Notes under the pieces: model-generated
Databases searched by the model: none
Seen by the model: the letters and a program-made list of their open reading frames with translations, nothing else
What the model was told of the DNA's origin: nothing
Assembly (NCBI RefSeq): GCF_964355755.1
Contig: NC_092678.1
Span: forward strand, 21,548,922-21,612,921
Direction: 5' to 3'
Length of the DNA stretch: 64,000 bases
Source: Antedon mediterranea
Taxonomy: Eukaryota > Echinodermata > Crinoidea > Comatulida > Antedonidae
Position numbers and translations under genes: made by a program
Shown here: positions 1 through 64,000 of the stretch, in pieces
Numbering within the stretch: the stretch's first letter is position 1
Layout of the letters: each line of letters begins with the position of its first letter

Positions 1-51
1 CTAGCAAACTTTAGTACATCAACAAAGTTATGTTTGCAAGCGATTACGTAC

Positions 52-192
52 CTGTTAATGCTGAAGAACATAAGATCTGAGGGTATGTTGTCGTAAAAGA
101 ACTCAGAATCATTGAAACTGTTATAATCAAACCACTGCTCGTGATTGTGGCGCGAAAACCAAATATGTTGCAAACATAACTTGCTACAGGAC
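52..192 (-). CDS. Left MCT-like copy, coding exon 2
   Basis: 141 nt, the same length as exon 2 of the right copy. The acceptor AG is at 193-194 and the donor GTACGT at 46-51 (minus strand). It begins in phase after one overhanging base and encodes PVASYVCN followed by a segment rich in S, I and T (TM3). Confidence 0.78.
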
Positions 193-663
193 CTTTGAAA
201 AAAACAAACAAATTAACATTTTTTGTAGGCCTACTAACTTGCCCATGTTTTACCAATTCAATTACTGCAATACCCCGTTACACAGGGACTTGGTCACCTA
301 ACTTTACAGGCAGATGTACCGTATATATATATTTTTTCTTTTACTGTATCAGCCTCACATGCTTCGAATTCATTAGTTAGATACTGTAGGCCTACTGTTT
401 GACGCACCGTGGCTGTATTGATATGCATGAGTGAACAATGAGGAAGAAATATACATACTTATAAATGTAGTGAATAACAAGCTAATGCCAGCGATCATCC
501 CAGCTCCTCGTGATCCAACGTCGAACTCTTCTTTCAAATCGTCCAGATATACCGTTAAGCTCAGAATAACTCCCAAACTCAGTGCCATACCGACAAACGC
601 AGAGCAGAGAACAACCCATGACCAGCCATGGTCTAAGTTCGCTACCCTTTTTCCAAAACTCAT
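52..663 (-). CDS. SLC16/MCT-like transporter, left copy (5' part only)
   Basis: First two coding exons of a monocarboxylate-transporter-like membrane protein (major facilitator superfamily, SLC16), joined as complement(52..192, 459..663); the gene runs off the left edge. The start is ATG at 661-663, because the codon two upstream, where the right copy has ATG, is GTG here. The protein opens with a short basic N-terminus and then DHGWSWVVL, matching the SLC16 motif [D/E]G[G/S][W/F][G/A]W before TM1. TM1, TM2 and the start of TM3 follow. Both splice sites and phases equal those of the right-hand copy, and the proteins are very similar, so this is a tandem duplicate. Its intron 1 is only 266 bp against about 1.17 kb in the other copy. 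No stop codon or frameshift is seen in the visible part. Substrate cannot be told from the sequence. Confidence 0.8.
459..663 (-). CDS. Left MCT-like copy, coding exon 1
   Basis: 205 nt from ATG at 661-663 to donor GTATGT (453-458, minus). Encodes the SLC16 N-terminal motif DHGWSW and TM1, then LKEEFDVGSRGAGMIAG leading into TM2. It ends with one base of a split codon. Confidence 0.8.
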
Positions 664-1048
664 ATTCACCTAATGATCCGGATTGCCCTTTCTGTTCTGT
701 TTTATATGTAATACAAATTAAAAACTGTGATTTTTAAAAATGTTAACCCTATTCCACCTGCTCTAAGCATCATACAAGTTCACCCGTTGTACAACAACCG
801 TATCGTGAATTAAAATCTCTCACAAAAATCATAATGACATATCGACCGACCCTTTGGTGACTTGTACTTTGTAATGTGTATTGCTGGATTGTTGAATGAA
901 CAATGAAATTTACACCGTCAGGCTCAAATGCACCTATTTTTTGCTTAATTCCTTTGTACAGTAACACCACCAATATAACCTGTTAGCAATTTTTGATAAC
1001 CGCATGTATTGCTCTGTCTGTTCCATAATTTGACCTTCAACAGCATTG

Positions 1049-1245
1049 TGGACGCAACCATTCTAACATACGGATTCTGTTTATGCATTTAACAGTAATA
1101 TAGCAATATGGACGCAGCCATTCTAACATACGGATATGGTTTTTTTACAGTAATATAGCAATATGGACGCAACCATTCTAACATACGACGGATATGTTTT
1201 TTACAGTAATATATGGACGCAACCATTCTAACATACGGACATATT
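1049..1245. repeat. Tandem repeat, about 50-60 bp unit, four copies
   Basis: The block TGGACGCAACCATTCTAACA recurs at 1049, 1109, 1164 and 1214, separated by ACAGTAATATAGCAATA-type spacers. Spacing falls from 60 to 55 to 50 bp through deletions in the spacer. Short reading frames here are by-products of the repeat. Confidence 0.85.
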
Positions 1246-1564
1246 TGTTTATTTAGTGTAATGTAAATATTTTCGTCTACGGTACCAGTAACCAGCAATT
1301 ATGGATTCAACCATTGTCTACATGGGGATGTATACCTACTTTCAATACTGTATAGTAAATGAAAATATTAAATTCTAAAAATACAAATGTTCCACTTCAG
1401 AGAATTTGTATTTTGCATGTTACCTTTTGTAAGTTTTGATCTGGATTGTAACTTTCTATTTGTTATAATTTAAAAGATTACAATAATATAATACACACTC
1501 AATAGTGTAATAGCCACAATATTTTTTGTTTTTTTTTAAATTTTTTTTTTACCATATTTAATGA

Positions 1565-1782
1565 GGGTAATCCATCCAGCTATTGCTGATCATTAGGGAC
1601 CCTCAGAGGTTCACAAGACAAACATGCACAAGATGCTCTACATAAACAAAGTCTTACTACAAGTCTTTGGGAGTGGAGTTTTAATTTAGTCCTTAGAAAA
1701 AATCCTGACATGTGACGGGACTTGAACCCAGGACCCTTGGAGTGGTAGCCAAGCATCATAACCACCAAGCCACAACCCTAAC
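1565..1782 (-). mobile_element. tRNA-derived SINE
   Basis: On the minus strand the head carries an A-box-like TGGCTTGGTGGTTATGATG and a B box GGTTCAAGTCC, spaced as in a tRNA gene. A non-tRNA body follows and ends in GGATGGATTACCCTCATTAA. A related 3' end (GATCCATCTGG with GAGGGT) appears at about 46,240. The head is degenerate as a tRNA, so it is read as a SINE, with pol III promoter boxes but no functional tRNA. Confidence 0.7.
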
Positions 1783-1817
1783 CCCTAACCCCTTACCCTG
1801 AACCCTAACCCCTAACC
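1774..1817. repeat. Degenerate telomere-like CCCTAA tract
   Basis: About 44 bp of ACCCTAACCCCTAACC-like words directly abutting the 5' end of the SINE. Short and imperfect. Confidence 0.6.
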
Positions 1818-2085
1818 ATATTCATAGTCCGTGTATAACGTTTAGAGAGCCAATTAAGCACATATCTACTAAATAATAACTAAGACTCGGGGGTATTTAG
1901 TCACTCATTATAGGCTATTTGAATAGGAAAAAGAGTGAGATTCACTCTTCTCTGATTAAACCTGTAAATATCGTTGTCATCAAACCCATATCATCGACAA
2001 AGACTGAATAAAAACAACAACAAAAAACTAAATAAAACACCAAAAACAATAATACTGTATAACATTTTCATGTTTTTAGAAATTA

Positions 2086-2091
2086 TTTATT
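2086..2091 (-). terminator. Candidate poly(A) signal of complete MCT-like gene
   Basis: TTTATT on the plus strand reads AATAAA on the minus strand, about 108 nt beyond the stop codon of the complete transporter gene. Confidence 0.5.
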
Positions 2092-2198
2092 GATAAACAG
2101 TAAACAAATCCAACCGTACCCATTGGGCGCCGCTGTCTCGACATGTTCGCTGCACCCCTCTGGTGATTTTAACATCTTCACCTCGGGCTGTTTTTAAA

Positions 2199-2377
2199 CT
2201 ACTCGCTGTCCTCGTTTTTTAGGGGTATGCTCACACCGTTGACGAGTTTTAAGCTGCGATTCACTTTCTTTTTATTCATTATGATTAATACTAACATTAA
2301 CAGGCCACCACACAGAAGACAAGCGCTGGTCAAATAAAACGATTTGTTGTAGTCTTCTGTCAAATCATATATCCAAC
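2199..2377 (-). CDS. Complete MCT-like gene, coding exon 4 (last)
   Basis: Acceptor TTTTTTACAG precedes the exon. It completes a split Gly codon, then WIYDLTEDYNKSFYL and the last membrane segment rich in Leu. Stop TAG at 2199-2201. Confidence 0.88.
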
Positions 2378-5300
2378 CTGTAAAAAATTGATAACAAATG
2401 TATAGAATATTTTTATATAATAATTGTACTGATCGCGAATTGTAACTTTTATGACAGGACATTCAAAGTCAAGACAATGAAAGGAAATAGTCAGTTCCAA
2501 AATACATCGACATGGAGAGCAGGTTTGAACTTTTCTCTCTTACAAACCAGTCCGGTTGTTTCCATCAAATTTTGGACAGTAATAATTTTGTCAGATAAAC
2601 ATTAGTAAAGTAATATTTATGTGTGTGTGTGTTTTGTGTAAATGTTTCGGGGTTCGGTTGTTTACTCCAACAACGCAGCCTATTTCCGAAGTATCATGGG
2701 AATATTTGGTAATACAATATCACACGGTGTTTCACATGTACCCAGTAGTAACTTAACCCTTGACCTAACTTTGATACAGGCACCACATGTGATGTAAAGG
2801 AGATTCTGTATTACCAAATACTCCTGATACCTCGGAAATAGATAGTGGAGATACAGCACTGGGAATCGTCGAAATCTTCTCAACTTTACTTTATTTGAAA
2901 CACATGGTATGACAAGCCTACGGTGCATTTTTGTGATGATTTGAGTGATAAAGGATACTAACCTACGAAAAAGCCACCAGTAAAATCAGCAAGTCCATAA
3001 GATACAATCGTCAATCCAAACGCGCTGTTGAATCGTTTGATCCCCACCAGATCCTTGATAATAACTGGAGCAAGCGGAGGGAACAACCCCATCCACATAC
3101 CAATAAAAAATGACAGGATTTGGCTCCAAAGGTACGAGGATACGAACGTCAGCGAAAACACAAACGCTGCTGCTAGTATCAAGTTTAAAAAGTATAAGTT
3201 AATCGCTGTTATATAATGTCTGTCCACAAGGAACCCGTGAGTGAGACGAGATACTATACCTCCGATGCCCATCAAAGAGAGGAGGAAACTAGACTTTGCT
3301 GGTGTGAACCCGACCCATTCAAATCTTGCAACAAAGTGTATAATAGTTCCCATGTAACCTACTGATAAAACGTACATAGTTGTGAATAATATTATAAAAT
3401 CTAGTTTGAGAAACAGCCGAAGTTCAAAGACTCTACAAAAGGCGTTAAGAAAATGTGCCGCGTACGAAAGTAGTCGTCGTATATAATTTGTTTTAGTATT
3501 TTCTGGTGTTTGCACTTCCACGTCTGGGTCTGTGCTTTCTTCATGGATCTTCTGATGATGTATATCTACTTCAGGAAGTTCGTTATTTTGCTCTTCTAAT
3601 GAAATTGTTTCTTTATCTTCGTTAGTGTTAGCAGCTGTATATTCAATTGAGTTTATCGTATGGTTGTCACCGTCCGGTCCTTGCGTTATTTCTCCTTTCT
3701 TTGGATTATTTTGGTCCGTGTCTATAGAAGGATGAGGAGCAATAAGAGCACCTGCCACAGAAATATTGAGACACATAGCGGCGATTATTCTGTAGCATTG
3801 TCGCCAAGTATATTGAGAATTAAGATATTCAAATAAAATGGGAAGGGCGCACATTCCTGTAGAAACTCCAGCGAATACAATTCCATTTGCCAACACGTAG
3901 TACCGCCTGAAGTAGAACCCCATAATAACCGAGCATGTTGTATAGGCAAAACTGACTCCAAAACCTATAAAGAAAAAAATCAAAGAACATTGAAAACAGG
4001 CCATTATTTCGGTTCTACAGCAGCTAAACAGAACAGCGATGTGTTTTGGGTCTTGTTATTTTTATCAACTCGCTTGCGTTGCGCTTACGCCCTTGTTGTT
4101 CCATGGTGGGAACCAATAAGACCCATACAGTGAAAATCCTTTGTATTTTTAGTCCCGTGCGTGCAACGCGACTCTACAGCTCACTATGTCGGTCGGTTGG
4201 TTGGTCGGTAATTACCTCAAATTTGAGCACGAAACTGCAGCCATGATGTATATGGCCTTGTTCATCATAACATCGTCAAATTTCCCCCTTATGTCGTCAT
4301 ATTTCTCCCTAACGTAAATTATATTCTAAATTTGTCTGCTTCTCCCATACGTACCTGTTAATGCCGAAGAACAGAAAATCTGAGTGTATGTTGTCGTAAA
4401 AGAACTCAGAATCATTGAAACTGTTATAATCAAACCACTGCTCGTGATTGTGGCACGAAAACCAAATCTGTTGCAAACATAACTTGCTACAGGACCTTTA
4501 GAAAAAACAACAATATTATTGAAAGGACTCAGAAACTAAGTGAAGTACTTGGCAATGGAGAGAGAAGGAGGCTCACTTTGATATTTCGAACCATGTTAAA
4601 AGAATACAAGGGTGTGGTATTTAATATCTCATAGGGAAAAATACAGGTAGTCAAATTTTAATTTTTAATTGGATACATAAAATAATACTAATTGTGGCAC
4701 ATGCAAGGGAAAGCAGACGTCATAAGTCAGAATTTTCAAAATTGAGATTTTCACAAATAATAAAACTACATAATACTAGATTTAAAAAAATCAGGCGTTT
4801 CAGTTTACGCCTTAGCAAAATGGTATTCTAACTGTTTTATTTCAATAAAACTTCGCACCTTCGTTAATTAATTGCAAAACTTTCATTAAAATCAACCCGC
4901 TGGAACACTTTCAATTAAGAATAAAACATTTTATGAAAATCATACATAATTTAAACCATCTTTTTAACCAACATACCACAAAAAATGTTAAAATTTATTT
5001 ATTTATTTGTCTAAAAGAAAAACACCAAGCTATAAATACTGTTTTCTGTAAAAAATAAAATTAAAAAATAATTGTTCAGCCTTTTATTTTTGGCTGTTTC
5101 TACAAATGCGACTTATGTCCGATTTAACTTGCATGTGCCACAATATTGGTAGATGTCATATTTTGCTCGGCTCATGGAGTAACCGGCTCAAAACTATACA
5201 AATGACATTACCATCTGCATCAACTTTCCCAATACCGGACACCGTTGGGCCATTATACCTCCATGGTTGGGCTGGCTTATGTCTGGTTTACTGTATTACA

Positions 5301-5875
5301 TAACATCCCTCTCGAGTCACCTTCAACATCATAATTAAGTTAAAACAAATTGCTTAACCTCTAAACCGTGACTATATTGGACCCATGTTGGTTACGCTTA
5401 AGACCGTCACGTGACATGCAATAGTATGTTGTTACCCTCGTAAAATATTGTTGAAATAAATAATTAAGTTACAGAATTTGTTACTGGGCAAATTAGATAC
5501 AGAGGCCTTCCGAGGATCGGTCACTGAATGGCCTATGCTGTCTCGTATTTCAGTTTGGTTTTTAGTGCTGAGAGCGGATATTACGATTGAAAGGGATGCA
5601 TTGACCATGGAGGTAACCTCCATCCATGCATGAGTGACCTAGTAGCTCTCAAGAATATACATACTTATAAATGTAGCAAATAACAGGCTAACACCAGTAA
5701 TCATCCCGGCTTCTCGTGATCCAACGTCAAACTCTTCTTTTAGATCTTCCAGATAAACTGTTAAGCTCAGAATAACACCGTAACTCAATGCCATTGCGAC
5801 AAATGAAGAACATAGCACGACCCATGACCACCAGCCACGGTCTAACATCGCCTTCTTTCTACAAATCATATTCAT
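2199..5875 (-). CDS. SLC16/MCT-like transporter, complete copy
   Basis: complement(join(2199..2377, 2963..3964, 4355..4495, 5665..5875)): 1533 nt, 510 aa, with every junction GT-AG and in phase. Plasma-membrane 12-TM carrier of the SLC16 type. Visible marks: the N-terminal motif region at residues 12-19 (DRGWWSWV, an altered form of [D/E]G[G/S][W/F][G/A]W); the second family motif YFRRYYVLANGIVFAG at about 135-150; an acidic loop between TM6 and TM7 at about 196-290; and GWIYD in the C-terminal half. TM8 reads GGIVSRLTHG (352-361). The Arg of the proton/lactate-type Asp-Arg pair is kept, but the Asp position is Gly, as in orphan MCTs. Transport of something other than lactate is therefore plausible; this is inference. 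The C-terminus is short and ends EDSE. A tandem paralogue lies immediately downstream. Confidence 0.9.
2681..2840. mobile_element. 160-bp MITE-like inverted repeat in MCT intron 3
   Basis: Starts with TATTTCCGAAGTATCA and ends with TGATACCTCGGAAATA. The arms continue for about 35 bp (ATTTGGTAATACA against TGTATTACCAAAT). The centre is unrelated and there is no coding capacity. Confidence 0.75.
2963..3964 (-). CDS. Complete MCT-like gene, coding exon 3
   Basis: 1002 nt between acceptor TTTCTTTATAG and donor GTTAGT. Carries TM4 to TM11: YFRRYYVLANGIVFAG, the acidic cytosolic loop (residues about 196-290), TM8 with GGIVSRLTHG, and LFPPLAPVIIKDLVG. Confidence 0.9.
4020..4260. repeat. Probable dispersed repeat in MCT intron 2
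   Basis: A block of higher GC with GTCGGTCGGTTGGTTGGTCG microsatellite-like sequence followed by non-coding text. The composition differs from the flanking intron. It resembles the internal simple-repeat part of a dispersed element, but no second copy is visible here. Confidence 0.3.
4355..4495 (-). CDS. Complete MCT-like gene, coding exon 2
   Basis: 141 nt between acceptor TTTTTTCTAAAG and donor GTACGT. Encodes PVASYVCNRFGFR (the loop after TM2) and TM3. Differs only slightly from 52-192. Confidence 0.88.
5406..5415. promoter_or_regulatory. Perfect CLEAR/E-box palindrome GTCACGTGAC
   Basis: An exact match to the 10-bp CLEAR consensus bound by MITF/TFE dimers. It sits in intron 1 of the complete MCT-like gene and about 2.1 kb upstream of the TFE gene's start codon. 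Three other CACGTG cores in the window (8380, 9468, 26548) lack the full flanks. Confidence 0.5.
5665..5875 (-). CDS. Complete MCT-like gene, coding exon 1
   Basis: Start ATG at 5873-5875; a second in-frame ATG lies two codons on. 211 nt to donor GTATGT. Encodes MNMICRKK, the altered SLC16 motif with an extra Trp (GWWSWV), TM1 and LKEEFDVGSREAG. Confidence 0.88.
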
Positions 5876-7199
5876 AATGATTCAGTTGTTGTAGGCCTAC
5901 TTCTATTTTCATATAATTATAAAATCGTCTGTTTATCGTCCACTACGGAGAACGTCTTCCGCCTGTTACCATGTCATACCATTCAAACAATGATTAACAA
6001 ATACAACGAATGAAAATAACCTGTCACAATGATCCAAATTACATCATAAACCCATGTGACCTATTTGCTGAGACTTTAACAAAATAAAATATTCGAACAC
6101 ACTATCTTGTTAACAATAGGCCTACAGCTATTATGGTTCGGCCTCGAAATAAACGCACTTTTTAAGCCTAATTCCTTTGTACACCACATCCAATTGCTAA
6201 GCGAAACCCGGTAATAATTATATCGATTCATTCAAGCAATGTAGATACAACCATTATCATATAGGGATGTTATTTATGTTTCCAGTTACCCTTTACATTT
6301 CATTGAAATTTCTAATCACCTCTTTGACCAAATACATAATCCCATTTATTATGGTAACATAAACATCTTTTTTCAAGCAGCAAAGCATATTTTAATAGTA
6401 GGCCTACAGTAATAATTAAAACAATAATTTACAGATACGAGGGTTATTACGACTCAACTATAAAAAGACCGTTGTAAACATGAAACTGTTATTATAGTGC
6501 CACATAACAGGGACAAATTTCATTTTAAAATTGTGTTTAGCAATATTGATATAATCAAACTTTTCAAACCAAACATTTTTTGAGTCGAGAAACATAGTTT
6601 TGTATTTTATTTTTTGCTATACAATTTTAGAAATGTGTATAGCGATACTAGGTTGTTTTTGTATAGCTTTTTGCTACTGGTGAAATTATTTCCAGCATAA
6701 ATTCTTCAAATATTAAATCACTTTAGTCATATAATTTAATGTTTAACCTATTCGATTAATAGCTTTGCTGTCCCGTCTGTCGTCTGTCACTTTAAAATAC
6801 CACATGGTCACAATATTAATCGTTATGTTGTTGGATCTCGAGTGCCAGCACTATCGAGTAGAATATTATAATTAGTGTTAATTACGGTTATCACTGAGGT
6901 CTAAAAAAAGAGAGAACGTGCGGTTAACGTAGGCTCAAGTGTCTGTTTAAAAAAAACACAAATCATTTACAGTGATATTCATTTGCATTTTGTATATGTT
7001 ACGTATGAATGGATCATTTTACACGTTTGTTTTTTTGTAACTTGAATTTTAGAAAGATATTGTTAGTTAGGCCCAGTAGAATAATAGTGTGAATATTTCA
7101 TCATTTTATTTTTGATTAAAGCATGGACCTATACATTGGATCTATACAATATTATAAAGAGAGTGCATTGTTAAACAAAAATCTTTTTCACAAGATTTT
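5876..7199. other. Divergent intergenic region, MCT-like gene to TFE gene
   Basis: AT-rich, no exon-like ORF. Contains one PIF/Harbinger-like MITE (about 6505-6700) and several TAGGCCTAC words. It should include the MCT promoter at its left end and distal promoter sequence of the TFE gene at its right end. Confidence 0.5.
6505..6700. mobile_element. PIF/Harbinger-like MITE, copy 1
   Basis: The left end CAGGGACAAATTTCA and right end TGAAATTATTTCCAGC are imperfect inverted repeats, flanked by TAA on each side, the trinucleotide duplicated by Harbinger transposons. It shares internal text (TTTTGTATAGCTTTTTGCTA) with the element at 23397-23505. Confidence 0.65.
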
Positions 7200-7525
7200 T
7201 CTTTCAATAAGAAGTGCGTCATATTAAACGTTTCCGATTACGTCATTCTATAAATTCTATATTTAGACATTACAGAATATAACTTCAACCAATAGAAAGT
7301 CGATGCGAAAATCATATGATCAATTCACTAAAAAAACTTATCGAATGGCTAGGCTGCTATGTACACACATCATGCATGATTCATCAGTAAACCACACACG
7401 GCGCGAATCAAGTTAACAAGGGTAGCAGCTCTCTCTAGGCTCCAGGACACGATTTTGATTATCTGACAGCCTACATACAGTGGATCCCATACAGTTTGTC
7501 TTACAAAGGGAGACAAGAACATCAA
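7200..7525 (+). promoter_or_regulatory. Proximal promoter and 5' UTR of TFE/MITF gene
   Basis: Contains TTACGTCA (7238-7245, CRE/bZIP-like), TATAAATT (7249-7256), a CCAAT box (7289-7293) and an E-box CATATG (7313-7318), followed by GC-richer 5' UTR-like text. An in-frame TAG at 7436 precedes the first ATG at 7526. The transcription start is not determined. Confidence 0.4.
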
Positions 7526-7686
7526 ATGACCGAGTCAGGAGTTGACCTAGGATTTGACGAGAGTGACGACTTGTCTTTTGATGAAAGTCTGTTTTCTCTG
7601 TCAGCAGTATCAGACTTAAAACAATTGCAGTTGAAAGACGATTTTGATTTCTGCGAACTCAAAAGCAGATCAGTGGAAGAGGACAG
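7526..7686 (+). CDS. MITF: TFE/MITF coding exon 1
   Basis: First in-frame ATG (7526). Encodes [16 protein letters not shown] through [14 protein letters not shown] followed by ELKS matches the first exon of vertebrate MITF-A and TFE3. Donor GTAAGA at 7687. Ends with two bases of a split Ser codon that exon 2 completes. Confidence 0.85.
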
Positions 7687-10600
7687 GTAAGAGGAGGGGT
7701 GGTCGCCTATGACCTGTCACAAACATACTTAGGCCTACGGCCTCTGCCCAAAAAGTATACCTAGGCCTGAGCTAATGTATAGAGCATGGTAAAAATGAAA
7801 ATTTCTCGAGTTCGCTGACTATTTTAATTTACACATTAATATTTTACTTGGCCTAGCTAGGCTAGCCTACTGTACATGTGCTGTAGAGGTCTGATACTTA
7901 AATATTATAAGTTTATTTTATTTTTAAAAAATAATAAATAATGCACAATGAAAGCCTGAGCTGCCATACAAATTAGCTATCAAAATGTTTAACTGATGGT
8001 AGGGCCTATACTATCAGAAATTTGCACAATCAAAATGATATATTGACATGTCAAATATGCATAAATAATAAATACAATAAAATGTCTACATACAATTACA
8101 AATGTTTATTGTTCTTGGTGGAACATATTATTAGCATTATTAATATTATTTCTGATCTTAATCTTGTGTTCTTCTAACTCCAAGTCATGGGTGGGTGATG
8201 GTACTGATAACAGGATACGCCCACATGCGATGGAGGATGCTTAAAGTCTTTGGATAGGCCAAGGGATCTGTAATTCATTTTTGGTATTAAGAATTAAAGG
8301 CCTTAAACTAAGCTGTATACTGGCCATATCTCCCTATTTCCTCCTTCCCCACCCCTCTCCACCCAGCACAACTACAACCCACGTGGTACTACTATAATAC
8401 TGTACAGTTAGTATAGTATATTGCTAAAGAAAATAAAGTTTTACGTGGCATGCTTATAGATGCATTCTCATTACAAATTGTTATGATTTGTGTATTTGAA
8501 TCTAAGTTATTATAAGTCTTCATCCATTTCATCAACACAATTTCCTTGCTGTGTCATATTAATTAGTAGTTTGCGTCATACAGTACATTATAAAATAAAA
8601 ATAGTATCATCTAAATTGTACTCCTACTGAGACTTCCTACGTTTGACTAATCAATGTTTGCTAAATTGAAAGCTTTGTACCTAAAGGCCTATTTCCACTG
8701 ACTAAAATTAAAGAACATTTTTTCAAGTACTGTACCTTTTGAAAAATAGTAATATGTTGCTAAAAAAAAACAGTCGAAACACACTCTTAAAAATAAATTC
8801 AAGTTACTCTATGGCTGTTGCTGTCAAATTTTATGGTTCCCAGTATCTGAAACTTTGAATGCATTTCTGCTCAATTTTTGCTCCAAAATAACCGTTTAAA
8901 TCAGTGGGTGGTCGTTGACAAAAATCGTTAGACTTACACAAAAATAATTCAAACGTTACTGCAGTGTAGTTGACTCATATTCAGCAGCTGTCAATCAAAT
9001 AACCGTTATTTCGCTGCCTTTTAAACCGGTTACCACAAAATTGTGCTTTTTCTGCTTCCAAGAAAATGGAGTTGATTTTATTTACACCGTTTTTAACCGG
9101 TTATTTTTATGCAGCAGAAACCGGCCCTTAGCTGTTCATATGCAGTAATTTGTTTGTTTACATGAAACATTTGCAATGTTATGGTAATAAGATACAAACT
9201 TGGCACTTTTCTTACAAATAAAATCAGGTGTTTTTGTTGGTGTATTTTTTTAGAATGAAATGATGCAACAAATCGTCTGTCAGGAAAGACAGTATAGGAA
9301 GGATGTAAAATAGAAAGTAATGATAAATTGCATTGTTCTAATCTTGTTGTCTTCAGTGAAGTTGGCCTCTAAATTTTATTACAGCTATAGATACAATTTG
9401 AGCAATTGTAGTATCCTAAACCATGTTAAGTCTTATAACAACAGACTGTCCTAGGAATCTCAAGTACCACGTGCCCATTTCTTAAATAACAAAAACAATG
9501 ATGTAGCAGATTTAGGTCTGAAGACTACTGTGTATAGTTTTAGATAACTTTCCTGTATTCATATTATTAAGTAACTGTAAGTATTGTGACTTCATGTTTG
9601 TTGTTATTGTATACTGTTGTAGACCAATTGCTCACTGCTGCCCCACCAATCAGATTAATTGAATTGAAGTTTTTTTTCTCATTATGTTGTCTTGTTGTAT
9701 TGAGTAAAAATAACTATTGTGAGGCATTTGATAAACAGGCAAACTGCCTTAAAATATTTTGACATTTCATTGACACGTTTTAATTCAGAACAGTATTACA
9801 TACTTTTATTACATATTATTACATACTTTTATAACGTATTACATACTTTTGTTACATATTACATACTTTTATTACGTATTACTATTACATACTTTTACAA
9901 TACGTTATTAAATTACATACTTTTATTTCGAAAAGAAACTTGAAACTACAGAAAATGCCAATTTCGTGTGTTGAGGTCCTTTACTGTCTTTGGCTAAACA
10001 AATCTTGAATTGAACTACTTGTATGAGACATGCCTTTCCTTTGTGGTCTGTAGGAGGGGTTAGCATACAGTAGGAGTATATAGACAAACACTAATAGGAT
10101 AGAGAAAAACATTGACATTTAATGTTTGTTTAATCAGAATGTTAAAAGAGTCTTTTGATGTGAGAGATGGAGCCGTTTAAGGTGTGGGTGTTTAAACAGG
10201 GCTAAAAGTGCTAGGTGAAAATTGAGCTAGGATAGGCATTGGGATGGGTTGGTGTAGATTAAAGGTTTAAGGTGTGGGTGTTTAACCAGGGCTAAAAGTA
10301 CTAGGTGCAAATGTATATAGGATGGACATAACTTTAGACTTGGAATGGGTATGTGGAAATTAAGTTTAAGGTGTGGGTGTTTAACCAAAGCTTAAAGTAC
10401 TAGATACAAATGTATCTAGGATGGACATATGATGGGGGTGGGGGAATGTTGTTTAGCCTTGTAATCTGTACCTCTATACCAATGAACAAACCAGATTTTT
10501 TTTTTAATGAATATTTTCCTAAACACTTTTAAACATAGACAATTTCTAAATTAAGCGAATTATATTTGGTTATGATGGAAGTTTATGTAATTATGTGTTT

Positions 10601-13600
10601 GCATTTATGAAAAATGTTACGGAAATATGTGAACGTCATCATAATGTGATATTTTATCAGATCATAAAATTGCAATTTAATATTTGGAATGACGTTAAAA
10701 AAAGTACAGTATCTTTTATTTCATCTAATGAGGAAGTGATGAAGTTATTATTCTAGACACGGTAGTTGAGGTTTTATACAAAGTGTACATATTGCTAAAT
10801 TTACTTCGTCATTTAATATTTGACCCCCTGGATTATGTCCATAATAAATTGTATACTAGTAATAATAATAGAATGTGTGTATGTTGCAGCTTATGTGGGG
10901 AATTCCCAGTTATTGGTTATTGTACTATAAACTTCATTCAATGATGAACATTCAAACCAAAGGAATATTGCCAAAATAAAAATCAAACCACAGCCAGACA
11001 TATCCAGTCAGCTTTTATAGCAATAATGGATTAAATGACTATTAATGAGGCAGTTCCTTATTAAATAAATCAATGATAGATTGGCACTTATTCAATGTTG
11101 TATCTTTGAATAAAAGGTGCTGTTAAGAATTGATTGTTTACCCTGTATAGGGATAATGTCAGATTTAGTTTATAAGAGTTACTGCAGTAATGCAATTTAA
11201 TGTATGATTTTAGTTTGGCACAATTTAGTTATTCTTCATGAGGCAGTCACTACGAACAACAATAAACATGGTTACCCAAAAAAGTTTGCTATTGTACTAA
11301 TTCTAAACACGCTGTGTCTACACTATCAAACTAGTTTGACAAAAAATGTGGGATGTGTCCAAATATGTTTGTTACATCATCATGTCCATATAAGGTTTGA
11401 TAGTGTAGACAGAGCTTTAAACAGCTTTTACAGTTTTTTTTATAAAACAGTGAAATAAAATGTGTTTAATAATTAATTCAGTAACTCCAGTAGATTAATT
11501 TAGACATGGTCACTACTTAAGTATTCTATAGTCTATTGATTAGTTTTCTGTTGTAAGTCAAATTCATCAACAAACAACATGTCTACTAGTACCACCACCA
11601 TTTGGATCATCTCCAAATATTTTCTATTATCTTTTTGTTACCAGCATTTGCAAGATACCTTGCATGGCTACACTAGTGGGTCACGCTGCAATATTTGACA
11701 TTTGACCTTTTGACATTATGTAAGTTCTGAAATGATATACTAAGGTATGAGGTTTAATATAAGTAGAAAATCAACCATAAGCAACAAGAATTGTAAGGTA
11801 AAATACTAATTATTGATATCAAATTAATTGATGGATAAAGTTTGTGGAATAAAATATTTTAAATTAAATTAAAAGTTTTTAGCTAGGACTATTATGTAGT
11901 TATCTAGATTCAGGTACTGTGCAGTATTAAAATGTTGTAATTTGTTCTCGGACAAAAACATTGTAATGGTCAAAATTTTTAATTTTTACGCTACCCTCTA
12001 GGCTAGAGGTGCACAATTCTCCCTTTTGATAGTTAAACTTAAAGACACCTTCCCTACGTTTTTTAGATCTATTTTAAGATCACAAACTATATTTAATGTA
12101 AAAATAATACTATATGGTCCTATTGCGATAACTTTTTTCGTCTTTAAATGGTTAAAAATGTGAAAAATAAGTCGATTCTAATAATTATAGCGGCCCGCTA
12201 TAAATCCCAAAATGCATTGCGCGCTGATTGATATTTCTGTTTTTCTTCTGTAATTCACCCACTTTTCGATCGATCTTGAGGCCAAAACAAATGAAAGACT
12301 CCTAACTTTTCAGCGAAAATACCGGGTTTTCCCCAATTTGTATTAACGGAGTCTGGCAAAAATAGAAAGACAATTAATGCAGCAACTATACAACGTCAGG
12401 CTAGGTATATAGCTAGCGTACGATGTTCGTACGTTAACGATGTTTACCAGCCAAGCCTACAAAACTAAGCCTAGCTAGGCTAGGCCTAAAGACCGTCCAC
12501 GAGAGGTCAGTCGCCGCGAGCTACTTAGGTAGTGCATTGTTTCTCACTTTTTATCATAATTTACCATAAAACGTACATTTAAGACAAGGAATGACCTGGT
12601 TTCATGTTTTTAAAGTAATATATATGTATTATTTTTACAAAACGTCACAAATTGTAGGGAAGGTGTCTTTAAAATGAAATATGAACTTCTTTTTTTTTAC
12701 TTCTTCTTTTTAGAAATTTATTTTGGCAGTCTCAATGTTATATGTTAGCGTTCCCCTGTTTAAAAAATCCTGGATCTGCCCCTACACATACAGTACCATA
12801 GCATCAGTATACTGACAATACTTGCTTGCTCCATTGTCGGTGGTAGACCAATATCTGCAATAAACCAGAGATGTCATACTTTTTTAAATAGTGTTCTTTT
12901 GTGTACATTTGGCCGACAGCTTAATGTCCCATCTTAAAGATGAGGCAATGAGAAGAAAAAAGAAAAGCATCTTCTTAGCTTTGATACACTGGCAGTGAAT
13001 TTTGTTTGTTGAGTTTGACTTTAACTTTTAATATACAGTAACTAAAACTTTAATGTGATAGAAAGAAATATATGTTTGTCGCCCTCTATTTGTCTAATAT
13101 CTCACAGTTACAATAGAGGTGACTGGATAAACACTTTTACAAAAGGCCTTGCAATCGAAAATCAGGAAGTAAGAATCTACAGTTGAAAGGTTAAAGTGCG
13201 AGTTGTTGTTTATTTGACCTCATGTGTAAATTGTATTCCCTGTAGTGCCATAATTATATACTTAATAGTTCAAGTTCATTATCATTAATAGAAGATTTAC
13301 ACTATTGTTTTATATCATTATGATGTGCTGATATTGAGGAAGATCTGGAAGCCAATATTAGTACAAGAGCCAGGGTAACTAAACATGTACTTTATTTGTA
13401 TATTCCAGTTGTATGCCTTGTTCGAGTTATATGTTTTATTCATTGTATGTACATTGTGTGATATATTATTTACATACAGTGGCAAATATCTGGTTTTATA
13501 AGCTTCTATGCTTTTGTTGTGTATACTGCTGTGTACATGCATTACTAAATCCTAAACATATTTTAGTACAATTTATGTTAATACTGTCCTTGCTACATTA

Positions 13601-16600
13601 ATATGGTTTTGTTTATTATTAATAACTTTATGAAAAAACCATATGAATGCGAAGAGTTTTGTACTATAGTTCAAACGACATGTTGAATCTTTTTACTAAT
13701 ATCATATGTGTCTCATTCGTATTGTATATGAATTATAATAGGATGATTTTTAATAAACATAGACTTATACCACCAATTATGTGGCAACTTTACACTGACT
13801 AAGGGACCATTAGAAGATGCAAGTTGTGTATATGATTATGACATGTAGTCCAGTACAATCTGAGATGGTTTTTTCAGTATAAAGTGTGCGTACAAAGTTT
13901 TTGTGAACTGCTTTGATCAGCATGGATAAAATAAATCAAAGAATGAAAATGAGATAAATTAAGCTGACAGTGATGTTGGTTACAGATATAAATGGGTACT
14001 AGAAAAAAACTTGATAAATAAAATTTTGACTGATATAAATTGCTGGTTGTTTAAAATTCATCTTGAAGTCAGTGTCAATATATTGCAGTAGATGTGATTT
14101 ATGCTGGTATTTAAATTTAGGTATGCTGGTAGGTGGTTGTGATTCTACCTATTAGCACTTGGGTACAGGTTGATAATGTGGAGACTGAAAAATCATTAGG
14201 AATTTGTAAGGAGCCTTTACTATAAGCGTGTCGGTCTATTGGTTCTTCCAGACTATTTTTTAGCATCATGGAACCATGATGAAAAAAAATTTCAATTCAT
14301 TTTGCTCCATAGCACCACTTGGTAGGACCTTCTATGCTGTTTTTTCCTCTGTATTACATTGTGTGTACTGTAGTTCTTTAGGTGTTTTAGTCGAAGGTAG
14401 TTTACTTGTAAAATGTGTAGCTGAGGAGTGATAGTACTAATATTTGCCTAGATAATAACAACATGAGTATCCCAATTTTGTTCTATTATTTTTACATAAT
14501 TATTACCATGATTTTATGCATGTTATGTAATACGAATTCAGTCTTTTTCATTGTTAAATTAAATTGAAAAAGTGGAAAAGTATAGGCCCACTTCATGCTG
14601 GCCAGCTGTCTAGTTACACACAGTAATGGCCCTGTACAACAATGAACTAGCCGGAACACTCTGGATTGCCATTATTGATTTTAATATAAATTTACATTTT
14701 ATATAACTTAATATAACATTGAGAACACAAAAATTGCCCAAACATAAAGAAAAACATAATAGTTTAAGTAATTTCTATCTAGGAACAATACAGTATAAAG
14801 TGCAATACACTATCGGAAACCAAATAATTGGTCTACATTTTTTTTGGAAGTATTTCCAGGATTGTGGTGGTACTACCAGGTAGTCAGCAGGGTGTAGGAA
14901 TCTATGTTTGAAATAATGGAATTTCCATCAACGTTTCCTTAATATAGGAATCTTACTGTACTATGAATTCTGCTGACTCACGCTGTAGGATTGATTGCTA
15001 TAAAAACAATTCCTTAAAAAGCATCTGGTTTTGTAATAGGTCTTAAGAATACTTTCATTTTAGAAAGTGAGTGAGTGTAGTTTGTAAAGCTCTGTCTACA
15101 CTACCAAATTAGTTTGACAAAAAAAAAAGTGTGATGTGCTCAAATATAGTGGTGATATGCCATGGGTGAGGGTGAAGTTTACCTGAGTAGCCTAATTCCT
15201 TCTTAAATCGGTGAAGCTCTTTGATGTGTCCATATATGGACATGATGATGTCATGTATCACACACTACCATATTTAGGCACATCACACTTTTTTGTCAAA
15301 CTAGTTTGATAGAAAAGATGGAGCTCATCCAGGAAATTTACTGAAAAAAGTATGAATGGATGTTAATTTCTATATTGAATTTCTGTTGATAGAGTACTTT
15401 TTACTTTTTACACAATTGTTTTAACAATTGCAGTATGTAATGCCCTGCAGTATGTAATATGTAATGCCCTGCAGTATGTAATATGTAATGCCCTGTAGTA
15501 TTGTATTGGCATTAGTTAATTGGTGTGCAATGAGGATGTCTATGATGTTTCAAATTGGCCTAGAATTTGCCTACAGTACTACACTATACTGTGATACAAC
15601 AGTAATTCCTTGTAATGTTAGGGCTTTCTTAGTATTGCAATAAGAAGTTAATAGTTGTATCTTTTTGATTAGGAACTAGGAACACACTAGGAAATCCTAT
15701 GCAACACAAGGAAGTTATATCTGATTTTAAATACACAATAGCTTCCCTTCTACCATACATGACAAGGTACTATACACCTGTGTATACATTAGCTTCCTAG
15801 GTAGATTAGTATAAAAGATACTTCAATGTTACAAAGAGGCTTTGTAGGGCGAGTTCTCTAGTTAAAAAGTGAGTCAGGTGGGTGCAGTACTTAGGTTGAA
15901 GAAATTTAAGTGTTAAAGAAATTTACAGTATGTTGGGTGGGTGATAACCCCCTAATCCTAACCACCCCCGCCACTCCCCACTAAAACTCGACTACCTCTG
16001 AAGAGTGAATGACAAAATGTTCCAAAAGCTAATTACAGTACATGGGAACCCCTATCAAGGGGACACCTTCAGGACCCAACAAAGGGTCACCTTAATAGGG
16101 GTTCCCTGAAAAGGCATTCTACTGTAGTTAACCACAAACTTTGACTTTGAGGAAAAGATGTTTTTTTATTATTTTAATTTTGAACAATGCATTTTTATGA
16201 CTATACTCATTGCATAATTTTCCCAGGCTAGCTTAAAAGTCAGTGGGTGTTAAAAGTCATCACACAGCACCTTACCTAAAATGAGGAAATCTGAATGTTG
16301 TTAGGGCCATCCTATACATGGTACGCTTCAAGTATTAGTAACAAGTTAGCTATGTATAGCAATGAGACGTTCTGTACTATATATGGTATTAGGTATATTC
16401 CATGCCTCAAGCAGTGTTCAAACAGGTAGACTTTCCCAGCTGGGAAGCCAACAATTGATTAACCATTTGTACCTCTGATTGGACAATTGAATCTAGGAAC
16501 CTGTTGCTCCGGAACATTTTTTGATGATAAGCTTAAAGGAATATAAAAACTAAAGCTCTTTGTTTCCTTATAAATTCGCTAGTAAACTTAAATAACTTTC

Positions 16601-19600
16601 ATTTTGTAGTTCTTCATTGTGCTAAAAAGACTATCTTTTGTGCCTATTTGATTTCATTCGTTTTCTAAACCAACTTTGTTTGACAATACTACCATATTGT
16701 AGTCTCGTACGTTTGTTTGGCATTGTGTCCTCCACTGACATATGGTTAGTTGTTTGTTTATTTGTTTACTACTTGGAAGAGGCAGCATGACGAAAATGAT
16801 GAACCCGCTACACGGAAGATACCATCTGGGCAAAGATTCAAGATTTAAAAAATAGTAAATTCATTTTATTTTCTGTAAAATGTAATTGTAGGTAACTTTT
16901 AATAGGTTGTATTGTAAAATCTTAAAATTATTTGATTTGGATTCTATATTATAGAACATTTTTAGTTTAGTAGTTGTTATAGTTAAAATTATTGTACACA
17001 CACTTAGAACTGTTAAATGAGCGTGCAGAAACTGTTAGACTCAATAGCTGCGTATTCATGTCATAGAAATAATAGGTCCCCAATGTTGCAAGTGTTCAAC
17101 AGTAATATCTGAATATACAGTAGGTGTAATTTTAAAAGGATAGTAAAAACTAGTAGGGCCTGCCAACTGTTGTTCTTTTAGGAGTAATACTATTCATACT
17201 AACTAGCTTAAAATTACCCCTTATTTTTTACGTTCATTTTATAGAAAATATGTCTAGACAATCTTTCTGAAATGGGTACCAGGTCTAGTTGAAAAAAAAA
17301 ACATTAATTTAAGATAATTTCATTTTCGATATTTAAAAATCTTTCTTTTCCAGGCCTTTAACTTTTATTTGATAGCCGTTTAACTCGTTACAATGTTTTA
17401 TAAATTAAGTAGTCTATTCAAGTGTCTGAAACATAGCAATACGTTGTTAATTATCTACTCAAAAGAAACATCTCAACACTTTCGGTATTACGTCATTTTA
17501 TACGTTTTCCGAGGTTTTCTCCTTTTCAAATAACAACTAGTTACAAGAAGTAGCAACAGGATATAAAATTTGACATTGTAGGAAATATGGGATTTTCATG
17601 GATGTCTGTTCGATTTCAATCGAGCAAATTCTTATGTCAGCTTTCCACGATTGTACAACAAGCACATCGACAGAATAAAAAACATCGCATAATCTTTTCC
17701 ATGAATTTCACGCATTAGCGATCTGGACAAGATGTCGATGGCGTTTAAGTAGCGAATTCGTCGACTAATTTGGGAGGTTGTCGACGAACTCAGCATGTAG
17801 TAAAACGTGTCTTGCCCAAGCTTTCTCTTTAACGTCATAGAAAGCATTTGGTTTGTTAGTCACGACGGCTGGCTCCTGTCACTTTAATTCTTAGCTTATA
17901 CGATAGGTTATGTGACTTTTTGAATGGCAACAGTTGTTTTTTTCTAGGCCCAAATGTTTAAGGCACAAGAACAATGGAGTCATTCCTACACTTAATAAAT
18001 AAAAAAAATCATAAACGAATAACTTTTTTAAAAAGATCTGCATATACTCATATAGTATTATATTATATTTTTTGTAATAAGTACATATATATTATTTATT
18101 TTTCTATTTTTTAAACATAGTTCATCCGGTTTTTTCCCATATCAGTTCTTTTTATAATGTTTATATGAGGGCCCCTTGATTGTCAGCTTATGCTGTTTAG
18201 GGTTACCCTCACTAAATAAGGTTTAATAAAAAAAAAACAATTATAATAGTACATTTCATTATGTTGCAATTAAAAAAAAATTTTTTAAAAATATAAATAA
18301 ATAGATAATATATTTTATAACATAAATAAATATAACAATACATTTTCCTAATACAGTAGAACATTCATATTCAGTGACAGACAATAATTTTATTAATAGT
18401 TTAAGGAAAGGAAGCCAAATCTTGGTTCGGTTTTATAATAATGTATTCTATTGACCCTAAAAATAAAAAAAAGTGGGTACAGTACTTTATATTTTAAATT
18501 TAATTTCATATCTAATCTCGATCGTACACTATTACATTTTTAAGCTATTTTAAAATCTATTGGCAACCCATGTCTTTTAAATTATATCTATATTAAAATT
18601 AATTTCAAAGAGTATAATACTTAAAATATTAATCTTGAAAGGGCAATAATATTGCGATAGTGCGTTTTGCTAATATAGTACAGGAGTCATATTAATTGGT
18701 TCATGAAAGCATTCAATGAAAAATTAGTATTTCTTCAGGAATACGGTTGATAAGACACATTATTAGTATCTTCTTTTCCCTGGATGCTGTAGATAACGGT
18801 AATCCTGCGAAGTTGACCTACTAACAATGTATTCGCTGCCCTATCAATTCGTATTACACTACTTTGTGTTAGTTTTACACAGTAGATAAGGCTGACAGCA
18901 GTTTGAGTGTAATTAAACAGAATTTAGTAAGTACTACTAGATGTGCTATCTAACTTTCTCTCCTGTTCGCGCCTGATCTATCAACTTGGCCTACATTTCG
19001 CTACACATGGAGCCTGCTTCCGTAACCAGGCACAGCCTTCTTTTATCTCCCCTTACCGGATTCCCCGAGGGTAGCTTGTGAACCCCAGCCTATCGGCCTT
19101 GGAGGTGCCCATTATCTGCCCCAGCCTGATAACCACTTTAATCTTACACTCGGCATTAAGACGAGCTTGTTAATTACCATGGCGATGAATTGTGGTTTTG
19201 CAAGCTGTGCATTTTTCTCTGTTTCAAAGATGATTTTTAAGAAGCCTTAAGCACCATTAACCTCCTATCTACACCTGATAGCGTCGTTTATCGTTAGCCT
19301 GCATTCTGCTTCACAAAGATAAATAAGGGGTCACTAATAATATCTTTTAAATAAATTATTCACATGGTTGTTTGAATTAAATTTACAGAACAGTTAATAA
19401 GAATAATTGTTTTTCACTGAAATAGTGATTGATGCAATTAAAATATACACACAAGTGCAAAGTAACCCATATTTGAAAGTTAGCAGACAATTATTCAATT
19501 ATTATCGTAATCACAGTCAAGGTAAAAATAGAAGATTAAAAATATGTACATGGCATGTTTGTCAATACAGTAAAGACCACTCCTTTGTGACACTTAAATT

Positions 19601-22600
19601 AAACTTTCTTTTGAAACAAATAAAGGAATGTAATGTTTAACTCTAGCCAACCTCTATAAAGCTCTGTCTTCCTTTATTTGGTCGAACAAGTTTGATAGTG
19701 CAGACAGAGCTTTAAGAAACGCTTTCCTGGAGTACCTACAGTATGTGCTGCCCTTAATAGGGATTCTACCATTTGTCAATGATAGTACCCAGTATCCCAG
19801 TTTTTTTTCTTGGCAAGTCATCCATCTTTATGGATTAACAGCATTTTTTATCACTAACCCATGTTATTCTATTGTATTATCAACGATATTCCGACTGTCG
19901 GTTCACATTGGAACAAACTCGCTCGTACTGTGCACACAAATCCTTCTTAATTGCTGTTCACACATAGAGTACACATCCATGATATCTGTACTGAAATATC
20001 TCATCTTTTCAGCTATCAATGGAATGATATCATTGACTAAAGAAAAATGTATTAATATATTAATTTTTTTTTTATGTTTAGTCCTCTACGAAGAAACTCT
20101 TCTCTAAACGACCCTCAGATGACCTCTCGGGTTCTTTTCAAGCAGGAGTTGATGCGACAGCAAGTTGCTCAACAGGAGTTATTAGAACAGCAACAGAATG
20201 CCAACTTTGCCAGTACATCACTCAATCAGACCAGACCAATTGAGCTTCAGCAGCAGTTGGCAACTATACCAGAAGTTCCCAAAGATGTTCTTGTGGTAAG
20301 TATCTTACTTTGATTTTTTTTCCTGAGAAAATCATCTTCTGATGAGGCAGTCGGCTGTTAGATAGGCTAATCTGTTGTGAGATGAGTTAATCAGTTCTGA
20401 TAATATAGGCTAGTCTATTCTGAGATGGACTTGTCTGTTCTTAGATGGTCTTTAATCATTTTTGAGATGGGCTCTTTTTTCCTGAGATTCTGAGAGTCTA
20501 TTCTGTGATGGGCTAGTCTGTTCTAAAACGGGCAAGCCTGTTCATGAGATGTGGAAATCTTGTGGTGGACATGCTTTTTTTTTTAGATGTTCTAGTCTTT
20601 TTTGATTTGGACTAATCTTCTCCTAGATTAGCTAATTTAGGATCATTTTTTAAAATTCTTTTTTAGGATAAGGATGTTCCAAATTATTATAAATATTCCA
20701 AACTTCTACATTTTTAATAAGGAAATTTGAAATGAAAGATCGTTTGTATTGTTGATTTATTGTCAAATAGATTTACTGTACTACTACTCTCTTAGGGTGT
20801 TCTAAATTTGACCTGGGCCTCAAAGTGCATCTTCAGTTTGACCTGCTCTATATCTGACCCATAATCATATTATTTTTAAAGTATCTTTCTAAATATGTAA
20901 CCATTCCATGTTCTAAAATTAATAAACTGTAATCACATGCACTTCCATTCCCGCAGGAGGGATTAAAAGATTGAAAGGGACCTGGGACCTATTTTTGTTA
21001 GAACTTTAAAGAATTTGTGAATTTATAACTGTTTATTTACACTCCGATAAAAGCTGTATAATTTCCTGTAAATCTTTAAAAGCGCACTTAAGAATTATGA
21101 AGTTTTACGTCAGTCTTTTAAACTCAAGAGGATAATCAAAGAACTTTTTTATGATGATATATTGTCAAATGATTGATTTTTAAATGTTATATTATTAACT
21201 CTATTACTAAGTACTGTGAAAGTGTTTTTTAGAGGTTTTTTGAACAACCTGTTATAAAATGTGCATTTAGTTGCTATTGCTTGCAGTCAATTATTAATTT
21301 TAACCACCACACTTTAATCTGCAAAAGTACTTTTGATATGGTTTACAATGTACATTGATACCATAATACTCAGATATGAGCCCACCCTGGGCTATAAGCA
21401 TATTTTACTGTTTGTACAGACAGCTATGTACTTTAATACTTTGTCAGGCTTGGTACGCTTTGGTATGTGGCTTAAAATAATCAGCTAAATAGCCTAATAG
21501 GCAAGTTTAGCTAAATTGAAATTTAAGAAAAAGTGGATTGAGCTTTTTGTTTTTATAGTTATTTTTTCAACCTAAATGTAAACTTTTGTCAGATTTTCTT
21601 GAATAACATATTGTCTATTAGTATTATATACTGTTAAATTCTATGGATATGAATGAAATCCAAAATAATTAATTAATGACTGAATTATAATAATAATTAT
21701 GAATAATAATTAATAATGAAAAATAATTCTAGGATACCCAACAAAATGCTTGTTAGGCCTTCCCGCCTTAGTCATACAAATATGAAATGATAATAACATT
21801 AGGATATAACTTTACCGTAGGTAGAAAGCCTTTGGATGTCGTTTATGAGGATCAATTATTCCGTAGGGATATTAAGATATAAGACCTTTCTCTTAGTCAA
21901 ATTCCTTTATAATTTCCTCATTTTCCCGCCTAATTAATCATTGATACTCGCATAAATTAATTTCATAATATTTATTTATCTTCGCAATGAATTGCTTGAA
22001 GTATTAAGATTAAAAAATGAAATATAAAGCTAGAAAAGGATGTTCATAATTAGTATAATCAGTGGTAAATTGAATTTAATTTTAATATGTCAATGAACCA
22101 CAAAGTGTACTAGCCTATAATTATGCTTATTTAAGAGATAGGTAGACACAATACAAATCCTTCCCCCTCAAATTTTAAATTTATGAATTTGTAATGATTG
22201 ATGATGATAAGATTTATTTCGTGCCTAGCTTACATGGATAAACGGATATAGTCTATTACCCTAAAAAAGTAGAGAATTCATTAAACACCCCTGTTTATTA
22301 ATGGTACAGTCTGCAAACCACATCATACATTTAAATTTAGATGAAAAATCAATTTAATAAATCAAATTTAAAACGATCATAATATGGTTAAAGTATTTTC
22401 TTCTTTATGTATTATTATTTATTATGAAGTTATTTGAGGTTTTAAATTATGTAATAAATGTTTATTTTATTTTAATGTTTTATCAGTTTTTTTAGTGTTT
22501 CATCAGTTTTTTTAATGTTAAAATACAACTATGGAAATTACCTGAAACTTATAAAATCTGTATGAATTATCTGACTTCCTATTGGCTAATAGAAACACCA

Positions 22601-25600
22601 TAAAATATTGTAGTATGCCTAATGTACAATGATATGCAAGTATTGGATCGTACACTCAAGTTCATGGGCCAATTAGAATTCAGGAAAGTGACGTCGTCGT
22701 CACAGTGAACACACACAAGAGAGGGAAATAAGTTTGAGCTTAAAAAGCATTGCAAAGATGTGTGTAGCCGTCATTCTTGATTTTAGTAATGCTAGGCCGA
22801 CTTATATCACTTTCACTCATGCACTGTTGAGGGCTGGAACCTGAGCAACAGACAGTAGTATAGTAGAGATAAGCTTATTTATACTTGATTGAAACTTAAA
22901 ATGGTAGACTGCGCGTATTATAATCACGGTGGTCATAATTTTGGTGCGCCGTTTTACCACCAACAGCAGTACTATTACCAGCAGCAGGCCAATCAGAATC
23001 AGTATGGTTACTGTCAGCAGTATCGTCCGGTAAGCTTTGTTTATCCTAGCAACCATAACAAATCTTCATTTTAAATCTCTTTTCTCGATTTAAATATTCT
23101 TTATTAATTTCTACTGGATATACTATATGTAGTTTAAAGTTTTTAACTAAAACATTTTTGATATTTAATGTTACCATGACTTAATACCTTTGAACAATTC
23201 AACAAATTATTAAACGGCTTCTAGCCAATTTGAAACATTTTTAGCATTATTCGAAACATTACTATAGGGTCAGATTACTAATTTTGAACTTCGGAAAAGT
23301 TTAATGTTTATTTAAAAAAAAGTTATTTTACTATATCTTTATTTCATTCGTTAATAATTAAAGAAGAATATACTTCTACACCCCTTAGCAGAGAAAAATT
23401 TCATTTTAAAATTTTTTTTTTGCTAAGCAATTTTAGAAATATGTAGCAATAAGGTTGTTTTGTATAGCTTTTTGCTATGCTACACTGGCGAAATTATTCC
23501 CTGCTTAGGAGAATAGAATAGGGTCTACTGTACTGTAAACTTTTGCCTTCCACACTTCTCTGTTTTGGCCTACAATTGCTACCTCTGTCCATGTTCTACA
23601 CTAACTTATTTCTTTTTCCACAGTTCTTAAGTTTTATGTAAGAATCTTTAAAATCTATATTTCAAATATTCATTTCTGGATCATGTTCTATATTAACTTC
23701 TTTTCTTTTAGACAGTTTTTTTCAGTTTTATGTAAGAAGACTGGACATCTTTAAAATCTATAATTCAAATATTAAATTCTGAATCATTATTTGAAATATC
23801 AGTAAAGGACTTTGTGAGCTTATTATGGTATTAGTGGTTACCACTAGTTGGATCAATCGAGCAATCAATCCTTTTGGTTTCGTTGCTTCTCAACACTATA
23901 GTTCGTATTAATATTTCCTTTAAGATTAAAATGAAACTACAAAATATTTATTTTATACCGGCTAGTCAACATATTTATCAAACACAATCAAAAGTTGTTT
24001 TTTTTTAATTTTTATTTTTGCAGCCTTAAATTTTCAAAATTAATTTATTTTGGACAACATGTGTTATTTAAAATATTTAATATTTTTTAATTAGTTTATT
24101 TTTAAATATTCATGGCCTTAAATTAAAGTTGATTTTCTCAAAATGTGTGCAGTATATTCATTTGTTAACTATACTTTAACATTTTTATTTCCGTGTTACA
24201 TAATTGTTTGTTGATTTTCTAAAATAATTGTGAAATTACATTTCATTGTTTTTTGTGTAATGTATAAAGCCACAAACATTTAAAGTTCATAAAAACAATA
24301 ACAAGTTAAAATTGCTCAAATCTAAAATTATAAATGATGAAACATTTTAAGTTTTTATGTTTTAGGATATAAAATCTAGTCCTTACATGTAACAGGATTT
24401 TGATATTAAACTATTGTTATTGCTTACTTTCATTTTTCGTTATATTTTGCAGAATCAGGTGATTCAGGAGAAATTATTCTCCCTGATCATGTGATGAGTC
24501 CAAAATTGTTTTCTCTGATCAGGTGATCAGCCCAATACTGTATATATTCGTAATCTAATACATTTAGTTTAGGTTTTTATTTTTAGAGATTTCAGATCAA
24601 CCATGTATGTTTGTAAGATCTGGTGACGGGAATAATGTTCTGTAGTATTCACTGCTTATTTAGGTTCCAATTTTAAACCTAGTTACCAATTGCAAGCTTG
24701 GTGGTATAATGGCATGACTCCAAGTTAGGGATTTGAAGATTAGTGGTTCGAATCCCACTTGAATGTGCATATTTTTGGCTAACATTTTGTATCCACTGCA
24801 TACAATGATATGCAGTATCTTTAAATCACTACAATTTCGATTTTTATTTAAGACATTTTTTCTTAAAATGTAACCAAATATTTGTAACCAAAAATTATAG
24901 TTAGTATAAAATTCTTTAATAATAGTCATGATGGACTAGGTTATTTGATTTGTTGGCTCGTAATTTGTAACACAAGTGATGGTTGAAAGTTTAATATATT
25001 AAAACAAAGAAAACCAATGTATACGTTCAACCCATCACACTGGTTAACTTTTATAGTATGAACACCATTTTTATTGAGATTTAGTTTAATAATACTGGTT
25101 TCTTTGATTCGTTTATAAAGTGTTGTTTTGCTTGTACACATCTCTGATATAAAATTTTGTGGCCATGTTTATTGACAAGATTGAACCGAGTGGTAAAGAT
25201 TCCGTGTTTAGTATGTGATTTGATGGTTTTTTAGTCGTTTGATGAGATTGTGCTTTTACTGCACTTTTTGACAACTTATAGATATGTATTAGACGGCAGA
25301 CATGTGTTATAAACTTTCACAACTAAACTATATAAAAACCATATAAATGTGCAATATGGAGTCTTACCAAGATTGTACCATATTTTTATAGATAAATCAA
25401 GGTAGAAAGAGAATCTTGCTTAAACTATAAATAAATAACTCAAGAATGTACTTTAAAATAAAGTGGTAATGCAGTTCACTTAACAAAGGCTTATGGTACT
25501 CGGTATATGTGGAGACTCCATCTACCCTCTGCCTTGCAACCCCATCTCTTACTTACAGTAATCTCTTCCTTACTACCCCATTTCTCCTTTATCCTTCCAC

Positions 25601-28600
25601 CCTCTGTCTTGCTACCGCATCTCCCCTTCCCCACCCTTTTCTTTGCAAACCCATCTCTTAGTCGCTGCTTTACTACCCAATTTTCCTTTCCTCCCCACCT
25701 TCTGCCCTGCAACCCCATCTCCCCTCCTTTCCCCACCCTCACAGCAACATTTCCCCTCCCCTCCCCTTCTTATCCTCTGCCTTGCTATGGCATTTATCCC
25801 AAACTCCCTTTCCCACCAAACTCCCTTTCATACCCAACTCCCTTTTCCACCCTTTTTCTTACTACCCATCTTCCCTCCTCTCCAAACCCTCTGCCTTGCT
25901 AACTTCTTTCCTCACCTGCATCTTTTATTTTATTTCTTTAATTGGTTAGAATATGTGTTTGATACCAAAGTTATCACTTATTGTGGTATGAGCATATGCA
26001 GATAATTATACTTTTATTCCTTCATCATAGTGCCAAGTCATTCCAGTTAAAAAAATCCCTGTGGTTTTTGTTTATTTTGCTATATATTAAAAATACTACA
26101 ATTATAAAACAATGGCCACAAGCTAAAACTGTTTGTATTACAACGAAAAACTAGAAAATTGTATTTAAGATAAAAACAGGGCATTTGAAAATATACTATT
26201 AGTATTATTAAACGTAAAAATTATCAAAACTTGTAATGGTGAATGGAAATAAAGTCGATTGATCGATTGATTGATTGATTGATATTTATTGCTGTAAAAC
26301 ACTAGATACGATGTCCATACAAACATTCTAAAGTCAAACATGGTTGGTGCTGCACTTTTTACAACACAATCAAATAACAAATATTGTAACTATTATTGCA
26401 TTTTGATATAAAGTAGGTTTATGTCATCAATAAAAATGTTTTATTATTTAAATGAAATATGTTTGATGCATGTTGGACTTGGTTTGATAGTGTGCATTGT
26501 CTGTATAACCCATGAATGTAGCTAAGCAAGTTGAAGGTTTAAAAGTCCACGTGGCTGTTGAAAGGGTAGAAGTTTAGCATATGGATGGACGGAGGGAGAG
26601 AGGGAGTATTGATACTTATTTTAGAAATTGTTACAGTTTAATCTAATTCAAATAGGGAATTTAATAAAGTAGTGGTATTGGTTCAAACACTAAATATAAA
26701 TGATGATAATTGTGTGTTGGGATGCTCCCACTTGAGGGCAGGGTTCATGTAATGTACCATTATTTAATATAATGTATTGTTATATATTATTCGAGTTGTA
26801 GCTCTCTTCGTGGATAGAATGGCCAATGTTGGTTTATCTAGGTAAAGCTAGCACTTTATAGACTATCAACACCACTTGTGGTTTGTGTATCTAACTTTGT
26901 TTGAGGGTTAGGTTTAAGTAGCATAGACTAGTTCAGCTTCAGAAGAAAAAAAAAGATCGCAGTGTGGACTTTATGAGAAAAGTCCTGCTTTCCTCGAGAA
27001 AACTGCTTTACTATCATGATTCGTCCATTGGATAGAACTTTAAGCCGTTGGTCCTGTTTACACAAAAAAAAAAGTTCATGGTGTTGTAAACTGGTGTAAT
27101 GCTTAATTACAGATTGCATAGTTCAGTCCTGACATGACCCTTTCTCCTTTATGCTTTATAATTTTGGATCCAATAAACACTGCTACTAACTACATATGGT
27201 TATGTACTACGAACGCATACCATCTGTTGATACTGATTTAACAATAGCACTTAAATTCAACTGGTTAAGATTTATTCTAGATATGGCTCATTTTTTTTTA
27301 TTTACTGTTTATTGGGAATTTCGTATATAACTTGCCTGATTTCAACTTATTTAGTCCAGCCGTAGTATGTGTGAGAAGAGGATGATTGAGATTGAGAAAG
27401 ATGCTCATGATGTAGATGCTCATGATAAAGATGCTCATGATAAAGATGCTCATGATGAAGATGCTCATGATGAAATTGCTCATGATGAAATGTTCAGATG
27501 CTTGTGGACTGTACTATTTAGGGATGTTAAATTCTCTAATATTGCTCTTTTGAGGAGAACATAGTTAGTAGGATGTATTTTGTTTCAATTTTCCTGAAAT
27601 AATAATATACCAGTAATGGCATCTTTTTCATTGTTTTTTCCACCTATTAAATGTTTTTTTTGTTTTTTTGTTCAAATGTTTTCTATTTCTTCTATATGTT
27701 TGGTTTCAATAATACTTTACATGTAAAACATGATAAGTTTTGTCTTTCAAACGCGTTGACTCATCAATTATCCCCTGTCTTGCATTTCTCCGCTTCCCTT
27801 GGCATTGTCTCATAGAATGTGAAATCAAAGCTTTTCACAATCTAGTGTGCTGTTAGTAAAACACTGAAGTGTAGGCCTAATCTTCTGATTTTGTCAGCTT
27901 TCATATCCTGTTGGCTTAGTGCCCTCATTGGTCCTCCGTCATTTCCTTTTATTATCATTGTATTAACCTGATGGTCTACTTAGCCTATTAGTGCCTTTCC
28001 CCACCTGTCTTATTAGTGCCTTCCTCACCTGTCTATACCACAGTTCACCTGTTGAATTTGTAAAAATTAGGTACCCACACTATTTTAAATTCCACCTACC
28101 TGTAGAAATATCAAAACACACATTTCTTAAACATTTTAGGACACAAAAAAAGGAAGAAATAGGACTTTCAAACTTTACACATGCTTTGTAACATGTTACT
28201 GTTGTGATAGCTTCTGCATCTGATTTTATCTTTTAGCTTTACGTACAATTAACTTCCACTTATACGTTGTCGTTTCATGAACATTTGGTGATGTTTCAGT
28301 CTAACAATAATTGTCATTTTAAATCAAGAATTATTTCAAATGCGGGAAGGCTAGTGTTTCAGATTATGATATTTTTTTTTTAAAGAGACATAATCAATCA
28401 GAAAATTTCTAAAGAATTCAACTAATTTTCATCATAATAACAAGTAAAGCCTTCTTAATTATGCATTTGTAATGTAATTATTATTTTTGACAAGTATCAT
28501 AGATAGTTGATAGATCAGAGTAAACAACCAGATTAACTCATCAAAAACATTATTTGAAAATCACTCAACTGTGACAGTAAAAATCACTCAACTGCGACAG

Positions 28601-31600
28601 ACTTGTTTATGATGTTAAATGATTATAAAATGTTTTAGGACGTTTACTGCACTATTAAACTCCGAAATCTATCTACTGAAATTTAATTAATTCTGAAGTT
28701 GTTGTTGCGGAAATATTTTGTGGTTTTTTGTTACAAGGTACTGTATTGGCATTTTAGATACATATTTTTTACTTGAATTTTTCTGGTCGCAAGATATAGT
28801 GACTCTTCATTATTTTGACAAGACTGAGCAAATGGAGTGAAGATATACTCGTCAGACAATCTGTTGGTTCAAGTTTTCCTAGAAAAGGGGAAATTAAATC
28901 AACATTTCTTAAATGAAGTTCTAGTGTAGGTAGCTTGGCGTCCACCCTATAAGAAGTTAATCTCTACAGGATTCACTTGAAGATCGCTGGAATGCATTCC
29001 GTTGAGAATTCTGCGAGGGATAGTCCAGTGATTCCATTAGGAATATTGTATTGAGTCGCCAGTCATTCCGTTGGGATATCTTGTCTCGAACGAACTTGGC
29101 TTCCGTCCATCGGATAGTTTTCCAAATGGATGCAATATGCTGTTCTGTAGTATTATCAGAAGTTGGATGGCGTATGCTTACCGAAGCAGGATTTCTTACC
29201 TAAAGGGAATTTTCAGAGTTAATTTAAAAGATTTGTAAGATTAAATTTAAGTAATTATAAAATAATTGAATAATTAGTACTTAATACTACTAATGATATG
29301 ATGATGTGATTTCAATTTTTTTGTTCTAAAAATATTTAATTAAGTTTGCAAAATTATTAGTTCAAAAAATGTGTTAGTTTTTTTAAAATGAAATCTTTTA
29401 AAATAAAACATTAAAATATGAAAAGTTTATAAAACTATTAATACAAAGAATTTGTTATTTTTTTAATTAAATCTTTTTAAAATAACCACATTAAAATACT
29501 GTATAAAATGCAAAGTGTCCCTTTAATAGAGGCCTTATTGTTGAAATATATTTCCCCTTGTTGCTTTATCAGGAACATGTTCCCTTATTAGAGGTATCTC
29601 CATTATAGTGATGTTCCAAAAGAAAAGTACTCTGAATTTGATAGCTAAAGTTGATATCAAAGTGTATACTATAGTAAACTGAGTTGCTTTATAAAGTTGA
29701 TATTGGCCTGTATAGTACAAAATAAAATCATAAAGTAATGAAATTAAAGTTTAGCATAAATCTTTTAAAATAACCACATTAAAATATTGTAGAAACTAGA
29801 AAGTGTCACTTTAATAGAGGCCTTACTGTTATAATGTACTGTATTTCCCCTTGTTCTTTTATAAGGAACATATGTCATCATATAGGTGTCTCCTATAGAG
29901 AAGGAAGGGTATACTGTATTAGTTTCATAAAGTTGATATGAAATTGTATACTATTACTATAGTAAAAATAAAATCATAAAGAATTGAAAGTTTAGCTTAT
30001 ATAGTATTGCTGTGAATAGGACAGGGAAGTACTTAAAGATTAACAAGTATTTGTTTACACTTCTTGTCTAATTACAAGCAACACAACGTAATGCAATTAC
30101 CTGTCTCATAATCCGCTAATATTATACGGATACTTAACCCCCTTCATCCTAGCAATAACCGTTAAAAATTGCGGGAGTTTGCCTCGGAAACGCCCCCTCT
30201 GGTACACGTCAGTTAATTTGTTAATCCTTCGTATTACAACTATCATGCGAAATCTTAATTCTATCTGTTCCTGTTGCCAACATTAAAGTCATGATTGCTA
30301 ATTAGTGTTTGGTTCGTTTAAAACAGCTCGTTAATTAGTAGTTGTTTCTGTTAGCTTGCTCATCACCGGTGCTCAACTCCCCTGAGTTGGGTGGTAACTT
30401 TATGTCGTACAGATTTGGAGGTTGTTCTTCCTCTGCTTGCTTCCACCTTGAAGGTGGTGACTAAGTGCCCAGAGGTAAGGATACTTCCCCACCTCCATTG
30501 TGTTAACGATATAAATCAAAAGGTAACAACTAATTATATCACAGTTTTTCTTGTTTTTTATTTTATTCAATTTACAACCAAGAAATAAAAACCTCCACTA
30601 ATAATAGGCTGAGATAAAACAAACAAAGACACAAAACACGTTACAATTTGTAACTTTATCTTAAAATAATAACAAAGTATTATAAAATTGAAGTAGTGAA
30701 ATATGGTAGAAATAAAAAAAAAAATGAAACTGTTATTAAACGAACATAGTAAGTGTTTTATAAGCCCAACTATTTATTTATAAAAAAAAAATTAGACTAT
30801 AAGTTCCATGATATGGGAAGAGCCAACATTTTAAGAGGATTTTAATAAAAAATGTTAGTAGGACACTCAGACTAATAAAATCTAGAATTTATCCACCATG
30901 CATATAATTTCTTTTTATTATACGACGGAAGAATTTAAGTTCTTTTGTTAAGTTCCATTGATTTTTTTTTTGTGATTTTCTTTGTGACCGTAAAAGCACT
31001 GATTGTGTGCATGGTTTGTTTTCCGTTATGTATCTTTATGCATCATTTACACTAAATACTAGTTAGTTACTGTAACCCATTAGAATAGAATTAAAATAAA
31101 CACCGGTTTAAACTGTTAAATAAATTAATAGGATAAAGGTAAGAACAAATTTATTTTCTATAATCTACTCTAAATTAGTTTGTTCCTTCATCTTTTTATT
31201 TCGGAATACATTGATTATATAATATATCCATAGTATATAAAGAAGCTTAATCTAAGAAATCATTGTACAGATAAAAAAATGTGGGAAAAGCTGTTTTTTT
31301 TTTATTAATTTTATATTCTATGTATTTTGTAATAATTTGTTTATTACTTGCTCTAGTCAAGTTATGTACTTTATACACTTTTTCTGAGTAAATATTATTT
31401 ATTATTATTATTAATGTGTATAATTTTTCCAATATTGTGCTCTTTTCTGGCCATTCAAAACTTTATATTACCTCTAACACTTTCATGCCTTATTTGGAGA
31501 TAAAGATCTAATAATTGGTTGATTTTCTGCAGGAAGTAACATTTGCCTTGCATAAATTGTAACTAGGGAGTTTCTTGGTCAGAGTATTTATAATGATTTT

Positions 31601-34600
31601 CAGCATTCACATTTCTGGCAAGATCGCAACCCACAAGTTTCCTTCTTAGTCGGTGTCGAGAAAAATAATTATTAAACATGTTTCTTGAAAATGTTTCAGA
31701 TTATGTCAAGGTTACAGAGTTAAATTAGAAGTATTTAATCTTTATATCAGGAGTTTTTTTTAAAACTGATTTCAACAATGCAACATAATGGTGAATGAAG
31801 CCATACCAGCATCATTTATTTTCGTAATACTGCTGCATACGTGTACGTTTATACAAGCTAAAAAACTAAAGGACGCCATTGTTTATGTAAGCTCCCCTCC
31901 CTAAGCCTTCCAACATCACAGAAGTCTCGTTCATGATGCATACAGTACCCCTAAATAATAACATTAAGATTATTCTATATTTATAGCACCTAATGTTGTG
32001 AAACCTCTAAGCGCTGAACATTACCCTACTCATTTTTTGGATCAAACACATATGGAAACATACTCCCATAATGCAGCTAGTAATCAGTGCAAAGTTGTGT
32101 CTTGATCTAACCGTTGTTCCCATTTATACTGCCCATTTGCTACAGTATGTTCGAAAGAATTCATAAAATTAATAAAACAACATTTTTTCGCATGATAAGT
32201 AAGCAATAATAACTGTTTTTCTTTAAAAAAAAATGCAGGAATGAAAAGGCAAGTGAAATCTGTGCTTTATCTCGTTGACTTTAAAATTTTACAATTTCAG
32301 TAAAGTTATACTGCGATAACTGTTTGATAGTATTTAGGTCAAATTAAAATGATAGTATTAATTGGCAATCACTGTTAGTTGAGGTTTTATCTCGTAGAGA
32401 ATCGTTGATGAGTGTCATTTAAGTATTAATTCATCAAAGACACTGGCCCTAGACAAAGTTATCTTAAAGAGAGTACGTTTATCATATTAATTGATAACCA
32501 GAATGGTTTGTTTTGATTTGCCTTGTAAATTCTCTGTGGTTTGATATCATGAGATGGCAGATCTGCAAGACATGTCAATCGGGATTTCTCATCTCTCTAA
32601 TCAGCCGTTAGCGCCAACAGACGTCTTAACGTACAACTGGAGTTGTACTGACCTGGTATTTTCCAGCAGCTGGGGACGACCTTTGTGAAATGTCCATAGC
32701 ACCTGATACGAAGAGATGGCAATCTCTACTTAACACTTGAATGAACAGATATACGCAAGCGTTTGATGATGTCACGAGTACGAATACTGTTTAAAGTTGT
32801 TATCATGTGACTTAAAGACGTCATGTTTTGACCCTGTTTGTTGGGGCTAGCCAAACTCAGCTGTTTGTTGAGCATCCCAGGAGAAATGATACGTTGGTAT
32901 ACCTTGTTACAGTCGTTCACTCTACTCATGTGAGATTTGATTCAATTAGCAACATATAATAAATTGTTAGTTATAAGCTCTCATATATTTATATTTCTCT
33001 GTCATCATTGTCGTCAATTGTAGGCTGCTATTTTTAGCGGCTAATTTACCCCTGACTTTTACCGGTCAAAAATAGGTTCCTACGTCAATGAAAAATGATG
33101 ATACTTTGTCTTGTGGTTTGCATTTCTTGCTGTGTTCATTTACCCTGCCCTGGGATATTTTAGGTCCCTGGGATTTTCTAGGTCCCTGGAAATTTATGCA
33201 AGGTTACATTCCTAGATAATTTTTTTATAATTTGTTCTGATAAATGTTAGTTTTATCTCTTCCTTTCATAAGGGATGATTTCAAAACTCTGCTGTAGTTA
33301 CTTAAGAATTAAATCTTTTAGTGCAGTAATATCATTTTAGTTTGTTTCATTGTAGAAGTTAATGAACCATGAAAATAACACAGAAAAAAACTTGCTAAAT
33401 AGTTGCATTAAGGCAAGTTAAAAAATAAACAAGATGTACTTCACTGCATTAACTGCAGTAAAATAATTTTGAAGTGGTCCCTAATTATTCTTTAAAGATG
33501 ATGTTACGATGATGTTATGTAGCGGTAAACAATACCGGTCCATCACTTCTCGTACAAATAGGTTTCACAACAGCTTCTATCCAGCTGACATTCGGGAACT
33601 GCTGAATGCTAGTTGGGAAACCGTACAAGAGTGATGTGATGTTAGTTTTTTTGTTATTTATATCTGTATTTTGTGTCTCAGAGCAAACACAATTTCTATG
33701 TATATATGTTGTTTTACTGTATATGCAAATGACAATAAAACTTAAAAGGAAATGATGATTTCCACTAATGAATGAATGAATGAAGGAAATAATTTACAAC
33801 ATTTCCCAATACTCCCTCGCGAGGATTTGGCCGCAAGTTCACCCCAAATGTAGCAATAATTTGTACAATTGATTTAGGATATCCCCTGTCATTTAGTATC
33901 ATCAGTCAGTTTGTGATATACCAAAGGTGAGAAAATGCGTTATAATATATATACAGTACAATGTTTTTATACACATTTTAGTCATATTTATGTTTATAAC
34001 GGTTTGATGAGAAGGGTGCAATTAATGATTCTTTCATTAGAGAGGAAAACCTACAATAGTAATAAAAAAATCCTTGATTTCTTTTTTAATAATCCATTTT
34101 TCATAATCTATCTTACATAATGGAATATGGAAATTATATTTATTTAGTAACTTTAATTTAATAAAAAATATTTTTTGACTCTATAATAATTTTTTTGTTT
34201 TGTAATATCAGGATACTGAAAGAAAATGATTAATTATTGCAATCTGTGCATAATGACAATGTGGTTTTCTGCCCTTGACAGATAATGGAAGAGTCTAGAG
34301 ATAGGAAAAGTTCTGTGAACCTTGTGGAAAGATTCTTTTAGTGTTGTGTATGATATTGATGATAGTTGATAGATGAAAACCTACAGACGAAATAAACCTG
34401 TCAGACGTGGATATTGATATCCCTTACTACCCCATGATTCAGCAAATTTTTACCTTCTATAAAATATCAAGAAAACCACAACTTTTTTGATATTTCTATT
34501 AAACTCGCAAATTGAATTTACCGCAGTTTGTAAAACAGTTTGGACATGAGAGTGTTATGAACTTTAAACTCACTTATGGTCAATAACAACAAATAGTGAT

Positions 34601-37600
34601 TATAATAAGATAATGATGAACATAATAATACCTACAGTTCATGATAAGTATAATCATAGGGTCTGACGATAGTGATTTTTTTTTGTCTGTGGATACGGTG
34701 GGTTCTATGCATAATGCTCTCCACTTGAGTTGTTTCTTTGGACATGGTAATCTTGTCTTATACCACCATGTATAGCAATTTAAAGTTTATTATTTATAAT
34801 GCTTTCCTCTCAATCTTTTCCTTCCTTTTCTCTCTCCTTTCCCTTCCTCTTCCTCTCTCCTTTCCCATCCTCTTGCTCCTCCTTGAGGGATAAGAAACAT
34901 TAATGAACACTATCCAAGGCAATATAACAACTGAAGCTGAGCTTTGGAGATCAAAGAGTTTATCTGTGGCTGCCACACGATCAGTTCCACACCCCTTAAC
35001 AGACACTGCACGCCGCAGAGAATAAGTAGTACTGGTGGTATTTTATTGCAGCCAGACATAAGGACTTTTACAAGTTCCTATCTTGGCAGGACAAGCTATG
35101 TCCTTCAGAAAAGCTATAGCTTTTTTGATATAAGAATCTCCTGCAATTTGGCTTTCATTCAGTAATTAATACAAATTTAAATAAGCTTGTCATAACCAGA
35201 TTGTGACCTAGGTTAAGTAGCATTTATTTTAATAATGACATTAAAAATTGGTGACACTATGTTGGTTTGACATGCTGTACATTTCTCATCTGCAGTGTTC
35301 CACACATTTTCTATGAAGTTCTATATGCATATTTTGGTAAATGATATGATTTTTAACTCGAACAAAGTGGTTTTAATTGTCTTTAACTTGAGTTGTGTTC
35401 AGACTTGTTTTGATTCTGAACCGATATTTAGGAAATGTTTGAATGTATATTCATGGGAATCGTTGACTTGGTTGAAAGGGAGGTGATGCCAAGTGTATTT
35501 AGGTTCAAAATATGTGAATGGGTAGGAAGGTTGCTTCCATAAATATGGGATGTATTTTGTAATAATTAATACTAGAATACTTTCGTTTCTGTGACATTGT
35601 GATTGATTACTCTATCGTAAAGTACGTTATTATTTACGTTTATGCTAATTTGTATTCACAAAGACAGGAACGACTTAATCTAACAGGAAGAAAAAATATC
35701 ATCGGAAAAGGTTTCTCCATTTGAATACAATACAATGACTACATTACTTATGCTTTTGTCCGTCGTCTTTCTTGCAGGTAAAAACAAAGCTACAGCATCC
35801 GACACGCTATCACGTACAAGAACGACAAAAGCAGCAAGTACACCAATACTTGAATGCGCAGTCATCACCAGGGTTTCTTCAACAGCTATCGCCCAATCGG
35901 AATGGTTCGCAATCGAGCATGCCGAACAGTCCGATGTCAGGCACTGATGTAAGTTGATTGTTTAACTTTTTTTTACAATAAACTAATAGAAAGTGATGGG
36001 AGTTTTGCATTTCTGATTTCCCTGCCTGAAATTCTTGGAACTTTCCCATTTGTAAAGTAAGACAGATGATCGACACATTTATTTATGTAAAAAAAGTCAC
36101 ATTAAAGTAGTTTGATATACAGTAAAGATCTGATTCCAATGAAGGACCATCAGATTCTTATCGGTTCGTTGTTTAATTTCATCTATGCTATACTGAGTAA
36201 TGACACAAAATAGACATTCAGCACTGTAAACACAATACCACCTGTCAAATTATGGCAACCTTTCCACGCTTATATTATAATGTATGTGAATATTTTAATA
36301 TGCTTTGTACATGGCATGTTAAAGTAAAGCAACTCGTCCAAAGTGACTAGTTCAAATCTAGTTAAATTTTACACTACAATCAGGAGTATCTCAGACTATT
36401 TACAGTACCTGTTGTTTTGTTTCGTACAAATCCAATGTCCAATACTATTAGAGATTGTTTATCAGTCGATATTTAATTGATTAAATCCTAAATTTCTTTC
36501 ATTTATGTGCCGGTAAGTCGTTTAGGATGTCTGCGTATGTTATTTTTGTCTGCAGTAGATCAAACAGATTAGCTTCCGCCGCAAGGGAAAAGATTTCAAG
36601 GGAAACAGGGGTTATGTGGGTGTGTGTCAGGAATTGGGGGAAACTGAAGGTGTTCAGTCTTAAATATAGATTTATTTAATTTTGTATTTAATAAGATGGT
36701 ATCTTTTCATAGGAAGTAATACAATTTATTAATATGGTATTTATTATTAATTATGTAATAATTTCACTTGTCATACTTTGATTTGTTTACATTTTATTGT
36801 CGGAAGTGCAAGATTTATTCACAAATCAATAACATTAACTTAATTTTCACGTCTAAAAGAAAAAAATATTTGAATCAGAGTGAAAATATTATACTGTGTG
36901 TGTTATGGAAACACCTAATCAATTAGAAACTATTGATCAAAACTGATTATTAACAATTAACTATATAGTACACTATACTTATTGAAGATGATAAATATAT
37001 TAATTTCCGATTTCTCTGTGTTGAAGGTCTTAACATAAAGCAGAGATTTTATTCTTATTAGGTCGCATGTGATCACAAAGAAATGTTAGCCCCCGCCTTC
37101 AGCCACCTGGGATTTCAACAATTTCCCCTCCGCACAACTGTCATCAAGATTGTTGCATTTGTTATTTTATTTTTAACCCTGCCTTATCAGTACGATCTCC
37201 AATTTAAATCCGTCAAAATCATCCTGTTAAAGACTTTCCGCGGTTTTCCTTCCTGGGTCAACGGAGAATTGGGTCCCTTTGGAAAATTTCACTGACATGC
37301 TGTTGGTATGACAACCGTAGTTTGAAATGTATATCGGGAAACCGGAAAATATCCAGACGAAACGGTTTATGTCAAAATGTTTAATTTATATTTTGTCATG
37401 TGTCAATTTTGAAACATTTTATACAAATGTACATCTGGGTTTTGTTGGATCTATATTAATATAATAGTTATCTTCTCATCCCATGAGTAAATTATATTTT
37501 CTAAAGAAAATTTGTATCGAAGAAAATACAGTTGTCTACCAAGTTAATTAGTGATAATGCTGTAGTACTTTGAATTCCGTCAGGAAATCTGTAGTTTACT

Positions 37601-40600
37601 ACAAGACTTCTGTACATTGTCTTGTAGAAGATAGGCTTTCCAACTTATACAGAAAACAGAATCTATTGGTTCATATGAATTTCACTTTGTACTGTATGTT
37701 GACAAGAATCTGAAAAACTATATATAACTGAAATAATTAATAACCGATCGTTTATAAATATTATAAATTTATAAAAATGTAATTATAATTATTTGATAAA
37801 TGTACTTCAAGAATGGCAAAAATTACGTATTTAATGACAGATTTTTTTAAATTATCATGGTCTCCTCTTGAAGGGTGCAACATTGATTGCTAGTTTGAAT
37901 CTTGATTCGTACCCATTGATTGGTGAAGATGTAGTGCCCATCGCCCGACAATACGGGATATACCGTACACCATCACTGATTTTAAAATGTCACGCTTTTT
38001 CTGTTTGGCCCTTGTGGGTTATTTTATCTTAGAGACGCAAAATAATCATAGAAGGAAATTTTTAAACCTAAACAAATGTATTTGTCTCTCATTAGGATAC
38101 CGTTTCTTTCGTACCAAGTAATTTGTTTTTACTTTCGTAGACAAGAATTAAATTTAATTTCTGAATTTCACAAATATAGAAATCAAATTATGATATGTTT
38201 GGTTGTCTACATTATGCATGTCAACAGGAAGTAGTTGATATGAAACTGAAAGTGGAATATGGATACGCTGACCCCGATTTATATTTTAATTCCTGTTTTT
38301 TAGGTATTAATCAATTAAATTGTTGCGTTATTTTGTTTACTTAAAATCAATGATGCATGATACACATCCTTTGTTGGACTTCCCCAGAAGTGTTATACTT
38401 CCGTCATCTGATGAATCTCGGACAACCTGATGAAATGGCCATGTGATGAGGGCACATGTCTTCAGGTTGTTCCATAATTAAATGAAATATGAAAAAACAT
38501 GAACTGCAATATCTACTCCAAAGGATTTGGCTCAGTTTTGTTGATTAAATAAATCTCACTTTATAGTGAAAATGACATTTAATTAATGAATACTTTAAAA
38601 TATAAATTTTAAAGGTAAAACAACTTTCAGAATGTGAGCTATATAGAATTTTACTGGGAGGATTTAAAATGAAGAACAATGTATTGTAAACTTGTCCATA
38701 CATACTGTTTATTAAATTTTCAACATTGAAATAAACTAAGCTCACATGTTATTGCAGTAAAAAAAACTGCAGTTGAATAATGATACCTTGTTATTATTAA
38801 AATACAGACTTTAGAACCTATCCTTTGGGACACTCCTGTTTGGGGGACATCCTTAATCGGGGACACTCTCCCATAAAGCAAATGAAAGGATATACAGTAT
38901 GTTTATTAACAATGCAGCCAACTTTAAACAGAGATTAAGAGGACACTCCTTAAAATAAAGTTGGTTTTAGTGTATTTTAAAAATTGAAAACAATTTGATA
39001 TTGTATTGCTCGTTTTTAATCTTTCATTATATAATATTAAAGATGACTGTATAATTTAATATTTACACATAAATAACTTTAAAAATTTTATTAGTTTCAC
39101 TTAAGTAAAACATACAAAGAATTTAGTCTTATGATGTTGACTGGAATTCTGATTTTGTATCATTTGATTTCGAGTAATTCTATAATTACCATTAGATTGC
39201 ACAATTTCAAAAACTAAAGTTTGATTTCGGCTTGGTAATCCCAAGGCAGCGCCAGTACTAGTGAATCCTTCGTAGAGTATTATTAGAGCGACTTCACTAA
39301 CTCACTCACTCGGCTTGTTCTAATTTGAGTTGATCTCTTACGTGGGTGGGTTGGAACTGTCCAAGTTTTATGACGTAAATTCAATCTTAACAACTGACAG
39401 CTTGGGATACCCTTAGACAAATGTGTGTTCTCTTGCGAAAGCAAATATATAATGTGTAGTTAGTCATAATCATATTGGTTATATTGGCTCCATATGATTT
39501 CAATTTTATGTACTTTTACCAGCGTATAAGCCCTCTCTTAAGAATTAAAAACATTTTTTTTTATGTGAAATTTACTAATCATTTAAAGTACAGTAGGTGT
39601 GTCTCTAACTAATTTTTAAGTATTCATTTTCCATGTACTGTACTGTACCCAGCTCGCTCCTAAATACGGTCAACTCTCCCAATACCCAGATCAAAGAGTT
39701 TCTTGTTTTCAGAGTCTTGTATTGAGAGAGTTGACTGTTTAAGAATTTAGAATATAACCATCATGTCTCCAATGAGGGACCGCTTTTGATTTTAATATGT
39801 TTTTTAAATGCAAGGATAACATGTCTGATTCCAGATATCAACCTTGGGACAGGATATTAAATTTAATCGATTGATTAAAAAATTTAAAAGGTTTATTTGT
39901 CTGCGTAATAAATACTCCAGTAGACAAGTGGATAAATAGTTAACAATTAATGTTTGACAAGTGATAGCAATATAGTGTCTATATAAATCACACAGAAAAT
40001 AATACAAAGCAATATGTATAATATTATACAAATAATGAATGTTTATGAGTGCAATGGTACAAATAATGGCACGAGGTGAATGATGAAAGGTTATATCAAC
40101 GAGGCAAAGCCGAGTTGATATAACCTTTCATCATTCACCAAGTGCCATTATTTGTACCATTACACGAATACAAAACATTCATTATTTGTTTTATATAACA
40201 TCTAAATAAATTCTAGTTATGTTTCAAAAAGTACTATTTAACGATTGTTGAATAGTGCGTACTATTGCACGCCATGTGACCCACATTCGTCCAATCAAAT
40301 GACAGGAATTTATATAGGTATTATATAAAGACGAATATTTGATGATATCAATAGAATATTCAGCTGTCTACCATACAGTACTAATTTTTTCAGAATTTAG
40401 CCTAATCTAGGAGGTTTAATTATACTCAAATTTAGCTAGGGGTTCAGTTATTAGCTTAATCTAGGGGGTTCATTTATACTTGAATTTAGCCTAATCCAAG
40501 GGGTACATTTATACTTAAATTTAGCCTAATCTAGGGGTTCAATTATACTTGAATTTAGCCTAATCTAGAGGGTTCAATTATACTCAAATTTAGCCTAATC

Positions 40601-43600
40601 TAGGGGGTTCATTTATACTTTAGCATGGGACAATACCTGCTTATAACATGGTAATTTGATAGAAAATTTATAGTTGTCATTAAAATATTACTACAGGTAA
40701 TGAAGATATCAATAGATGAACTATCACGTTGCACTTGGCAACTGAGGGCACCTGTCATTAACAGCAGTTAGTTTAATTTTAGAATAACTCGTTGAAACCG
40801 TCATAATATTCAAACATGTTCCTGTCTCGTGGGGTTAGGGAAATCACTCTGATCAAGATCATTATCTTGATAAATTGTGCGCGATGAACGCTCAATTTGT
40901 TGTGTCTTGCCAACAAAAACACATCTGACAAATCTTGTATTATTTAATACAATGATACATTTCATATAACCATGATTCAATTATACTCAAATTTAGCATA
41001 ACCTAGGTGGTTCAATTATACCCAAATTTAGCATAACCTAGGTGGTTCAATTATACCCAAATTTAGCATAACCTAGGTGGTTCAATTATACCCAAATTTA
41101 GCCTAATCTAGGGGGTTTAATTATACTCAAATTTAGCATAACCTAGGTGGTTCAATTATACCCAAATTTAGCCTAATCTAGGGGGTTTAATTATACTCAA
41201 ATTTAGCCTAACCTAGGGGGTTCAATTATAACCGTGGTTACATTTCTGTTCCTATTAGTAAAATAATTGGGATTTTATTTTAAAACAAAGTTTGTCAGTG
41301 GTACTCAACAGTGGGCCCTCTATAGTTTTTAACCATTGTTGTAGTTTTTATTTCATTTTTTACAAATATTATTGAATTTAATAATAAATAATATTCTAAA
41401 AAATGATCGTAAACTTAAGTTATTATGCAATAAAAGCGACGAAAAAAGACAAAATTTTGAGATGTTTGATTTCAACAATTATCAAAATTATTTAATGTGA
41501 TCTCCTTGCAGTTTTCATTCAGTTTAATTATAAAATAAGAGAAATAAGTCTCTCACAATACCAAAGCGGACTATCTGAAATACCCAAAACTTCCCGAAAA
41601 CCAGACTTTTTTTAATACTATCAGTTAGAAACACTTCTTCACCTAAAACTCTGTTTACACTATCAAACTAGATGACAATAAAGTGTGATTTGCCTAAATA
41701 TGTTCGTGATATTACATCATCATGTCTATGAGCACATCACATTTTCTTTTCACATAAAGTTTGATAGTGTAGACAGAGCTTTAAACCACCCAAATATCAG
41801 ATATTGGGAGAATTTGGTTGAATAAAGGAACTAAAATTCAGTAGCCATAATGTGTGTACAATTGTATGACCTGTTAAAACATTTTAAACAGGTACTGTAT
41901 TTCATAGGCCTTATCATAAACAAAGCTTAATCAAAGAACAATAATGGTGGATTAAATCTGTAAGAATATTTACCAAATAAACAGGTAATCAATATTTGCC
42001 AATAATAAGGCCTTGGTGTTACAAACAATAGAAGCACAACTACCTAGCGGTCAGTTTGTGGTCTGAGAATTTAGTTGACCAATCAGAGAAAATTTGATTT
42101 GATTAATAGTTAGTTGAAGCAGTATGTAATTAGTGATATATTGTGCTGTACTGAATGGTGTGGTAAGTACTGAGTCTAAAATGTATAGTTTTATTATGGA
42201 GCTATATAGGGCCTACTAGTAGCTTCATGTGTGTAGGATTTTGTGTTATGAATGTTTGGTTAAATGGTAGTTTTTATGCTTGGTCTTTTAGCATAAACTT
42301 GCGGTTATCTTATCTACCAAAAATGCTGGCTGCAGGCTTGGACAAATAATTTGGAAGTAAACAAAACATTGACCAATAAAACAAAATCTTTTTAATAGAT
42401 CATTAATTAATAATTCTTGTTTATCATTTATAAATAGTTTATTTATGATGAGTTATTTCTCCAAAAAAATCAGTACTGTTTTAAAACACAGTCAATTCTT
42501 TCTATACTTTTATTATTTTAAATACAGTACTTTATTTAATTTTAATATTTGTTTTAAGCGAGGAGTACAGTATGCCCTATTCCACAGGTTTTCATGCCTT
42601 AATATGTAGTTGAAAGTGCTGGTTTGTTTGTTAATAACCAAGGCATGTTTGCTTTATCCCACGTAGTACGTTATATTAGTTGGTGGGTCTGTTCCATCTA
42701 CCATCAGTAATTTAATATGTAAATGATGTAAAAACGCTGGTTGAATATTTTGCATATGTCTGTTATATTATATTTATTTATTTCTTAACTACACATGGTG
42801 TATTTTTCTGCCGATTTAGTTACATAAAAACTGTTTTAACAAACGTAAGGATTAAAATCAAAATTGTGAGTATGATTAAGACAATTATTTTGTGTTTTAT
42901 TAATTAAGGAGTAATTTGATTTTGATGTGTTAAAATTGGCTCAGTGGAATCTGGTTAATAGTATTACTGTAGTGTGTGTATTAAAGGAAGCATAGATAAT
43001 TAAAATATACTGTGTTATGTAACTTATTCATACAATTTCATATGTATTCAGTGAATTTCATGAAGCCAGTTTTACCAGCAAGATTAACAGGAATAAATGG
43101 CTTCCATTCCAATCTTAATAAAAATGGTGTTAGAAAATATAACATACTAAATAAAAACTTCTCTAGGCCTAGACATTAAAAACACAGACCAAGAGCAATC
43201 AAAGGCTGTATTTTGTCAATTTATAATATCAATATATTTGACATTTTTGTTGGAAACTACAACATAAAATAAACACTAGTAGTTGAATGCTAGGCCTAGT
43301 CAATTAGATAAAGTATAATATATTTTTACAATTTTTGTATTTAATGTACAGTAGATATCTTTATAAATGGTAGAATATTTTTTTTTAATACAATATAATT
43401 AATATGAAGGATACAAAATGTTGATGCTAATATGTTATCAGTATAAGTTGATAATAAAACAATTCCATTATCTATGTTATGATGTTACTGCAGTATAATG
43501 CTTTTTGATATTCATTTCTGCAGTAATGCAATTTTAATAATTTATATTTAAGGATTTATATTTCTTACTTCAATTTCCTAAGCCATACAGTTTACTTTTA

Positions 43601-46600
43601 ATATAAATTATTGAAATTCTTTGACGAACTAAAATATTTTCATACTTATGGCGTGACAAGAACATGATGAAAATATCGGAAAATATGGTATTTTTATTTG
43701 AAATTTTCATCAAAAGGAATTTTGAATAAATTAATCTAATTTCGTTGGAAATATTTTAAAGAATTTTCATCAACCTGCAAATGATGAATTATGAATTTTT
43801 AAAGTACATTTTTATCATTGTATTAAAAATATATTATGTTTTTATTACAGTATAACTCCTTCTTTGAGACACCCCCATTAAGGGGCCACTTTCCTTTGAA
43901 ACCAATGAGTGGCAAACGCTATGGCTGACCCCTATTAAGGGGCCACTTTCCTTTGAAACCAATGAGTGGCAAACGCTATGGCTGACCCCTATTAAGGGGA
44001 CAAAATTCAGAGGACACTCTGTTGGGTCCCAAAGGTGCCTCCTCAATAGAGGTTATATATTACTGTACATTTTTTTTTTATCTTGACATTATACAGTATA
44101 CTCCATCAATATGTGTCTTTGTTTGAAATTTAAAATATTCTATAATTATACTTCCTTAATCTCGATAGCAACACATTTTTTATTACAATGTTTTCTGTAA
44201 ATTCAATTGGATCGAATTATTGTGTGCAGTTACCCTGGAAAATAAACTCACTGATAAAGTCCATTGTGCATTGTATGTTAGTCTTATCAAAAGGGGTGTA
44301 TACTAAAAGATAGTATGGTACTGTACTTAGCAAGGTAAGGCTGTTGATCGAAAGCTCTATAGGATATTGTCTGACTTCTGTTAGTGGTGAAAGCATCCAA
44401 TATTGTCGGACTTTTGTTGGTGAAAGAAAATTGTGCCTTGTGAATTTGATAAATTTTTTGAACGAAATCTTAGGATAGTGTCAATTCAGACTTCTGTTGG
44501 TGGTGAGAAAGCCCAACAACTTCAAGCCTTGTGAATTGTTTTAAATTTGTTGGAACAAAAATTTGGATATTGTTTAATGTGACTTCCATTGGTGGTGAAA
44601 GATCCTGAGAACATCAAGCCTTGTGAATCTAGAATACTTTTGAGTATTTATTACCACTTTTGGTTCTGAAGAGTCTTCTATTTCTTGCCTTCAGGTTTGT
44701 TTCTGAATTATTTTAAATCAGGATATTAACGCTAAAAGTAAAATAATCTTTATGACAGTATTTTAGGTACCCAGTGATTTCAAATTCATTGCAATACTTT
44801 TGTTCGCATAGGCTTCTCTAATGTAAGAAAAAGTCTGGTGTCTTTGACCTGAAGAGATGTATGTGAAGGTACAAACCAGCTCTTAATGTCAGTTCACACT
44901 AGTGTTCCACCATAGAGAACATCTTAACCTGCTATGATATTGACTTTGTTTTGGTACACTGTTGTTTTATTCCAACTTTATACCTAATTTAAAGCAAGAT
45001 TTGGTTCCCTTATCCCAAGGGCCAATGTTTCCTAAAGCATGTAACTTGCCATTGTGGCCAAAAGCTGCCTTCACTTTCAAAAACATGTTTTACTGTATTT
45101 CCTGGTTGGGATTTAATAACATTTCCTCGTTGGTAATTTTGTTAGCATATGAAAAATAACAATGCAATGTGTGGTTGATTATTCATTAATAATAGAACAT
45201 ACAGGTAAGTAAGTGTTAGGGAATTTTGTGTAGTTATTCTGTAGATTGATAGACAATCTTGAAGAATGGTTGTTGTAGTAACCTTTGACCTAGGTATTGT
45301 TATACAACAGTGTTATACAACAGTGTTATACAACAGTGTTATATAATAATGAATATTAATGCTGCATTATTACACATGCGGAAAAATGGTTCAGTTTATA
45401 ACAGGCTGTTTAACATGCAGAGTTTTGTTGTATCAGGTTGTGTAGACATGCGACCCTAAACATACCACCATTGACATGCGACTCTAGACATGTCACCCTA
45501 GACATGCCATTGTTAACATGGGGAAATTAATATGAAACCCCAAGATGTGACATCTTAGACATGGGACCCAAAACATAAAACCCTAAACATGTTACCCTAG
45601 ACATGCTACCCTAGACATGCTACCCTAGACATGTCACCCTAGACATGTCACCCTAGACATGTCACCCTACTGTAGATATGATACCCCAGATATGTCTTTT
45701 TTACACATGAAGACACTAGCTATGGAGACATGATCATCTTTTTTCTCCTATGATTTCTTACTCTATGGTTGCAGATGCCAATCGCTTGCACTCATTTCTA
45801 AAATTACAACAATAATCAATAAACTTTGTTTTATCATTTTATTGTGTACTTTTACACTTTATTACTTCACATTGTACCTACATATTAAAGGAATAATATT
45901 TGTATCAAAGTGAAACATTTATATAGGAATGATATGGTAAAGGTTAATCAAATATATTTGTCGTTCACTTCAAGATAAAAGTTATTCACGCCCCTGGTTC
46001 AAGTATAACAACATTTACAGCCAGTCTAATATTTAGGGAAGATTAATAATACTGTAATGGTTAATCTATGTCCCCAAAAAGAGTAGTTCACACAGCGTTT
46101 ATGTGTAGGGCAGCTAGCTTTATCCTATACTTGACATTAATGTGTGTTGGCAAATTCTTTATTAGCAAAACGAGAAAAAAATGTCTTCGCAAATGACAGC
46201 CATCACAATTAATCATTAATTAATTTTATTTCAATATTTTATGAGGGTGATCCATCTGGCTGAAAATGATCACACAAACACAATAGACATAAAAAACATG
46301 CAACAATTATAAATAAAAAAAATAACAAAATAAAATAATGCACAAGATAATAAGAATCAATTAAAACAATGAATTATTACATTGATTGTGGTGAATTAGT
46401 ATTATCATATTAATAATAATTATTAATAAATAGAAAAGTACTTTTGATAACCAACACAGTATATTTGATAACATCCATAAAATAATGTATTTATACTTTA
46501 TACCTAAAGTTGTCCGCAACAAACTATTGCACAGTATCGGTTTCAGTATAAAAAGATTAAGATGATCGGTTTCATTGTAATTTTTAAGTTATGTGTAATT

Positions 46601-49600
46601 TCGTAATTTTTTTTTTTTTAATGATTAAGATGATCGGTTTTATGTACATAATATTTTTAATGAGAGGTTTCATTTGTGTTCTATTATTATTCAAAAAGAT
46701 TACATGTGTTGTTTGATTGACGACTGGCTCCCTGTCGCCAGACAAGACAACTTTTATATTCAGATATTGTAGTACTATTGTAGTATCGGCAATTATAAAA
46801 AAAAGTTGACCTATTTTTATGGAAATTTATTGATATTATTTTCTGTATAAAAGAGCAGTTTATTCTGACAGTGACTTTGACTACTTCTGGCATAAGTTGG
46901 GATTCGACCCTAGTACCATGGGATTTGTAGGCACACATCATAACCTGCAAGCTATAAATCCACAATCCACTGTACTGTACATTTCTTCATAGTACAAATT
47001 CCATGATCTTCCCAAATATGGTAGTGATATGCCCAAATATGGTAGTGATATCCCCAAATGTAGTAGTAATATCCCCAAATATGGTAGTGATATCTCTAAA
47101 TATGGTAGTGATATGCCCAAATATGGTAGTGATATGCCCAAATATGGTAGTGATATCCCCAAATATGGTAGTGATATCCCCAAATATGGTAGTGATATCC
47201 CCAAATATGGTAGTGATATCAAAGAGTGTAGACAGAGCTAATAAAGCAACACTACATTAGTATGAGAGCATTGTGATAGCATACAGAGTGCTTCCTTATA
47301 TTGTTTCAACTAATTTGACCTCTTGGTTGTTTTCCTTCCTCTATTGTAGGTAGACATTGAGGAGCTTCTAAACTTGGAGACCAACAGCCTTGGTGACACG
47401 TTTAGCTTCTTGGAAGCAGAACCACTTTACACAAACACAGTGAGTACTTATCATGATTAATTGAATAATTAATAGTCAAGCTTTCCCGGATAAACAGCTT
47501 TCTCTCCCCGTATCTCCAAAAGAGACGAATACATTCAATTATCTTAATATAATAGGGTTTGAAGTTTCCAAATATTTCCGGATATAATACTAATACATAT
47601 TTTTGTATTATGCAGTTTATTATGTAGTTTTCCAAATATGGTCATTATATTCCCATAAATGGCTTATTAAGTGCAGTATTGGCTTATACCTGACTATACA
47701 GTATCCAATAATGTAAAACAAAATTAGTCATAATAATTTTGTATTATATGCCAAAAAAAGGTCATAATATTTAATACCATAAATAGGTTCATCCCAATGA
47801 TTGGCTTATACCAATTATGTAAACATAAATAACTATTAATCATCTTTTTTCCACGCTCAGTTGGTCTTTGCACCAATTTTCTAGGCCAGCCCGAAATAAG
47901 TTTTGCTTTCGTACTGTATCAGTTGGTGCCAGGGCTTTATGTCATTTGAGGCCTGAATGGTTGTAACATCTGAAGTGCTATGTTTACACTCTTCAATCGC
48001 CCTAAATATGTTATCAGTATAAGTTGATAATAAAACAATTCCATTATCTATGTTATGATGTTACTGCAGTATAATGCTTTTTGATATTCATTTCTGCAGT
48101 AATGCAGTTTTTATGACAAAATTATTATTTGAGGTTCTTTCTATTAAAAAAAAATCTTCTACACCCAGACCAGGATGCTAAAATCAATGTTTAAAGTAAA
48201 CTTGGTGATTTAAGAGATTTAGTGAGATTAAAGGATCAGTGGCAGAACATCTGGAAGGATAGTGGTTGGCTAATCCCATGCCATGACCTTATTCTAAAGC
48301 TAATACTCTTAATTCTCATTGGATAAATTTCCGTCAACGAATTTCCTAAACACATTTCATTCACTAAAATGTAGACTGAAATTCTTGTAGTAAAGACATA
48401 ACATATTTTATATATATTAAATAATATGACATAAATTGAAATCATCTACAGTAAATACAAAATAATTACTGTACTACAGTAATTCACACATTTTAATGCA
48501 AGTAAAGTCAGTGAAAGAAAATAAATTTTATAAATTGTTTTTATATACTATATAATATCAATACAAAATGAAACCTCAGAACAAGTTAGTGATATAATTG
48601 ATGTACAGTAACACACTGATATCTGCGCATTCATGCATCTTTGTAATATAATATAATGCTAGCTAACATAACAAATTGTATTTTATTCAGCCTTTCTGCA
48701 AACCCACCCTTGAATATTATAATCTAACATGTGTTATTATAATTCTGACTACATACTGTCCTAATCCAAAATCAACTACAAACCAAACATATTTTCCATA
48801 TTTTACCAGATGTCATCGCATTAAATAAACCATAATTATCTTCTTTTACCAGATGCCAGTATCAAACACATACCTCGAAGCACTCGGATCAAACTCTGCG
48901 TCAATGCCCGCAGCCATACCAAAGACGTCGTCTTCATGTCCGGCCGACCTGGATAAATTAAACGCAGAACCGATCGCCTTTACGGATGAACATTCACGAG
49001 TAGCATACATGAAGGAACGACAGAAGAAAGACAACCACAATATGAGTAAGTTACATTATTATTTTGATGGTTTAATTACTGCAGTAACTTCAGTATACTG
49101 GTTAACTACTTTTTAGGTTGTCCTATAATCCCAGTTTTCTCTTTCAAAAGTTTAGAAATTTATATATTGTATGACATCATACAGTTATATCACAGTGCTA
49201 TAAATATTATGATTAATAAATAAGTATTCAGCTATTAAATATAAAAAATATAATTGTCAAATCATCTTAAGTAAAGTATTTTTACCACTAGCGTATTTAC
49301 TAGTATTATTTTTAATTCTGTGTTATTAAAATTACCACTAAAGTACAAAGTTGATTTCACTCATAAGTTATCCTTTGTTGTTTTACCCACTAGCCTATTT
49401 ACCGCAAAATGTTTACATTTAGGTCAATATTTCTCGACATGAATTCTTGTGAAACTGTCCGATTTATTTATTAAGATTAATTTTATTACAAGCAAAATGG
49501 GGACAGACATCTTCATGTGATGAATACCCTAGTGGCCGTATTAAAGGTTGTTTACCCCCCAAGTGATCAATGTTGGGTAATGTTTATATGCCTGTTATTG

Positions 49601-52047
49601 AGTGTTGTTAATGTTGATCGTTACCACGACAATCTTGTCGGAAGGGTGTCTAACAAACCTGTTAATACATTCAAATTGAGTAGCACTTCTGACAAGAAAA
49701 GTGCCGTCTAAGTGTCGAAACCTGCCACAAACGTTCAGGCGGTGGCATGCGCCTCTTCAAGCAACTAGGGCGCGGAGTCCTACGGGACTTGCCATCGGGT
49801 GAACGGCGATCCGGATTAGCTTACAGCCTTCTGGCTAATGAATGAAGGTGTTATTACTCGTCAATTCTTTCCCTTGTAAACTCTTGTATCTTCCGTTACT
49901 CATTAACCGTGTCTAAATGGTATCTAATAAGTCCGGTTTTTTTATTAATTGAGTTACCCTTGCTTATTTAGGCCGACGCTTTCAATTAGTCGTTGGCGTG
50001 CTTGATGGAACCCGGTTGTCTTCTCTATTTAGTGTCTGTCATGACTCACTTGTTCCCCTTTCATGTAAACAAGGTTATGTTAAATGGGGTACAAAGACCA
50101 GACATTTAATAAATGTGCCCCTCCCAAAACTGAAAAGGCGAAGAAACTTAGTGTCACTCAACGCGATTGACCCCTACATTTCAAAGAAACCTGTGAACTT
50201 TCTACCTAATAAAATACAATAACTAAAGCTATCAAAAGTGTGATGTGGCCAAATATGGTAGTGATATGACATCATCATATCCATATTTGGGCACATCAAA
50301 TTTTTGGTCACATAAAGTAAATGGTAATACAGTGAAATCTGTAATTTATTTATATTTTTTATTTCAGTTGAAAGGCGACGACGATTTAATATCAATGATA
50401 GAATCAAGGAGTTAGGCACTCTAATACCGAAACATGCTGATCCGTAAGTTGAACATTTTTAATAAATATATGAATAGTTTAAAACGGTAACTTTTATATC
50501 TTGTTCATATTCCTAATCTTTGATACATTACACTTTAGTTTAACATTTTCCTGTAAATGTATTTTCTTTTAAAAACTTGACAAATTCATACATTAGTAGA
50601 ACACTACTATTAAGGGACCCTTGTGAAAACAAACAAGGCTGCAATATATGTTTTAACACTAAAGTCAACTTTTAATCAGAAAACGTTAAAAGGCACACTT
50701 TGTCTCGTTCCAAAGTTGTCCCCTTGATGGGTTGTGTTGTCTGTGTTTGTCTGTTCCACTCTCTTGCATCCAGAGAGTCAAGAAAAAATACCATTATGAA
50801 ATCAAATATATTTTTACAAATTTGATTTATTTTATTGCAGAGATCAAAGACAAAACAAAGGAACTATCTTGAGGTCGTCGGTAGATTACATAAAAAAATT
50901 ACAAAGAGATCAAGCAAAATACAAAGAAGCAGCTGAAAGACAGAAACAATTACAAGCAGTTAATAGGAGAATGATGTTGAGAATACAGGTACGACTGCAC
51001 CCCAAATACACGCGCACACACACCATTCCATGTTTATACCATTTTCTATAAGCACCCTGTTTAAAGTATGCGGTGCACCACGTACATATAGTTCTGAAAA
51101 GAACTGTTGAGTTTCTTGATGTTTCAATGCTTCAATTGCGCAATTCTGAGGATGATCAAAGTATATTGATCGAAACGTCGAGAAACTCAACAGTTCTTTT
51201 CAGAACTATATGTATGTGGTGTACCGCACACTTTATATCCAGATTTCGCCGTGCAAACCTTCAAACATTATATATCAACCTGATACTACTTTGTTCTACA
51301 CTTAAACTATAACAATTTTGCATATGCACTGTGTTGATATAAACGCACTTGTTATCAACATTTTCCTTAAGTATTCCATATGCACTAAATATAGTACTTC
51401 AGTAGAACCCCTCCACTGGGAAACTCCTATTATGTTTTAACACTACAATTAATCCAGTGGACATTCCTATTCAACACTTTGTAGGATGCAGTACCTTAAT
51501 ACTGTTTACACTTTCTGGGGTTTGCCTCTCTTATTTAAAATTGTTTTTTCACAAACACTGTTAATTGAAAAAAAAAGAGAAATAAATGTTCTGAAATAAA
51601 TATAATATTCAACACTTTGTAGGATTCAGTACCTTAATAGGGGTTTCTATTGTATTTTGTCTGTTACAAATTTCCCTAAGCACTGTGTTTCGATACTAAT
51701 ACGACTAAAATCACGTTCATTATTTTCAGGAGCTTGAAATGCGCTGCCAGCAACAGAGCATCCCAACTAAAGCGTTAAGCGATGACACAAAAACCGAGAA
51801 CATTGCGAATGATTTTCTACGACTTCAGGAGGATCCAATGATGGACTTGAAAATAAAAACCGAACCAAATGATATGGATTTATTAAGCAATATTTTACCA
51901 CCGCAGGAAATGAACGACTTTATGTCTTTCGATCTGAACGCTTCGTCGATGAATATCGAAATGGAACCTTCTCCCATAATCGCCGATCCATTGTTATCGG
52001 CGTCGAGTAGTCGTAGAAGTAGTTTAACGAGTATGGACGATCTGTAA
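7526..52047 (+). CDS. MITF: MITF/TFE family bHLH-leucine-zipper transcription factor
   Basis: join(7526..7686, 20082..20295, 35778..35948, 47350..47439, 48853..49045, 50368..50443, 50841..50988, 51730..52047): 1371 nt, 456 aa, all junctions GT-AG and in phase. A nuclear and lysosome-shuttling activator that binds E-box/CLEAR sites as a dimer. Order: acidic N-terminus (1-53) ending in a CELKS segment as in MITF-A/TFE3; Rag-binding type [15 protein letters not shown] (67-81); PNSPM (174-178, equivalent of TFEB S142/MITF S73); acidic activation segment [16 protein letters not shown] (238-243, equivalent of the TFEB S211 14-3-3 site); basic region [17 protein letters not shown] (266-282); HLH; zipper about 320-355; SUMO site IKTEP (K394); and C-terminal SSRRSSL. 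The second vertebrate SUMO site (before the basic region) is absent. Probably the sole MITF/TFE gene if the organism is an invertebrate. Confidence 0.95.
9786..9925. repeat. Irregular tandem repeat of ATTACATACTTTTATTAC
   Basis: About seven copies of a 15-25 bp unit around TACATACTTTT, giving a spurious open frame. Confidence 0.7.
10175..10450. repeat. Three-copy tandem repeat, 90-99 bp unit
   Basis: GTTTAAGGTGTGGGTGTTTA starts at 10175, 10265 and 10364. Each copy is followed by GGGCTAAAAGTACTAGGTGC-like text and a GGATGGACATA block. Confidence 0.85.
11308..11418. mobile_element. MITE family A, copy 1
   Basis: Left GTGTCTACACTATCAAACTA, right GTTTGATAGTGTAGACAGAG (inverted). The internal GATGTGTCCAAATATG and ACATCATCATGTCCATAT are shared with other copies in the window. 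Confidence 0.8.
12043..12668. mobile_element. 626-bp non-autonomous DNA transposon with TTAA flanks
   Basis: Perfect 15-bp terminal inverted repeats, AGACACCTTCCCTAC and GTAGGGAAGGTGTCT, bounded on both sides by TTAA (12039-12042 and 12669-12672). TTAA duplication is typical of piggyBac and Kolobok superfamilies. The interior is GC-richer than the intron (GCGGCCCGCTATAAATCCC, ACCGTCCACGAGAGG) and encodes no transposase. Family assignment beyond TTAA type is not possible by eye. Confidence 0.85.
15086..15325. mobile_element. MITE family A, copy 2 (with insertion)
   Basis: Starts AAAGCTCTGTCTACACTACC and ends in a decayed GTTTGATAG...GGAGCT. Internal GTGTGATGTGCTCAAATATA and the inverted TATTTAGGCACATCACAC are present. 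Longer than the other copies, with extra unrelated text in the middle. Confidence 0.75.
15429..15500. repeat. 24-bp minisatellite, three copies
   Basis: AATGCCCTGCAGTATGTAAT units begin at 15439, 15463 and 15487. Confidence 0.85.
16034..16126. mobile_element. MITE family B, copy 1 (CCCCTATTAAGG inverted repeat)
   Basis: TACAGTA then GGGAACCCCTATCAAGG at the left, CCTTAATAGGGGTTCCC then TACTGTA at the right: an almost complete palindrome around GGACCCAACAAAGGG. Relatives are at 38803 and 43845. Confidence 0.75.
17632..17847 (-). CDS. Unassigned 71-aa open frame in TFE intron 1
   Basis: Frame from ATG at 17845-17847 to TAA at 17632-17634, opposite to the host gene. It has mixed codon use and higher GC than the flanks and is not repetitive. 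The peptide is basic ([25 protein letters not shown]) with a hydrophobic stretch near the end ([12 protein letters not shown]). No family is recognised. It could be a chance frame inside a conserved non-coding block or part of an exon of a nested gene. Confidence 0.2.
   Translation of the reverse strand: MLSMTLKRKLGQDTFYYMLSSSTTSQISRRIRYLNAIDILSRSLMREIHGKDYAMFFILSMCLLYNRGKLT
18955..19200. promoter_or_regulatory. GC-richer unique block, candidate regulatory element
   Basis: About 245 bp of balanced composition with no ORF and no visible repeat copies, in otherwise very AT-rich intron. It ends in AGCTTGTTAATTACCATGGC, which has a homeodomain-type TTAATTA. Function is inferred only from contrast with the surroundings. 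Confidence 0.25.
19658..19713. mobile_element. MITE family A, copy 3 (56-bp deletion form)
   Basis: AAAGCTCTGTCTTCC at the left and TTTGATAGTGCAGACAGAGC at the right; the whole interior is lost. Lies about 370 bp before TFE exon 2. Confidence 0.75.
20082..20295 (+). CDS. MITF: TFE/MITF coding exon 2 (Rag-binding exon)
   Basis: Acceptor TTTTTATGTTTAG, donor GTAAGT. Encodes [13 protein letters not shown] then [15 protein letters not shown] and a Gln-rich helix. Matches the exon of MITF-A/TFEB/TFE3 that binds Rag GTPases: Ser-3 and Arg-4 of TFEB are conserved (S69, R70), and TFEB Gln-10 is Glu here. Ends in phase 0 after DVLV. Confidence 0.92.
20340..20640. repeat. Degenerate tandem repeat around CTGTTCTGAGATGGGCTAGT
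   Basis: About ten loose copies of a 25-35 bp unit (CTGTT, GAGATG, GGCTAGTC words) immediately downstream of TFE exon 2. Copies differ in length. Confidence 0.6.
22560..22900 (+). promoter_or_regulatory. Candidate internal promoter of the TFE gene
   Basis: Upstream of the candidate exon: inverted CCAAT (ATTGG at 22581), CCAAT (22669-22673), a CRE-like TGACGTCG (22689-22696) within the imperfect palindrome GTGACGTCGTCGTCAC, and short GC-richer text. Vertebrate MITF-M is driven by a CRE-containing promoter in the equivalent intron; the parallel is inference. Confidence 0.35.
22901..23029 (+). CDS. MITF: Candidate alternative first exon (MITF-M-like position)
   Basis: ATG with a strong context (AAAATGG), an in-frame TGA 15 nt upstream, 43 open codons and a good donor GTAAGC. 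It ends in phase 0, so it can join exon 3 (phase 0) in frame, replacing exons 1 and 2. The peptide is rich in Tyr, Gln, Asn and His ([26 protein letters not shown]). Vertebrate MITF-M likewise has a short first exon ending at this same junction, and it also contains YNH. The product would lack the Rag-binding segment. Alternatives are a chance ORF or the exon of a nested gene. No transcript evidence is available here. Confidence 0.5.
23397..23505. mobile_element. PIF/Harbinger-like MITE, copy 2
   Basis: AGCAGAGAAAAATTTC at the left, GAAATTATTCCCTGCT at the right, with TTA on each side. Internal TTGTATAGCTTTTTGCTATG is shared with the element at 6505. Confidence 0.75.
24693..24770 (+). mobile_element. 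tRNA-derived SINE head
   Basis: A box GCTTGGTGGTATAATGG and B box GGTTCGAATCCC at tRNA-like spacing. The acceptor and T stems do not pair, so it is not a working tRNA. Confidence 0.6.
25505..25915. repeat. Polypyrimidine tandem tract
   Basis: About 410 bp of almost pure C/T on the plus strand, built from a loose 40-50 bp unit with CCTCTGCCTTGCAACCCCAT words. It keeps long spurious frames open on both strands. Confidence 0.85.
27399..27488. repeat. 15-bp minisatellite GATGCTCATGATAAA
   Basis: Six units with small changes (GTA, AAA, GAA at the third position). The period is a multiple of three, so frames stay open on both strands. Confidence 0.9.
28920..29175. promoter_or_regulatory. GC-richer unique block, candidate regulatory element
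   Basis: Balanced composition, no ORF, no repeat copies seen. Contains repeated ATTCCGTTG/CATTCCGTTG words (GGAATGCATTCCGTTGAG and AGTCATTCCGTTGGG). Confidence 0.22.
29474..30000. repeat. Two-copy direct duplication, about 288-bp offset
   Basis: AATAACCACATTAAAATA starts at 29481 and 29769. Each copy continues with AAAGTGTC(C/A)CTTTAATAGAGGCC, then TTTCCCCTTGTT, and ends near AAAATAAAATCATAAAG. The copies have diverged by indels. Confidence 0.8.
30060..30380. promoter_or_regulatory. Unique block rich in homeodomain-type TAATTA sites
   Basis: About 320 bp with higher GC than the flanks, repeated TAATTA/TTAATTAG words and ACGCCCCCTC, without ORF or repeat copies. Candidate enhancer by composition only. 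Confidence 0.28.
32540..32930. promoter_or_regulatory. GC-richer unique block with a GTACAACT palindrome
   Basis: Contains GTACAACTGGAGTTGTAC (an exact inverted repeat with a short spacer, about 32631-32648), CAGCAGCTGGGGACGACC and TCATGTGAC. No coding potential. Confidence 0.25.
33540..33790 (+). mobile_element. LINE 3' remnant
   Basis: A 5'-truncated frame reads [20 protein letters not shown] before TGA at about 33635, the usual C-terminal TNRxxNSFxP...LLN signature of non-LTR retrotransposon ORF2. A non-coding tail with AATAAAA and a GAATGAATGAATGAA tract follows. The element is inactive. Confidence 0.65.
34797..34885. repeat. Polypyrimidine tract
   Basis: About 85 bp of CTTTCC, CTCTCTCC and CCTTCC words, almost all C/T on the plus strand. 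Confidence 0.8.
35778..35948 (+). CDS. MITF: TFE/MITF coding exon 3
   Basis: Acceptor CTTTCTTGCAG, donor GTAAGT. 57 codons, phase 0 on both sides. [20 protein letters not shown] corresponds to the family's conserved segment (VQTHLENPTKYHIQQ in vertebrate MITF). PNSPM near the end carries the ERK/mTOR-type serine. Confidence 0.93.
37075..37300. promoter_or_regulatory. GC-richer unique block, candidate regulatory element
   Basis: About 225 bp with CCCCCGCCTTCAGCCACCTG and CCGCGGTTTTCC words in an AT-rich intron. A 70-codon frame is present but has no splice signals or recognisable family. Confidence 0.22.
38803..38900. mobile_element. MITE family B, copy 2
   Basis: Begins ATACAGACTTTAGAACC and ends GGATATACAGT. 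Internal GGGACACTCC and TTAATCGGGGACACTC are shared with copies 1 and 3. Confidence 0.5.
40031..40188. mobile_element. 158-bp near-perfect hairpin element
   Basis: Two arms of about 70 bp around GAGGCAAAGCCGA. AATGGTACAAATAATGGCAC and GTGAATGATGAAAGGTTATA on the left return inverted on the right. The outer ends AATAATGAATG also pair. Best read as a foldback MITE. Confidence 0.85.
40395..40620. repeat. 35-bp minisatellite, cluster 1
   Basis: About six copies of TTTAGCCTAATCTAGGGGG plus TTCAATTATACTCAAA, with small length changes. Confidence 0.85.
40972..41235. repeat. 35-bp minisatellite, cluster 2
   Basis: Same unit as cluster 1, exact 35-bp spacing (41009, 41044, 41079), about seven copies. 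Two sub-variants alternate (GCATAACCTAGGTGG and GCCTAATCTAGGGGG). Separated from cluster 1 by about 350 bp of unrelated sequence. Confidence 0.88.
41646..41782. mobile_element. MITE family A, copy 4
   Basis: CTCTGTTTACACTATCAAAC at the left and GTTTGATAGTGTAGACAGAG at the right, with internal TTGCCTAAATATG and ACATCATCATGTC. One of the most intact copies. Confidence 0.85.
43429..43530. repeat. 102-bp duplicated segment, copy 1
   Basis: Identical by eye to 48005-48106 over its full length; starts AATATGTTATCAGTATAAG and ends CTGCAGTAATGCA. Confidence 0.9.
43845..44067. mobile_element. MITE family B, copy 3, with internal 57-bp tandem units
   Basis: Ends TTACAGTATAAC and GTTATATATTACTGTA are inverted. 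Inside, CCTATTAAGGGGCCAC units repeat at exact 57-bp spacing (43881, 43938, 43995), so an element grew by tandem duplication. A 19-aa periodic frame on the minus strand is an artefact. Confidence 0.8.
45298..45346. repeat. 13-bp minisatellite TGTTATACAACAG
   Basis: Just over three exact copies followed by a partial one. Confidence 0.9.
45446..45672. repeat. 14-bp minisatellite ACATGTCACCCTAG
   Basis: Imperfect at the left (ACATGCGACCCTAA...), becoming exact 14-bp units from about 45,590 (ACATGCTACCCTAG, ACATGTCACCCTAG). Confidence 0.88.
46228..46290 (-). mobile_element. SINE 3'-end fragment
   Basis: ATGAGGGTGATCCATCTGGC matches the 3' end of the SINE at 1565. The body is missing. Confidence 0.5.
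46880..46955 (-). mobile_element. tRNA-derived SINE head
   Basis: The minus strand carries GGGTCGAATCCC (B box) and an upstream A-box-like GCAGGTTATGATGTG. Possibly the head belonging to the fragment near 46,240 with an insertion between. Confidence 0.5.
47013..47240. repeat. 21-bp minisatellite grown from MITE family A
   Basis: About ten copies of CCCAAATATGGTAGTGATAT(C/G), the internal sequence of family A elements, followed by the family's right end AGTGTAGACAGAGCT. The 21-bp period keeps three frames open. It ends about 110 bp before TFE exon 4. Confidence 0.88.
47350..47439 (+). CDS. MITF: TFE/MITF coding exon 4 (activation segment)
   Basis: Acceptor CTCTATTGTAG, donor GTGAGT; exactly 30 codons. 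[15 protein letters not shown] corresponds to the DDVIDDIISLES activation helix of vertebrate MITF. Confidence 0.9.
47440..48852. other. TFE intron 4 (1.4 kb)
   Basis: AT-rich. Holds copy 2 of the 102-bp duplication (48005-48106); otherwise nothing recognised. Confidence 0.7.
48005..48106. repeat. 102-bp duplicated segment, copy 2
   Basis: Same sequence as 43429-43530, in the same orientation. The two copies flank exon 4. Confidence 0.9.
48853..49045 (+). CDS. MITF: TFE/MITF coding exon 5 (14-3-3 site and basic region)
   Basis: Acceptor TTCTTTTACCAG, donor GTAAGT. Starts MPVSN, includes TSSSCPADL (the mTORC1/14-3-3 serine context) and ends in the DNA-binding [11 protein letters not shown]. 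The last base begins the Ile codon of IERRRR. Confidence 0.94.
49530..50180. promoter_or_regulatory. 650-bp GC-richer unique block in TFE intron 5
   Basis: The largest island of balanced composition in the introns (GGCGGTGGCATGCGCCTC, AGGGCGCGGAGTCC, GTGAACGGCGATCCGG). No repeat copies. A 74-codon frame at 49998-50222 has no recognisable family. Candidate conserved enhancer. Confidence 0.3.
50223..50320. mobile_element. MITE family A, copy 6 (decayed)
   Basis: AAAGCTATCAAAAGTGTGAT at the left; internal GGCCAAATATGGTAGTGATA and ATATTTGGGCACATCAAAT; the right terminus is eroded. Confidence 0.7.
50368..50443 (+). CDS. MITF: TFE/MITF coding exon 6 (basic region to helix 1)
   Basis: Acceptor TTTATTTCAG, donor GTAAGT; 76 nt. 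Encodes [20 protein letters not shown], essentially identical to vertebrate MITF/TFE. Confidence 0.96.
50841..50988 (+). CDS. MITF: TFE/MITF coding exon 7 (helix 2 and zipper)
   Basis: Acceptor TTTTATTGCAG, donor GTACGA. Encodes [20 protein letters not shown] and the start of the zipper ([15 protein letters not shown]). The register break that limits this family to its own dimers appears preserved. Confidence 0.95.
51063..51235. mobile_element. Inverted-repeat element with hammerhead-like core, TFE intron 7
   Basis: Left arm 51063-51127 and right arm 51162-51235 are about 90% complementary (AGTTCTGAAAAGAACTGTTG and its inverse). Between and into the right arm lie CTGAGGA (51146-51152), a 6-bp hairpin GATCAA/TTGATC, then GAAAC and GTC (51172-51179). 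Confidence 0.7.
51730..52047 (+). CDS. MITF: TFE/MITF coding exon 8 (last)
   Basis: Acceptor TATTTTCAG; stop TAA 52045-52047. Begins ELEMRCQQQ (end of zipper), then [11 protein letters not shown] with the SUMO motif, and ends [14 protein letters not shown] plus an acidic tail, as in vertebrate MITF and TFEB. Confidence 0.95.
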   Translation, partial: ELEMRCQQQSIPTKALSDDTKTENIANDFLRLQEDPMMDLKIKTEPNDMDLLSNILPPQEMNDFMSFDLNASSMNIEMEPSPIIADPLLSASSSRRSSLTSMDDL

Positions 52048-54959
52048 CTTGTGTTTCTTTTTCAACCCGAACTATTTTTCTTTGATCACGGATTGCGAAA
52101 CTGCACTGATTTGTCTCATGGCACATGACAGCGATTTTTCACCGATTTTTTTCCGTTGATCTTTAAATTTCAAAAACATAGTATACAAAATGACTTTAAA
52201 ATATCCTGCAGATTCTGTGAATATACTATTTAATAATTAGTGAATTAGAAAATTTCGAAGACGCTAAATTTTCGTAGCCTTTATTGTTTGCTGATTTCCT
52301 GTAGCTGATTGCAACCATATTTTTCGCTGTGCAATCGTGCTTTGCTATTTTAAAATATGTGTATAAATATTCATTCGTGCAACAAATTTGTTTTGCGTCT
52401 GAGAGACAATGTGTACATAAAATAGGGAATACAGAATTTAAAAGATATTTTATTATTATATCTTTTTCAAAAATGGCAAAGTTTAGTAGATAGAAACTCA
52501 AGTCAGACAACAAAACAAGGTTGATACTGATTGTTATCTTTCTTTAATAAAAAAAAAAGAAGTTGTATAAAATTGAAGCTATATGTTTGCTAGTAATATA
52601 TTAATGGGTGTACGCTGAAATGATAAGTGGTTCTATCTATGTATTGTATTGGAAATATACAATACTGTAGTAGCAAATATGCACAAAAATTATTAAAGTT
52701 TACGAACAAATGAATGTTTTCAAGCATAGAAAAAAACTCAATCGAACTGCAGAGGAGGAAAAAAAACTGCAAAGAGGAAAAAAAATAAAAGTAGGAGGAA
52801 CCAACATCATGCATTGTTATTGGTGATCATTCATGCATATCTATATAGAAGGGCACCAATGACTTTGAATGTGAGTTTCGGTTTCTGAATTGAATTGAAA
52901 ACTACTCATGCGTATGCGCATAAAAGAACATCAATAAATTAAATTCAAGTTTTACTTTCTTATTGTTTAATCTAAAATATTTGTGTAGACCGACATTTAT
53001 CAATTTTAATTATGCAAAATTCAAAATTGGTGTCTAGATTTTTGTTTGAACCATTCAAGCGAATAGTTATAATGCATAGAATTTTTTTACCTATGACCTA
53101 CCCTGAAAATTATTCTGAAATTTATTTATTTAAAAAAAACATTCCACCTGCTTTTTTCAAAAATATTTTTCCAATTTCCCTTTAATTTTATTTGCAATTA
53201 AATTGACTAGAAATAGATAAAGATATTAAAAAATGGAAAAGATGGTAACAATACCGTTTATTTCACAAGCTAAATATTTACAGTTTCCCGCAACCCCATC
53301 CCCCTTAACAATCTTATAAGCTTCTTATTTTTTGGTAACAATTTATCATGCGACTATAGCATAATTTAACTCTTTTCGATATCCATGCTTTTTTCTCATA
53401 ATACTGATATTCAGTAGAATTTTTTTACAGAAAAGTTGCTTTAACTTGGTAGCTTGGTCGACTGATATCTGTTCTAACTCCTACATGCCATTACATTTAG
53501 ATTAGCATTTTAGTGTATAATTATTTTAGCATGAATCTCGAGAAATCTGAAATGTATTTTGAACGTAAAATAATCAATGTTTTACTCTTTCTTTCAAATG
53601 TAATTTGTGTTTCTTTCCGAATTCTTACGAAGAATGAAATTTGCTTGATGAGTGATTACTTTTTAAATTATATTATTAATTAATTAATTGATAATTATGT
53701 GTGTCTTTGTGTTAGGTGATTTCCTTGTAAAGGTGTTTTCTGTCGTGTTTTAAATCGTAGTTTTATATCAATATTTAATCAGTTTTTAGTAATTGGAAAT
53801 TATATAATTTATATATAAATTATATATTGACAGATTGTTAAATTATATTAAGGGCTTGGTATCCCGGATTGTTATCTATAAAATTTAATCAGAGTTGCTT
53901 GATATGAATACAGTGTATTTCATTAAAAAAAAGAACCAATAGGAGACTTAGTTTAAAGCATGTTTATCATCCACATTTTATTATAATAAACAAGAGTTGA
54001 GGCTGGTTGATTTTCCTTTACAAGTATATCGAATGTGCTATTAACCGTGCGCAAGTAAACTGCCCTCAATGTTTATTATTGTTCCGAAAATACCGTTTTT
54101 TAATCGATTTAATTTATTCAAGAATGAAAATTTGAGAATTGAGAATTTCCTCAAATTTTATTGTAATCAAAATTGTTTTTTAAATCAATTAATATTAATT
54201 ATGCACAATATACATTATCATATTTAGGCTTACTGTAGGTACCTTAAAATTATTAGGCAAGGCCATAGCGCGTTGTCTGCCTCATGCTGGCTACGGCCCT
54301 GTTAGGAGTGTTTAAACTATGATAGATAGGTTCTGCTCCTATTCAAAAAGCCTTAGAGTTGGACCTGTATATGTATTATAACAAATCCTATATGTTAGTT
54401 ACACAGAGAGTTGTATTTTGAGACAAAAATTGTAAATAGTTGTAAATATATTGAAAATATGGGTATCAAATTTCCTTGACGGAAAACGAAGTAGAGTATT
54501 AAAACTCGTAAAATTAAAAAGGACTTTTTAATCGCACAGTGTGATTCGCACTATACGTGCCGATTGGTTTAGATGTAGAAACATGCTCTGTCGTAGTGTA
54601 ACCTAAAATTGGCTATAGCAATTTTAATAAGACAAATTTTATGGTTGCTATTGCTGTCAACTCTTCCGAAATTTGGGTCTCTCTCGATACTGGAAATTCC
54701 AAATATAAGAATTTGCAGTCAGAAGGGATTCCACATATAAGTCTGAAAGGTCCTAAGATGCATTCTGAGAACCAGCCTTTTTGGGCAAGTCATTTGGCTA
54801 GTACAAGGATGTCTCATTTCAGTAGAGTTCATTGTATACAATTCTGTAGAAATACAAAATTGATGGTCCAAATATATTATTTTCTACATAATGCGCAGAT
54901 ATTTAAAAAAAAGTTAGATTACATTGAATACTGTACATACATGATGATAACAGAATAAA
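52048..54959 (+). other. 3' UTR and downstream region of the TFE gene
   Basis: AT-rich, no exons. Possible poly(A) signals AATAAA at about 52546, 52933-52938 and 54954-54959, so the 3' UTR may be about 0.5, 0.9 or 2.9 kb. Two Pumilio-type TGTAAATA sites lie at 54431-54438 and 54441-54448, inside only the longest form. A 105-codon frame at 54641-54958 is unassigned. Confidence 0.45.
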
Positions 54960-55294
54960 GAAATATAAAAAATTGCAATTTGTTGATTATGATTATTTTG
55001 TCAAAAAAACAAACATAAATGGACCAAGAGGCTCACAAGACAGTGATGTTTGTAGCCACAAGAAATAAAGTGGTGCAGTTACCTTACCAACTGTACAGGT
55101 TACTACGGCCCTGCAAGAAATGACGAAAGAAGAAGAGGAAGACAAGAGGAAAGATGGAGAGATGAAATCACCAAATACACAAACAAAGCAACCTGGTAGA
55201 GAATGGTATATGACAGACAGAAGAAAATGGAAATTGCAAGAGGAGGGCTTAACCCAACAATGGATGAACACAGTCGGATGATATGATTATTATT

Positions 55295-55413
55295 AAAGCT
55301 ATCAAACTTTATGTGATGTGCCCATATATAGACATGATGATGTCTTATCACTACCATATTTGGGCACATCACATTTTTTTTTGTCAAACTAGTTTGATAG
55401 TGTAGATGGTTTC
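55295..55413. mobile_element. MITE family A, copy 7
   Basis: AAAGCTATCAAACTTTATGT at the left, AACTAGTTTGATAGTGTAGA at the right, with internal ACCATATTTGGGCACATCAC. Confidence 0.8.
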
Positions 55414-55866
55414 TTTGTGGAATACAGTATATACAACCATTAGACAAATGACTTATCTTTGTTAAAAACGAAACAACAAATCATCGTCCAAAAAATGATG
55501 ATAAACAGTACACTGAATGAGAAGTGAACGAAAATAATCTAAAAACAAAATTTAAAATAATTCACAACTGATTTAGTCCAGGAAGTTTGTGGTAACTTCA
55601 GTTGACAGATGCACTTTTTGAGGCCACGTTTGATATCTTTATTTTCACCTTTTAATAATATCAAGGTTAGACATTTTGGAGTTATTATATCCAAGGTCTA
55701 CGGACAGAAAGTCTGTACATTTAGAATATGAGGTAACCACATTATGAAATTCAGTTAATGTTATTTTTCATGTATATGTCAAGTTTATCTCACAATTCCA
55801 AGGTCTTCTTCGTTTATATTTGCTGGTTTTGTCTGATCCATATGTATGCTTTCCCTGTCACACCTA

Positions 55867-56058
55867 AAGGCCAATTTACATAGATGAGCAGTAGCGGTAA
55901 GCGAAAAACCGCGTAGCTTGTCACACATAGAATCTGTATCTATCCTGAGTGGAAACCACCCGTCCGCTCCGCGTTTTGCGTTAATATAAATGGTAACATA
56001 ATAACATAGATTCTATATTTTTATTACCGTTACCACTCATCTGTGTAAATTGGCCTTA
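55867..56058. mobile_element. 192-bp MITE, family C
   Basis: AAGGCCAATTTACATAGATG at the left and CATCTGTGTAAATTGGCCTT at the right, extended by GCGGTAA against TTACCGTTA. GC-rich centre, non-coding. Confidence 0.82.
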
Positions 56059-56059
56059 A

Positions 56060-56360
56060 GTCCTACTTGTCTATACCCATCACTTGTTGTTTCATGTATT
56101 GTCTCAACCCTGAAGTGGGTAACCATTGACTTCCCCTTCCCTTTTATTGCATGTCTCAACCCTGTAGTACAATACTGTAAGTGGGTAACCATTGACTTCC
56201 GCTACCACACCCACTTGTCTGTACTCATCCCCTCCCTTTTATTGCATGTCTAAACCCTCGAGTGATTGAAGATATTGTAAGTGGGTAAATAACCATTGAC
56301 TTCCTCTACCACACCCACTGTACCAATCCCCTCCCTTTTACTGCATGTTTCAACACCAGA
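56060..56360. repeat. Tandem repeat with AAGTGGGTAACCATTGACTT
   Basis: Three to four units of about 50 and 96-98 bp, each with TGTCTCAACCCT, GTGGGTAACCATTGACTTCC and CCCTCCCTTTTATTGCATG. Directly adjoins MITE family C. Confidence 0.8.
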
Positions 56361-56724
56361 GCGATAAAATACTAGTTGACTACCATTGATTTTATACAAT
56401 GTTTTCAACTACTGTACTGTACCCATCCTCCCTTGTTTTTTGTTATCTCTTAATAGGGCCAAGGTTGATTAACTTTGTGGGTAGAAAATAGCATAACCTC
56501 GTCTATGAAATGTAATTAATTACCGATGGTGCTTTGACAAACAACCTTGATATTACGTGGAGTTCAGCCAATTATTATATAACCAACATTTGGCTGTATT
56601 AAGAGGCCTTGCTCCAATTTCTTTCCCTTCTTTTATCTGTCAAAAAATGTAGAGTTTTTAGTGTAGAATAACATGCAATATAAATAAAAAACAACACATT
56701 TAAGAATATTGTACTAGACACTAT

Positions 56725-56730
56725 TTTATT
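56725..56730 (-). terminator. Candidate poly(A) signal of KAT5
   Basis: AATAAA on the minus strand, about 393 nt after the KAT5 stop codon. Confidence 0.45.
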
Positions 56731-57122
56731 CATTCTGGATGATAAATCACAGCATATTCATTAAGTATTAAGTTGGTCAGTAAAACAAGACTTTAGCCAT
56801 TATACAGTTTAACTAGTATGGAGGTAATTGTAGGCTTATATTATTTTGATGAAACTTGTTTATAGATTCTACTGTATTCCAAACATACATACTCTAGTAG
56901 AGAGACGATTAGGCTATGTTAGTGGCATAACACAGGGGTTCCTCTTTCTGGTTTCTTGATTTCTGTTTTCACCTAGAAAGGTTAATGTGGCCTAGTTTGT
57001 TCACTATATTTTAAAGATCAAAGATTAATTAACAGCGGTAGAGAGACGGCTGAATACAGATAGTGCGAGTGAGGTACATAGGCATGGAATGATTTTAGAT
57101 TCTTATTGTTCTGTAGTATTAT

Positions 57123-58710
<1,588 letters not shown>

Positions 58711-58948
58711 TTTTGTATTTGATTTTTAACCTTTGACATTTGAATGTAATTTTCTTCAAATTACTTAACAATAGTGAATTATTTCTTCTTATTATAATAT
58801 AATTAAATAATATAATTATTTTAAATTCATAAATATTATTTAAACGCGTTTGTTTTCTATAATATATTTTAAAATACTGTAATAAAATCTTTTGTTTTTG
58901 GGTCGTTCGATCCCGGCCCCGAAAAGGGTAGGTCAAACAAGATGCAAT
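58711..58948. promoter_or_regulatory. Bidirectional KAT5/ST7 promoter region
   Basis: Only 238 bp separate the two divergent start codons. The centre is AT-rich with an AAACGCGTTT palindrome (58842-58851). The ST7 side turns GC-rich (CGATCCCGGCCCCG). No TATA box at a clear position. Confidence 0.6.
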
Positions 58949-59099
58949 ATGGCAGGCCTCTGGTCTGGTTATGTTGACAAAATAAAATCTTTTTTCGGCT
59001 TCATTTGGACTTATCTGTGGGTAATTTGGTTCGTGCTTGTTTTCTTCCTAATCTACGTGCTCCGAACACCTCTCAAAATAAGCGAAAATATGAACATTG
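58949..59099 (+). CDS. ST7: ST7 first coding exon (gene continues beyond window)
   Basis: ATG at 58949 has a strong context (A at -3, G at +4). 50 codons and one base to donor GTGAGT. The peptide (YVDKIKSF, WTYLWVIWFVLVFFLIYVLR, PLKISENMN) matches the N-terminus of suppressor of tumorigenicity 7: an amphipathic start, WTYLW leading into a TM segment at about 19-40, and a RxPLKIxxN exit. ST7 is a multi-pass membrane protein linked to LDL-receptor-related proteins; its molecular role is poorly known. An overlapping upstream ATG (58942) opens an 11-codon frame that could damp translation. No further ST7 exon was found before the right edge. Confidence 0.85.
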
Positions 59100-59576
59100 G
59101 TGAGTATAATGCATTAGTTATCTTCAGATGAAGTTGAAAAATATTTTTTTACCTCGGCCAAGAACTATTAAAGCAGCCGCCTCCTGCTGCTGATGGGGTG
59201 CCGTTGGAAGTGTCAGTCTCCTCCTCTCCAAGACGAATAATAGGCCAGACGTAGGTCTACGTGAACGCACTGTCAAAGTGTAAACATAAGCATAGCCTAC
59301 CACATCATATTTTAGTTATTAACTATTGTCGTTTATATTATTAATTGCTAGCCTTTTAGGCCTAGCTAGGCCCTAGTTGTTTACTATCATATTTATTATT
59401 ATTAATTCATGTTATTTTTATTTAACCTTGAAACATTGCATTATTATTTTTCAAGTCAATTCAAGTAATTTCTAACAATATCAAATCAACCCTTCAAACA
59501 AGCACTCATTTGTGTTCAATGAATAAACAGTAAAATGTTTTTCAACTTGAAGAATACGCATCATCAATTCAATACG

Positions 59577-59709
59577 TTTTATCACGAATAGCGCGAGCGA
59601 TGCATGATGGGAGGGAATTGGGAGCAACAGCGTATAATCAAAACTGGTGGTGGCGCTATTGCTCCCAATTCTCTCCCATCATGCATCGCTCACGCTATTT
59701 GCGATAAAC
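59577..59709. mobile_element. Foldback MITE with about 55-bp arms
   Basis: TATCACGAATAGCGCGAGCG and TGATGGGAGGGAATTGGGAG on the left return inverted on the right (CTCCCATCATGCATCGCT, ATTTGCGATAAA). The loop is about 20 nt. GC-rich against its surroundings. Confidence 0.85.
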
Positions 59710-59970
59710 TTTATTGTGATTGGTACATGACAATTGCTGTAAAAAAAATCACAAAATATTTTACTGACAATAAAAAGACCAAAAAGGACAAGCCGGTTCT
59801 GTACAAGCAAATGATTGTAAATCTGGCAAAAAAAAGCTTTTAGATAAAATCTTGTGAAATCATACACTAATTCCATCAACAATTTAACTAGTCTACTCAT
59901 CCATCCTACTCATGCATCCATGATATTATCATCCCATCAACCAGATAACCTCCATTCATACTCTTCACCT

Positions 59971-60035
59971 AGCCGTCCGTTGACTCCTCAGCTGTCTGTT
60001 GACTTCTCGGCTGTCTGTTGACTCCTTAGCTGTCC
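59971..60035. repeat. 19-bp minisatellite GCTGTCTGTTGACTTCTCG
   Basis: About three and a half copies with one or two changes each. Confidence 0.85.
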
Positions 60036-61156
60036 GAAAATTAATTAGACAAAAAACATTCCATCCAATAGGATATATTTTGTGTAGTTTTTTTTTGGGA
60101 ATACTGTATTTTAAAAAAATGTACAAAAATTAAAATTTCTATGAAATAAAACCACCCAGGTTTTTGTATGCAATTTCATAGTAGTTTGTAAAATCATTGA
60201 ATTATTTAACATACTATACTAATTAACTACCCAATTTGGAATAATCATTACATAATAATTTCAACAATGCATTAGAAAAAATATGTGTTACTATTTACTA
60301 AAATAAACTTCAGAATGATAAATTTTAAAGGGAGCCCTCTATTGTTATAATATTAATTGCTATTGTGTGTGTAATGAGGGTGAAAAGTTCATAGTAGACA
60401 CATGTACTAAAGATTATAGTCATTACGGTGTATAATCATCATAATGTAATTCTACGCAACCAGTGTTGATTTACTGGTAAGCATTTTAAACAGATTTATT
60501 TAATATAAAATTCAGTATAAATTGAAAGTTATATTAGCAATGCGTTTTTAGTAAGAATCAACGTACAGTATAGATCAAACATGACATATTGACATTTATA
60601 GTTTTTCAATATAGTTTATTAATATTAGTTTATGTAACTGTTAATTAACAACATTTGGACTTGCTTGATTACTGTTAAAGCATTGGTTCTAGTGGCAGAT
60701 AGCTACAGTATATAGTGTGCTCCAGTCCAACCAAAAATAATAAGCCACTGGGAAAAAAATGAGCCACTTTTTAACTTTAAGTATTTGAAAAATATGTACT
60801 GTATGATTTTAGCTTCATTTTGATATTGATTTTAAAATTTATTTTAATGTTTTAATTCATTGCTTTACTGTGTAACCTTGTGTACAGTATAATTTGCAAG
60901 GCCTTATAGAATAAATGCTGAAGCAAGCTATCATGATAAAGAAAGTTATAATAATATTACTGTACTGTGATAACTGCTAAAGTCAACATAATGTTCTGTA
61001 GAGCCGACAGTACATTATAATTTATAGTTTTTATAACATGCTCAGATTGTTGTTGTAACAAGCCTAGTACCTACAGTGATTATTATTGCACAGTCTTTGT
61101 ACATTCAGACTGAGACGCTATCGTTAAATAAGCATAATTCAGACCTTGATTTAAAA

Positions 61157-61226
61157 GGAGCGCCATGGCGCTGACGCTCCTTGGCGCTCCTGAAAACGAT
61201 CAAAGGAGCGCCTAAAATAGCGCTCC
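61157..61226. repeat. Paired GGAGCGCC / GGCGCTCC hairpins
   Basis: GGAGCGCC at 61157 pairs with GGCGCTCC at 61183; GGAGCGCC at 61205 pairs with GCGCTCC at 61220. The two stems are adjacent. Confidence 0.7.
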
Positions 61227-62225
61227 CCAACCTGTTACAGTGCGTCATAAAAATATATAAGAATATTAACCCCGAATACAACACACAGTCTATATATAGT
61301 CGCGCAAACGATCTTTGTTATGGCTACCCCCGATAGGCTAGGCGCGCCTACGATCTTTGATGTTGCGAGAAAAATATCGTAAACAATTCATTCTAAATAT
61401 AGTATCAGAACGTTTAATCGGTCGCTCAAAAAGACTGCCGACAGAAGACCGTAATTATACAGACCTAGTTTTTTTGGTCACATGGCATGAAACGCGATAC
61501 TTTCTGCTTTTAACCGCAACATCTCACATGTTTTTTTTTTTTAACTCAGTACGAGAGGGTGGCTGGCCGACGATAAACAGTAATTAAGATCGTGTACCTG
61601 GATTTTGTGTCACATGACATGAAACATAATACTCTCTGATCTGATCTTAACTGCTCACATGTTTTCCCCTCCAAATTCTGGTCGGGCCTTTTCTTAAGCC
61701 TTAATTAATATGGAATATATATTTATTTTGCATATATTTTGTTGGTGTCCTAGCCTAGGCTAGGTGTGATTGTTTTTATAATTCGCTAACCCAAGGTAGG
61801 ATTAAATAATTTATAGTGTAGGCCGCCGAAACTAGACTAGGCCTAGATAGCCTCGACTCTCTCTCTGCGTGAGCTGAGGTCCACGGACCCGATGTCGTCT
61901 CGTCGGCGGATTTCCAAATTAGGATAACCTATGCGTAGGCCTAGCTAGGGTGGCTACAAAAATTGTCAACTATCTTTAGATAGGATTTTAATTAGCAAAC
62001 AATACATTGTTTGTTTGCATTGTCCATGCTTCTAAAGGCGATGACAATACAATGGTGTTTACTAACCCTACGAACCACCCTACGATCGACGCGTATTTAG
62101 ATAATTATCATAACAATACATCGTAGACTAAGTTCAGAGAACAATGACCTACGATGAATTTTACGTGCGAGAGTACCATTTCCGGCCATCTAGAGGTGTC
62201 ATTTATCAAAATTCGGCTCGCCGCA

Positions 62226-62317
62226 GGCCCAACCATGGTGGGCCTGTGCCTCGGATACTTAATCAAAATAATGGCTCTCCTCAACATATTGAGGAGAGCC
62301 ATTAGGAGCTCTCCTCT
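62226..62317. other. Stacked perfect hairpins in ST7 intron 1
   Basis: AGGCCCA pairs with TGGGCCT around ACCATGG. Next, a 15-bp perfect stem (AATGGCTCTCCTCAA with its inverse) closes on a CATA loop. Its 3' arm can alternatively pair with CTCTCCTC just downstream. Confidence 0.7.
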
Positions 62318-64000
62318 TATATTTATAAATCAAGGTCTGATAATTATTGGTTTGAAAGAAAGGCTAGTCTCCTTTTCATCCTCTCGTTGGGTAACAACAT
62401 TCAGACGATCGCAATCATAGTCTTTAGTAGTCTTTAGACATAATTGAATAGCTTTGTTACTATTATTCAGGCTCCATCTACCGTTCTATAGAGGATGTAT
62501 AAGAACATGTGACTTGTAGTATGTCAGTTGATTGGTTGTCATTGTTTGACACGTTCCAGCTGTGTCTCTAACTGTTTGATTATAACGATCTCCGTTTAAA
62601 GCATCATGTCCAGTACAGGTAGTAGGTATTTGTTATCAAATCCAAATTTGTTATTAGGATCATTTTTTAATTATTATTATGTATTACGTTTACCATGTTT
62701 GCTATTTATTATCTGATTTTAAAGTATTTTATTTACTACATTACTGTACAGATTAGTTTTAATTTTTATTCATATATTTTAGATTTTTTTGCTTTTTACT
62801 ACTGTATAAAATATACTTTAAGTTCCCAAGGTATTTATTTAAATAAGATCTTTTTCTTATAAAGTGTAAAACTGTACAGTATTTTTGGCATATTTAAATT
62901 GTTATATTGGTAATAATTGATATTATCATGTGTTACTATAGGGACATGTCAAAATAATTTACAGTACTGCAGGTACTGCAGTAGAATCATTTTGACCTGG
63001 TAATTTTTAATTTGAATATTAGGATGTAAATTATCATTACTTTTAAATGATACATACAGTACAGTATCATTATTTTGCATATGTTAGATTTATAGTAGAC
63101 TAATTTTTTTTGTAAAATATCAAATATCAGCAATAAATATTAAATAATTTATTTTTATCTACATTGTTTATTTAGAGAGGAAATACAGGATCTAAACTAA
63201 TTAGTTCAGTTTAAAGTCTAAAGTAATTATAATTAATATAGCCATAATAATAATAATAATAATGAATAATAATAATATTAATAATAACAACTTTATTTAA
63301 AAACGGATGCAACACTTGAATCACCAGATTGTTGTTTTTCACAAGGCCGTTACTTACTATAAAATAATTTACACAAGTTATCATTTACAGTACATATGAA
63401 TATGATTAAAAAAACTATACAAAAAAAACCCCCAAAAAACAAAAACAAAAAATATAAAATGATATACTGTAGCTGGATGAAAATATGGATATTTATTAAA
63501 TAGTTCATCCATTAAGCTTCCTTGTCAGTGAACCACTGTCGTCTGCATTATCATGCACGATTACTTCCTAACTGCATACACTGAATTTTGTTAATATTTA
63601 ACTACTACAGTAATATTGTATAAAATATGTCTGCAAATTATTTTCTCTGACAGCAAAATTACAAGGTTACTCAAGTTCAACAGCACATGATTTTAATAAT
63701 TCACAAACCTCATTTTACTTTTCGTTTTATTTACAGTATCGTTAGATTTTGATTCAAATTATATGAGTTTTATTATTAACAAAGAAATCAAATACGCGAA
63801 TGTTCCCACATAAAAATGGAATGTTCTAAAGACGACCTTGTCTTGTTTTTGCATGAAATGTGAACATGTACAATCTAATGATATTGTCTGCAAGAAATCA
63901 CAAATCAAAAAGATTTTTTAAAAATTGCCGGAATAGAAATATTATGGTAAAGTTATTTTTATTGCACAATTTATTGTTTATATCATACTGTACCACTTAT

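What the first reader, a model, noticed from the sequence alone, without database searches (positions are those of the whole stretch)
22560..23029. MITF-M-like alternative first exon and internal promoter in an invertebrate TFE gene
Seen: a 43-codon ATG exon with strong start context, upstream in-frame stop, a good GTAAGC donor and phase 0, preceded by CCAAT boxes and a CRE-like TGACGTCG. It can splice only in phase 0, and TFE exon 3 is phase 0 at VKTKLQHP, the same junction where vertebrate exon 1M joins. Known: vertebrate MITF-M starts from an internal, CRE-driven promoter, with a short first exon containing YNH. Inferred: the promoter switch may predate vertebrates, or arose twice.
Basis: partly seen in the sequence, partly recalled or inferred. 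Interest (0 to 1): 0.85.

Follow-up and report, generated by a model that had tools for sequence, protein, structure and literature searches.

The report
Alternative first exon in echinoderm TFE
The MITF/TFE gene of what is probably a crinoid echinoderm carries what looks like a second starting exon inside an intron, which would make a shorter protein lacking the nutrient-sensing anchor, much as our pigment-cell version of MITF does, but no transcript or second species was available to prove it.

Summary
The 43-codon ATG exon (22901-23029, here EM) has an upstream in-frame stop, good start context and a strong phase-0 donor. I rebuilt the MITF/TFE gene (eight exons, 7526-52047, 456 aa). EM lies between the Rag-binding exon (20082-20295, equivalent of vertebrate 1B1b) and the VKTKLQHP exon (35778-35948, equivalent of MITF exon 2), the slot of vertebrate exon 1M. 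Its synonymous-codon score is the highest of 16 ORF-to-donor rows in the window; 0 of 78 simulated phase-0 ORFs reached it, though one non-exon intron stretch comes near. The signal ends at the donor. Upstream lies a CCAAT/CRE-half-site cluster; 2 of 3000 local shuffles had one (thresholds set afterwards). Joined to exon 3, EM gives a 374-aa isoform without the Rag-binding segment. Best reading: an alternative first exon with its own promoter, making an mTORC1/Rag-blind TFE isoform. That it works like MITF-M is plausible; descent from exon 1M is not shown: the shared 'YNH' is weak (P 0.01-0.06) and the CRE imperfect. The Hox cluster suggests a crinoid. No transcript or relative could be examined.

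The parts
22551..22790 (+). putative internal promoter: CCAAT boxes at 22581(-), 22642(-), 22669(+); TGACGTCG at 22689 inside GTGACGTCGTCGTCAC (22688-22703); TATAT at 22803 and Inr-like TCACTTT at 22807 lie just downstream
   Evidence: only place in the window with at least 2 CRE half-sites and 2 CCAAT within 150 nt; 2 of 3000 local shuffles have such a stretch
22808..22900 (+). presumed 5' leader (inferred); free of upstream ATGs only if transcription starts after 22819
   Evidence: ATG listing
22901..23029 (+). EM: 43-codon alternative first coding exon, Tyr/Gln-rich, phase-0 donor GTAAGC
7526..7686 (+). E1, first coding exon of the long isoform (ends phase 2)
   Evidence: gene model
20082..20295 (+). 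E2, equivalent of MITF exon 1B1b with [15 protein letters not shown] (Rag-binding segment), ends phase 0
   Evidence: PF15951 match starts at residue 70 of the long isoform
35778..35948 (+). E3, equivalent of MITF exon 2 ([14 protein letters not shown]..., PNSPM), phase 0 at both ends; presumed splice partner of EM
47350..47439 (+). E4, acidic activation-type segment [10 protein letters not shown], phase 0
48853..49045 (+). E5, SSSCPADL site and start of basic region
50368..50443 (+). E6, basic region and helix 1
50841..50988 (+). E7, helix 2 and zipper
51730..52047 (+). E8, C-terminal exon with stop

Best explanation
The region is an internal promoter and alternative coding first exon of the MITF/TFE gene of an echinoderm. 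Transcripts starting at about 22810-22890 would carry exon EM, splice from 23029 to 35778, and encode a 374-aa protein. Its first 43 residues are a Tyr/Gln-rich, probably disordered segment in place of the 125 residues made by E1 and E2. The isoform keeps the PNSPM and SSSCPADL sites, the bHLH and the zipper, but lacks the Rag-binding segment; it should not be held at lysosomes for mTORC1 and should be mostly nuclear, as MITF-M is. Shown: exon anatomy, coding-like codon use, donor, phase, position, loss of the Rag segment if spliced. Inferred: promoter activity, the splice, disorder, localisation, and what switches the promoter.
For: Complete in-frame gene model; residues 75-410 of the long isoform align to TFEB in the PDB, with the E2/E3 junction [15 protein letters not shown] against TFEB VPGEVLK|VQSYLENP (that N-terminal stretch is weak on its own, 20 bits). 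EM has the highest synonymous score of 16 rows; with kinase-only training 0 of 20,000 resamplings with intron codon frequencies reach it and a GC-matched null gives P 0.0008; without Gln codons 2.5e-5 and 0.015. Total score is 11.0 over the exon and -5.3 over the 14 open codons after the donor. Donor as strong as the gene's own. No AG between 22500 and 23000 rivals the true acceptors (best 5.7 against 9.4-18.2, matrix made from those seven), so it reads as a first exon. One copy found in the genome, by protein and by DNA search. Promoter-like cluster. Isoform M matches PF15951 from position 61 on only, the long form from position 1. In vertebrates exon 1M splices directly to exon 2 and absence of 1B1b explains nuclear MITF-M (PMC7470386 passages; PMC11222436 passages).
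Against: No RNA evidence and no second species. EM's total coding log-odds (11.0) is only sixth of the 16 rows, and an antisense frame over it scores higher (16.7, synonymous 5.9); that frame has no ATG and no AG...GTRAG pair. An intron stretch that is not a credible exon (29041-29238, acceptor score -1.2) reaches a synonymous score of 9.7, so such scores occur without exons. The sequence is low-complexity and 9 of 10 Gln codons are CAG. Whole-window shuffles give at least one CRE+CCAAT cluster in 62 of 200. At the second Gln of the Rag motif (Q62 of MITF-A; position matched from recalled sequence) this gene has Glu, so Rag binding of the long form is itself inferred.
Confidence: 0.66

Rival explanations
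1. Chance: an open ATG frame of ordinary length ending at a good GT, with no product.
For: Phase-0 ORFs of this length arise about 0.3 times per 38 kb of simulated intron, 1.6 at local composition; a non-exon intron stretch (29041-29238) has nearly the same synonymous score; no transcript data; low-complexity peptide.
Against: 0 of 78 simulated phase-0 ORFs reached its synonymous score; the signal stops at the donor. Of the six + strand rows of 35 or more codons, three contain known exons of this gene, one is EM, and the other two (57618-57727, 58949-59099, within or next to the KAT5 gene on the other strand) score 1.3 and -2.4.
Confidence: 0.17
2. First exon of another transcript nested in the intron (small gene or lncRNA), or an unspliced 57-codon ORF ending at 23074.
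For: The frame stays open for 14 codons after the donor. A 65-codon terminal-type candidate at 29041-29238 is in a phase EM could join, with synonymous score 9.7, total 5.8, and AATAAA or ATTAAA within 2 nt after it.
Against: The 14 codons score -5.3. The 29041 candidate has no usable acceptor (score -1.2; its frame only opens there because the AG is part of a stop) and its peptide is found nowhere else in the genome. The next downstream gene, KAT5, is on the minus strand.
Confidence: 0.1
3. Cassette or poison exon of the long transcript, spliced in from E2 through an upstream acceptor and ending translation.
For: The AG before 22787 scores 5.7, above the 95th percentile (4.7) of 3177 AGs in the window.
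Against: It is below the 99th percentile (8.3) and below the true acceptors, 9.4-18.2; it would not explain an ATG with coding bias starting after an in-frame stop.
Confidence: 0.06

Closest known systems
Vertebrate MITF-M (exon 1M and its promoter)
   Same: Own short first exon spliced directly to MITF exon 2, bypassing exon 1B1b and its Rag/cytoplasmic-retention segment (PMC7470386 passages).
   Different: 43 codons against 11 (recalled); Tyr/Gln-rich; peptide similarity limited to YNH; CRE imperfect; the PAX and LEF patterns tried were not found; an echinoderm, not a vertebrate.
Other MITF and TFEB alternative first exons
   Same: Alternative first exons under separate promoters or start sites (PMC9363479 passages).
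   Different: In most MITF isoforms the first exon joins exon 1B1b and keeps the Rag segment (PMC7470386 passages); EM lies downstream of the 1B1b equivalent and ends in phase 0, while that exon needs phase 2.
TFE3 gene fusions of renal cancer (recalled, no call)
   Same: N-terminal Rag segment replaced, in some fusions by a low-complexity segment.
   Different: Somatic rearrangements, not a germline alternative exon.

Membership tests
MiT/TFE gene (MITF/TFEB/TFE3/TFEC) | PF15951 N-terminus and bHLH | tested here: met
   PF15951 E 3.7e-22, HLH E 1e-16; TFEB and MITF are the best PDB chains
MiT/TFE gene (MITF/TFEB/TFE3/TFEC) | SRxxLxxxLM-like Rag-binding segment in the long form (motif recalled) | tested here: met
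   [10 protein letters not shown] at residue 69; Glu at the second Gln; binding itself untested
MITF-M-type isoform | separate first exon between 1B1b and exon 2 (physical order in vertebrates recalled) | tested here: met
   E2 20082-20295, EM 22901-23029, E3 35778-35948
MITF-M-type isoform | exon joins exon 2 directly, in frame | tested here: inconclusive
   phase-0 donor and acceptor fit, but 4 of 7 acceptors fit; no RNA
MITF-M-type isoform | lacks the Rag/retention segment | tested here: met
   in the joined isoform PF15951 matches from position 61 only; conditional on the splice
MITF-M-type isoform | promoter bound by CREB, SOX10, PAX3, LEF1 (PMC4964517 passage) | tested here: inconclusive
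   CRE-like 7 of 8 and one SOX-like site; the PAX and LEF patterns tried gave nothing
MITF-M-type isoform | exon 1M peptide homology | tested here: inconclusive
   P 0.010 start-anchored score, 0.050 any offset, 0.062 YNH anywhere, 0.23 any shared 3-mer; human peptide recalled
MITF-M-type isoform | pigment-cell expression from its own promoter | not testable with these tools
   no expression data

The most novel reading that the evidence does not exclude
The 1B1b-skipping internal promoter of MITF is inherited from the deuterostome ancestor: echinoderm EM and vertebrate 1M descend from one exon starting M-[VL]-[DE]-x-x-x-Y-N-H, later lengthened by Tyr/Gln-rich sequence here, so the switch between a nutrient-sensing and a constitutively nuclear TFE protein predates melanocytes and the vertebrate gene duplications.
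Probability: 0.1. Interest if true: 0.82.

Novelty: new variant of a known kind. Interest (0 to 1): 0.5.

Why it matters
MITF-M is the isoform that escapes cytoplasmic retention in melanocytes. If an invertebrate TFE gene makes an equivalent from an internal promoter in the same slot, the separation of a nutrient-gated and an ungated TFE protein is older than, or independent of, vertebrate pigment cells. One RNA experiment plus a look at relatives would decide between no exon, common descent, and convergence on the same gene position.

Tried and rejected
A regular-expression search for the acidic exon missed it; a coding-plus-splice scan then found E4. A first gene model had E6 and E7 one or two bases off and ran into stops; it was corrected. 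A COX1 search for a mitochondrial contig found nothing, so the phylum was inferred from the Hox cluster. Antisense coding over EM was considered because of its higher total log-odds and dropped. A (CAG)n microsatellite as cause of the codon bias was considered: the tandem-repeat finder reports none there, and the signal survives without Gln codons. Origin of EM as a repeat or duplicate was dropped. The 29041-29238 candidate was examined on rechecking and kept as a caution; for it I lowered the best reading from 0.70 to 0.66 and raised chance from 0.13 to 0.17 and a nested gene from 0.09 to 0.10, against my draft. Papers: I saw no report of an M-like first exon outside vertebrates in the listings (25 of 678 papers shown; 20 of 37; 15 of 42; 15 of 18; fish-oriented terms; 12 of 1,696, mostly unrelated), all in the held open-licence library; this is weak evidence of novelty.

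Full report
What was checked. CCAAT boxes and TGACGTCG are present at 22581-22696.

The gene. I built a complete model on the + strand: E1 7526-7686, E2 20082-20295, E3 35778-35948, E4 47350-47439, E5 48853-49045, E6 50368-50443, E7 50841-50988, E8 51730-52047. It gives one open 456-aa protein. Pfam calls PF15951 (E 3.7e-22) and HLH (E 1e-16); TFEB and MITF are the top PDB chains. PF15951 matched one place in the 354-Mb genome, exon E3; that search works exon by exon and did not list E2, so a diverged second gene is not excluded. E2 carries [15 protein letters not shown], the counterpart of the 1B1b Rag-binding segment, and E3 begins at the junction that aligns with TFEB VPGEVLK|VQSYLENP. EM thus lies between the 1B1b and exon-2 equivalents. 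In vertebrates most first exons splice to 1B1b, whereas exon 1M splices directly to exon 2 (PMC7470386, passages seen). That 1M lies physically between 1B1b and 2 is recalled.

Is EM a real coding exon? I trained codon frequencies on 25 kinase-domain stretches of this genome (the 25 best of 140 matches, all open) and, also on E1, E2 and E3, against introns of the window. Of 16 ATG-to-GTRAG rows of 35 or more codons on both strands (some share a start), EM has the highest synonymous score (10.9) and the sixth total log-odds (11.0). Of the six + strand rows, three contain known exons of this gene, two lie within or beside the KAT5 gene of the other strand, and one is EM. Simulated introns give 13 phase-0 ORFs of this length in 40 runs (65 in 40 runs at local composition), none with this synonymous score. 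With kinases alone as training, 0 of 20,000 resamplings of its peptide with intron codon frequencies reach it, and a GC-matched null gives P 0.0008. Dropping Gln codons leaves 2.5e-5 and 0.015. The 14 codons after the donor score -5.3. The donor scores 9.8, the seven others of the gene 7.6-10.3 on the matrix made from them.

Results against it. An antisense frame scores 16.7 in total log-odds, but has no ATG and no splice-site pair. A scan of the three introns for internal or terminal exons left two terminal-type candidates, 29041-29238 (total 5.8, synonymous 9.7) and 36559-36663 (11.5, 4.8); the scan re-found 5 of 7 true exons and is blind to non-GTRAG donors and to donors overlapping an in-frame stop. 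Their acceptors score -1.2 and 4.2 against 9.4-18.2 for true ones, so neither is a credible exon; 19 such terminal candidates arose in 40 simulated intron sets, none as good as 29041. A real non-exon can therefore score near EM although simulations say it should not, and the codon evidence for EM is weaker than its P values suggest. EM's advantage is that it also has an ATG in good context and a strong donor at which the signal stops.

Does it belong to this gene? It is on the gene's strand, inside its intron, and its phase fits E3, but it also fits E4, E5 and E8, so phase is weak evidence. No upstream AG between 22500 and 23000 rivals the true acceptors (5.7 at best), so it reads as a first exon. 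EM and its surroundings were found once in the genome.

Promoter. One TGACGTCR per window is expected by chance (1.0). The inverted pair GTGACG-N4-CGTCAC is unique (0.00 expected), but that pattern was written after seeing it. Windows covering 22551-22790 are the only 150-nt stretches with at least 2 CRE half-sites and 2 CCAAT. 2 of 3000 local shuffles contain such a stretch, and 62 of 200 whole-window shuffles have at least one somewhere. The region upstream of E1 also has CRE half-sites and a CCAAT box, so this may simply be the promoter style of this gene. A start after 22819 avoids all upstream ATGs.

Mechanism. Joined to E3, EM makes 374 residues without the first 60 positions of PF15951. 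[quoted passage not shown] The inference is an mTORC1/Rag-blind isoform. EM adds a segment that is 44% Tyr plus Gln (19 of 43), likely disordered, perhaps an activation or condensate-forming segment (speculation; a parallel to TFE3 fusions is recalled).

Homology with exon 1M. EM and the human peptide (recalled; not found in the paper library) share YNH at residues 7-9 from the Met. Shuffles give P 0.010 for the start-anchored score, 0.050 for any offset, 0.062 for YNH anywhere and 0.23 for sharing any 3-mer. This is a hint, not a demonstration.

Organism. On C2, 12 of the 13 homeobox regions fetched from 7.79-8.21 Mb show a readable Hox-type homeodomain, in order, with the two most posterior genes face to face (gene names assigned by me from recalled homeodomains). 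A feather star, Anneissia japonica, has such a face-to-face pair, there more than 360 kb from the other ten (PMC7351957 section 7), here 47-68 kb. Its GC is 33.2% (PMC7351957 passages), similar to this window. I infer a crinoid; this is not proven. Sea urchin Mitf is reported in pigment cells and skeletogenic precursors (PMC9363479 passages); those passages mention no M-like isoform.

Verdict. Coding-like alternative first exon, probably of this gene (0.66). Works like MITF-M: plausible. Is exon 1M by descent: unproven (0.1).

Noticed in passing
G000 C2:7827797-8206132 (loci L029-L040): Ordered 12-gene Hox cluster with the two most posterior genes face to face, as described for a feather star but here 47-68 kb from the rest.
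   Followed up: partly
window 57126-58725 (-): KAT5/Tip60-like gene: Tudor-knot, MYST zinc finger and MOZ_SAS domains in two long ORFs, tail to tail with the TFE gene.
   Followed up: partly
window 2961-4055 (-): MFS transporter exon, monocarboxylate-transporter-like by eye; Pfam MFS_1.
   Followed up: partly
window 29041-29238 (+): 65-codon open stretch in the EM intron with coding-like synonymous codon use (9.7) but no usable acceptor; its peptide is found once in the genome.
   Followed up: partly
window 47004-47220, 40451-40620, 40976-41230: Tandem arrays of 21-nt and 35-nt units inside introns; the 21-nt array ends 130 nt before exon E4.
   Followed up: no
window 7217-7293: The region upstream of E1 also has two CRE half-sites and a CCAAT box, so both putative promoters share this style.
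   Followed up: partly
window 1776-1817: Short telomere-like (CCCTAAC)n stretch in the chromosome interior.
   Followed up: no
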